From Rhodanobacter sp. (lineage in GTDB: Bacteria > Pseudomonadota > Gammaproteobacteria > Xanthomonadales > Rhodanobacteraceae), in the NCBI GenBank assembly GCA_004298505.1, contig SCRO01000047.1, positions 1 to 45,669 on the forward strand: a DNA stretch of 45,669 nucleotides, written 5' to 3'. The stretch's first letter is position 1. Each line of letters starts with the position of its first letter. The position numbers and the translations under genes were made by a program. The notes under the pieces were generated by a model. It saw only the letters and a program-made list of their open reading frames with translations, searched no databases and was not told the DNA's origin. This document shows positions 1 through 45,669 of the stretch, one piece after another.

Positions 1-218
1 CGCTTGACCTGGTGCGTCTTCAGCAGCGGACCCATGCCGAAATCGTCGACGCCGGCGTTGTTGCCCACGATGGTCAGCCCTTGGGTGCCGGCCTTCAATA
101 GAGCGCCAATGAGGTTTTCGGGAATGCCGCACAGGCCGAACCCGCCAGCGGCGATCGTCATGTCGTCGAACAACAGGCCGGCGAGGGCCTCGGTCGCGCT
201 CGGATATACCTTGTTCAT
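1..218 (-). CDS. CoA-transferase subunit A, N-terminal part (runs off window)
   Basis: The N-terminal 72 residues of a 3-oxoacid (succinyl-CoA:acetoacetate type) CoA-transferase subunit A read from the ATG at 218 toward the left edge. They contain the glycine-rich stretch IAAGGFGLCGIPENLI followed by LTIVGNNAGVDDFGMGPLL, both typical of the alpha subunit of this family. The family moves CoA between succinate or acetate and acetoacetate in ketone-body and butanoate metabolism. An AGGAAGG ribosome binding site lies about 8 nt before the ATG. The rest of the gene and any subunit B gene lie outside the window, so the exact substrate cannot be told. Confidence 0.85.
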   Translation of the reverse strand, partial: MNKVYPSATEALAGLLFDDMTIAAGGFGLCGIPENLIGALLKAGTQGLTIVGNNAGVDDFGMGPLLKTHQVK

Positions 219-379
219 TGCAATGCCTTCCTGCTACGGGGAATCGGTGGACAAGGATACGACGGATTGGCCTTCGCTGGCCTCGTACCAAGGTCGCATG
301 GTCGGCTTTCACTCCGAAATGACGGGGAGCTCTGGCTATACTCGCGCCGTTGTCCTCGTTGTCCTTACGTAGGTGTCGC

Positions 380-1426
380 ATGAAGTTTCCACACCTGTTG
401 CTCGCGTCAGCCCTCGCCGGAGTCGCCAGCACGAGTCACGCCGCCGTCTCTCCCGTGCTGGTGATCCATGGCGGTGCCGGGGTGATCAGGCATGACATGA
501 CGCCGGTGCGGGAAACGGCGATCCGCCTGGCGATGACCCGGGCGCTGCAGCGTGGTCATGCCGAGCTCGTGGCCGGCAAGTCGGCGGTCGATGCCGTGAC
601 GGCGGCGATTGTCGTGCTGGAAGACGATTCGAACTTCAATGCCGGCACGGGTGCGGTATTCACCCATGACGGCAAAAATGAGCTGGATGCCGCGATCATG
701 GATGGCAACACACTGAATGCAGGCTCGGTGGCCGGCGTGGAACATGTGAAGAATCCGATCGTGCTGGCGCGCGCGGTGATGGAGAAAACCCCGTACGTGA
801 TGCTTTCTGGCATGGGGGCCGAAGCGTTTGCCAGGGAACAGGGCATCGAGCTGGTCGATCCCTCGTACTTTCGCACCGAGCAACGCTGGCAGCAACTGCA
901 GAAGGCGCTGAAGGAGGATGCGGCCAAACGGCCGCATGCGGACGAGGAGACAGCCAAACACTTCGGCACGGTCGGCGCGGTGGCGCTGGATGCGCAGGGC
1001 CACCTCGCCGCCGGTACCTCGACCGGCGGCATGAACGACAAGCGCTGGGGTCGCATCGGCGACTCGCCGGTGATCGGCGCCGGTACCTATGCCAATTCCG
1101 GCTGCGCGGTCTCGGGCACCGGTTGGGGCGAGTTCTACCTACGCACCGTGGCGGCGTACGAGATCTGCATGAAGGTGACCCAGATGCGCGTGCCGCTCAA
1201 GCGTGCCACCGCCGACGTGATCAACCAGGAGATTCCGTCGCTGGGCGGCGACGGTGGTGCGATCGCACTGGATGCACAAGGCCAGATCTCGATCCCGTTC
1301 AATACCGACGGCATGTACCGCGGCTGGATCGGTGCCGACGGCGTGCCGCACGTGGCGATCTACGGCGGCGAGGATGATGGCACCGCAGAGCTGCCGGAAC
1401 CGGTGCCGGCGGATAGTACCGAGTAG
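380..1426 (+). CDS. Exported isoaspartyl peptidase / type III L-asparaginase (Ntn hydrolase)
   Basis: A 348-residue protein of the plant-type asparaginase (T2) family, which hydrolyses isoaspartyl dipeptides and L-asparagine after self-cleavage into two chains. An N-terminal signal peptide (hydrophobic run ending in STSHA) indicates export to the periplasm. The mature part starts with PVLVIHGGAGVI, has the NAGTGAVFT segment, and carries the cleavage and nucleophile site HFGTVGAVALD, whose Thr near residue 197 would become the new N-terminus. Further on are AGTSTGGM and GTGWGE, also family motifs. The ATG at 380 is chosen over a TTG at 350 because it is preceded by AGGTG and begins a good signal peptide. 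It is divergent from the CoA-transferase gene. Confidence 0.9.
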   Translation: MKFPHLLLASALAGVASTSHAAVSPVLVIHGGAGVIRHDMTPVRETAIRLAMTRALQRGHAELVAGKSAVDAVTAAIVVLEDDSNFNAGTGAVFTHDGKNELDAAIMDGNTLNAGSVAGVEHVKNPIVLARAVMEKTPYVMLSGMGAEAFAREQGIELVDPSYFRTEQRWQQLQKALKEDAAKRPHADEETAKHFGTVGAVALDAQGHLAAGTSTGGMNDKRWGRIGDSPVIGAGTYANSGCAVSGTGWGEFYLRTVAAYEICMKVTQMRVPLKRATADVINQEIPSLGGDGGAIALDAQGQISIPFNTDGMYRGWIGADGVPHVAIYGGEDDGTAELPEPVPADSTE

Positions 1427-1443
1427 CCCTGACGATCCCTGCG

Positions 1444-1507
1444 CCGTAGGGCGGGCACTGCCCGCCGCTTCGACTTTACGAGCTGGCGGGCCATGCCCGC
1501 CCTACGG
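1444..1507. repeat. REP-like double palindrome
   Basis: CCGTAGGGCGGGC at 1444-1456 is mirrored by GCCCGCCCTACGG at 1495-1507. The left arm is itself a palindrome with core GGCGGGCACTGCCCGCC. The same core recurs at 5344-5366 and twice at 8912-8969, always between genes. This is the layout of REP/BIME elements. It lies between the peptidase gene and the convergent regA gene and may also act as a bidirectional terminator-like hairpin. Confidence 0.75.
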
Positions 1508-1584
1508 GATCTTGTGCGATTGCGCAGGCGTCAGCTCGCCGCTGATACCCGGACGGCTGCCATTGGCGCAGGGCGAGGTGCGGT

Positions 1585-2172
1585 TCAGTCGTCCAGGTCG
1601 GGTCGTTCGCGTACCGGGTGCTTGCTCAGCTTGCGCTGCAGCGTGCGCCGGTGCATGCCGAGGCGGCGCGCGGTTTCGGAGATGTTGCCGTCGCACTCGG
1701 TCAATACGCGCTGGATGTGTTCCCACTCCAGTCGGCGCAAGGCCAGCGGCTGCTCCGGTGCGTCTGGTGGCTCGCCGTCGTCCGGCACGCCGTTGTCGCC
1801 ATCGAGCAGTGCGCGCACCACGGCATCGGCATCGACCGGCTTGGCCAGGTAATCGTGGGCACCGCGCTTGATCGCCTCCACCGCGGTGGCGATCGAGGCG
1901 TAACCGGTGAGCAGCAACACGCGCAGGTCCGGCACCAGGGTATGCAGCTCGGGGATCAGGCGCAGGCCGTTCTCCTCACCCAGCTTCAGATCCAGCACGC
2001 AGTAGCGTGGACGATGCCGGCGGGTCAGTGCACGCGCCTCGTCGAAGTTGCTCGCGGTGATGACCTCGAAGCCGCGCGAACCGAGCGCGCGTGCCAGCAC
2101 ACGCAAAAAAGTGGGGTCGTCGTCGACCAGCAACAGCGGACGAGCTGTGGAGAGAGGGGTGGTGTCGGTCAT
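1585..2172 (-). CDS. regA: RegA/PrrA/ActR-family redox response regulator
   Basis: A 195-residue response regulator. The receiver domain spans about residues 14-130: the acidic pair VDDD, the phospho-acceptor Asp in VLDLKLGEENGL, the Thr in LLTGYAS and the Lys in YLAKP are all present. A short linker leads to a Fis-type helix-turn-helix at the C-terminus (ISETARRLGMHRRTLQRKLS), nearly the fixed signature of RegA/PrrA proteins. The start at 2172 has a GAGGAAA ribosome binding site; an upstream extension has none. It follows regB on the same strand after about 124 bp. In relatives this pair controls respiration and carbon or nitrogen metabolism in response to the quinone pool; the targets here are unknown. 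Confidence 0.9.
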   Translation of the reverse strand: MTDTTPLSTARPLLLVDDDPTFLRVLARALGSRGFEVITASNFDEARALTRRHRPRYCVLDLKLGEENGLRLIPELHTLVPDLRVLLLTGYASIATAVEAIKRGAHDYLAKPVDADAVVRALLDGDNGVPDDGEPPDAPEQPLALRRLEWEHIQRVLTECDGNISETARRLGMHRRTLQRKLSKHPVRERPDLDD

Positions 2173-2296
2173 CAGCGGTGTTTCCTCGATCGATATCGTG
2201 AAGCATTGTTGCCGCAAGCGCCAATGCTTGCACGTCGCGCCACCAGGAGCGTGGGCGGTAGAAAGTTTGGATAGCATCATCGCAGCCCAAAGATTT

Positions 2297-3589
2297 CTAC
2301 CGCCCACGCGCCGAGGGTTCGGCGATCATGGCTAACGGCACGCGCAGGCACACTTCGGCGCCATGTTCCGCATTGCGTGCCACCAGTTCACCGTCCAGTC
2401 GCTCCGCAGTGGCTTCAGCCAAGGCCAGCCCGATACCCAGCCCGGTCTGCTTTTGCGAGTAACCGAGCGCCGCAAGCTCGTCGATGGCGCCGAAGCCCGG
2501 GCCGTGGTCGCCGACCTGCAGCTCCAGCCAGACGCCGTCCCGCGACACACGCAGGCTAACCGCGCACGAGTCACGGCTGGCCGAGGCATCGGCTGCGTTG
2601 TTGAGCAGGTTGAGCAGGGCGTGACGTAACCCCGGCGGCGTGCGCAGCACCGTGTGCGCGACGGCGTCGTCCAGGTCCAGGCTGAGCTCTGCTTCAGGCC
2701 GCAGCAACTGGAAACGCTCCAGGCAGCCATGGATGAACTTTGCCACGCTGACCCGCTCCGATTCTTGCGACAGTTGCGCCTTGCCGAAGGCGACCATCTC
2801 GCGCAGGATCGTACGGCAGCGATCGACCTGGCCCTCAAGCAGCTCCAGATCATCGGTGAGCGCGGCATCGTCGGCGCGCTCGCGGCGCAGTTCGGGCAAC
2901 AGCGTGCGCATGGTCGACAGCGGCGTGTTGAGCTCGTGCGCGGCACCGGCCGCCTGGGTGGCGATCGCCAGAATGCCTTCGTCGCGCAATGCCCGTTCGC
3001 GCACCCGCTGCACCTCTCGTTGCTGCAGGCGCAATGCCCGCGCCAGCCGATTGATGAAGAAGCCCAGCAGCAAGGCGGTGATCACGAAGTTCACGGCCAT
3101 GCCATCCACGTGCAGCGCAAAACCCCCGTCGCCGAATGTCGGCATCGGCAGCGGCACGTACCAGACCAGCAACAACAGGTAGGCCCATGCGGCCAGCAGC
3201 GAAACTGCCAGCAGCGCACGTACCGACAGCGCCGCGGCGCTGAGCGCGATCGGCACCAGCAGCAAGGTGATGAACGGGTTGCTTGCGCCACCGGTGAAAT
3301 ACAGCAGGTAGCCGAGCACCACGGTGTCCACGGTGATGTGCCCGATGGTCTCCCATTCGCGCATCGGCCACGACTGGCCCAGCCGCCACGCGGCGAACAC
3401 CGCAAACACCGCAAGCAGGCCGATGCCCAGCAGCAACGGCAGCAGCGGAATCGCCAGGTGCATCCACCAGGCGCATACGAGCACGGCCATGCTCTGCCCG
3501 GCAATCGCGCACAGGCGCAGCCAGGCCAGGGTGCGGGTCAACGCGAACGGGCCGATATGGGAACGTGGCTTTTTGCGGCGATGGGGCAT
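2297..3589 (-). CDS. regB: RegB/PrrB-family redox sensor histidine kinase
   Basis: A 430-residue membrane histidine kinase. About six transmembrane segments fill residues 20-190. The quinone-binding motif of RegB proteins, GGASNPF, sits between two of them. The H-box AAGAAHELNTPLSTM carries the phosphorylated His, and the dimerization region has the conserved redox Cys in VDRCRTILREM. The ATPase domain follows with the N box (NLLNNAADAS), GDHGPGFG and GIGLALAEATAERL. It would phosphorylate RegA, encoded next. The ATG at 3589 is used; a GTG at 3607 is a possible longer start. No haem-copper oxidase or SenC gene is nearby, unlike many regBA loci. Confidence 0.9.
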   Translation of the reverse strand: MPHRRKKPRSHIGPFALTRTLAWLRLCAIAGQSMAVLVCAWWMHLAIPLLPLLLGIGLLAVFAVFAAWRLGQSWPMREWETIGHITVDTVVLGYLLYFTGGASNPFITLLLVPIALSAAALSVRALLAVSLLAAWAYLLLLVWYVPLPMPTFGDGGFALHVDGMAVNFVITALLLGFFINRLARALRLQQREVQRVRERALRDEGILAIATQAAGAAHELNTPLSTMRTLLPELRRERADDAALTDDLELLEGQVDRCRTILREMVAFGKAQLSQESERVSVAKFIHGCLERFQLLRPEAELSLDLDDAVAHTVLRTPPGLRHALLNLLNNAADASASRDSCAVSLRVSRDGVWLELQVGDHGPGFGAIDELAALGYSQKQTGLGIGLALAEATAERLDGELVARNAEHGAEVCLRVPLAMIAEPSARGR

Positions 3590-3604
3590 GGTGGGTCGGC
3601 AGCA

Positions 3605-3630
3605 CACGACCCGCGTTCATGCGGGCCGTG
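3605..3630. terminator. Hairpin between the POT transporter and regB
   Basis: CACGACCCGC and GCGGGCCGTG form 10-nt arms with one mismatch and a 6-nt loop. It sits 16 bp after the stop of the peptide transporter gene and just before the regB start, with no U tract. It is probably a weak terminator or attenuator separating the two genes. Confidence 0.4.
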
Positions 3631-3645
3631 CCGGTGATGCGTCGT

Positions 3646-5205
3646 TTATTGTTCCGAACCGATCGTTGGCAGCGGGACGTCGGTGGCGCGATTGTGTGAC
3701 TGATGCTCGCTCGACAGCTTCCTCATCAACGGCAGCACCGCAAGCGCGATCAGGGTGCAGATGATGCCGGCCACACCCAGCCAGAAGAACAGGTTGGTAT
3801 AGATCGGCATGGTCTTGAGCGGGTCGGTCACGTCCTGCGGCACGCTGGCGTAGTTGGCCACGATACCGCCCAGGTATTGGGAAATACCGGAAGCCACAAA
3901 ATAGGCACCCATCATGAAGCCGCCCATGCGCGCGGGCACGTAACGGGCAATCATCGCCAGCCCCAGGCCGCTGACCAGCAGTTCGCCCAGCGACGAGGAG
4001 CCGTAGCCCCAGACCATGATCCACGAGGTGGTCTTGCCCGGCTGTGTGGTGAAATGCGCGGCCGCGCTGTAGATGAAGAAACCCAGCGCGACGGCGGCGA
4101 AGCCCAGCGCGAATTTGGTGGCAATCGAGAAGTCCTTGCCGCTCTTGCCGGCGCGCGTGTAGAGAAACGCCAGGATCGGGCTCAACAACATGATCCAGAT
4201 CGGATTGAACGACTGGAACTGCGCCGGCTTCCAGTTCCACAGGTGCAGTCCGAACACGTCGAAGCTCGGGTCGACATTGCGCAGCGCGAACAGGTTCAGC
4301 GAGGTCGACATCTGCTGGTAGAAGATGAAGAAGAAGATGGTCTGGATGGTCAGCACCAGCGCGGCGATCAGCCCGGCCCGCTCGCTCTTTTCGCTGGCCC
4401 TGATCAGGTGGATGAAGATGCCCAGCACCACGATGCCGGCGATGATCACGAACGCGCGCGCCAGACCTTCGTATTGCAGCACCGCGGCCGATCCGCCCAC
4501 CGCCAGCACGCCCGCGCCAAGTACGGCCAGCAGCCGGCCCTTGTGCACCGGCAGTTCGTCCGCAGCGGAGCCGACGTGGCGCATGGACGCGCGCAGCAAC
4601 GAGTAAATGATCAGCCCCACAATCAGGCCCACGCAGCAGATGCCAAAGGCGGCGTGCCAACCCAGTTCATGCCCCCAGGTGTCGTTGACGTAATCCTTGA
4701 TCCACGGCGTCAGCAACATCGAAAAGGTCGAGCCGATATTCACCGCCATATAGTAGATGGTAAAGGCGCTGTCGATGCGCGAATCGTCGCCCTCGTAGAT
4801 CTTGCGCACCAGGTTGCCGGCATTCGCCTTGAACAAGCCGTTACCGACCACGATCACGCCCAGCGCGCCGAACAGCGCCCAGGTGTTTTCGGTGGGTACA
4901 GTCATCAGCGCATAGCCCAACGAGAGGATGGCGGCACCCAGCAGCATGGTGCGCCGGGTTCCGAGTACCTTGTCTCCGATCCAACCGCCGATCGCCGGCG
5001 CCACGTAGATCAAGGCGGCGGCCGCGCTCCAGGTCAGGTTGGCGCGATCGTCGGCAAAGCCCAGCCGCTGCACCATGTAATAAATGATGAGGGCCTGCAT
5101 GCCGTAGTAGCCGAAACGCTCCCACAGCTCGATCATGAAGACCGTGGTGAACGCGCGTGTCTGCGACACCGGTGGATTCTGCATTGCCATATGTTTTCCG
5201 TGCAT
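3646..5205 (-). CDS. POT/PTR-family proton:peptide symporter
   Basis: A 519-residue inner-membrane protein with 12 or more hydrophobic helices. The N-terminal ELWERFGYYG is the ExxERFxYYG proton-coupling signature of the proton-dependent oligopeptide transporter family. APAIGGWIGDKVLGTRR matches the PTR2 motif in helices 2-3, and FFIFYQQMSTSLNLFA is the typical second-half motif. It would import di- and tripeptides driven by the proton gradient. The first ATG (5205) is reported; ATGs at 5190 and 5184 are alternatives, and none has a strong ribosome binding site. Confidence 0.9.
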   Translation of the reverse strand: MHGKHMAMQNPPVSQTRAFTTVFMIELWERFGYYGMQALIIYYMVQRLGFADDRANLTWSAAAALIYVAPAIGGWIGDKVLGTRRTMLLGAAILSLGYALMTVPTENTWALFGALGVIVVGNGLFKANAGNLVRKIYEGDDSRIDSAFTIYYMAVNIGSTFSMLLTPWIKDYVNDTWGHELGWHAAFGICCVGLIVGLIIYSLLRASMRHVGSAADELPVHKGRLLAVLGAGVLAVGGSAAVLQYEGLARAFVIIAGIVVLGIFIHLIRASEKSERAGLIAALVLTIQTIFFFIFYQQMSTSLNLFALRNVDPSFDVFGLHLWNWKPAQFQSFNPIWIMLLSPILAFLYTRAGKSGKDFSIATKFALGFAAVALGFFIYSAAAHFTTQPGKTTSWIMVWGYGSSSLGELLVSGLGLAMIARYVPARMGGFMMGAYFVASGISQYLGGIVANYASVPQDVTDPLKTMPIYTNLFFWLGVAGIICTLIALAVLPLMRKLSSEHQSHNRATDVPLPTIGSEQ

Positions 5206-5572
5206 GGTTCAAACCGTGGCGACGTGCGGACACGCGCCGACGCAGAAGGATCCTGAATGGATCACAGCCGGGCAAGCGTAACCTATCCATTAGTCGCGCG
5301 TAGCTGCACTGCGGCATGACAAACGCGAGGGCGCATGCTGTGAGCCGGCGGGCACTGCCCGCCGGCCTTTGCTGTGATGAGTTCGGCGCCACTCAGGTGG
5401 TTCGACCCAGGCAGCCGTCGGCAGCGAGCCTTGTGGCATCATGGCGTACCCGCTTTTCGCGCCGGGATCGGAACTCTACCCTTTATGTCAAACGCCATGC
5501 TGTCGTCATTGGGTCGTGTCCGCCTCCACGCCGAATCGCCGTCGTCCGCGACGGCCTGAGCGAGGCTGCACC
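5206..5572. other. Intergenic region between divergent genes
   Basis: This 367-bp gap separates the leftward peptide transporter gene from the rightward dgkA. Apart from the REP-like palindrome at 5344-5366 I see no convincing coding sequence; open frames here lack family features. It must hold the promoters of both flanking genes, but I could not identify clear -35/-10 boxes. Confidence 0.5.
5344..5366. repeat. REP-like palindrome (single unit)
   Basis: GCCGGCGGGCA followed by the mirrored TGCCCGCCGGC makes an almost perfect hairpin with the same GGCGGGCACTGCCCGCC core as the other REP-like units in this window. Lone units of this type are usual REP behaviour. Confidence 0.65.
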
Positions 5573-5944
5573 ATGCCAGCCGAGGGTTTTCGCGGTCCGA
5601 AGCAGCTGTGGAATGCGTTCCGCTGGTCGATGAAGGGGTTTCGCGCCGCATGGCGGCACGAGGCGTCGTTCCGGCTGGAAGCCAGCCTGGTGCTTGTGCT
5701 GGTGCCGATCGGGCTGTGGTTGGGGCAGGGCGGGCTGGAGAAATTTGCCTTGATCCTGGTGCCGTTGCTGGTGCTCTCGGCCGAGTTGTTCAATTCGGCG
5801 ATCGAGGCGGTGGTGGACAAGGTCAGCCCGGAGTTCAACGAGCTGGCCGGTCGCGCCAAGGACATGGGCTCGGCCGCGGTGTTCGTGCTGCTGGTATTGG
5901 TTGCGCTGAGCTGGGGCTTGATCCTGCTGCCGCGCTGGTTGTAA
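5573..5944 (+). CDS. dgkA: Diacylglycerol kinase (prokaryotic DgkA type)
   Basis: A 123-residue membrane kinase that phosphorylates diacylglycerol with ATP, recycling the lipid left by osmoregulated glucan or lipopolysaccharide modification. It has an amphipathic N-terminus and three transmembrane helices. The family residues are visible: the Glu in ASFRLEA near residue 34 and the active-site stretch AELFNSAIEAVVDKVSPE. Its length equals that of E. coli DgkA. The ATG at 5573 is preceded by GAGG; longer upstream reading lacks family similarity. Confidence 0.93.
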   Translation: MPAEGFRGPKQLWNAFRWSMKGFRAAWRHEASFRLEASLVLVLVPIGLWLGQGGLEKFALILVPLLVLSAELFNSAIEAVVDKVSPEFNELAGRAKDMGSAAVFVLLVLVALSWGLILLPRWL

Positions 5945-6041
5945 GCCCGGTGCGGCAGGGCGCGTGGGGCCGGCGGCGAGATGATTGCGTTACCGCAGTT
6001 TGGATGCTGCAATGCACACCTGTCCGCTGAGGAGCGACTCC

Positions 6042-6662
6042 ATGAAAATCGCGCGTACGCTGGTGACCTTGCTGCTGGTCGTGATGCTGTCCGGTTGCGG
6101 CTACAACGCGATGCAGCGCCAGGACGAGGCGGTCAAGGCGGCCTGGTCCGAGGTGCTGAACCAGTACCAGCGCCGTGCCGACCTGGTGCCGAACCTGGTG
6201 AATACGGTCAAGGGCTATGCCCAGCACGAGGAAAAGGTGTTTGTCGAGGTGACCAACGCGCGCGCCAAGGTAGGCAGCCTGCAGGTCAATGCCGACACGC
6301 TCAACGATCCTGCGAAGCTCCAGCAGTTCCAGGCCGCGCAGGGCGCGCTGGGTAGCGCGCTGTCGCGGCTGATGGTGGTCAGCGAGAACTATCCGCAACT
6401 GAAGGCCGACGGCCTGTTCCAGAACCTGCAGGCGCAGCTCGAAGGCACCGAGAATCGGGTCACGGTGGCGCGCAACCGCTATGTGCAGGCGGTGCAAGAA
6501 TACAACGCGATGATCCGCACCTTCCCGAACAACCTGACCGCGAAGATGTTCGGCTATCACGTCAAGCCGAATTTCAGCGTGAACAACGAGAAGGCGATTT
6601 CCACCGCGCCGACCGTGGATTTTGGCACCAACGTGCCGGCGCCGGCTGCCTCGGCGCACTGA
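6042..6662 (+). CDS. lemA: LemA family lipoprotein
   Basis: A 206-residue LemA protein. The signal peptide ends in the lipobox LSGC (Cys near residue 20), so the product is probably a lipoprotein; in LemA proteins the N-terminal helix faces the periplasm. The conserved block WSEVLNQYQRRADLVPNLVNTVKGYA and the later ENRVTVARNRYVQAVQEYN are family hallmarks. A GAGGAG ribosome binding site precedes the ATG at 6042. The next reading frame begins 1 bp after the stop and encodes TPM-domain sequence, the usual LemA partner, here broken. The molecular function of LemA is not established. Confidence 0.92.
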   Translation: MKIARTLVTLLLVVMLSGCGYNAMQRQDEAVKAAWSEVLNQYQRRADLVPNLVNTVKGYAQHEEKVFVEVTNARAKVGSLQVNADTLNDPAKLQQFQAAQGALGSALSRLMVVSENYPQLKADGLFQNLQAQLEGTENRVTVARNRYVQAVQEYNAMIRTFPNNLTAKMFGYHVKPNFSVNNEKAISTAPTVDFGTNVPAPAASAH

Positions 6663-6663
6663 G

Positions 6664-7722
6664 ATGATCCGTCGCTTGCTGCCGCTGTTGGCGACGCTGC
6701 TGCTGTTGCCGGTGCTGCTGCACGCGGCTGCCGCGGCACCGAAACTGGCGCGGCACGTCACCGACCGCACCGGCACGCTCTCCGCGCAATAAATCGACCA
6801 GCTCGATGCGCAGCTGGTGGCGCTGGAGCAGACCAAGGGCGCGCAGTTGGTGGTACTGATGGTGGGCAGCACCGGCGCAGAGCCGATCGAGCAGTATTCA
6901 CTGGCGGTTGCCGAGGCGAACAAGGTCGGCCGCAAGGGCACCGACGATGGCGTACTGCTGCTGATCGCCAAGCATGACCGTGCGGTGCGCATCGAGGTGG
7001 GTTACGGGCTGGAAGGCGCGATCCCCGATGCGGCCAATGCGCGCATCATCCGCGAATACATCGCGCCGAAATTCCGTACCGGCGACTATTACGGCGGCAT
7101 CCGCGATGCGGTCGGCGCGCTGCGCCAGTTGATCAATGGCGAGCCGTTGCCGCCGCCGGTGCGGGGCGCACCGCACGAGCAGCACGGGCCGGGGTTGCAG
7201 GGCGTATTCATCATCGCGCTGTTCGCGGCGATCTTCCTGCGCGGCGTGCTCGGTCGCACGCATGCGCTGGTGCGCGCAGCGGTGGGCGGCGCAATCATCG
7301 GCGGCCTGCTGTGGCTGCTGGTGTCGGCTGGCATCGGGCTGCTCGGTGCGGTGATCGGTGGCGTGTTCATGCTGTTGCCGGGAGGCGCGGTGCTGGGCGG
7401 ACTTGATGCCGCCGGGCGCGCGCGCCAGGTGTTCAGTCAGTTGCGTGTTTGGAATACCGAGCACAACAGCGGGGTGTTGCTGTACGTGCTGCTCGCCGAG
7501 CATCGCATCGAGATCGTCGTTGACCGTGGCATCGCCGCGCGGGTAGCGCCGGGCGAATGGGACGCGATTTGCGCGCGCATGCGCGACAGTTATACGCGCG
7601 GCCAGTGGCGTGAGGGCAGCCTTGCCGGGATTGCCGCCGCGCATGCCGTATTGCTGAAGCACTTTCCCGGCAACGACAAGGCCGATCCGGACGAGTTGCC
7701 GGATCGGCCAGTGTTGCTGTAG
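6664..7722 (+). pseudogene. TPM-domain (YgcG-like) gene: nonsense codon plus apparent fusion of two TPM genes
   Basis: Starting 1 bp after lemA, ATG 6664 opens a signal peptide and the beginning of a TPM domain, but codon 43 is TAA (6790-6792). The reading continues in the same frame to 7722. The context SAQ-stop-IDQLDAQLVALE suggests CAA became TAA. Beyond it are a full TPM domain (KGAQLVVLMVG, GLEGAIPDA, YIAPKF, GDYYGGI), a hydrophobic region (about 7200-7400), and a second TPM-like half starting at RARQVFSQLRVWNTEHNSGVLL. In relatives lemA is followed by two separate TPM genes. Here the Gly-rich tail of the first and the N-terminus of the second seem deleted, fusing them. A GTG at 6817 could restart translation but lacks a ribosome binding site and a signal peptide. 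Confidence 0.75.
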
Positions 7723-7740
7723 CAGCGTCTGAGGCTCGCC

Positions 7741-7857
7741 TCAGCCGCCCAGGGACTTCGTCAGGAAAGCCTGCATCTGCTGCTGCAGGTCAGTGCGGTC
7801 TGCTTCGGTGTAGAAGCCGTGGCCTTCCTTCGGTTTGACCAGCAAATGACGAGTCAT
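7741..7857 (-). pseudogene. C-terminal remnant of an S9 family (prolyl oligopeptidase-like) peptidase
   Basis: The leftward frame ends with [19 protein letters not shown] and a helix ending in a stop at 7741. The segment KPKEGHGF contains the catalytic-triad His and its surroundings as in S9 peptidases (acylaminoacyl and dipeptidyl peptidases), which end about 30 residues later, as here. The frame upstream of 7857 loses all similarity and runs into the lgt promoter region, so the other roughly 600 residues are gone. It could still make a 38-residue peptide from the ATG at 7857, but a decayed gene is more likely. Confidence 0.65.
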
Positions 7858-8022
7858 CGATTCCCCGATTGCGCGGCGGGCCCGTTGCGTCCCTGGGTTT
7901 CCGGCACGGCCCGCGCGCGCTGGAGATTCTTCTGGCCCACGCAAGCCGTGCAAAACGCGCCAACCCCCCGGTGTTCGCCGCGTACCGCTACACTTGGGCT
8001 TTGCCTGATCAGCGTCGTGCGC

Positions 8023-8904
8023 ATGTCGCAGCCTTTCATTGTCCAATTCGATCCGGTCGCCTTTCACCTTGGCCCGGTCCAGGTGCACTGGTACGGCCTG
8101 ATGTACCTGCTGGGGTTCTTCTTCGTCGCGGTGCTCGGCGAGTACCGGCGTCGGCGCGGCCGTTTGCCGGTGAGTCGCGACACGTTGGGCGACCTGCTGT
8201 TCTACGGCATGCTCGGCGTGATCGTGGGCGGCCGCATCTGGTACATGCTGTTCTATTACGAGGGCGGGCCGCGCTGGATCTGGACCGATCCGCTGGCGCT
8301 GTTCAAGGTGTGGGATGGCGGCATGAGTTTCCATGGCGGCCTGCTCGGCGTGCTGGCCGCAGGCTGGTGGTGGTCGCGCCGGCAGGCGCTGCATTTCTTC
8401 GACACGGTCGACTTCGTGGCGCCGCTGGTGCCGATCGGGCTGGGCCTGGGTCGGCTCGGCAACTTCATCAACGGCGAGCTGTGGGGCAAGCCCGCGCACT
8501 TGCCGTGGGCGATGATCTTTCCCGGCGCCCGCGGCGAAGACGTGGCGTGGGTTGCGACGCATCCCGCCTGGTTGCCAACGATGCAACAGTTCGGCGGCCT
8601 GCCACGCAACCCGTCGCAGCTGTACGAGCTTGGCCTGGAAGGGCTGGTGATGTTCGTGGTGCTATGGCTGGTGTCGCTGAAACCGCGGCCGCGCTACCTG
8701 GTGTCGGGCCTGTTCGCGCTGCTGTATGGCGTGTTCCGCTTCGCGGTGGAGTTCGTGCGCGTGCCCGATCCGCAGCTTGGCTACCTGTTCGGCACCTCAT
8801 GGGTAACGATGGGCCAGATGCAGTCGCTGCCGCTGATCGTGATCGGCGTGGTGCTGATCGCGATGTCGCGGCGCGCGCCCACGCTGCCGCTGGCCAGCGC
8901 CTGA
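8023..8904 (+). CDS. lgt: Prolipoprotein diacylglyceryl transferase
   Basis: A 293-residue inner-membrane enzyme that transfers diacylglycerol from phosphatidylglycerol to the lipobox cysteine of prolipoproteins, the first step of lipoprotein maturation. It has about seven hydrophobic helices, an N-terminal [12 protein letters not shown], the essential SFHGGLLG motif, and the Lgt signature [23 protein letters not shown] and [10 protein letters not shown] are also conserved. The ATG at 8023 matches the family N-terminus; no good ribosome binding site is visible. The usual neighbour thyA is absent; a REP-like cluster and convergent pilC follow. Confidence 0.95.
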
Positions 8905-8911
8905 TCCCCAG

Positions 8912-8969
8912 CGTAGGGCGGGCACTGCCCGCCGCTTCGAAGGCAAATGCGGCGGGCACTGCCCGCCAT
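8912..8969. repeat. REP-like element, two copies of the core
   Basis: Two copies of GGCGGGCACTGCCCGCC about 35 bp apart lie between the convergent genes lgt and pilC. The first is flanked by GTAG exactly as in the element at 1444-1507. The arrangement is BIME-like and probably also serves as a two-way transcription barrier. Confidence 0.75.
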
Positions 8970-8994
8970 CGCCGGATGGCAATTTTGGCTCGTG

Positions 8995-10269
8995 TCAGAA
9001 CGTGCCGGCGAGCTTGAAGATCGGCAGGTACAAGGCGATCACGATACCGCCGACCAGGGTGCCCAGCACCACCATGATGATCGGTTCGAGCAGGGTCGAC
9101 AGCGTGTCGACCGCATTGCTGACCTCTTCCTCGTAGAACTCGGCAACCTTGAACAGCATGTTGTCCAGCGCACCGGACTCTTCGCCGATGCCGGTCATCT
9201 GCACCACCATGTTCGGGAACAGGTTGGTTTGTTTCATCGCGAGCTGCAACTGATGACCGACCGAGATATCTTCGCGCATCTGCCGCACGGCATTGCCGTA
9301 GACGATACTGCCGGTGGCGCCGGCCACGGCATCGAGCGCCTCCACCAGCGGCACGCCGGCGCGGAACGTCACGCCGAGCGTACGCGCGAAGCGGGCGATC
9401 GCCGTATTGCGCACGATGCTCCCCATCACAGGCATTTTCAGCGCGACCCGATCCAGGAAGTGGGCGAATTTCGGCGAGCGTTTCTTGACGATCACGATGG
9501 CGGCAATGCCGCCCACAATGATTCCGATCACGATATACCAATAGCTTTGCATGAACTCCGAAGCGTCGACCAGGAACTGGGTCGGTGCCGGCAACTGGGC
9601 ACCGGCATCCTGGAAGGTCTTGGCGAACACCGGCACCACGAACAGCAGCATGATCAGGATCACGATGAAGACCACTGCCAGCACCATCATCGGGTAGAAC
9701 AGCGCCTTCTTGATCTTCTTCTTGAGCGCTTCGGTGCGTTCCTTGTAGGTAGCCACGGTGTCGAGCACGGTGTCCAGCACGCCCGAGGTTTCGCCAGCGT
9801 GCACCAGGTTGCAGTACAGCTCGTCGAACTGCACCGGATAGCGCGCCAGCGCCTCATGCAGCGAGGCCCCACCTTCGATGTTCTGCTTGACGTCGAGCAA
9901 TACGTTCTTGAAACGGACGTTCTTCTGCCCGTCGGCGATGATGTCGAACGACTGCACCATCGGCACGCCGGAGGCCATCATGGTGGCGATCTGGCGGCTG
10001 AAGATGGCCACGTCCCCGGGCTTGATCGTGCTGCCGCTGGCGCCGAACAATGGCTTGGCGCGTTCGCGCACGGTTTGCGGGTTCATGCCCTGGCGGCGCA
10101 GTTCGGCCTTCACCAGCGAGGCGTTCTTCCCTGGCATCTCGCCCTTCATGCGCTTGCCGCGCTTGTCCAGCGCCACCCACTCGTAGGTGGTCAGCCGGCT
10201 GACTTCGGCACGCTGGGCACCTAGCGCGCGCGCCTTTTTTGCACTTGCTTTTGCGGTAGCCGTAGCCAT
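8995..10269 (-). CDS. pilC: Type IV pilus inner-membrane platform protein PilC
   Basis: A 424-residue GspF/PilC-family protein, the membrane platform that couples the assembly ATPase to pilin polymerization. It has two repeated GspF domains (about residues 90-215 and 290-420), each ending in hydrophobic helices. Typical motifs are FSRQIATMMASGVPMVQSF, EELYCNL-type FDELYCNLVHAGETSG and the second-half FARTLGVTFRAGVPLVEAL. The second ATG (10269) is chosen because AGGGGA lies 8 nt upstream; the ATG at 10275 is too close to it. It is downstream of pilB on the same strand with a 143-bp gap. No pilA or pilD is in the window. Confidence 0.95.
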   Translation of the reverse strand: MATATAKASAKKARALGAQRAEVSRLTTYEWVALDKRGKRMKGEMPGKNASLVKAELRRQGMNPQTVRERAKPLFGASGSTIKPGDVAIFSRQIATMMASGVPMVQSFDIIADGQKNVRFKNVLLDVKQNIEGGASLHEALARYPVQFDELYCNLVHAGETSGVLDTVLDTVATYKERTEALKKKIKKALFYPMMVLAVVFIVILIMLLFVVPVFAKTFQDAGAQLPAPTQFLVDASEFMQSYWYIVIGIIVGGIAAIVIVKKRSPKFAHFLDRVALKMPVMGSIVRNTAIARFARTLGVTFRAGVPLVEALDAVAGATGSIVYGNAVRQMREDISVGHQLQLAMKQTNLFPNMVVQMTGIGEESGALDNMLFKVAEFYEEEVSNAVDTLSTLLEPIIMVVLGTLVGGIVIALYLPIFKLAGTF

Positions 10270-10412
10270 GCGCATCTTCCCCTGGTAGTTCGAGCCCCAG
10301 CCGGCGCAGGCGGCCGGTTGACAAGGTCTCAGTACAGCTTAGGTCATTTTTGTCGTGGCAAACCGTGGCGCGTGACGCAAGTTCGATGCCTTGTGCGTCG
10401 AGATTCCACCCA

Positions 10413-12134
<1,722 letters not shown>

Positions 12135-12652
12135 AACCTACGTGACCCATTCCCTGTATGTGGTTGAATCTACCGCAGTCTGGTGCTCAGGTCACCCATT
12201 GTTTGCCGTCTTTAGGGTGGCAGGATGACGCGGCGCACCAGTCGGGATTCTTGTCCCCGACTCCGCGGCGGAAAGCCGATACTCGTGTCTGGACACGCAC
12301 GAACCGAGCCATCTCCTCGACTTACCCCACGCGGAGCCCGTTTCGGTGAAAAGGTGCCAGGGACAGTTTCCGGGACAGGTCCTGCAAAGTATCTCTGGCT
12401 TCATTTGGTGCGGTCGCAGGAAGTCCCGTGCGGATTGAGCTAGCCTGCGACGTGTAAATTGTCCCTGGCACCATTTTTCAATTGCCTGATCTCAAGCTGC
12501 GCCACCGCGTCAGGCTGCAAACGCATCATGACGTTCGATCGTGGCGCGGCAAAGGACGCGGGCATGACCCTGATCGCCTGAATACCGCTGCTTCATCGCG
12601 GCGCCGGTCAAACCTTCACGCTATGATCCCCCCTTCACCGGGGAGCCCACAT
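12135..12652. other. Intergenic region with hairpin and nested inverted repeats
   Basis: This 518-bp gap holds the divergent promoters of pilB and the GT2 gene. A 7-bp-arm hairpin (AGTCGGG / CCCGACT, 12240-12262) and the nested repeat element at 12348-12479 are its visible contents. No open frame here resembles a protein I know. Confidence 0.5.
12348..12479. repeat. Nested inverted-repeat element (MITE-like or REP-family)
   Basis: The left end, 12348-12369, contains GGTGCCAGGGACAGTTT; the right end, 12456-12479, contains the mirrored AAATTGTCCCTGGCACC. Arms match over about 20 bp with one mismatch and a small length difference in the A/T tract. Inside is a second perfect inverted repeat, GTCGCAGG (12413-12420) and CCTGCGAC (12444-12451). 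The 132-bp unit carries no gene, so it would be non-autonomous and mobilised in trans. Confidence 0.65.
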
Positions 12653-13507
12653 TTGAACCAGCTCAGCATCATCTTGCCCGCCAAGAACGAGGCGCCCGCG
12701 TTGACGGCATTGTTGCCGCAACTGCGCGCCGCCCATCCTGACGCCGAGATCATCGTGGTCGACGACGGCTCCACCGACGATACCCGCAGCGTGTGCCAGA
12801 ACAACAACGTGAGCTGCCTGTCCTCGCCGTATTCGATGGGCAATGGCGCGGCGATCAAACGCGGCGCCCGTGCCGCCAGCGGCGACATCCTGGTGTTCAT
12901 GGACGGCGACGGCCAGCACGATCCGGCTGACGTCAAACGCCTGCTCGACCAGTTGAGCCGTGGCTACGACATGGTGGTCGGCGCGCGCGACTGGGGCAGC
13001 CAGGCCGGCGTCGGCCGCGGCCTGGCCAACACCTTGTACAACTGGCTGGCCAGCCGCATGACCGGCCACCCGATCCTCGACCTCACCTCCGGCTTCCGTG
13101 CCGTGCACGCAGACAAGTTCCGCGAGTTCCTGCACCTGTTGCCGAACGGTTTCAGCTACCCCACTACCAGCACCATGGCGTTCTTCCGCAGCGCCTACGC
13201 GGTGGCGTACATTCCGATCAAGGCCGCCCAGCGCATCGGCACGAGCCACATCAGGCCCTTGCGCGACGGGCTTCGTTTCCTGCTGATCATCTTCAAGATC
13301 GCCACGCTGTACTCGCCGTTGAAGTTGTTCGTGCCGGCCAGTGCGCTGTTCTTCCTGCTCGGCTGTGCGAACTATGCGTGGACGTTCGGGCATGAAGGCC
13401 GCCTCACCAACGGCAGTACCTTGCTGTGGAGCGCCGCGGTGATCGTGTTCCTGATCGGGCTGGTGTCCGAGCAGATCACCGGGTTGATGTATCGGCGCGA
13501 TACATAG
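12653..13507 (+). CDS. GT2 family glycosyltransferase with C-terminal membrane helices (DPM1/polyprenyl-phosphate type)
   Basis: A 284-residue GT-A fold transferase. It starts with LSIILPAKNEAPAL, has the nucleotide-sugar site VVDDGSTDDT and the metal-binding stretch FMDGDGQHDP, followed by TSGFRAV. Two C-terminal hydrophobic helices anchor it. Relatives load a sugar onto polyprenyl phosphate or extend a lipid-linked glycan. I prefer the TTG at 12653 because GGGGAG lies 7 nt upstream; the ATG at 12623 has no such site. The last 30 residues (SEQITGLMYRRDT end) recur in damaged form at 15244-15339, so a paralogue once lay downstream. Confidence 0.85.
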   Translation: MNQLSIILPAKNEAPALTALLPQLRAAHPDAEIIVVDDGSTDDTRSVCQNNNVSCLSSPYSMGNGAAIKRGARAASGDILVFMDGDGQHDPADVKRLLDQLSRGYDMVVGARDWGSQAGVGRGLANTLYNWLASRMTGHPILDLTSGFRAVHADKFREFLHLLPNGFSYPTTSTMAFFRSAYAVAYIPIKAAQRIGTSHIRPLRDGLRFLLIIFKIATLYSPLKLFVPASALFFLLGCANYAWTFGHEGRLTNGSTLLWSAAVIVFLIGLVSEQITGLMYRRDT

Positions 13508-13548
13508 GCGCCCGTGGTGTGGGAAATGGCACGCTTGCCACCATGGCG

Positions 13549-13579
13549 GGAATTGCGCCGTATAAAGCGGCGCGATTCC
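13549..13579. terminator. Hairpin after the GT2 gene
   Basis: GGAATTGCGCCG (13549-13560) pairs with CGGCGCGATTCC (13568-13579) with one mismatch around a 7-nt loop. It lies 42 bp after the GT2 stop. There is no clear U tract, so termination strength is uncertain. Confidence 0.45.
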
Positions 13580-13833
13580 TACACGCCAAGTCGCTTGGCC
13601 AGCCATCCGGCAAGGACGACGTGTGGAATATCCGAGGCGCCGATCAGCACGCCCGGCGCGAACTCGCGCAACCGCCGCAGCAAGCGCCACGGGTAACCAG
13701 CCAACGCGGGAAAGTAGAGCCATCCCAGCGAGTGCGATTCCCAGCCGAGCTTGCCCGGCGCGGCATCATGGTCCCGGCTGCCCTTGTCGTGGCCCCGATA
13801 GCTCAGGCAGAACCCGCGCACATCGTGTCCCAG
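13579..13833 (-). pseudogene. N-terminal fragment of a GT4-type glycosyltransferase
   Basis: The leftward frame reads LGHDVRGFCLSYRGHD, then KLGWESHSLGWLYFPAL, then LREFAPGVLIGASDIPHVVL and AGWLAKRLGV before a stop. This resembles the first domain of GT4 transferases (FAPDVLIGASDIPHVVLA-type Rossmann segment). An in-frame TGA (13834-13836) removes the beginning and the stop at 13579 removes everything after residue 85, including the nucleotide-sugar domain. It is therefore a relic, bounded by a hairpin on one side and short direct repeats on the other. Confidence 0.6.
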
Positions 13834-13846
13834 TCATTCCCTCCGT

Positions 13847-13878
13847 CCCCTTTACGCCCCTTTACCACGCCCCTTTAC
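13847..13878. repeat. Three short direct repeats
   Basis: CCCCTTTAC occurs at 13847-13855, 13857-13865 and 13870-13878, immediately outside the GT4 fragment and just past the end of the higA-like gene. It could be slippage-generated or a junction scar. Confidence 0.5.
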
Positions 13879-13901
13879 CGCATTCACTTTTCGATAGTGA
13901 G

Positions 13902-14183
13902 TCAGGCCGCTTCCCGCACGTGCATTTCCACGCGCAGCCCGGCCGCTGCGGCCATGTTGACCAACGCATCGATGCCGAACAGGTTGATCTTGCCGCGCAT
14001 CAAGTCGGATACGCGCGGTTGCGTCACGCCGAAGAGCTTAGCCGCCTCCGCCTGGCTCATTTCGGTGCGGGTGATATGCGCCTTGAGGGCAATCATCAAC
14101 TCCGAACGCAGCTTCATGTTCTCGACCTCAGACGGGGTATCCTCGATCGCTTCCCATACACTGGCATGTCGTTGCTTGCTCAT
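13902..14183 (-). CDS. higA: HigA-like antitoxin with XRE helix-turn-helix
   Basis: A 93-residue DNA-binding protein. The helix-turn-helix covers about residues 42-66: MSQAEAAKLFGVTQPRVSDL, followed by MRGKINLFGIDALVNM, which is the pattern of the HigA2/XRE antitoxins. It would neutralise the toxin encoded directly upstream and repress the operon. Its ATG overlaps the end of the toxin gene by 4 nt, so the two are translationally coupled in toxin-first order, as usual for higBA. Confidence 0.85.
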   Translation of the reverse strand: MSKQRHASVWEAIEDTPSEVENMKLRSELMIALKAHITRTEMSQAEAAKLFGVTQPRVSDLMRGKINLFGIDALVNMAAAAGLRVEMHVREAA

Positions 14184-14518
14184 CGCTCTAACTCCTTCTG
14201 CAGTTCACGGTACCGTTTGGCGGCCAGGTCGAGGTCTGTCTTGTGGGGCTTCTGCGTCTTCTTTTGGAAGCAGTGCAATACATAGATGGCATCGGCCAGC
14301 TTCGCCACGTAGATGACGCGGAACGCACCGGCAACATCACGAATTCGGATCTCTTTTACGCCTTGGCCGACGGTCGTCATCGGCTTCCAGTCGTCCGGCT
14401 CCAGACCGTGCTGCACCTGGTCGAGTTGATGGCCCGCTGCGCGTCGTGCCGACAGGGGAAAGGCCCGCAAGTCGTCGAGCGAGCCACCCCGAAACTCAAC
14501 GGGTTTAAGCTCTGTCAT
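14180..14518 (-). CDS. higB: HigB/RelE-superfamily toxin (Gp49-like)
   Basis: A 112-residue protein of the phage-derived Gp49-like/HigB group, ribosome-dependent mRNA interferases. LDDLRAFPLSARRAAGHQLDQVQHGLEP begins the domain; EIRIRDVAGAFRVIYVAKLADAIYVLHCFQKKTQKPHKTDLDLA carries the conserved R-V-I-Y core and the C-terminal FxKKT motif with basic residues used for RNA cleavage. It precedes the antitoxin gene with a 4-nt overlap. No truncation is seen. Confidence 0.88.
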   Translation of the reverse strand: MTELKPVEFRGGSLDDLRAFPLSARRAAGHQLDQVQHGLEPDDWKPMTTVGQGVKEIRIRDVAGAFRVIYVAKLADAIYVLHCFQKKTQKPHKTDLDLAAKRYRELQKELER

Positions 14519-14523
14519 GTAGC

Positions 14524-14540
14524 CAATATATAAAATATTG
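14524..14540. promoter_or_regulatory. AT-rich palindrome, probable higBA operator/promoter
   Basis: CAATAT and ATATTG flank a 5-bp AT spacer, starting 6 bp upstream of the toxin ATG. This AT-only island in GC-rich DNA can supply a -10 box on the minus strand and a binding site for the HigA dimer, giving the autoregulation common in such modules. Confidence 0.5.
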
Positions 14541-14809
14541 TATGTCGGCGCAAGCCGATACGGCGGCCTGTTCAGCCACTATCGGAATCGTGTTCGCCAT
14601 TTTGGAATCCGCACAATGGACTTCCCATGCCGCGTGGACGCTTCCCCCGTGATCGGCTGAGCTTCGAGGTTGCGCCGCCCGTGGCACCGGGTGGCCCGCG
14701 TCGCCATCCGCCTGTGGCGTGTGGACCATCAAAATTCGGTTACGTCCGGAATGGCAGCAACAGGTACGATGTACACATTTCACGTAGATCCGCGTCGGAG
14801 ATCGCCAAC

Positions 14810-15040
14810 ATGCCCACCGCCAAAGTATTTCAATCAGGCAACCGCCAGGCTGCGCGCTTGCCCAGGGCGTTTCGTTTCAGTACCGACGAAGTAGCCATCT
14901 TTCGCCGTGGCGACGAGGTTGTGCTGCGCGAAAGGCACCCAAGCCTGGACGATCTGCTCGATCCGCTGCCGCCGTGGCCGGACGACATCACGCCCACAGC
15001 CATTCCGGATCTGCCCGTGCACGAGCGCGAGGGACTGTAA
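14810..15040 (+). CDS. vapB: VapB/VagC-type antitoxin
   Basis: A 76-residue antitoxin with the AbrB/SpoVT-like swapped-hairpin fold: AKVFQSGNRQAARLPRAFRF opens the DNA-binding half, and RGDEVVLRER follows. The C-terminal DDLLDPLPPWPDDI would bind the toxin. The ATG at 14810 begins the family N-terminus; a longer upstream reading is not conserved. It overlaps the toxin ATG by 1 nt. Because the toxin is truncated, this antitoxin is probably orphaned. A GTACGATGTAC palindrome about 40 bp upstream is a possible operator. Confidence 0.8.
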   Translation: MPTAKVFQSGNRQAARLPRAFRFSTDEVAIFRRGDEVVLRERHPSLDDLLDPLPPWPDDITPTAIPDLPVHEREGL

Positions 15041-15339
15041 TGGCCGCCCCGGGCTACTTGCTGGATACCAACATCCTCATCCATGTGCTGTCCGGGCGGT
15101 ATCCCGTGCTTCGGTCGCGTATCGACCGTCGTGCGCCTGGACGGGCCGCCACTTCCGTTCTGGTTTGCGACGAGTTGCATTGCGGCATCGCCAGGAGTGC
15201 ACGGCGCTTCGGTCACCAGAATTGGAGAACTGGACAGAATGAGCACACTGTTGTGGAGCGCGTCGGTGGGCGTGTCCTGACCGGGCTGGTGTCCGACCAG
15301 ATCACCGGATTGATGTACCGACGCGAAAGTAGCCGCTGA
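15040..15339 (+). pseudogene. Truncated VapC PIN toxin joined to the tail of a GT2 gene
   Basis: The ATG at 15040 starts a PIN-domain protein: YLLDTNILIHVLSGR has the first catalytic Asp, and SVLVCDELHCGIARSARR the conserved Glu. After about residue 60 (near 15220) VapC similarity stops, so the later acidic residues are lost. The rest matches the end of the GT2 gene at 12653: STLLWSA is in another frame, then after a 1-base deletion GLVSDQITGLMYRRE is in frame with VapC. The result is a 99-codon chimera. It cannot be a working PIN nuclease. Confidence 0.75.
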
Positions 15340-15350
15340 AGCGAGCAATC

Positions 15351-16064
15351 ATGACAAAGCCCACAGACAAATTCGACGTGATACGCGATTTCTACGACAA
15401 CGAGTACTACGCGAACGTTGGTGGCCGGGCGTCATTGCCCTGGCATAGTCGGCGTGTGAGCCGGCGGCTCGGAGACATGGCCCAGCGACAGGTGCTGGAC
15501 GTGGCTTGCGGCACCGGCGAATGGCTAGGCCTCTTTCACGATCAAGGTGCAACCGTCGCCGGCATTGACCTGTCGCGGAAGGCCATCGATGAGTGTCAAC
15601 GGCGATTCCCTGAAGGCGAGTTTCATTGCGGGCCGGCTGAGGTGTTGCCCTTCGCCGATGCGCGCTTCGATCTGGTGACCTGCATGGGGTCGCTTGAGCA
15701 CTTCCTGGACAAGCCGGGCGCGTTGTCAGAAATGCACCGAGTCGCCAAGCCAGATGCCTCCTTTCTGATCTTGGTGCCAAATGCCGGGTTTCTTACGCGT
15801 CGGCTGGGACTTTATGGGGGCACTCAGCAAGTCAAGGCGAAGGAAGACGTGCTGGAACTGGATCGATGGAACGAACTGCTTCAGCAATCGGGCTTGGTCG
15901 TGCTGGATCGATGGCGCGACCTGCATCCGATCTCGTGGCACTGGATCACGCACGGCAATCCTCTGACCTGGCCAGTTCGCGCAGCGCAGGCACTGGCATT
16001 GGCGACGTGGCCGGTGAAATGGCAATACCAGGTTTATCACTACTGCAAGGCGGCCCATGAGTGA
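15351..16064 (+). CDS. Class I SAM-dependent methyltransferase (Methyltransf_11 type)
   Basis: A 237-residue methyltransferase. Motif I VLDVACGTGEWLGLF binds SAM, VAGIDLSRKAI is motif II, and DLVTCMGSLEHFLDKPGALSEMHRV covers motif III. The C-terminal WHWITHGNPLTWPVRAAQALAL is hydrophobic. Its position at the head of a run of glycosyltransferases suggests it methylates a sugar or lipid-linked glycan, or caps the chain. It overlaps the next gene by 8 nt. Confidence 0.85.
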   Translation: MTKPTDKFDVIRDFYDNEYYANVGGRASLPWHSRRVSRRLGDMAQRQVLDVACGTGEWLGLFHDQGATVAGIDLSRKAIDECQRRFPEGEFHCGPAEVLPFADARFDLVTCMGSLEHFLDKPGALSEMHRVAKPDASFLILVPNAGFLTRRLGLYGGTQQVKAKEDVLELDRWNELLQQSGLVVLDRWRDLHPISWHWITHGNPLTWPVRAAQALALATWPVKWQYQVYHYCKAAHE

Positions 16065-17238
16065 CACGCCGGCCTGCGGAAAAGTGCACGGGATTCTGCT
16101 GGTAACCCGCAATTTGCCTCCGCTAAGAGGGGGCATGGAGCGCCTGAACCGACACATCGCCATTGAACTGAACGTGGATTTCCAGGTTTACGTAGTGGGG
16201 CCCGGCGGTTGTGGCGCGTCGCTGCCTTCCGGGCTCGACGTTCATGAGGTGCCGGTGTGTCCGCTGTGGCGATTTCTTCCACTGGCGATGATCGGGGCCC
16301 TGCGTTTGGCTCGCCGACACCGGCCGCGCGTGGTGCTCGCCGGCAGTGGATTGACGGCGCCAATCGCCGTGTTGACCGCCTGGCTCGTCGGTGCGCGCAG
16401 CGCCGTGTATGCGCATGGGCTGGACCTGGACGTACGTCATTGGCTTTATCGCGCCGTGTGGCTGCCGTTTATTCGCCGATGCGATCTGTGCATCGTCAAC
16501 AGCCATCACACGCAATCACTGGCGTTGGCTGCAGGCATCAAACCCGAGCGCGTCACCATTATCCATCCGGGTGTCAGCCTTCCCGACGCTGGCAAAGCGG
16601 GCAACGCAGATGATTTTCGCCAACAACACGGCCTGGGCGACAGCAAAATTCTGCTGTCCGTGGGGCGGCTGACGCCGAGAAAGGGTCTGCTGGAGTTTGT
16701 CAGTGGGGCGCTTCCCGAGGTCGTGCGTCGTCACCCTGACGCGGTATTGCTGGTCATTGGCGACGAAGCGCCTGATGCGCTGAATGGCGCAGGCACCGGG
16801 GCTGCAGCCAGGGTGCAGGCACTCGCCCACGCCTTTGGCCTGGAACAGCACCTGCTGATGCTGGGCGCTTGCAACGATCTGACGCTTGCTGCGGCATACG
16901 TCGCCGCGGATGTGTGTGTATTTCCGCTGCGCCAGATCCCCGGCGACGTGGAAGGCTTTGGCATGGTGGCGGTCGAGGCGGCGGCGCACGGCCTGCCTAC
17001 CGTGGCTTTCGACGTAGGCGGGGTGGCTGATGCGGTGGCCGATGGGCGATCGGGCTGGTTGGTGCCTGCCGGTGACTATTCGACCATGGTGGAGCGAATC
17101 GACCGGGTGTTCTCGATTGGGCGATCCGCCGAGACCAGTAATCAGGCCAGGGCGTTCGCGGAACCGCTCGACTGGTGCCACTTCGGTTCGGCTCTGCGCC
17201 GAAACATACGACAATTGATCGCCGGTGAGGCTACCTGA
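16057..17238 (+). CDS. GT4 family glycosyltransferase
   Basis: A 393-residue GT-B transferase. The N-terminal domain begins GILLVTRNLPPLRGGMERLNRHIA, with a Gly-rich acceptor loop. The C-terminal domain holds the nucleotide-sugar site: ILLSVGRLTPRKGLLEF, then PGDVEGFGMVAVEAAAHGLPTVAFDVGG with the EGFGMVAVEA catalytic motif (E-x7-E). It would retain the anomeric configuration and add a hexose-type unit to a surface polysaccharide. Coupled by overlap to the preceding methyltransferase. Confidence 0.9.
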   Translation: MSDTPACGKVHGILLVTRNLPPLRGGMERLNRHIAIELNVDFQVYVVGPGGCGASLPSGLDVHEVPVCPLWRFLPLAMIGALRLARRHRPRVVLAGSGLTAPIAVLTAWLVGARSAVYAHGLDLDVRHWLYRAVWLPFIRRCDLCIVNSHHTQSLALAAGIKPERVTIIHPGVSLPDAGKAGNADDFRQQHGLGDSKILLSVGRLTPRKGLLEFVSGALPEVVRRHPDAVLLVIGDEAPDALNGAGTGAAARVQALAHAFGLEQHLLMLGACNDLTLAAAYVAADVCVFPLRQIPGDVEGFGMVAVEAAAHGLPTVAFDVGGVADAVADGRSGWLVPAGDYSTMVERIDRVFSIGRSAETSNQARAFAEPLDWCHFGSALRRNIRQLIAGEAT

Positions 17239-17240
17239 CC

Positions 17241-18284
17241 TTGCCGCTCGCCCCTGGCATATGGTTTCCTGCGCTGCGCGCCGGCAGCGGTGCGGATGTG
17301 TTCACGCGACGTCTGGCCGACGAGCTGTGCAGGCGCGGTATTCGCGCGGAAATCAGTTGGCTTCCGCATCGCGCCGAGTTCGCGCCGTGGAGTGTGGCGG
17401 TGCCCGAACCACCCGCATGGGCGACTGTCGCGCATGTGAACACCGGGCTCCATCCGCGCTTCCTGCCGCACAACATGCCGGTCGTCGCGACACTTCACCA
17501 TGCCACCCATCATCCCGACGTGGCGGTCCACAAGAGCTGGCTGCAATCGCTTTATCACGCGCGCTGGATGATCCCGATTGAACGACGCACCATGCAGTAC
17601 GCCGATGTTCTTGTGGCCGTGAGTCGATTTGCGGAGGAGACCGCGCGTCGGACCGTGCTCGACCGACCGATGACGGTGATTTTCAACGGCGTAGACCTCG
17701 GCAAGTTCAGGCCAGCGACGGTGCGCGAAGTACATCATCCTGTCCGTTTGCTTTATGTCGGAAAATGGGCGCCGCTGAAGGGGGTCGACCTGCTGGCGCC
17801 CATCATGCGAGTGCTCGGCGATGGTTTCGAACTGCGCTACACCGGCGGGGATGCAGCGCGCAGGGATCACGCCGACATGCCTGACAACACGCATGATCTG
17901 GGGCGACTGCACGGAGACGAGGCGGTGGTGGCTGCCATGCTCGACGTCGATGTCCTGCTCTTTCCGTCCCGGAGCGAGGGCTTCGGTCTAGTCGCAGCCG
18001 AGGCCATGGCCTGCGGGTTGCCCGTGGTTGCGGCGCGTGGGTCGTCGCTGCAGGAAGTGGTGGACGACGGTGTCACTGGTATCTTGTGTCCGCAGGACGA
18101 TATTCCGGCGTTCGCGGCGGCGCTACGTACGCTGGCAGGCGATGCCCGCAAGTGGATGCGCATGTCGCAAGCGGCGAGGCAGCGCGCCGTCAGCACGCTG
18201 GATCAGAATCTGATGGTCGACGCGTATGTGCGCTTGTACGAGGAATATTCCAATCGGAGCGGGCTTCGCGGCCAGCTCGCTTGA
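17241..18284 (+). CDS. GT4 family glycosyltransferase
   Basis: A 347-residue GT-B transferase starting with TTG at 17241, 2 bp after the previous stop, preceded by GGTGAGG. The N-terminal domain has FPALRAGSGADVFTRRLADEL, the C-terminal domain LLYVGKWAPLKGVDLLAPIM and the catalytic SRSEGFGLVAAEAMACGLPVVAARGSS. Sugar specificity is unknown. It belongs to the same rightward operon as the flanking genes. Confidence 0.87.
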   Translation: MPLAPGIWFPALRAGSGADVFTRRLADELCRRGIRAEISWLPHRAEFAPWSVAVPEPPAWATVAHVNTGLHPRFLPHNMPVVATLHHATHHPDVAVHKSWLQSLYHARWMIPIERRTMQYADVLVAVSRFAEETARRTVLDRPMTVIFNGVDLGKFRPATVREVHHPVRLLYVGKWAPLKGVDLLAPIMRVLGDGFELRYTGGDAARRDHADMPDNTHDLGRLHGDEAVVAAMLDVDVLLFPSRSEGFGLVAAEAMACGLPVVAARGSSLQEVVDDGVTGILCPQDDIPAFAAALRTLAGDARKWMRMSQAARQRAVSTLDQNLMVDAYVRLYEEYSNRSGLRGQLA

Positions 18285-18285
18285 A

Positions 18286-18305
18286 CCGCCGCTTGTGAGC
18301 GGCGG
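18286..18305. terminator. Intercistronic hairpin in the glycosyltransferase operon
   Basis: CCGCCGCT, loop TGTG, AGCGGCGG: a perfect 8-bp stem just after the GT4 stop codon. There is no U tract, so it may attenuate or stabilise the transcript rather than end it. Confidence 0.45.
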
Positions 18306-18361
18306 AATTACGGCACTGCGACGCAAGCGCAGAGCCGCTCCATCAACGAAAGGTTTCGGCC

Positions 18362-19453
18362 ATGAAGATCGGAATTGATGCCAGCCGACTGAAAGCCGGG
18401 ATGACCGGCGTTGGAAGATATACGGAAGGCATCCTTGGCCCGCTGGATCGGGAACTGCCGGATGCCACGTTCGTGCTGTACGCACGACGCAAATGCAGCG
18501 TCGTGCTTCCATCCCGCCGCTGGTCGGTGCGTTGCGACAGGCACCCGCTGTTCAGCTGCCTGCCAACGCCGCAGTGGATCCACTATCGCCTCGCCAGCGT
18601 AGCCAGAGGCGATGGGCTGGACGTTTTTTGGGCGCCTAATACGCTGACGCCTCAGGGTTTCAATACCTACGCCCCATGCGTGATTACAGTGCACGATTTG
18701 ATTCACATCCTCGTTCCCGAAACGCTCCCGCCCTTGACGCGGCTCGCCTATGGACGTTGGTTCGACGGGGATGTTGAACACGCCGCTCGAGTTGTAGTCA
18801 ATTCGCAAGCGACATCTGACCGTTTGTTCGACCGTTTGGATCGGCGCGCTGATGGAATTGCTTTGCCTGCTGTTCGAAGTCTGCCGTTCGTTCGAGAGAC
18901 TGCCGTTGCGACGATCTCAAAACTGGGAGTGAAGTGTCCATTCCTCCTTACAGTGGGCACCCGCGCGCCAAGAAAAAATCTCGTCAGTGCGGTGGCCGCA
19001 GTGAAGCTGCTCAAGGCGCGGGGCAAACTGCTTGATTATCAGCTGGTGATGGCTGGCGGGGAGGCCTGGAACCGCAGTAATCGTTCGGTGGAGCGCGATG
19101 ACGGAACCCACTGGATCAAGCCTCTTGGTCATGTCAGCGACGGGACGCTGGCCGCCCTGTATTCGCTCGCCGACGCCTTTGTCTTTCCATCCCTGTATGA
19201 GGGCTACGGGATGCCTGTCATCGAGGCGCGGACTCTGGGGTGCCGTGTAATCACGACGGACAGCCCGGAACTGCGCGAGGCGGGTGGGGCCAATACGACC
19301 TACGTAGTGCCTACGCCCGAAGGTATCGCTGCCGGTTTGGAGCTGGCGTTGGCGCAACCTGCGCCTGTACCTGTCAAGCTGGATCACGACTGGGACGATG
19401 CGGCAAGAGTCATGGCACACGCTTTTCGCAGTGCCACATCGAAGGTGCGCTGA
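18362..19453 (+). CDS. GT4 family glycosyltransferase (mannosyltransferase-like)
   Basis: A 363-residue GT-B transferase. MKIGIDASRLKAGMTGVGRYTEGIL is typical of the group containing mannosyltransferases and WbaZ/WbpY-like enzymes; VITVHDLIHILVPE and FLLTVGTRAPRKNL follow. The catalytic motif is FPSLYEGYGMPVIEARTLGC. AAAGG before the ATG is the ribosome binding site. It ends the rightward run and converges on a methyltransferase gene. Confidence 0.9.
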   Translation: MKIGIDASRLKAGMTGVGRYTEGILGPLDRELPDATFVLYARRKCSVVLPSRRWSVRCDRHPLFSCLPTPQWIHYRLASVARGDGLDVFWAPNTLTPQGFNTYAPCVITVHDLIHILVPETLPPLTRLAYGRWFDGDVEHAARVVVNSQATSDRLFDRLDRRADGIALPAVRSLPFVRETAVATISKLGVKCPFLLTVGTRAPRKNLVSAVAAVKLLKARGKLLDYQLVMAGGEAWNRSNRSVERDDGTHWIKPLGHVSDGTLAALYSLADAFVFPSLYEGYGMPVIEARTLGCRVITTDSPELREAGGANTTYVVPTPEGIAAGLELALAQPAPVPVKLDHDWDDAARVMAHAFRSATSKVR

Positions 19454-19476
19454 CGTACCGGTCTCGTCAGCTACCC

Positions 19477-20241
19477 TTACGTCGACGGTTCAGCGGTCGT
19501 CTTGTCGTGCGTTTTGCCCAACCGCAATACGGCGATCAGATTCGGGGAAATGGCCGCTGGTCTGTTGCCGTAATAGACAATTCGTATCAGTGAACTGATT
19601 ATCTTTCTTGCAGCTGCAACGGCAATTCTGATCAACGCTGCCATTGCCCCGAACCCGAATATGGGGAATGCCGCATTGCGGACCGCCACAACCTCAAGTC
19701 CGCTTAGTCCGGCAAGTTGATGGAAGGCCAGTGTTCCAAGGTAGGTCTTGTGCGTAATATCGCCATGCATGAAGGGCCCCGAGAATGGGCTGTCGCCGCT
19801 AGGGACACGGATCACCAATCGGCCATTGGCGGACAGGCAGCGGCGGCTTGACTCAAGCAGTTCAAGGATTTCCTTGACTTCTAGGTGCTCAAGCACGTCG
19901 AAGATGGCGATCAGGTCGAACGACCGACCCTGCGCGAGCGAGGCCAGATCGAGCGTCGCAGGGTATGCCTCGATCCCGGCTTGTCGCGCACGCGTAATGA
20001 GCTGGGGGTTGCTCTCCGATCCCACATAATGGGCCGTATGACGCCGCACCCACGCGGCGGAGGCGCCATTGCCGAATCCAATTTCGAGAACCTGTGAGCC
20101 TTGAGTCAAATCAATACCGGCTCGGCGAATTTCGCATGCGAACTGGGTATCTTCTTCGGCGGTGACAATCCCGAATGCCTCGGGGCTCCAAGCTTTCCAC
20201 TGGATGTAGCTCAGGTTCTCGTTAGGCTGAGGCGTGGTCAT
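19477..20241 (-). CDS. Class I SAM-dependent methyltransferase
   Basis: A 254-residue methyltransferase with motif I VLEIGFGNGASAAWVRR, then VGSESNPQLI and DLIAIFDVLEHLEVKEILELLES, and a later LVIRVPSGDSPFSG. The C-terminal part is hydrophobic. The ATG at 20241 is preceded by GGGGGAC, and its first 20 bases overlap the end of the upstream flippase gene, so the two are co-transcribed. A role in modifying or capping the polysaccharide or its carrier lipid is likely from context. Confidence 0.85.
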   Translation of the reverse strand: MTTPQPNENLSYIQWKAWSPEAFGIVTAEEDTQFACEIRRAGIDLTQGSQVLEIGFGNGASAAWVRRHTAHYVGSESNPQLITRARQAGIEAYPATLDLASLAQGRSFDLIAIFDVLEHLEVKEILELLESSRRCLSANGRLVIRVPSGDSPFSGPFMHGDITHKTYLGTLAFHQLAGLSGLEVVAVRNAAFPIFGFGAMAALIRIAVAAARKIISSLIRIVYYGNRPAAISPNLIAVLRLGKTHDKTTAEPST

Positions 20242-21508
20242 GTCGTCCCCCACGTTGTCCGCTCCGTATGCGTGTAAAAACAAAAGTCCACCCGAGCAAG
20301 GTCATCATCCACTCCGAACACGCCAGCGCCAGCGGCATGCCCGTGGCCCCGAATCGTGCGGTCAGCAGGATGGCCGTCACCAGCATGACAGCAAGGCCAA
20401 CCACTTCGAACCCCGCCCGCATCCAGGGTTTGCCCAGCGCCATCAGAATGCTGCCGGCGGCCAGCCGCAGCGCAATTCCCGGTATGGCGAGACACAGCCA
20501 GTGGATGACATGTCCAAGGCCATGGTACTGCGGTCCAAACAGGTATACGAAGAACGGCGCGATGAACCACATAAGCATGGCCAGCGTAAAGCTGTAGACA
20601 CAGGTGGCCGTTAGCACCCAGCGAACAAGTCGCACGGTCCGTTGGCGCGGGAATTGGCCTTCGCGGAACAGGCGAGGCAACACGGAAAGCATCATTGCGA
20701 TCACCGGCAGCGTCGTCGCACCGATGACTCTGGCGCCGGCTGCGTACATGCCTGCCGAGGCCAGCGGCAAGAGTCTTGCCGCCAGGGTCTTGTCGAGTTC
20801 GGTGGGGCTGTTGGCGGTGACCGCCAAGGCGGCGTAGCCCGCAGTGTTTCGAAGCTCGACACGCGATGGGGGCCGCCAGCGTTGTGGCGCAGGCCACGGC
20901 GCGGGCATGCTAAGGGTGGCGACCGCGAGCGCGATCAGCGACGCAAGCAGGTAGCCATAACCGTAGGCGCTTAGCGGGTCGGTCGGACGCAGCAGGAATA
21001 CCGAGAGTGCAGCTGTCAGGCGCAGCGCTAGGGGTAAGGTGGCCAGCAGTTGAGACCGGGCGGTGCGTCCAAGTGCGAGGTGTTCCGCGGCAGGCAAGCC
21101 GAGGAGCGGTTGCAGCAGCGTTTCGGTAATGCCAATGGCGACCAGCGCTGGCATCGGTACGCCTCCGTCGAGAATCAGTGTGCCGATAATCAAGTAGATG
21201 GCGAGCAGGGCGCTGCCGCACAGCAGGGTGGTGGGTACCGCATAGCGCAGCACCTCGTGACGCAGTGCCGGATCGCGCGACACCTCGCCGAGCAATACGA
21301 AGTGCATGCCGAACGTGGACAAGGTACCAATGATCACAGCCAGCGCCGCTACGCCAGCGAATGCGCCGAATTGGTTTGGACCCAACATGCGCGCGACCAG
21401 CAGCAAGGTGCCCGCCTGCACCAGCAGGCGCAGTCCGAACACAAAGCTGGTACGCAGCGTGGCGCGGGCGATAGGTCCGTTCAGCGCAGTGCGGGCGGGC
21501 AGGCGCAT
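20222..21508 (-). CDS. Wzx-type polysaccharide flippase (MOP superfamily)
   Basis: A 428-residue membrane protein with about 12 hydrophobic helices. The start, TLRTSFVFGLRLLVQAGTLLLVARMLGPNQFGAFA, is the classic beginning of polysaccharide biosynthesis (Wzx/RfbX) proteins. It would flip the undecaprenyl-linked repeat unit made by the neighbouring glycosyltransferases across the inner membrane. It is transcribed leftward into the methyltransferase gene. No Wzy polymerase or chain-length regulator is visible in the window. Confidence 0.85.
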   Translation of the reverse strand: MRLPARTALNGPIARATLRTSFVFGLRLLVQAGTLLLVARMLGPNQFGAFAGVAALAVIIGTLSTFGMHFVLLGEVSRDPALRHEVLRYAVPTTLLCGSALLAIYLIIGTLILDGGVPMPALVAIGITETLLQPLLGLPAAEHLALGRTARSQLLATLPLALRLTAALSVFLLRPTDPLSAYGYGYLLASLIALAVATLSMPAPWPAPQRWRPPSRVELRNTAGYAALAVTANSPTELDKTLAARLLPLASAGMYAAGARVIGATTLPVIAMMLSVLPRLFREGQFPRQRTVRLVRWVLTATCVYSFTLAMLMWFIAPFFVYLFGPQYHGLGHVIHWLCLAIPGIALRLAAGSILMALGKPWMRAGFEVVGLAVMLVTAILLTARFGATGMPLALACSEWMMTLLGWTFVFTRIRSGQRGGRHDHASA

Positions 21509-21698
21509 CAGCTATCAACAATCATTGGCGGGCGAGTTGCGGTTCATTGGCGGCGTCGATATCCAGACGAGGTGAGTGCTGCGCACCGGCAATAAAACCG
21601 GATCGGGTGTGCGGGATCTTGTCATCGCATCGCATGGTTTGGCTGGTGGGGCTCGCCGTCAGACGGGGAAGAAGCCATCTCGGGTGGTTCCGCGTGAA

Positions 21699-22106
21699 TC
21701 AGGCCTTGAAGGGCGTGAGCAATGCCACGCTGGGGAAATAGCTGCGAAATCGCGTGACGTCGCGCGTCAGTATCGGCATTTCACCCACCGCTGCATGTGC
21801 GCCAATGAAGAAATCTGCCAATACGCCGACGCGGGTGCCGCGACGCGCGCGATATTGGCGAAAGGCCTTGCTGGCAAGGAACAAGGCCTCGCGCGGGAGT
21901 TCCTCGAACGCGACGCCAAAGGCGGCCAGGGTTTGCTCAAGCTGGGCCATGTCGTCGTACCACACCGAAAATTCGGCGTAGATGATCGGATTGATCGTCA
22001 GCCCGCCGCGTTGGGCCGCCTGTTCCAGTTGCGCCTGGGACCAGTCGGCCCAGTACGCATCGGCCTGGACGACGTCGAGCAATACGCAGGTATCGACCAG
22101 AATCAT
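21699..22106 (-). CDS. vapC: VapC-family PIN-domain ribonuclease toxin
   Basis: A 135-residue PIN-domain toxin. The four acidic positions are visible: Asp in MILVDTCVLLDV, Glu in PIIYAEFSVWYDD, Asp in LADFFIGAHAAVGEMPILTRD and the final Asp in that stretch. FRSYFPSVALLTP is the normal C-terminal strand. It would cut tRNA or other RNA when free. It overlaps its antitoxin gene by 4 nt. Unlike the toxin at 15040, it looks complete. Confidence 0.9.
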   Translation of the reverse strand: MILVDTCVLLDVVQADAYWADWSQAQLEQAAQRGGLTINPIIYAEFSVWYDDMAQLEQTLAAFGVAFEELPREALFLASKAFRQYRARRGTRVGVLADFFIGAHAAVGEMPILTRDVTRFRSYFPSVALLTPFKA

Positions 22107-22372
22107 TTCAGGCCGGGATCACGCGCATCCACTTCGTAGCTCCGCAGCAGGCGCATCAATTCGTCAGTGGTCTTGCCGGTGACGAGCGTGCCGCGCACTG
22201 CATCCAGGCGGCGTTTGCCGCGGCCGGGTTTTGGCGCGTCTGCAGCGGCGATGATCACCTCACCGTTTGCGCCCAGTGAAAACCCCACCGCTGCTCCCGG
22301 CCGCAGCCCCAGATAGTCGCGATACTTCTTGGGTACCGTAACCTGACCTTTGCTGGTGAGCGTGGACGTCAT
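22103..22372 (-). CDS. vapB: AbrB-family VapB antitoxin
   Basis: An 89-residue antitoxin. STLTSKGQVTVPKKYRDYLGLRPGAAVGF is the swapped-hairpin AbrB DNA-binding domain, followed by a basic hinge and the C-terminal toxin-binding helix TTDELMRLLRSYEVDARDPG. It neutralises the downstream VapC and represses the operon, probably through the palindromes directly upstream. Confidence 0.9.
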   Translation of the reverse strand: MTSTLTSKGQVTVPKKYRDYLGLRPGAAVGFSLGANGEVIIAAADAPKPGRGKRRLDAVRGTLVTGKTTDELMRLLRSYEVDARDPGLK

Positions 22373-22386
22373 GATGTGTTCCTGAA

Positions 22387-22423
22387 GGTATTACCATCGG
22401 TCTTCATGGTAATACCGCGGTAT
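22387..22423. promoter_or_regulatory. Overlapping palindromic operators of vapBC
   Basis: GGTATTACCAT (22387-22397) and ATGGTAATACC (22406-22416) are perfect 11-bp inverted repeats around an 8-bp spacer. A second perfect palindrome, ATACCGCGGTAT (22412-22423), overlaps the right arm. They begin 15 bp upstream of the vapB start, the place where VapB or VapBC complexes bind. Confidence 0.75.
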
Positions 22424-22566
22424 GGGACACGGCAACGTTCAGCCATCGATATGGGGGCGGGCCGTTGTCGAGAACGGTCAACTCCAGGACACACGCGCAG
22501 ACCACATGCAGGAACGCGGAGGAACGTGCAGAAATTCCTAGTCCCAATCTAGTCCAACCCGGAACG

Positions 22567-22593
22567 AAAAAGGCCCACTTTGAGGGTGGGCCT
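22567..22593 (-). terminator. Rho-independent terminator of tRNA-Pro
   Basis: On the minus strand AGGCCCAC, a 7-nt loop and GTGGGCCT are followed by a U run (the AAAAA at 22567-22571 on the plus strand). It lies 21 bp past the tRNA 3' end and is the clearest intrinsic terminator in the window. Confidence 0.9.
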
Positions 22594-22613
22594 GTTTCGT
22601 AACTCGTTGATTT

Positions 22614-22690
<77 letters not shown>

Positions 22691-22753
22691 TGGGAAGCCG
22701 CGTATCTTAGTCTCGGGGCGGAATCTTGGCAACAAGCAGCGGATTTGCCGGGG

Positions 22754-23866
22754 TCAGCCGGGCAGCAGGCTGGCGAGGCGCTCGTGCAGCACGGCGTGGC
22801 GCCAGCCGTCGAGGAATTCGGGCCATTCCGTGGTGACCACGTACTCCTCCAGCACCTTGCGCGGGCACAACAGGCCGGACGGGAGGTCCAGTTCGGTGGC
22901 GACGGTGTCGACCAACTGCTTCATGGCGCCGAGTGCCTGCTTGGCCGGCCCTTGCGGGTGGCCGGGGATACTGGCGGTGGCGGCGATATCTTCGGCGGTG
23001 ACACCGCGCGTGAGCGCTTCAAACAGGTCGCTGCGCGGAGCCGAACGCAGCGCGCGCTGGCCGCGGGTACGCTGCTCGAGTTCGGACAGCGTGCGCGGTG
23101 GCTCGTACGCCAGGCTGAGGGCCAGGTTGTCGTCGATCAGCCACGGGCGTGGCACGTCGAGGCGACGCGCGCTGCTGTCGCGCCAGAGCAGGAGCCGGCG
23201 CAGCAGCGCCTGTCGTGCTGGTGACCAATCGGTGGCGCCGCGCAGGGCGCGTTGCGGCTGCGGGTCACCTTCGCGATGGACGCGCTGCCGCAGGCGTTCG
23301 CAATCCTCGGCATGCCACTCGCGGCGCCCGCGTTGCTGCAGGCGTTCGCTGAGCTGCTCGTGGATGGTCTTCAGATAGACCACATCGAGCGCGGCGTAGC
23401 TGCACTGGGAGGCGGTGAGCGGCCGACGCATCCAGTTCGAGCGGGTCTCGCCCTTGTCCAGTTCCACCCCGGTGAGGTCGGCGACCAGGGCGCGATAGCT
23501 GATGCCCGACCCCATGCCGACGAAGGCAGCTGCGATCTGGGTGTCGAACAGCACCCGTGGCCCGTCCGGCAACAGCGGTGCGAGCGTTTCCAGATCCTCG
23601 CTGGCGCTGTGCATCACGGTGACCGCCGGACCGGAGCCGAGCAAAGGCTGCAGCGCGGTGCCGATGTCGAAGGCCAGCGGATCGATCAGCGCGTGGTGGC
23701 CGTTCCAGCCCAGTTGCAGCAACGCCAGTTGCGGGTAGAACGTGTCGCGGCGCATGAACTCGGTGTCCAAGCCGACGATCGCATCAGCGGGCAGCGCCGC
23801 CAACCAGTCCTGCAGTGCCGCCTTCTGGTCGATCCATTCGGCGGCAGCGGTTTCGGGCTGGGACAT
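22754..23866 (-). CDS. rnd: Ribonuclease D
   Basis: A 370-residue 3'-5' exoribonuclease that trims tRNA and other small RNA 3' ends. The DEDDy exonuclease domain fills residues 20-200: Exo I IVGLDTEFMRRDT, Exo II VTVMHSASEDLETL, and Exo III CSYAALDVVYL with the Tyr. An HRDC domain follows (about 210-290). AAGGAG precedes the ATG at 23866. It is divergent from the large gene at 23967 and downstream of the tRNA, which it may help process. Confidence 0.93.
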   Translation of the reverse strand: MSQPETAAAEWIDQKAALQDWLAALPADAIVGLDTEFMRRDTFYPQLALLQLGWNGHHALIDPLAFDIGTALQPLLGSGPAVTVMHSASEDLETLAPLLPDGPRVLFDTQIAAAFVGMGSGISYRALVADLTGVELDKGETRSNWMRRPLTASQCSYAALDVVYLKTIHEQLSERLQQRGRREWHAEDCERLRQRVHREGDPQPQRALRGATDWSPARQALLRRLLLWRDSSARRLDVPRPWLIDDNLALSLAYEPPRTLSELEQRTRGQRALRSAPRSDLFEALTRGVTAEDIAATASIPGHPQGPAKQALGAMKQLVDTVATELDLPSGLLCPRKVLEEYVVTTEWPEFLDGWRHAVLHERLASLLPG

Positions 23867-23966
23867 CGGAACTCCTTGCAATGTGGTCGGCATGGATTGC
23901 CCTGCCGGCGGTTTGTGCCTATGGTGAGCAGCGCACGATAACAGGCCGCACCAAGGACGCCCATCC

Positions 23967-25904
23967 ATGCCAAGCAACACAAGCCTGCGCCGTCAGCGCT
24001 TTCTCGGTGGGGCACTGGGCGTGATCGTGCTGGGGTTTGCGCTGACCTATCACTTTTTCCCGCAGTTGTTCCACGTCGAACGCGGCCAGGCGCCGCATCG
24101 CGCGATGTTGCTGGGCGGCGTGGTGCCTGCCGGCAACCTGCCGCCGCAGCGGGTGGCGGCGATCAACGAACTCAATGCCGGGCCGCCGTTGACGCTGGCG
24201 CCGACCGCCGTGATCGTGGAGCGCAATCGCGCGAACGCGAACCTGCCCGAACAGAAGTCGGCCGATACGCCGGCGGTCAAGGCCTTGCTGGATCGCGCGA
24301 CGAAGGCGTTGCACGCCGGCCAGCTGGCCGGCGATCCGAGCAGCGCGGCCGCCTTGTTCATGCAGGCGCTGAAGGAGCAGCCGGACAGCCGCCGCGCAGT
24401 GCAGGGCCTGTTCGACGTGCGTGCGCGGCTGGTGGCGGAGATCGACCAGGACATCGCGGTGGGCGATGTCGACGCGGCGGAGGATTTGCTGGACGCCTTG
24501 CGTACGCTGCCGAACGCGGAGCAGGAAGTCGCACAACTGGAGGCGAACCTGAAGACCCTGGCGACGGTGCGCCCAATGCTGGCCAAGGCAGCGACTTTGC
24601 TGCAGCAGGGCAAGGCCGATCAACCCCGCGGCGACAACGCACTGGAGCTCTACCGACAGGTGCAACAGCTTGATCCGCAAAATGCGGTGGCCGAGCAGGG
24701 CATCTTCCAGGTGCAGCGCGCGGTGCTCGACCGGGCCCTGGCCGCGGTAGCTCAGGATGACTTTGCGGGCGCAGCAAGCGAGCTCGCGCGGGCGCAGGCG
24801 ATCCGGCCCGGCTCGCAGCAGATGCACGACGTGCAGCAGCGCATCGAGGGTTTGCGCCAGCAGCGTGCGAGCAGCGTGCTGGCGCAGGCCAGCCTGGCGC
24901 TGGATGCGGGCAATCTTGAACTGGCGACGAAGCTGGCCGCGCAGGCACGCGCGGTTGACCCCGACCTGTCCGAGCTGGCAGCGGTGGACGAGCGGCTGGT
25001 CAACGCGCGTCTGTACGCCAACTTCAAGCCTGGCCAGGTATTCACCGACCGTTATGTCGACCTGCCGGGCAAGACGCCGGCGATGGTGGTCATCCCCACC
25101 GGCCACTTCATGATGGGAGCGGCAGCGAGCAACAAGGATCGCACGGACGCGCAACTGCCCCAGCACGAGGTGACCCTGGAGAAGGGTTTCGCGATGGCAC
25201 GCACCGAGATCACGGTGGGTCAATTCCGCGAGTTCGTGCGCGCCAGTGGCTACGTGCCCGACTCGGTCAAGCTCGGCGGCGCCAGCGTGTACGACGAGCG
25301 CAGCGGCGCCTTGCGCCAAGACCCCAAGGCCGACTGGCAGGACGACTATTCGGGCCGCCCGGCTACCGGCGATCTGCCGGTAGTCAACGTTTCCTGGAAC
25401 GACGCCGTGGCCTATGCAGCATGGTTGAGTCAGCGCACCGGCAAACGCTATCGGCTGCCCAGTGAAGCCGAGTTTGAGTACGTCTTGCGCGGCGGCACCA
25501 CCACGCGCTACTGGTGGGGCGACGGCTCGCCGAAACGCAAGGTGGAGAATCTGACCGGTTCCGGCGACCGCTCGCGCAGCGGCCGCAGCTGGAGCAACTC
25601 ATTCCGCGGTTATCGCGATGGTTACTGGGGACCGGCGCCGGTGATGAGCTTCGCGGCCAACCCGTTCGGCCTGTACGACATCGACGGCAACGTGTCCGAA
25701 TGGGTCGCCGACTGCTGGCATGACAACTACATCCGCGCACCCGATGATGGCAGTGCCTGGATCAACCCCGGCTGCAACGCGCACGTGCTGCGCGGTGGAT
25801 CGTGGGGCAGCGCGCCGGCCCAGGTCATCTCCGCTTATCGGCAAGGCGTCGCCAGCGACGTGCGCAGTGGGCGGGTGGGTTTCAGGGTGGTGCGCGAGCT
25901 GTAG
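23967..25904 (+). CDS. Membrane-anchored protein with helical repeats and an SUMF1/FGE-like domain
   Basis: A 645-residue protein. One N-terminal transmembrane helix (about 12-31) anchors it. Residues 90-340 form Ala-rich helical repeats (TPR-like: ALFMQALKEQPDSRRAVQGLFD, then similar units). Residues 370-645 are a formylglycine-generating-enzyme-like domain: FMMGAAASNKDRTDAQLPQHEV, NVSWNDAVAYAAWLSQRTGKRYRLPSEAEFEY, DIDGNVSEWVADCW and VLRGGSWGSAP. In true FGE the region after RGGS carries the catalytic Cys pair; here only Ser/Ala/Tyr occur (GSWGSAPAQVISAYRQG), so formylglycine synthesis is unlikely. Such domains often bind ligands or activate kinases and peptidases. Its partner is unknown. 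Confidence 0.8.
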   Translation: MPSNTSLRRQRFLGGALGVIVLGFALTYHFFPQLFHVERGQAPHRAMLLGGVVPAGNLPPQRVAAINELNAGPPLTLAPTAVIVERNRANANLPEQKSADTPAVKALLDRATKALHAGQLAGDPSSAAALFMQALKEQPDSRRAVQGLFDVRARLVAEIDQDIAVGDVDAAEDLLDALRTLPNAEQEVAQLEANLKTLATVRPMLAKAATLLQQGKADQPRGDNALELYRQVQQLDPQNAVAEQGIFQVQRAVLDRALAAVAQDDFAGAASELARAQAIRPGSQQMHDVQQRIEGLRQQRASSVLAQASLALDAGNLELATKLAAQARAVDPDLSELAAVDERLVNARLYANFKPGQVFTDRYVDLPGKTPAMVVIPTGHFMMGAAASNKDRTDAQLPQHEVTLEKGFAMARTEITVGQFREFVRASGYVPDSVKLGGASVYDERSGALRQDPKADWQDDYSGRPATGDLPVVNVSWNDAVAYAAWLSQRTGKRYRLPSEAEFEYVLRGGTTTRYWWGDGSPKRKVENLTGSGDRSRSGRSWSNSFRGYRDGYWGPAPVMSFAANPFGLYDIDGNVSEWVADCWHDNYIRAPDDGSAWINPGCNAHVLRGGSWGSAPAQVISAYRQGVASDVRSGRVGFRVVREL

Positions 25905-26155
25905 GTGCAGGTGAAAAGCCCGCGCCGAGGTGCCTGCGCAGTTCGAGCGGTTGGCCCGTTTCCTGGCAGGCCTGCTCGAGCAATTCCGGACGCAAAGGTG
26001 GTACCAAGACGGGTGCGGCAACGGCGGGTCTCGGAGGTGCCGGGGCGGTCGCGTCGTCAGGTCAAGTGATTGGTGCGGACCGCGTTGCGCCATGATCGTG
26101 TTCATCGACGATACGCCCTGCCGCTGTAACGCGCTTGGCACGAAAGTGTTTCGTT

Positions 26156-26166
26156 TCTGACACAGC
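26156..26166 (+). promoter_or_regulatory. Upstream motif, candidate activator site for the xoxF promoter
   Basis: TCTGACACAGC lies 89 bp before the first base of the -24/-12 promoter. The identical 11-mer is found at 38946-38956, 79 bp before the formaldehyde dehydrogenase promoter. It is a candidate half-site for the sigma-54 activator encoded at the right end of the window; the assignment is inferred. Confidence 0.5.
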
Positions 26167-26205
26167 CTTCACACCGGAATGCCCGGCGCACACGGCTGCT
26201 GGTTG

Positions 26206-26219
26206 CAAGTTGTTGAATT
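26206..26219 (-). promoter_or_regulatory. IHF-like site upstream of xoxF
   Basis: On the minus strand ATTCAACAACTTG fits the IHF consensus WATCARNNNNTTR with one mismatch. It lies exactly 39 bp before the sigma-54 element, the same spacing as its twin at 38986. IHF bending between activator and promoter is usual at sigma-54 promoters. Confidence 0.5.
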
Positions 26220-26244
26220 GCGGTTGGTCAACACGTGCGGATTC

Positions 26245-26260
26245 TGGCATGCGATCTGCA
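26245..26260 (+). promoter_or_regulatory. Sigma-54 (-24/-12) promoter of xoxF
   Basis: TGGCATGCGATCTGCA fits TGGCACGNNNNTTGCW: the invariant GG and GC have the required spacing and 11 of 12 defined positions are close or identical (C to T at 6, T to C at 12). It is repeated almost exactly at 39025. Transcription would start near 26271. Confidence 0.7.
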
Positions 26261-26473
26261 GCTAGCTTGGCAAGGCGACTTTGAAGATGCTGCCGACGGT
26301 AGTGCGGATACCGGTCTTGACACGGTGCAAAATCTTGTGTAGCGCTAGTACGTATCCATCCAAGTGCCCATCTGCGCGGGAACAGAACCCGGCCGCGTTG
26401 ATGGTCTCTTTCCACGGCCAAGGTGGGGTGAGCCGCGAAGTTGGGGCGCTACAAGAACCAGGAGCACGTATGC

Positions 26474-26491
26474 GGTCATCCACGGATGACC
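26474..26491. repeat. Inverted repeat in the xoxF leader
   Basis: GGTCATCC and GGATGACC are perfect 8-bp arms with a 2-bp centre, 48 bp before the xoxF start codon. It could be a repressor operator or an RNA hairpin acting on translation. Confidence 0.5.
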
Positions 26492-26538
26492 ATCCAGAAA
26501 TTTTGTTCAGCGACCTGCAGAGAGAGAGGGAGGTTCCC

Positions 26539-28491
26539 ATGAGTTCTCAAAATAGTGGCCCCACGCGCCAGTTCAGGTTCTACGTCACGGCGCTGGCTTG
26601 TCTTGGCTTGGTTGTCGGTGCGGCGTCGGCGGCTGGCGCGACAAGCGAAACGAGCGCGTCGGCAGCCATCGCCAAGAGCGCACAAAACCCTGGCTTGTGG
26701 CCCGCGCCGGGTCGCAACAACGACCTGACGCGTTTCAGCCCGCTGACGCAAATCAACACCAGCAACGCGGGCGATATGCAATTCAGTTGGAGTCAGTCGC
26801 TCAGTTCATTGCGCGGCCAGGAAGGCCAGCCGATCGTTGTGGAGGTTGGCGGCAAGCCGATGATGTTTTTGGTCAGCGGCTGGCCGAATGTCGTGCAGGG
26901 GCTGGATTTGTCCAACCCGGACAACCCGGTGACGGTCTGGAACTACGTCAAGAAAGACGGCCGTGACGACAGCGCCGTCGCTATCGCATGCTGCGACACC
27001 GTCAACCGCGGCCTCAACTACGCCGACGGCAAGGTGATCTTCCATACCCTGGACGGTTACCTGATCGCGCTGGATGCCTTGACGGGCAAGGTGGACTGGA
27101 GCGACAAGATCGCGCACACGGAGAAAGGCCAGACCATGACTGCCGCGGGCGTGATTGCCGGCAACAACGTGATCATTGGCTACGGCGGCGCTGAGCTTGC
27201 GGCGCGTGGCAGCATCGCGGCTTACTCGATCGCTACCGGGAAGAAGGTCTGGGGCTTCTTCAACAACGGCACTGCCAAGGACGTCGGCATGACCGCGGGC
27301 ACCAACAAGGCAGTTCCAAAGCACGGCACCCTGAAGACCTATCGTGGCGTTAATGAGTATCCGGAGGGTGAGTATCTGCGCGGCGGTGCGACGGTCTGGG
27401 GCTGGCTGAGCTATGACCCGAAGCTGAACCTGGTCTATTACGGTACCAGCAACCCTGGCACATGGAGCCCCACGTATCGCTGCAAGTACACCACGTGGGA
27501 GAAGTGCAACGACGGTACCCAGGACAACAAGTGGTCGCTGTCGATCATCGCGCGCAACGTGTCGACGGGTGAGATGGTGTGGGCGTACCAGCTGACCCCG
27601 TACGACGAGTGGGACTACGACGCTATCAACGAAAGTGTCCTCGTCAACATGGATATCGATGGCCAGAAGAATCGCCCCGTGCTAGTGCATTTCGACCGCA
27701 ACGGCTTTGCGTATGTGCTGGACCGCAGAACCGGCCAGTTGCTGCGCGCGCACAACTACGTTCCGGTGAACTGGGCCGAGAAGATCGACGTCGGCGGGAC
27801 CGATCGCCCGATCAAGGTCAAGGCGCACTCGCCGTTCAGCGTTGACAAAGCCGTGCAGGCGTGCCCGTCGGCCATGGGTGGCAAGGATCAGCAGCCGGTG
27901 GCGGTGGATCCGAGCAACCCGCAGGTCTTCTTCGTGCCGACCAACCAATGGTGCATGGAGGATACGCCGCTGAAGCGCACCAGTACGCAACAGGGCTCGG
28001 GTTACTCGTTCGCCAATGTGTACATGTACGAGCCCACACCTGGCCTTGCGGGCCAGGTCCAGGCCTTCGATGTCGACACCGGCAAGATCATCTGGAAGAA
28101 CCCCAACAAGTACCAGACTTGGGGTGGTGCGTTGGTCACGGCTGGCGGCGTGGTCTTCTATGGCGACATGGTGGGTGATTTCCGGGCTGTGGACGCCAAG
28201 ACCGGCAACGTCCTGTGGCAGCGCAAGCTGGGCTCGGGCATCATCGGCAACCCGATCAGCTACGCCGTCAACGGCCAGCAGTATGTGTCGGTGTTCACCG
28301 GGATTGGTGGCTGGAGCGGCCTGCCGGTTGCCGCTGGTCTGAACTTCAGCGACAAGTTCGGCGCGATCGGTGCGACCGCCATGGCCAAGGTCACCAACCT
28401 GAACCTCGTGCCGCAGGGTGGCACTCTGTATACGTTTCGCCTGGGCGGAGCGGAGCACCAGAACGTCGCGGACGCCGATACCGCGAAGTGA
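26539..28491 (+). CDS. xoxF: XoxF-type lanthanide-dependent methanol dehydrogenase (PQQ quinoprotein)
   Basis: A 650-residue periplasmic PQQ enzyme oxidising methanol (and possibly other short alcohols) to aldehyde or formate, passing electrons to a c-type cytochrome. A signal peptide precedes an eight-bladed propeller. The vicinal Cys pair that contacts PQQ is IACCDTVNRGLNYADGK (residues 151-152). The metal site includes GAEL, YGTSNPGTWS and TPYDEWDYDAINE: after the catalytic Asp (359) a second Asp (361) stands where MxaF has Ala; this Asp is the hallmark of lanthanide binding. AGGGAGG precedes the ATG at 26539. At 650 residues it is somewhat longer than typical XoxF (about 600). It heads the operon of accessory proteins below; PQQ synthesis genes are not in the window. 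Confidence 0.92.
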   Translation: MSSQNSGPTRQFRFYVTALACLGLVVGAASAAGATSETSASAAIAKSAQNPGLWPAPGRNNDLTRFSPLTQINTSNAGDMQFSWSQSLSSLRGQEGQPIVVEVGGKPMMFLVSGWPNVVQGLDLSNPDNPVTVWNYVKKDGRDDSAVAIACCDTVNRGLNYADGKVIFHTLDGYLIALDALTGKVDWSDKIAHTEKGQTMTAAGVIAGNNVIIGYGGAELAARGSIAAYSIATGKKVWGFFNNGTAKDVGMTAGTNKAVPKHGTLKTYRGVNEYPEGEYLRGGATVWGWLSYDPKLNLVYYGTSNPGTWSPTYRCKYTTWEKCNDGTQDNKWSLSIIARNVSTGEMVWAYQLTPYDEWDYDAINESVLVNMDIDGQKNRPVLVHFDRNGFAYVLDRRTGQLLRAHNYVPVNWAEKIDVGGTDRPIKVKAHSPFSVDKAVQACPSAMGGKDQQPVAVDPSNPQVFFVPTNQWCMEDTPLKRTSTQQGSGYSFANVYMYEPTPGLAGQVQAFDVDTGKIIWKNPNKYQTWGGALVTAGGVVFYGDMVGDFRAVDAKTGNVLWQRKLGSGIIGNPISYAVNGQQYVSVFTGIGGWSGLPVAAGLNFSDKFGAIGATAMAKVTNLNLVPQGGTLYTFRLGGAEHQNVADADTAK

Positions 28492-28550
28492 CGGCGCGTG
28501 CACGGTTGAGTGGTAGATAGTGTACAAACCACTGTTGCATGATGAAGTCC

Positions 28551-28577
28551 GCCGGGGTTGCCTGGTGCAACCCCGGC
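28551..28577. terminator. Strong hairpin after xoxF (attenuator or transcript stabiliser)
   Basis: GCCGGGGTTGC and GCAACCCCGGC form a perfect 11-bp GC-rich stem with loop CTGGT, 60 bp after the xoxF stop. It has no U run. It may reduce read-through into, or protect the 3' end of, the highly needed xoxF message. Confidence 0.6.
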
Positions 28578-28643
28578 ATTGATGCTGAAACGTCGCGTGC
28601 CAGCAGCGAACGTGCGAGTTCCTTTCAAAGTGCACTGCATGAC

Positions 28644-30506
28644 ATGAAATTCGGTATCGCAATATCGGTGGGATGCCTCGCGCTGATGGTGGCTGGACTG
28701 GCGTCGGCGCAGGAAAAAACCTATTACAACCTCGACCTAAAATTCAGCGAGATGACGGCGGCCGAAAGGAACGCCGCAAAAGAGGCCGCGCTACATCAGC
28801 AGATACGGCCGCTGACCGTCTGTGCGGACCCTGCGAACATGCCGTTTTCGGACCGCAATGGCGACGGCATCGACAACCAGATCGTCAAGGTGTTGGCCGC
28901 GGCCATGCATACGACGGTGGGGTTCTACTGGATGTCATACGTAAACTATGGGTTCCTGAAACGGGCATTCGGCACCGCGGCGGAGCCGCTGGGAAACTGC
29001 GATCTCGTGGTTGACATCCCGGCAAGTGTCTCGGACGTGCTGATGACCGAGCCGATCTACCGGTCGACATACGTTTTCGCGTCTCGCAAGGACAGCGGAA
29101 TCCATATCAAGAGCCTCACCGACCCTGCTCTCAGGAAACTCCGCGTCGGTGTTTACCAAACCTCCGCCTTGCGCCAGGCGCTCGCCGAAAACGGGATCAA
29201 GAACGGTGTCCACATCCTCACGGTCAGCTACGACACCGCAAGCAACCGTGGCGCCCAGCAGCAGTGGCGGCAAGTTCAACAGGTAGTGGACGGCCAACTC
29301 GACGTGGTGGGTGTGTGGGGCCCGTTTGCCGGTTATGCCAAGGCCCGGAAGCACGCGCCGATCGTGCTGCAACCGGTTAACCTGATGTCCAACGACGTGC
29401 AGTTGGAATACGCCATGGCCATCGGGGTGCGTGAAAACGACGTTGTTCTGAAATATGCACTGGACAATGCTCTGGATGCATCGGCGAGCAAGATCAAGGC
29501 CATCCTAGACGAATTCGGTGTTCCGTTGGTGCAATGCAGCGAATGCGTCGTCCAAGGCAACCTGCCATCGCATGGTTCCTATTCCATGGGTGCCAGCGCC
29601 TACGCGCGCTACCAGCAACCACTGGATCCGGATCTTACCCACATCGACAAGTCTCAAACAGCTCCAGGCCAGATCGTCACGCTACGGGACGTGAAAAAAT
29701 CGCTTGCGGCGGGCGCCAATCCGACTGCTGAGTTGGCGCAAGCCGTGGTGGCGTCCGACCCGGCGCGCATCAAGTATCTGGCCGCACATGGGGCGGACCT
29801 CAACGCACGCGACTCCATGGGCTCCACGCCGCTGATCAGTGCGGCCAGCGCTCGCGATTCCGCGGCCGTCAAGCTGCTGCTTCAGTTGGGCGCGGATGCC
29901 AACGCACGCAACGAGGGTGGCTTGACGCCGCTGATGGAGGCGGCCTATCGCGATCACGTGCCATCGGTGGAGGCGCTGCTGCAACACGGCGCCAGCCTGA
30001 CCGAGAAGGATCCCAGAGGATTGACCCCGCTCTGCATCGCGCTCGACAACCGCAGTTTCCGGGCCGCCACGGCGCTGCTCAATGCGGGGGCCTCGCCGAA
30101 CGTGGCATGCGGTGCCAATCGGTTGACGCCATTGATGATCGTGGCGAGGCATCTGGAGGCGCAGCAGAGCGGCAATGTTCCGGTCGACGGCGGCCTGTAT
30201 CTGAGCGACGGGGTTGCCCCGCAACAGGTTGGCAAGTTGCTGGTCAGCAAGGGTGCCGACGCGAATGCCCGGAGCAAGAGCGGCCTTACGGCCCTGATGG
30301 TCGCGGCCGGGCACGACAACGCGCCCCTGATCGGCTTGCTGATCCAGGCCGGGGCGAAAGTCGACGCTCGTGACGAAGACGGCAAGACCGCGCTCGATGT
30401 CGCCAAGGGAAATGGCAGCAATGCGGCGATACAGACACTCAACGTGATGACCCGTTTCGCGCCTGCACCAAGTTCGAGCGGTGCTGCGGTGGGGCCGCCA
30501 CGATGA
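28644..30506 (+). CDS. XoxJ/MoxJ-like periplasmic protein fused to ankyrin repeats
   Basis: A 620-residue protein. After a signal peptide (ending in GLASAQ), residues 50-300 are the quinoprotein-associated solute-binding-like domain: RPLTVCADPANMPFSDRNGDGIDNQI, GNCDLVVDIPAS, EPIYRSTYVF and LRVGVYQTSALRQAL. XoxJ proteins bind and help activate the dehydrogenase. From about residue 370 to 600 come five or six ankyrin repeats (GSTPLISAASARDSAAVKLLL, GLTPLMEAAY, GLTPLCIALD, LTALMVAAGHDNAPLIGLLI). The start at 28644 gives the signal peptide; an upstream frame extension to 28539 does not. Stop overlaps the next gene by 4 nt. The fusion suggests a docking platform in the periplasm. Confidence 0.82.
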   Translation: MKFGIAISVGCLALMVAGLASAQEKTYYNLDLKFSEMTAAERNAAKEAALHQQIRPLTVCADPANMPFSDRNGDGIDNQIVKVLAAAMHTTVGFYWMSYVNYGFLKRAFGTAAEPLGNCDLVVDIPASVSDVLMTEPIYRSTYVFASRKDSGIHIKSLTDPALRKLRVGVYQTSALRQALAENGIKNGVHILTVSYDTASNRGAQQQWRQVQQVVDGQLDVVGVWGPFAGYAKARKHAPIVLQPVNLMSNDVQLEYAMAIGVRENDVVLKYALDNALDASASKIKAILDEFGVPLVQCSECVVQGNLPSHGSYSMGASAYARYQQPLDPDLTHIDKSQTAPGQIVTLRDVKKSLAAGANPTAELAQAVVASDPARIKYLAAHGADLNARDSMGSTPLISAASARDSAAVKLLLQLGADANARNEGGLTPLMEAAYRDHVPSVEALLQHGASLTEKDPRGLTPLCIALDNRSFRAATALLNAGASPNVACGANRLTPLMIVARHLEAQQSGNVPVDGGLYLSDGVAPQQVGKLLVSKGADANARSKSGLTALMVAAGHDNAPLIGLLIQAGAKVDARDEDGKTALDVAKGNGSNAAIQTLNVMTRFAPAPSSSGAAVGPPR

Positions 30507-31747
30507 AACGGGGTATCGCCACTATTATCGCGGCCATGCTTGCATCGACGCTGGCTGCGGCTGCCTTGGCGACGCCAGCCGGTGCGCAGGGCGCGAGCGG
30601 CAGCGCGGCGAAAAGCGCCGAAGTCGTCACGCATTACGCGTATCTGGGCAAGGAGTACCGCGAGCCGGCGCCATTGTCGCTGCTCAAGCCGGCGGTCATT
30701 CCAGACGAGGGGCTTGCAGGTGTGCGCCTCGGAACCAAGGACAACAACCTGGCGGGAAAATTTCTGGGACTGAAGTTTGTCCTGGATGAGACGATGGTGC
30801 CGCAAGGTGGCGACGTGGTCGCGGCGGCCAAAAAATTGCTGGCCTCCGGTCAGCGCCTCATCATCGCTGACTTGAGCGCCACGGATTTGCTCGCGGTCGC
30901 AGACTTGCCGCAAGCGAAAGACGCGATCATTTTGAACATTCGCGCGCGGGATGATGTGCTGCGTCAAACCCAGTGTCGTCTCGATGTTTTCCACTTGATT
31001 CCGAGCGACGCGATGCTGACCGACGCATTGGCGCAGTATCTGGTGTGGAAGAAGTGGACGCGGTGGTTTCTCGTGCGCGGCAAGCACCCGGCCGACATCG
31101 AGTATGCCAACGACATCAAGCGTTCCGCCAAGCTCTATGGTGCCAAGATCGTGGCCGAACGTGCGTACGAGCTGCAAACCGGCGCGCGCCGCGTGGATAC
31201 CGGCTACCAGGAGATTCAGACGCAAATGCCGATGCTGACGCGCGGTGTGCCAGATTATGACGTCGCCTTCGTGGCCGACGAGACCAATTCATTCGGGCTA
31301 TACCTGCAATATCGGACCACCGATCCGCGGCCCGTCGTGGGCACGGACGGCCTGGAGGCGACGGCGTGGGGCGCGGCGTATGAGTCCTACGCGGCGCAGA
31401 CGCTGCATGACGATTTCCGGAAACTTGCGCGTCGTGAGATCACGGTGCGGGACTACGAGGGCTGGCTTGCGGCCCATCTGCTGGAGACGGCCGTGAAGCA
31501 TGGAAACGCCAGCAATGTCGATGCGATCCGGGAGTACATCAGCTCGGACAACCTCAAGCTCGCGGGGTACAAGGGCGAGGGCATGAACTTCCGCTCGTGG
31601 GATAACCAGTTGCGTCAGCCGATCCTGCTGATGGATCAGCTATCCCTGGTGTCGATCTCGCCGCAGCCGGGTTTTCTGCACCCCAAGTACAACACCGATA
31701 CCTTAGGGTTCGACCAACCGCAAAGCCTGTGCAAGTTCTCGAAATGA
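30503..31747 (+). CDS. PQQ-dependent alcohol dehydrogenase-associated ABC-type substrate-binding protein
   Basis: A 414-residue exported protein (signal peptide ending in PAGAQG). It resembles the branched-chain-type binding proteins found only with PQQ dehydrogenase systems: ITHYAYLGKEY-like start, GVRLGTKDNNLAGKFLG, a central RDDVLRQTQCRLDVFHLIPSDAMLTDALAQYL, LVRGKHPADIEYANDIKRSAKLYGAKIVAER, and the end HPKYNTDTLGFDQPQSLC. The ligand is unknown. It likely works with the ABC ATPase and permease at 36945-38692. ATGA overlaps connect it with both neighbours. Confidence 0.82.
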   Translation: MKRGIATIIAAMLASTLAAAALATPAGAQGASGSAAKSAEVVTHYAYLGKEYREPAPLSLLKPAVIPDEGLAGVRLGTKDNNLAGKFLGLKFVLDETMVPQGGDVVAAAKKLLASGQRLIIADLSATDLLAVADLPQAKDAIILNIRARDDVLRQTQCRLDVFHLIPSDAMLTDALAQYLVWKKWTRWFLVRGKHPADIEYANDIKRSAKLYGAKIVAERAYELQTGARRVDTGYQEIQTQMPMLTRGVPDYDVAFVADETNSFGLYLQYRTTDPRPVVGTDGLEATAWGAAYESYAAQTLHDDFRKLARREITVRDYEGWLAAHLLETAVKHGNASNVDAIREYISSDNLKLAGYKGEGMNFRSWDNQLRQPILLMDQLSLVSISPQPGFLHPKYNTDTLGFDQPQSLCKFSK

Positions 31748-32736
31748 AGACAGTCAGCCACAATGGACGGCACACGCGGGTTGCCGCGATGAGTTTGCTG
31801 CTACTGATGCTTGCGGCACCATCCGCGTGGTCCGCGATGCTGTTCGTCAGCAACGAGCGCGGCAATACCGTGACGGTGCTGGACAGTAATACGCTGAAGA
31901 CGATCGCGACCATACCCACGGGTCAGCGGCCGCGCGGCATCGTGGCAGGGCCCCATGGTAAATGGGTGTACGTGTGCGTGGGTGATAGCAACCGAATCGA
32001 TGTCATCGATGTATCCAAGCTTGCCGTGACGCGTCATCTGCCGTCGGGGGCGGACCCGGAATTGCTGGCTGTGGGCAACGACGGCAACCGGGTCTACATC
32101 GCCAACGAGGACAACGCGCAGGTCACCGTGCTGAACGCGGAGACCGGCAAACTGCTTGCGGGGATTCCCGTTGGCTCGGAACCCGAGGGCATGCGCGTCA
32201 GCCCGAACAACCAGATCACGGCGGCAACGGCCGAAGGCAGCAGCCTTGTACATTTCATCGACAACAAGACGCTGAAATTGGTCGCCAGCGTACTGGTGGG
32301 TACGCGCCCGCGCGTGGTCACGTTCACGCCCGACGGCCGCTACGTCTGGGCATCCTCGGAGGTCGGCGGCACGGTATCGGTGATCGATGTGGGTACCCAC
32401 CAGGTCGTGCAGACGATCAGCTTTGCGATCCCCGGGATGCGCGCCGAGTTCATCCAGCCGGTAGGTATCACGATGGCGAAGGACGGCTCGGAAGCGTTCG
32501 TCGCGCTCGGACCGGCGAACCATGTTGCCGTCGTCAACACCAAGACATACAAAGTGAGCGACTACATCATCGTCGGACAACGGCCTTGGCATATGGCGTT
32601 ATCTCCCGACGGCTCGAAGCTTTACACCGTCAACGGTTTCACCAACGATGTGACGGTGGTCGATGTCAAATCGCTCAAACCCGAGGTTTCGGTACACGTG
32701 GGTCGCTTGCCATGGGGCATCGCGGTCGTGCCCTGA
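31744..32736 (+). CDS. PQQ-catabolism-associated YVTN beta-propeller protein
   Basis: A 330-residue exported protein with a signal peptide (ending in SAWSA) and about seven YVTN-type propeller repeats: AMLFVSNERGNTVTVLDSNTLKTIATIPTG, then KWVYVCVGDSNRIDVID, NRVYIANEDNAQVTVLNAETGK, and SKLYTVNGFTNDVTVVDVKSLK. Family members sit in PQQ dehydrogenase clusters with the binding protein encoded just before. The function is unproven; a periplasmic scaffold or electron-transfer aid is plausible. Translation couples to the preceding gene by ATGA. Confidence 0.85.
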   Translation: MKTVSHNGRHTRVAAMSLLLLMLAAPSAWSAMLFVSNERGNTVTVLDSNTLKTIATIPTGQRPRGIVAGPHGKWVYVCVGDSNRIDVIDVSKLAVTRHLPSGADPELLAVGNDGNRVYIANEDNAQVTVLNAETGKLLAGIPVGSEPEGMRVSPNNQITAATAEGSSLVHFIDNKTLKLVASVLVGTRPRVVTFTPDGRYVWASSEVGGTVSVIDVGTHQVVQTISFAIPGMRAEFIQPVGITMAKDGSEAFVALGPANHVAVVNTKTYKVSDYIIVGQRPWHMALSPDGSKLYTVNGFTNDVTVVDVKSLKPEVSVHVGRLPWGIAVVP

Positions 32737-32826
32737 GCGGTTGCCTCGCGACGTGGTGTGACGGTGGTGCGCAAGCACCGGCAGGAGAGGGTTGATTCGT
32801 ATTTGGTATTCACAAAGGAGAGTCAA

Positions 32827-33564
32827 ATGTTCCGCAAGACCATCTATGGCTTCACTGTCATCGCAGTTGCCGTGGCCGTGGCCGGTATCGGCCCGGTTCT
32901 CGCCAATAATAGCCCCGTCAGTTTGGCGGCTGCTCCGGCCAGGGCCGAAAGCGTCCACGTGCCGGCGACGTACGAGTCGATGGACACGAGCCACGACGGA
33001 ATGGTGACCGAAAAGGAAGCCATGGCCGCCATGCCGAACCTGAACTTCAAAGCCGCTGATACGAATGGTGACGGTCAGCTGGATCGGGTCGAATATCTGG
33101 ATTTGCAGGAAAAAATCGCGAACGGTACCTGGACAAACGCGGTTCCCAAAAAGGAATTCGTAAAGACGATAGAAGGCTACGATGACAACCCGGTGGATGT
33201 GGTCACGAAGGCCCCGAAAGGTTCTTTGAAGAATCCCTACGATCCGGCAAACACCACCGTAGCCGCCGAGGGTCGCCAGCAATATCTCAATCACGGTTGC
33301 AATGGCTGCCACGGCGGCAATGGCGGCGGGGGTATATGTCCGCCACTCAACAACGGCGTATGGATTTATGGCCAGAGCGACGACACTTTGTTCCGGCTCG
33401 TGTCACTGGGAAGCAAGAAGCTGCAGGAGTCGGGTTACTCGCGGGTAAGCCCGGAGACGCCCGCCTTGATGCCGCAGATGGGCGGCACGAACGTGAAAAA
33501 AGCCGGCGACCTTTGGAAAATTATCGCCTGGATCAAATCGATGAACGCGAAGAAGAGTAACTAG
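32827..33564 (+). CDS. Cytochrome c (XoxG/cL-like) with two N-terminal EF-hands
   Basis: A 245-residue exported cytochrome, presumably the electron acceptor of XoxF. The haem site is CNGCH (158-162), followed by the cytochrome cL-like ICPPLNNGVWIYG and DTLFRLVSLG, with the axial Met in ALMPQMGG. Between the signal peptide and the haem domain lie two canonical EF-hand loops: DTSHDGMVTEKE (53-64) and DTNGDGQLDRVE (78-89), separated by only 13 residues. Most cL cytochromes lack such a domain. It would bind calcium or lanthanide. AAGGAG precedes the ATG at 32827; the gene follows the propeller gene after 90 bp. Confidence 0.85.
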   Translation: MFRKTIYGFTVIAVAVAVAGIGPVLANNSPVSLAAAPARAESVHVPATYESMDTSHDGMVTEKEAMAAMPNLNFKAADTNGDGQLDRVEYLDLQEKIANGTWTNAVPKKEFVKTIEGYDDNPVDVVTKAPKGSLKNPYDPANTTVAAEGRQQYLNHGCNGCHGGNGGGGICPPLNNGVWIYGQSDDTLFRLVSLGSKKLQESGYSRVSPETPALMPQMGGTNVKKAGDLWKIIAWIKSMNAKKSN

Positions 33565-34221
33565 ACGAGCATGGGCCGTGCCCCGATCCGGTTTCGGGAC
33601 GCTCGGCGGTCCCGCGTGGGTGAAAGCCCCAGCCGAGCGGCATTGATCGGAGGTGCTGGCTCGGCAGTACGACGCGATGAGATCGGTCGCTGGTGGTGCA
33701 TGTGCCTGGCAGCAACGCGGGAGAAGCCGGTACCCGAGCCGGCAGTCCGTGAAATGTCGCAGTCATGGTGGCCGCTGCACCCAATCCGCAGCGGATGGGC
33801 GCGCGTTGGTGGGAATCGCGACCATTGGCCATCTTCAAGCTGCACCAGGTCGCCCGTGTCCGACGTTGTTGCGCTTGTCAACTCGCGAGGTGCCGCCAAC
33901 TCCGGTGCGGGTGCGTATCTCCATGACGTACGGTTGCGGCGCGTGGCGGTGATCCATCGCTACCCTCGCCACCTCCGCGTGGCTGCTTGGCGCTCCACGT
34001 TGAACTTGATTCGAATTTTCGTCGGCTTGATATCCACCGATGCACCCGGGCAAGGAGTGCCTGCCCCGGAACCTGTGCGGGACGACTCTCTCTCGTCTCG
34101 CCCCGCACGGTCCGCTACGCTGCGAGAAGGTCAGGTCTTCGCGGATCGAGAAAGCCCAGGATGACTCTTCGGGATGGGTAGGGAAGGTGGTTACATGAAA
34201 GGCTGGCAGGGGAGAGTGAAC
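33565..34221. other. Long intergenic region with stem-loop
   Basis: A 657-bp gap splits the xox genes from the ABC importer. CGCTCGGC (33600-33607) and GCCGAGCG (33632-33639) form a perfect 8-bp stem 35 bp after the cytochrome stop, probably the operon end. I found no copy of the sigma-54 module and no recognisable coding sequence in the rest. Confidence 0.5.
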
Positions 34222-35235
34222 ATGGCGTCGACTGATTTCGTCACGCGCGTTTTTGCGCTGATTTATGCCGCGCTCCTCACGATGATGCCAAGTGCCGCCG
34301 CGCGCGCAGAGGTTGCGCACGATGTCCCCGTACTGCGCGTCGGGGTGCTTGAATTCGGCACGGTCGGCTGGGAGATCGATACCGTCCAGAGGCTGGGTCT
34401 CGCACGCAGACACGGCATCCGGTTGGAGGTGGTGCCACTGGCGTCGGAGAACGCCATGAAGGTGGCGTTGCTGAGTGGCAGCGTCGACCTTATCGTCTCG
34501 GACTGGCTTTGGGTCGCGACGCTCCGATCCCGCGGTCAGGATTACCAGTTTGTTCCGTATTCGAAGGCGGTCGGTGCCGTCGTCGCCAATCCGAAGGCGG
34601 GAATCAAGTCGCTCGCCGACCTCAAAGGCAAACGAGTCGGTGTCGCCGGCGGCCCGGTGGACAAGAGTTGGTTGATCGCGCGTGCTTACGCGCGCAAGGA
34701 GTACGGGATTGACCTGAAGTCCGCCGCGAAGCCACAGTTTGCCGCAGCGCCGTTGATCAATCACCTGATGCTCGACGGCGAGCTTCCTGCCGCGATCAAC
34801 TTCTGGCAATACAGCTCCCGCCTCGTTGCACAGGGGATGCAGCCGGTGATCACGGTGGAGCAGATGCTCAAGGGATTGGGTGTCAAGACCGTCCCGCCGC
34901 TGCTGGGTTGGGTGTTTTCGCAACGTTGGGTACAAACCCACGGCGATGCCTTGCGCGCCTTCATCGCCGCCACGTACGATGCCAAGCAGGAGCTGGCCCG
35001 CTCGGATGCGGCCTGGCAGCCGCTGAGGAGCAAGATCAAACCCGAAAACGACGCGGTCTTCGCCGCGATCCGACAGGGTTACCGGGACGGCATCGTTGAC
35101 CACTTCGGCGCGCCCGAAATCCACGCGGCTGGACAGCTGTTCCACCTGGTCGCTGAAGAAAGCCACGGCGAACTCACCAGTGGAACGAGCGAGTTGCCAG
35201 CGGGTGTGTTTTGGAGCGGATTTCGTCGGCCATGA
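34222..35235 (+). CDS. NitT/TauT-type ABC transporter substrate-binding protein
   Basis: A 337-residue exported protein (signal peptide ending in AAARAEV). LRVGVLEFGTVGWEIDTVQRLGLARRHGI, VALLSGSVDLIVSDWLWVA and LADLKGKRVGVAGGPVDKSWLIARAYA are the pattern of SsuA/TauA/NrtA-like proteins. Ligand unknown; relatives bind sulfonates, pyrimidine precursors, nitrate and others. GGGGAG lies just upstream of the ATG at 34222; the ATG at 34195 is an alternative. It overlaps the permease start by 4 nt. The setting within a XoxF island suggests import of a cofactor-, metal- or substrate-related compound. Confidence 0.85.
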   Translation: MASTDFVTRVFALIYAALLTMMPSAAARAEVAHDVPVLRVGVLEFGTVGWEIDTVQRLGLARRHGIRLEVVPLASENAMKVALLSGSVDLIVSDWLWVATLRSRGQDYQFVPYSKAVGAVVANPKAGIKSLADLKGKRVGVAGGPVDKSWLIARAYARKEYGIDLKSAAKPQFAAAPLINHLMLDGELPAAINFWQYSSRLVAQGMQPVITVEQMLKGLGVKTVPPLLGWVFSQRWVQTHGDALRAFIAATYDAKQELARSDAAWQPLRSKIKPENDAVFAAIRQGYRDGIVDHFGAPEIHAAGQLFHLVAEESHGELTSGTSELPAGVFWSGFRRP

Positions 35236-36083
35236 GGTTCTTCCGTCGTCGCTTTGGCCCGGGTGACGTGCCCCGAACCATCGGCAGGACGGAGCCGCGC
35301 GCGGTGGCGCGGGCATGGTGGCGCGGGCTTCGATTACCGTGGGGGCGCAGCTGGCTGTGGCGGAGCGCGTCGCTCATCGGCCTGGTGGCGGTTTGGGAAA
35401 TTGCGGCGCGACTCGCGGGCAGCAACATGCTGCCGACGCCGGTCGCGGTGCTCGCCGCGGTGTATCGCTACACCCGCAGCGGTCAGCTTCCGCTGGAGTT
35501 GGGGATCACGCTGGCACGGGTGGTCGCTGCGTTCGTCGTGGCCATGACCGTGGGTGTCGTGATCGGCTTCATGATGGGCCGTTCGCGCAAGCTCAACCTG
35601 TTGCTGGATGGCCTGCTGGTGCTTGCGCTCAACATCCCGGCGCTGGTCATCATCATCTTGTGCTACCTATGGCTCGGACTCACGGAAGTCGCCGTGATCG
35701 TGGCCGTGGCCCTCAACAAGATCCCGGTCGTGGTCGTGACAACGCGCGAAGGTACGCGGGCCATCGACGCGCGCTTGCTGGCGGTGGCGCAGGTGTATCA
35801 CGTTCCGCGTACAGTGACGTTGTATCGGGTGATGCTGCCGCAGCTTTATCCGTACCTCATGGCCTCTGCCCGCAACGGCCTGGCGTTGATCTGGAAAATC
35901 ATGCTGGTTGCCGAGCTGCTCGGACGAAGCAATGGCGTCGGTTTTGAATTGTCCGTATTTTTCCAGTTTTTCGACATCACCAGTATTCTGGCCTACACAC
36001 TGGCGTTTGCTGCTGTCGTCATGGCCATTGAAGCCGGTGTGATGCGGCCTCTCGAAAAACGCTTGACGCGGTGGCGCGGATGA
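35232..36083 (+). CDS. NitT/TauT-type ABC transporter permease
   Basis: A 283-residue permease with about six membrane helices after a basic cytoplasmic N-terminus of about 45 residues. The binding-protein-dependent inner-membrane signature is seen as EGTRAIDARLLAVAQVYHVP (EAA loop), and LMASARNGLALIWKIMLVAELLGRSNGVG is the following conserved stretch. The ATG at 35232 overlaps the previous stop (ATGA), so I prefer it to the upstream TTG at 35211. It partners with the ATPase encoded next. Confidence 0.88.
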   Translation: MRFFRRRFGPGDVPRTIGRTEPRAVARAWWRGLRLPWGRSWLWRSASLIGLVAVWEIAARLAGSNMLPTPVAVLAAVYRYTRSGQLPLELGITLARVVAAFVVAMTVGVVIGFMMGRSRKLNLLLDGLLVLALNIPALVIIILCYLWLGLTEVAVIVAVALNKIPVVVVTTREGTRAIDARLLAVAQVYHVPRTVTLYRVMLPQLYPYLMASARNGLALIWKIMLVAELLGRSNGVGFELSVFFQFFDITSILAYTLAFAAVVMAIEAGVMRPLEKRLTRWRG

Positions 36084-36880
36084 AAGGGTTGAACATCCAT
36101 GTCATCGAAAAACGTTTCGACGGTGTGCTGGTGCTGACCGATATCGACGTCACCATCACCGGCGGTGAATTTGTCGCCGTGGTCGGGCCGTCCGGTGTGG
36201 GCAAGACCACACTGTTGAACATGGTTGCCGGTCTGGACGCCGACTATACGGGTGCGATTCGCTACGACGGAGTGCCGTTGGCCGAGCCCGGCCAGTCGCC
36301 CCCCGGCCTGGGCATGGTATTCCAGGAGCCACGGCTGATGCCGTGGCTTACGGTCCGCGACAACGTTCGGCTGGCGGAAGCCGAGCGTCTGGCGCGCGAT
36401 TGCGGCTATGTTTCGCGCGCGGATGCGATGCTCGAAGATGTTGGACTGGGTGCGTCGCGCGAGGTCTGGCCGGGCCAGCTTTCCGGTGGTATGCAGCGTC
36501 GCGCCGCGCTGGCGCGGGCGTTCGTGGTCGAGCCCTGGTTGCTGCTGATGGACGAGCCGTTCGTGTCGCTCGACCTGCCGGCAGCCAACCAGCTGCGTGA
36601 GTTGCTGCGGCGGTTGCGCGCGCGGGTGCGGCCACTGGTATTGTTTGTTACCCACAATGTAAATGAGGCATTGGTGCTCGCCGATCGCATATTGTTTCTG
36701 GGTGATACGCCGGCACGCGTGGTCCTGGACTATCGTGTCGAGCAAACGGGTAGTCACGATCTGAACAGTCCTGAGGTTGCTGCTCTCAGCCGTCGGCTGC
36801 TGGCACGACATCAAGGGCTGCTTTCCGAAGTGGCCGGGGTTGACGTGGACGAAGGCCGGCGTGGCAAGGAGGGTCTGTGA
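36080..36880 (+). CDS. NitT/TauT-type ABC transporter ATPase
   Basis: A 266-residue ATPase: Walker A GPSGVGKTTLLNMV, Q-loop MVFQEPRLMPWLTVRDNV (the QEPRLMPWLTV form is typical of SsuB/TauB), signature LSGGMQRRAALARAF, Walker B LLLMDEPFVSLD, H-loop FVTHNVNEAL. It powers uptake through the preceding permease. Start ATG 36080 overlaps the permease stop by 4 nt. Confidence 0.92.
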   Translation: MKGLNIHVIEKRFDGVLVLTDIDVTITGGEFVAVVGPSGVGKTTLLNMVAGLDADYTGAIRYDGVPLAEPGQSPPGLGMVFQEPRLMPWLTVRDNVRLAEAERLARDCGYVSRADAMLEDVGLGASREVWPGQLSGGMQRRAALARAFVVEPWLLLMDEPFVSLDLPAANQLRELLRRLRARVRPLVLFVTHNVNEALVLADRILFLGDTPARVVLDYRVEQTGSHDLNSPEVAALSRRLLARHQGLLSEVAGVDVDEGRRGKEGL

Positions 36881-36944
36881 AGTCTGGTGCCTCGGTGTGG
36901 TGGTTGTCGCTGTGGGCCTCGCGCCCGCGGCATGGCGTACGGCG

Positions 36945-37745
36945 ATGAACGCGCCCGGCGAGACATCCATGCCCGCGTCGCCACTACCGGGACAGGCCTC
37001 ACTCGCACTCGCGGTGGAGGAGGTCAGCAAGTCCTACGGCTCGGTCAAGGCGCTGGACCGAGTGTCCCTGCACGTCGCACGCGGCGAGTTCGTGGCCCTG
37101 CTCGGACCGAATGGCGCCGGAAAAAGTACGCTGTTCCAACTGCTCACCGGATTGTTCGTGCCTGACGCCGGACGCATCGAGGTGGCGGGTTTCGACATGC
37201 GCCATCAGGCGCGGCGGGCACTCGCGTGCCTGGGCGTGGTATTCCAGCAGGCGACGCTGGACCTGGACTTGAGCGTCGTTGCCAACCTGCGTTTCCATGC
37301 ACGGCTGCACGGGATGGGGCGTGCTGCGCGCGCGCGCATCGATGCGGAGTTGCAGCGCATCGGCTTGACCGCGCGGGCCACAGATCGGGCGCGGACGCTT
37401 TCTGGTGGCAATCGCCGCAGGGTTGAACTGGCCCGCGCACTGCTGCACGACCCGGTGGTACTGCTGATGGACGAGCCTACGGTGGGGCTCGATCCCGCCT
37501 CGCGCGCGCAACTCGTGGAGTATGTCCACTCGCTGTGCACGCATCGCGACGTCGGTGTGCTGTGGGCGACGCACTTGGTGGACGAGGCCGAATCCGCCGA
37601 CCGGGTCATCATCCTGGACAAGGGGCACTGGATCGCTTCCGGCACCACCGCGGCATTGCGCGAGCGCACCGGCCAGCGTTCGCTGCGCGACGCCTTCCTC
37701 GAGCTGACCGGGGAAGCTTCGGTAGAGCAAGAGGAGGCGGTCTGA
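36945..37745 (+). CDS. PQQ-dependent alcohol dehydrogenase-system ABC ATPase
   Basis: A 266-residue ATPase of the type found in PQQ dehydrogenase clusters (ABC-2 exporter style): Walker A GPNGAGKSTLFQLLTGLF, Q-loop VVFQQATLDLDLSVVANL, signature LSGGNRRRVELARALL, Walker B VVLLMDEPTVGLDP, H-loop WATHLVDEA. The start is uncertain: ATG 36945 or 36969, both without a strong ribosome binding site. The stop overlaps the permease start (TGATG). It may energise export or extraction of a compound sensed by the binding protein at 30503. Confidence 0.87.
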   Translation: MNAPGETSMPASPLPGQASLALAVEEVSKSYGSVKALDRVSLHVARGEFVALLGPNGAGKSTLFQLLTGLFVPDAGRIEVAGFDMRHQARRALACLGVVFQQATLDLDLSVVANLRFHARLHGMGRAARARIDAELQRIGLTARATDRARTLSGGNRRRVELARALLHDPVVLLMDEPTVGLDPASRAQLVEYVHSLCTHRDVGVLWATHLVDEAESADRVIILDKGHWIASGTTAALRERTGQRSLRDAFLELTGEASVEQEEAV

Positions 37746-38692
37746 TGCACGCGAGGCGTGGATCGCAGCGAGGGACGCCCGGCGGCGGTCCGCAGCAGGG
37801 ACGCGACTTGGCGGCTCCAGTTCGAGCGGGGCCCGGGGCCGGGTTGGCTTCGGGCAAGCCTGCCATGAGCTCCACCATATCGATCGTGAGCCACGTCCTG
37901 CAGGCGCTGGTGGCGCTTTCCTCGCGCGAAACGGTCAAGTTCATGCACCAGCGCGGGCGATTGCTCTCCGCGGTGGTACGGCCGAGCCTGTGGCTGCTGA
38001 TTTTTGCGGCTGGTTTCCGCAACGTCTTCGGCGTCTCCGTGATTCCGCCGTACTCGACCTATATCGAGTACCAGGTCTACGTCGTGCCAGGGCTGGTGGG
38101 CATCGTCCTGCTGTTCAACGGCATGCAGTCTTCGCTGGCGATGGTCTACGACCGCGAGATGGGATTGATGCGGCTGCTGCTGACAGCACCGCTGCCGCGC
38201 TCGGTGTTGCTGACGTGCAAGCTGCTCGCGGGTACCTTCCTGTCGATCCTGCAGGCCTATGCATTTCTCGCGATCTGCGCGCTGTTCCAGCTCGACCTGC
38301 CGTGGTGGCCCGGCCTGCTGTTGGCCTTGCCGGCGATGTTTCTGACCGGGCTGATGCTGGGCGCGATGGGCTTGCTGGTGTCCGTTTACATCAAGCAGAT
38401 CGAGAATTTCGCCGGCGCGATGAACTTCGTGATTTTTCCGATGTTTTTCCTGTCGCCGGCCTTGTATCCACTGTGGAAATTGCAGGAATCCGGGGCCGAA
38501 TTCGTCTACCAATTGGCCCGCATCAATCCGTTTACCTACGGCATCGATCTGATCCGCTACGCGATGTACGGGCAGATGAACTGGCTTGCGTGTGGCGTGG
38601 TTGTCGCCGCGCTCATCGTCTTTCTGGGGCTGGCGATATGGGGGTACGATCCGCAGCGCGGCATGGTCAGGCACAAGCACCAGGGCGGTTGA
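37745..38692 (+). CDS. ABC-2 type permease of the PQQ-dehydrogenase-associated system (PedC-like)
   Basis: A 315-residue membrane protein with six helices. After an unusual, weakly conserved 40-residue Arg/Gly-rich start, VKFMHQRGRLLSAVVRPSLWLLIFAAGFRN begins the ABC-2 domain; GIVLLFNGMQSSLAMVYDREMGLMRLLLTAPLPR and FFLSPALYPLWKL are family features. An internal ATG at 37865 (MSSTISIVSHV) fits better with relatives, but TGATG coupling supports 37745. It pairs with the ATPase encoded before it. Confidence 0.85.
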   Translation: MHARRGSQRGTPGGGPQQGRDLAAPVRAGPGAGLASGKPAMSSTISIVSHVLQALVALSSRETVKFMHQRGRLLSAVVRPSLWLLIFAAGFRNVFGVSVIPPYSTYIEYQVYVVPGLVGIVLLFNGMQSSLAMVYDREMGLMRLLLTAPLPRSVLLTCKLLAGTFLSILQAYAFLAICALFQLDLPWWPGLLLALPAMFLTGLMLGAMGLLVSVYIKQIENFAGAMNFVIFPMFFLSPALYPLWKLQESGAEFVYQLARINPFTYGIDLIRYAMYGQMNWLACGVVVAALIVFLGLAIWGYDPQRGMVRHKHQGG

Positions 38693-38945
38693 GCAAACCC
38701 TCAAGTCTGTCGTGGTCGACGCCAGCCCACATCCCGCGTGCGCGGCCGCCGCGCGTGTCTGGAGCTGGCAGAGGCGTGCTGCCACGCGGCGCCCGGGTTC
38801 CGCCATCCAGGCAACGAATTTTCTGTTTTTCAGTCGCTCACAGCCCGCCGTTGTGGGGAGGCCGTGGATTTTCAGGCCCCAGTCGAAAAGTCGTGCAACG
38901 TCCAATGGTTGTGTTGTGGCGCGCGCGACACACACCCGTCTCGAA

Positions 38946-38956
38946 TCTGACACAGC
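38946..38956 (+). promoter_or_regulatory. Upstream motif, second copy
   Basis: TCTGACACAGC, identical to 26156-26166. Here it lies 79 bp from the promoter, exactly 10 bp (one DNA turn) closer than in the xoxF module, so it would face the same side of the helix. Confidence 0.5.
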
Positions 38957-38985
38957 ACTCGTGACGGACGGATAGGTGACAGCTC

Positions 38986-38999
38986 CAAGTTGCTGAATT
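38986..38999 (-). promoter_or_regulatory. IHF-like site, second copy
   Basis: CAAGTTGCTGAATT differs by one base from the xoxF copy. The minus strand ATTCAGCAACTTG fits WATCARNNNNTTR with one mismatch. Spacing to the promoter is 39 bp, as in the xoxF module. Confidence 0.5.
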
Positions 39000-39024
39000 C
39001 CCGCGTGCAAGCTTCTCCGGAAAC

Positions 39025-39040
39025 TGGCATGTGATATGCA
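39025..39040 (+). promoter_or_regulatory. Sigma-54 (-24/-12) promoter of the formaldehyde dehydrogenase operon
   Basis: TGGCATGTGATATGCA keeps the invariant GG and GC at correct spacing and differs from the xoxF promoter at two bases. Predicted start of transcription is near 39051. Confidence 0.7.
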
Positions 39041-39054
39041 GCCCGTGGGTGTAA

Positions 39055-40308
<1,254 letters not shown>

Positions 40309-40338
40309 CCCAACCCATTTCAACAGGAGAATTCGAAG

Positions 40339-40917
40339 ATGCCCAAGGTATCCATTCATCCCATGGTCGACAACGGCGTCACGGTGCACTCCAAGCCGAG
40401 ATTTTCAGGCGGTACGCTGGTCTGCAAGTGCAAGACCGACCCGGTCGAGGTGACGGTCGACAGCGACTACCTGTTCAATCACCTGTGTGGCTGCACACAG
40501 TGCTGGAAACCGGACGGCGCAACGTTCTCGATGCTGGCTGCGGTACCGCGCGACAAGGTCAAGGTGACCAGGCACGAGGAAAAGCTGCAGGTGGTTGATC
40601 CGAGCAAGGTCCTGCACCGTTACGCGTGCAAGGACTGCGGCGTGCACATGTACGGCGTGGTCGACAAACCCGACCACGTGTTCCACGGCTTCGCCTTCAT
40701 CCATCCGGAACTGTCCAGGGACGCGGGCTACGCGCCACCAACGTTCGCGGCGTTTGTATCTTCTGCTATCGATGGCGGTGTCGCGCCGTCCGACATGGCG
40801 TGGTTGCGGGGACGGTTGCGCGAGCTGGGCGTCGAGCCGTACGACTGCTATTCCCCCGAGTTGATGGACATCGTCGCTACGCACGCGGCGAAAGCATCCG
40901 GGGTACTGCAAGCCTGA
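40339..40917 (+). CDS. gfa: Gfa: glutathione-dependent formaldehyde-activating enzyme
   Basis: A 192-residue zinc protein proposed to speed the condensation of formaldehyde with glutathione, giving the substrate of FrmA. The CxC and CxxC zinc motifs are LVCKCKTDP and CGCTQCWKPDGATFS, with a further CKDCGVHMYG. AGGAG lies upstream of the ATG at 40339. Together with frmA it forms a two-gene formaldehyde removal operon. Confidence 0.93.
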   Translation: MPKVSIHPMVDNGVTVHSKPRFSGGTLVCKCKTDPVEVTVDSDYLFNHLCGCTQCWKPDGATFSMLAAVPRDKVKVTRHEEKLQVVDPSKVLHRYACKDCGVHMYGVVDKPDHVFHGFAFIHPELSRDAGYAPPTFAAFVSSAIDGGVAPSDMAWLRGRLRELGVEPYDCYSPELMDIVATHAAKASGVLQA

Positions 40918-41122
40918 CCTATCGCTGATACTTGGCCTGATCGGGTGGGTGGCGATGGTCTGCCGTGACGGTTCGACAATGTTCGGACCAGATGTCGACA
41001 GGTCGTCGCTACTTCACCCACACCAAGTCTATCCAGATTACCGCATTCGGCGCGATCCAGCGCGGTGCTGGTGCCGCGTGCTTCATCATTAGAGGCCGTC
41101 ATCGACGGCAGGAGTAATGAAA

Positions 41123-42109
41123 ATGCGTACGAAGCACGAAACTGGCGCGATTGAAAACGCCTACCGTAACCAGCCGTACGAGAGCGGGACGAGCGCTCGC
41201 AGCGGTCTTGCAAGAAAATCGCGAGTGCGGCTCGCATCAGTCACAACGGCGGGCTTGGCGATGTTGGCGTTCAGTCAGGGCGCGCTCGCAGCCAATCCAA
41301 CCTTTGAGATCATCGGGCCGAGCGAATGGAACCTGCCGATTGTCCCGTCTGCCAATGTTTTCATACAAACCGGCATCGGCCAGGTGAGCGGAAAAGCGTG
41401 GAGCACCAGTGGGAATAGACAAGACATCCCGAGCACCCACCTCATCGCTGGCATCACCCGGTTCGCACACCTGTTTTCGCTGAAGGCGATACCCAATACC
41501 GGGTTCTTCTGGGAGGTACTGGTACCCGAAGTCAGCGTCTATGGACATGGCAACAGCGTGTCCGGTCTGGGCGATCCCCTGCTTGACCTTGCGGCCTACT
41601 GGAAGCCTACACCTCAATCGTTGATCGGGTTTCAGAACGTTGTCTCGACCACGTTCGGCAACAACGACTTGTCCAACCACTTCTGGGAATACATGCCGAG
41701 CATTATCGGCGATGTCAACATCGCCAAGTGGGAACTGGACGGAACGCTGGGAGCGGGTTTTGCGAGTGACCGGCACGTCAACGGTACAACCACCCGTATA
41801 GGCAACACGTATTACGCTGAAGCGTCGGTCGTCTACCACGCGACCGACGTCGTCGCGCCGTTCGTCAACTTCAACTATCAGAGCGTCGAGCACAGCACCG
41901 ACAAGGCAACCGGCGCAGTCATGCCGGGCGCCTCGCCGGTATTCGCCTGTGCCAATAATGGTGGGTGTCATGAAAATGTAGTGGGTGCTGGCGTGAAGTG
42001 GAATTTCTCCCCCAAACGCTGGGTAGCAGTCTGGTACGGTGCCGGGGTATCTGGCCGGAACACTGTAAGGACCAACGCTGCGTATCTCCGCTTTGTCAAT
42101 ATCTTTTGA
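41123..42109 (+). CDS. Outer-membrane channel-like protein (phenol meta-pathway/MetA family)
   Basis: A 328-residue exported protein. The signal peptide is long (hydrophobic LASVTTAGLAMLAFSQGALAA near residues 38-58). The rest is beta-rich with alternating hydrophobic strands (TGFFWEVLVPEVSVYG, GLGDPLLDLAAYWKPT, FVNFNYQSVEHS) and ends in YLRFVNIF with a terminal Phe, as in outer-membrane barrels. It resembles transporters linked to aromatic meta-cleavage pathways. AGGAG 8 nt upstream favours ATG 41123 over 41117. It could admit an alcohol or aromatic substrate; specificity is unknown. Confidence 0.7.
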   Translation: MRTKHETGAIENAYRNQPYESGTSARSGLARKSRVRLASVTTAGLAMLAFSQGALAANPTFEIIGPSEWNLPIVPSANVFIQTGIGQVSGKAWSTSGNRQDIPSTHLIAGITRFAHLFSLKAIPNTGFFWEVLVPEVSVYGHGNSVSGLGDPLLDLAAYWKPTPQSLIGFQNVVSTTFGNNDLSNHFWEYMPSIIGDVNIAKWELDGTLGAGFASDRHVNGTTTRIGNTYYAEASVVYHATDVVAPFVNFNYQSVEHSTDKATGAVMPGASPVFACANNGGCHENVVGAGVKWNFSPKRWVAVWYGAGVSGRNTVRTNAAYLRFVNIF

Positions 42110-42439
42110 TTGACTGGAGGCCAGCGCCGCGGTGCGTTGTGGCCGCGGGTTTCAACTCAATCGCCGCTGCCAGGCAGGAGGCCCGCACGTCAAATTCTTC
42201 AAAAGTTGCGTCGCGCATTTTCACTGAGTCGCCCTGTGGCAGACGGGAGCAAAGCGCGCCAATCCGGCGGCGCTGGCGCTGGCGCTGGTCGGCTTCGGAC
42301 TTGTCACGGTCATGTCGAGTGTGACCCACGCCGGTTGCCCGCGCTTTGCCGCGTGATATTTAGCCTTGAGCTAAATTAGGGCGACGGGCGGAGTACAGGC
42401 GTATGTTCATTGAACAGGGAGCTGCCGTGAGATAAGGAT
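42110..42439. other. Intergenic region before the TonB receptor
   Basis: A 330-bp gap without recognisable genes. ATTTAGC (42358-42364) and GCTAAAT (42370-42376) form a perfect 7-bp inverted repeat in an AT-rich patch, a possible operator for the receptor promoter. I see no sigma-54 element. Confidence 0.45.
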
Positions 42440-44097
42440 TTGAAGTTTCATCGTAGCCCATGTCGAGTTGGTCGGCGCAGCAAGACACTCTGCATGACAA
42501 TTCTTGCCGTCTTGTCCGGCGTGGCGTTGGCTGACCCACCGGTGCAGCAACTCGGAGAAATAGTCGTGGTCGGGATTACTCCCTTGCCCGGATTGAACGT
42601 GCCGGCGAATCAAGTGCCGTTGAATGTGCAAACGGCACAAGCGGACGACCTTGAGCATGTGCACGGGCAATCCCTGACCGATCTGTTGCAGCGAAACTTC
42701 CAGGGTGTGAATCTGACGCAGTCCCAAGGCAACCCGTGGCAGAGCAATCTGTCCTTTCATGGTTTCACACTGTCGCCGTTGCTTGGCTCGCCTTCGGGCA
42801 TTTCGCTCTATGTGGATGGTGTGCGCCAGAACGAACCGTTCGCCGAGACGATGAACTGGGAAGTGATACCCGGTTTTGCGATCCGCAATGTCGAGCTGAT
42901 TCCAGGCTCCAGTCCGGTTTACGGCCGCAATACCCTGGGTGGTGCGCTGCTGCTGACCAGCAAAAGCGGCTTCACCGATGCGGGCGGGGCGTTTGCCATA
43001 TCCGGCGGCTCCTGGGGGCGCATCCAGGAGAGCGCGGAATTTGGCGCGTACAGCCACACATTTGGGTTCTACGCGGGGGTTGGCAGCGACTACGAGAGCG
43101 GCTGGCGTAGCTATTCGCCTAGCCGTGTGCAGCAGCTCTTCCTGCGTGCGGACTGGGAGCCCGACGATGCCACCGACATGGCACTGAGCTACACCGGCGC
43201 GCATGCCAAGTTGTTTGGCACGCAGACGCTACCGATAAACTGGGCAGATACGCCCAAGGCCGCCTTCACCTGGCCCGATTATTTTGTCAACAACCTCAGC
43301 CAGTTCAACTTGCGAGGTTCGCGCCAGCTGAGCGACGACTGGGCATTGCAGGCCAATGCCTACCTGCGCATTTCACAGGGCCGTGGCTTCAACAGCAACA
43401 CCAACGACTACGCTAGTTACGATGCCGACGGCGGTCCGCCGGGTTACGCTGCGAACGGCCCTTTCGACACCGGTTCGGTCGGCCGGTATTTCTACTCAGG
43501 TGTGACCCCGCCGTACGATCCGCTCAGTCCGTCGGCAACGATCAACAACGTGCCGGCCTCGAATGTGCTGGCCAACGTGCGTACGCGCGGCTACGGCGGA
43601 TCGGTCCAAGTCGTGAACAACGCCAGCGTGTGGGGACACGACAACCAGTTCACGGCGGGCGTGAGCCTCGATGCTGGAAGCACGGTGTTCAGCCAGTTCG
43701 GCCAGCCGGCCTTCTTTCCGTACGACACCGGCCGTAGAGGCGAGAGCTTCGGGTTACTGCCGTTCGCGCTGGACCCGAGTACCGATGCAGGGACCTCAAA
43801 CCGCGGTTACGGCGTGTATTTGGTGGATGTATTCCGCCTGACGGATGCGATCCACGTCACGCTCGGCGGCCGTTACGACTTCAGCGAGCTCGCCGTGAAC
43901 GACCGGTCCGGCCAGTCGCCGGCCATCAATGGCCGGCAGACATTCCACCGCTTCGATCCCAGCGCGGGGTTGACCTGGGCGTTCACGCCGACCTTCGGCG
44001 CGTATGTGAACTACGATGAAGGCATGCGCACGCCGACACCGATCGAGGTCGAGTGCGCCGACCCTGCTGCGCCTTGCGCATTGCCGAACGATTTTAG
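42440..44097 (+). pseudogene. TonB-dependent outer-membrane receptor, C-terminus lost
   Basis: About 550 residues of a TonB-dependent receptor. A signal peptide leads to the TonB box region GEIVVVG, the plug (TDLLQRNFQGVNLTQSQGN, SLYVDGVRQNEPFAE, NVELIPGSSPVYGRNTLGGAL) and the barrel up to YVNYDEGMRTPTPIEVECADP and CALPNDF. At 44097 the sequence switches to another receptor in another frame, so the last strands are missing and the frame closes at 44191 with unrelated residues. A TTG at 42440 is used; the ATG at 42494 is possible. Before decay it probably imported a chelate; a lanthanide-chelate role (LutH-like) is only a guess from context. Confidence 0.78.
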
Positions 44098-44660
44098 CGT
44101 GGTCCATTCTCGGTGCTGTACGGCAATGCCGCAGGCGGCGTCATCCAGGTATTTACCAAAGACGGGCCGACGCAGCCCGAGTTCGGCGTAGACACGATGG
44201 TCGGCAGCTACGGCACGGTGGAGACCCAGCTCAATGACAACGGCCTCGCTGTACAAGCTCGCGCCGTCGGTCAACGTCTACGTAAGTTACGGCAGGGGCT
44301 TCGAGACGCCATCATTCGCCGAGCTCGCGTATCGCCCGGATGGCACACCCGGACTCAACTTCGACCTCCAGCCGAGCACCAGCGACGACTACGAAGCGGG
44401 ACTCAAGGCTGATTTCGGGAATCAGGGCAAGCTGCGGCTTGCACTGTACAAGATCGATACCGATAACGAAGTCGTGACGGCGGCTTCCGCCAATGGCCGG
44501 TCGACATTCCAGAACGCGGGCGCCACCACGCGCAAGGGTGCTGAATTGAGCCTTGACCGTGGTCTCGGTGGCGGCTTTCACGGTTACGCTGCCTGGACCT
44601 GGCTGCAAGCGGACTTTGCCTCTGGACCGTTCGCGGGCAAGCGCCTGCCCGCGGAACTGG
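44098..44660 (+). pseudogene. Fragments of a second TonB-dependent receptor
   Basis: Frame 1 (44098-44240) reads RGPFSVLYGNAAGGVIQVFT and FGVDTMVGSYGTVETQLND: plug domain of a different receptor, in the RGPFSVLYGN form. Then, in another frame (44234 on), SLYKLAPSVNVYVSYGRGFETPSFAEL, NFDLQPSTSDDYEAGLKAD and FHGYAAWTWLQADFASGPFAGKRLP belong to the C-terminal barrel. About 400 middle residues are missing. After roughly 44660 similarity fades. The gene cannot yield a receptor. Confidence 0.72.
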
Positions 44661-44873
44661 CTGGTCGGTGTGAACGCAAGCTACAGCTTCTGACTGGCGT
44701 TTCAGCGGACGACCGATGGGGGCGCATGGCGCTTTCCCCCGTGCACGCACGGGCATGTCGACCTTGTGAACGCGAATCGGACTCACGCGAACCGCTTGCA
44801 AGCCAGCGCTTGGGTGCAGCTTCTGGCTGGGCCGTGGTGTCATGCTGCGGAATGTCAGCTGGTGCTCGTCTTC

Positions 44874-45669
<796 letters not shown>

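Follow-up and report, generated by a model that had tools for sequence, protein, structure and literature searches.

The window analysed here, a 45,669-nt stretch of a Rhodanobacter sp. contig, carries a xoxF unit and a frmA–gfa unit, each preceded by a similar array of short elements (Table 1). The XoxF protein has its top structure matches in 7o6z, 4mae and 6oc5, and the alignment shows DEWDYDAINE. We take 7o6z to be XoxF1 and the extra Asp of WDYD to be the metal-site residue typical for XoxF. A gene for a sigma-54 activator (EBP) lies 4 kb downstream of gfa. A block adjoining the xoxF start codon is conserved in four genomes. An RNA switch in the xoxF leader was considered and dropped, because shuffled sequences fold as well as the leader (z −0.71 to 0.07) and an Rfam scan of four sources returned tRNA only.

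Table 1. Genes and predicted regulatory elements of the window
Feature	Position	Strand	Remarks
Predicted distal activator dyad of xoxF, TGTAACGCGCTTGGCACG	26125–26142	+	2 mismatches to TGTNNCGNNNNCGNNACA; dyad pair: 0 of 1000 shuffles as good
Predicted proximal activator dyad of xoxF, TGTTTCGTTTCTGACACA	26147–26164	+	1 mismatch; covers most of UAS TCTGACACAGC (26156–26166)
IHF-like box of xoxF, CAAGTTGTTGAAT	26206–26218	−	Begins 39 bp before −24 TGG; likewise at −39 in xoxF1 orthologs L003, L004
Predicted sigma-54 −24/−12 element of xoxF, CTGGCATGCGATCTGCA	26244–26260	+	Genome pattern match; start expected at ~26271; orthologs L003:9822, L004:120
xoxF, predicted lanthanide-type PQQ methanol dehydrogenase	26539–28491	+	WDYD motif; nearest relative of known structure, 7o6z
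XoxJ-like periplasmic binding protein fused to ankyrin repeats	28539–30506	+	TIGR03871 at residues 92–331; C-terminal ankyrin matches
PQQ-ADH-associated ABC substrate-binding protein	30503–31747	+	TIGR03863
PQQ-associated beta-propeller protein	31729–32736	+	TIGR03866
EF-hand and cytochrome c fusion, weakly XoxG/MoxG-like	32758–33564	+	
ABC importer: NMT1-type binding protein, permease, ATPase	34174–36880	+	
PedABC-type ABC transporter: ATPase (TIGR03864), permease (TIGR03861)	36777–38692	+	ORF ends; true starts probably later
Predicted distal activator dyad of frmA, TGTGGCGCGCGCGACACA	38915–38932	+	0 mismatches
Predicted proximal activator dyad of frmA, CGTCTCGAATCTGACACA	38937–38954	+	2 mismatches; TGTCACGAATCCGATACA in ANJX3 and G030
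IHF-like box of frmA, CAAGTTGCTGAAT	38986–38998	−	Begins 39 bp before −24 TGG
Predicted sigma-54 −24/−12 element of frmA, CTGGCATGTGATATGCA	39024–39040	+	Genome pattern match; start expected at ~39051; orthologs L065, L066, L068, L079
frmA, S-(hydroxymethyl)glutathione (formaldehyde) dehydrogenase	39181–40308	+	TIGR02818, 712.7 bits vs cut-off 543.95
gfa, S-(hydroxymethyl)glutathione synthase	40339–40917	+	TIGR02820
Sigma-54 activator, C-terminal part (GAFTGA loop, AAA+ lid, Fis-type HTH)	44874–45669	−	Remainder on contig C50

Both predicted promoters have the GG and GC doublets of TGGCAY-N6-TGCW at −24/−12. The pattern YTGGCAYG-N5-TGCW has 12 matches in the genome, including the two window elements (reversed pattern, five). 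A previous sequence-only reading of this DNA had described the promoter as TGGCATG-N4-TGCA; the actual spacer is N5 in both elements, making the fit to sigma-54 closer. RpoN is encoded by the same genome (single PF04963 match, contig C26), and no match to the sigma-70 consensus was found when both upstream regions were scanned. Within Rhodanobacter, a −24/−12 match is present at all seven xoxF loci that can be read upstream and whose genome has an EBP ortholog (G000, ANJX3, MJ130820A, G010, G026, G015 and G005). The xoxF-like gene of G032 (41% identity) has no EBP ortholog in its genome, and TGGCAY-N6-TGC is absent from the gene's strand in the locus. In XoxF1 relatives from outside the genus, namely Hyphomicrobium (L005), a Methylophaga MAG (L006) and a Proteobacteria MAG (L008), the stretch just before xoxF has no strict sigma-54 match, so sigma-54 control does not hold for the enzyme in general.

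The UAS of the sequence-only reading, the 11-mer TCTGACACAGC, has exact copies at 26156 and 38946 and nowhere else in the 3.78 Mb genome, while with up to two mismatches it occurs in the window at chance level (13 matches vs 12.98 expected). It proved to be one arm of a dyad, TGT-N2-CG-N4-CG-N2-ACA, and each of the two promoters has two such dyads in tandem, 22 bp apart; that reading had overlooked both the dyad and its duplication. The 10-bp offset it reported between the two UAS holds for the proximal dyads, which lie 98 bp (xoxF) and 88 bp (frmA) before TGG. Sigma-54 activator sites are found roughly 80–200 bp upstream, and the tandem dyads, starting 87–120 bp before the −24 TGG, fall within this range. 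Dyad pairs of all eight module promoters are better than 1000 shuffles each (0–3 mismatches; best of 25 controls, 5), a comparison that is partly circular because the dyad and box consensus was refined on the tested sites. The proximal frmA dyad is poor in G010 and G012 (3 mismatches). As a means of finding further regulon members, the dyad alone was rejected as unspecific (seven places in the own genome, six with the reversed pattern); specificity came only with the sigma-54 element added.

Between dyads and promoter lies an IHF-like box. Exact copies of CAAGTTGYTGAATT stand at 26206 and 38986 and nowhere else in the window, where eight matches with up to three mismatches compare with 3.23 expected. 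The equal 39-bp distance from box to promoter noticed earlier was reproduced, measured to TGG in both regions, and the box, with the consensus CAA-N4-YTGAAT, is located at −39 or −40 in all eight module promoters. Box and promoter in fixed order, a post-hoc pattern applied to the window and the loci, occur twice in the window and in none of 100 shuffles. Compared with the IHF consensus WATCARNNNNTTR, as given in the available part of PMC8899819, seven of the eight boxes have one mismatch and that of G030 frmA has two. All eight deviate at the same position, with GAAT for GATW, and the G012 box sits, by eye, inside a perfect palindrome, GTGATTGAATCAC. The middle box may thus be the site of another protein or a third activator contact rather than of IHF, a possibility that we take seriously without favouring it. 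Nevertheless, most of the conserved bases agree with the IHF consensus (CAA and, after a free spacer of 4 bases, YTGA..T), and the box sits where IHF usually does in the general model outlined in the available part of PMC8899819, between enhancer and promoter.

Conservation of the motifs in orthologous loci, one of the three points on which the sequence-only reading had staked its proposal, was examined with a scoring template built from the two window sites alone, the only one of our patterns fixed independently of the orthologous sites. The template was matched, with its spacing, in six of seven xoxF1/frmA upstream regions versus none of 26 control frmA regions. The matching regions (xoxF1 of ANJX3 and MJ130820A; frmA of ANJX3, G030, G010 and G012) score 33–39 of 49, with 0 of 300 shuffles each as good (shuffle maxima 29–30), and the controls score at most 27. 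These controls comprise 25 of the 30 frmA loci and the second frmA of G000; excluded were the window's own locus and the test loci L065, L066 and L079, as well as L082, which duplicates the test locus of ANJX3. Four controls (L078, L080, L081 and L083) come from genomes with the EBP but a xoxF2 operon, and the frmA search gave 14 further places besides the 30 loci. Duplicates with identical matches were counted once (G060 and G066, both ANJX3; G030 and G061, both MJ130820A), and G010 was taken as FW021_bin.58. A search of 45 Rhodanobacter genomes with a sigma-54-plus-dyad pattern, partly circular for the reason given above, returned eight promoters in five genomes, every one of them xoxF1 or frmA, and none with the reversed pattern; TGCA was demanded at −12, placing TGCT promoters outside its reach. 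The module is absent from xoxF1 of FW021_bin.58 (222 of 300 shuffles as good as the template score), which has a different sigma-54 site and a remnant of the xoxF2 signal peptide. In G015, G026 and G005 the xoxF2 promoter keeps −24/−12 but does not match the template, whose score is reached by 250, 298 and 11 of 300 shuffles, respectively, despite EBPs 64–91% identical to that of ANJX3. Their dyad pairs are weaker, and 33, 5 and 61 of 1000 shuffles do as well (53 for the xoxF2-type promoter of G010). The xoxF2 of G024, whose start is off the contig, was left out. G012 has the EBP and the frmA module, and no xoxF was found in it at E 1e-100.

A sigma-54 activator had been called at the end of the window, and its GAFTGA loop is found there; the gene, cut by the contig end, continues on contig C50 through a 120-base exact overlap. 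The protein combines an AAA+ sigma-54 domain, with GAFTGA replaced by GAFTDA in the ANJX3 ortholog, and a Fis-type HTH. Its N-terminal part, which we take to be AcoR-like in look, gave no GAF match and a weak PAS_9 match below cut-off, and the best NCBIfam names, PrdR and DhaR, are both below cut-off. EBP matches occur in 14 of 45 genomes, three of which (G062, G068 and G069; 37–38% identity only) were excluded as orthologs. Orthologs (at least 57% identity) are present in 7/8 xoxF-bearing versus 3/28 xoxF-lacking Rhodanobacter genomes examined for both, and in 8 of 11 genomes the ortholog is on the frmA contig. This co-occurrence with xoxF/frmA loci across the genus argues against sigma-54-dependent promoters whose dyads are bound by another regulator, which we regard as unlikely. 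Candidates would be a LuxR-type protein, the paralogous EBPs of the own genome (C48 and C122), or the 240-aa receiver-plus-Fis-HTH response regulator (1585–2307) encoded with a kinase at the window's far end; the ANJX3 cluster also carries a histidine kinase gene, and the xoxF2 loci of EBP-bearing genomes do not fit the window UAS template. The LuxR-type option has a published sigma-54 case in exaA of Azospirillum brasilense Sp7, activated by EraR (available parts of PMC12826043 and PMC6115532), but no LuxR-type gene is present among the window proteins scanned, which are part of the window ORFs. The paralogs adjoin other sigma-54 sites without good dyads, at exaC (C122) and at lactate dehydrogenase and aldehyde and PQQ dehydrogenases (C48). 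It is very improbable that −24/−12 is incidental and the conserved blocks are operators of a repressor or sigma-70 activator, with transcription starting elsewhere: the xoxF leader from the predicted start would be long (~270 nt) and a conserved block also lies beside the xoxF start codon, but the elements hold a fixed distance to the other boxes, match all seven EBP-associated xoxF loci and not the EBP-less G032, and have no sigma-70 consensus match near them in either region.

We therefore consider it likely that one sigma-54 EBP controls both promoters, co-inducing the xoxF operon and formaldehyde removal. This co-induction, proposed in the sequence-only reading, is supported by motif conservation, the presence of rpoN and the co-occurrence of the EBP; its IHF assignment is weaker, with at least one mismatch at every box. 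From sequence we infer the pairing of protein and element, the nature of the inducer, the extent of the operons and the joint induction of both units. The EBP, AcoR-type as far as can be told, would bind the two tandem dyads; bending of the DNA at the CAA-N4-YTGAAT box, probably by IHF, would loop the EBP onto the sigma-54 polymerase, whereupon ATP hydrolysis would open the promoter. The inducer, which the N-terminal domain would sense, may be methanol or formaldehyde, or an alcohol or aldehyde related to them. With one signal acting via one EBP, both units would be raised: the xoxF–xoxJ–cytochrome–PedABC operon, forming formaldehyde in the periplasm, and frmA–gfa, clearing it. We predict that xoxF and frmA/gfa are under the same conserved switch across a group of soil-dwelling Rhodanobacter. 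Relatives have a different xoxF, which stands together with xoxJ, cytochrome genes and frmA in a single gene run behind one sigma-54 site. A larger xoxF1 cluster may have taken over the locus, separating frmA, which now has its own copy of the switch. More speculatively, the one-component EBP might itself sense methanol or formaldehyde and thus set xoxF and frmA–gfa by substrate or toxic product instead of by a lanthanide two-component switch, the switch having been copied to frmA when the new xoxF cluster broke the old xoxF–frmA operon.

Our literature search found no precedent for sigma-54 control of xoxF, and we know of no twin-dyad module common to exaA and formaldehyde dehydrogenase. The following comparisons draw on the available parts of the cited papers. 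As predicted for xoxF here, exaA of A. brasilense encodes a sigma-54-controlled PQQ alcohol dehydrogenase, but its activator is a LuxR-type response regulator and the enzyme is ExaA, not XoxF (PMC12826043, PMC6115532). BmoR, acting at the bmo promoter of Thauera butanivorans, is an alcohol-responsive sigma-54 EBP with an inverted-repeat UAS and a proposed IHF bend, as we propose for our module; the UAS there is stated as 193 bp upstream and the target is an alkane monooxygenase (PMC8899819). MmoR, likewise a sigma-54 EBP, is encoded beside an operon for C1 oxidation; it acts at the sMMO promoters of methanotrophs (−24/−12 motif YTGGCACGrNNNTTGCW; PMC5874634) and controls methane monooxygenase rather than methanol dehydrogenase. 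The lanthanide switches MxcQE/MxbDM/MxaB, MxaY and PedS2/PedR2, which regulate XoxF- or PedH-type dehydrogenases, are either whole two-component systems or isolated components (MxaB, an orphan regulator; MxaY, a kinase), with no sigma-54 EBP among those described in the available text of PMC6115532. If our reading is true, a sigma-54 activator would add a further control logic to xoxF, a widespread rare-earth enzyme, and one regulator would tie the production of formaldehyde to its removal.

The intergenic regions upstream of xoxF and frmA share the same elements. The 11-mer TCTGACACAGC, proposed in the sequence-only reading as an upstream activating sequence (UAS), has two exact copies genome-wide, at 26156 and 38946, and exact copies of the middle box CAAGTTGYTGAATT are found within the window only at 26206 and 38986. 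The promoter proposed in that reading is also common to both regions, but with a spacer of N5 instead of N4, which gives sigma-54 spacing: CTGGCATG-N5-TGCA is present in both, and the relaxed pattern YTGGCAYG-N5-TGCW matches the genome at 12 places, including these. The constant distance from box to promoter was borne out (39 to the TGG of the -24 element in both regions). The 10-bp difference in UAS position is also real, with the proximal dyad located 98 (xoxF) and 88 (frmA) from TGG. The UAS 11-mer forms one half of a dyad, TGTNNCGNNNNCGNNACA. Both window regions and the two orthologs of the window-type gene, xoxF1, have another dyad 22 bp farther upstream; the dyad spacing is 24 in four frmA regions of relatives. 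Perfect dyad copies, e.g. TGTCCCGCACGCGGCACA and TGTCACGAATCCGATACA, are found in the frmA region of Rhodanobacter sp. ANJX3, and the proximal frmA dyad is poor in FW021_bin.58 (G010) and G012. At all eight promoters carrying the module (sigma-54 element, middle box and tandem dyads), the best dyad pair is better than 1000 dinucleotide shuffles. Each of the eight also has the middle box, with a free N4 core, at -39 or -40; it differs from WATCARNNNNTTR (IHF) by one position in seven boxes and by two in the remaining one. We consider it a likely candidate for an IHF site.

Conservation in orthologous loci, which the co-induction proposal implied, was assessed with a 49-position template composed solely of bases identical between the two window sites. 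Six of seven orthologous xoxF1/frmA upstream regions score 33–39, with none of 300 shuffles as good, versus at most 27 in 26 control frmA regions, including that of a second frmA in the genome (27). No good score was obtained at the seventh orthologous region, xoxF1 of FW021_bin.58, or at three regions of xoxF2, the different xoxF of relatives. Motif positions are more often invariant than others in the alignments of frmA (33/39 vs 54/135; five genomes) and xoxF (34/39 vs 50/143; three genomes). These same aligned rows had served to refine the motif, which makes the comparison in part circular. Across 45 Rhodanobacter genomes, a pattern of sigma-54 element plus dyad gives nine rows, corresponding to eight promoters in five genomes: those of xoxF1 and frmA in the source genome, ANJX3 and MJ130820A, and of frmA alone in FW021_bin.58 and G012. 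It matches no further place in these genomes, and the reversed control matches none; recovery of the known sites is by construction, whereas absence of others is not. Towards its 3' end (26420–26538), the leader of xoxF is well conserved in four genomes, even where the promoter is replaced, and no significant fold was found in this part. By eye, the leaders of two xoxF1 genes from other genera, in a Methylophaga MAG and a Proteobacteria MAG, have ACGCTATCCGTAAT in common.

Main features of the window (contig C110, 45,669 bases, of a 3.78-Mb genome in 139 contigs)
Feature	Position	Strand	Basis
xoxF, quinoprotein	26539-28491		solved-structure relatives, WDYD
frmA, glutathione-dependent formaldehyde dehydrogenase	start 39181		TIGR02818
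gfa	start 40339		profile match
sigma-54 enhancer-binding protein (EBP), C-terminal part	44874-45669	minus	GAFTGA, Fis-type HTH

Named relatives at 87–93% identity place the genome in Rhodanobacter. Judged by its sequence, the quinoprotein is a XoxF: its closest solved structures are 7o6z, 4mae and 6oc5, with whose WDYD its DEWDYDAINE aligns. The XoxJ-like protein (TIGR03871; 28539–30506) has ankyrin repeats fused at its C-terminus. The cytochrome c of the xoxF operon (32758–33564) combines an N-terminal EF-hand pair, DTSHDGMVTEKE and DTNGDGQLDRVE, which matches lanmodulin weakly (24.2 bits versus an NCBIfam cut-off of 135), with a weakly MoxG-like heme domain. This fusion is retained in three relatives; as a putative electron acceptor that binds metal and serves a rare-earth enzyme, it would be of interest. 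The second frmA (contig C52, 80634–81746) is 82% identical and lacks the module; exactly one frmA was detected at the search threshold used in 43 of 45 Rhodanobacter genomes. At 42440–44938, a TonB-dependent receptor is split over two same-frame ORFs with a stop between them (44191/44234), the second being PqqU-like, and may represent an interrupted gene. On the minus strand at 1585–3607, a 240-aa response regulator with receiver and Fis-type HTH but no AAA+ domain adjoins a histidine kinase, a pair which we take to resemble the redox pair RegA/RegB.

The activator suspected at the window end is indeed part of an EBP, whose gene runs past the contig end and resumes on contig C50 (exact overlap of 120 bases). 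The genome also encodes RpoN. Close EBP orthologs (at least 57% identity) are present in 11 of 45 Rhodanobacter genomes. Among the 36 genomes examined for both, they are found in seven of eight with xoxF-like genes, the exception being G032, and in three of 28 without xoxF (G011, G012 and G017; completeness of G011 and G017 is below 90%). In the xoxF-like locus of G032, TGGCAY-N6-TGC is absent from the strand of the gene; a looser pattern matches once, ~0.5 kb upstream. EBP and frmA share a contig in eight of the 11 genomes (G000, the source genome; G066, ANJX3; G005, G010, G012, G015, G024 and G026) and lie on separate draft contigs in G030 (MJ130820A) and G011; frmA gave no match in G017. 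Two EBP paralogs of the source genome, on contigs C48 and C122, each stand beside sigma-54 sites, near a PQQ dehydrogenase/aldehyde dehydrogenase/lactate dehydrogenase cluster and exaC, respectively. This genome may habitually place alcohol oxidation under sigma-54.

Relatives suggest a possible origin of the arrangement. In G015 and G026, a single contig carries a different XoxF (about 42% identical, WDYD retained), then a XoxJ-like gene, a segment in which two CxxCH heme motifs occur, and finally frmA, all behind one sigma-54 site. G005 and G024 have the same gene order, interrupted by contig ends, and none of the four frmA genes has TGGCAY-N6-TGC within 700 bp. In FW021_bin.58 (locus L007, 9607–10000), the xoxF1 cluster is preceded by a sigma-54 promoter of the xoxF2 type and by an N-terminal signal-peptide remnant of xoxF2 (the first 21 residues, 95% identical to G015), which together are a probable scar of gene replacement. 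In ANJX3 (locus L003, 8581–9545), xoxF1 has upstream of it a truncated xoxJ-like gene as well as a cytochrome reading frame, both probably remains of an xoxF2 operon. We infer that an older xoxF2–frmA locus was taken over by an xoxF1 cluster, and that frmA, now 12 kb off, would still be co-controlled via its own module copy.

The sigma-54 interpretation appears right as far as sequence tells, given conservation, specificity, EBP co-occurrence and RpoN; twin dyads, the corrected spacer, genus-wide conservation, specificity and takeover scars extend the sequence-only reading. In the accessible text of a soil labelling study, Rhodanobacter is among the minor or weakly labelled phylotypes; another paper mentions the genus solely in a reference. 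We found no report of sigma-54 control of xoxF in the accessible parts of the literature (PMC12403871, PMC5874634, PMC6115532, PMC6778391, PMC3404531, PMC12997753), which is weak evidence because subscription papers were mostly outside the search. According to the accessible parts of the respective papers, methane monooxygenase (PMC5874634) and alkane monooxygenase (PMC8899819) are under EBP control, and exaA of A. brasilense, encoding a quinoprotein alcohol dehydrogenase, is under sigma-54 control with a LuxR-type regulator (PMC6115532, PMC12826043). Beside these systems, the predicted sigma-54/EBP control of xoxF together with frmA is a new variant.
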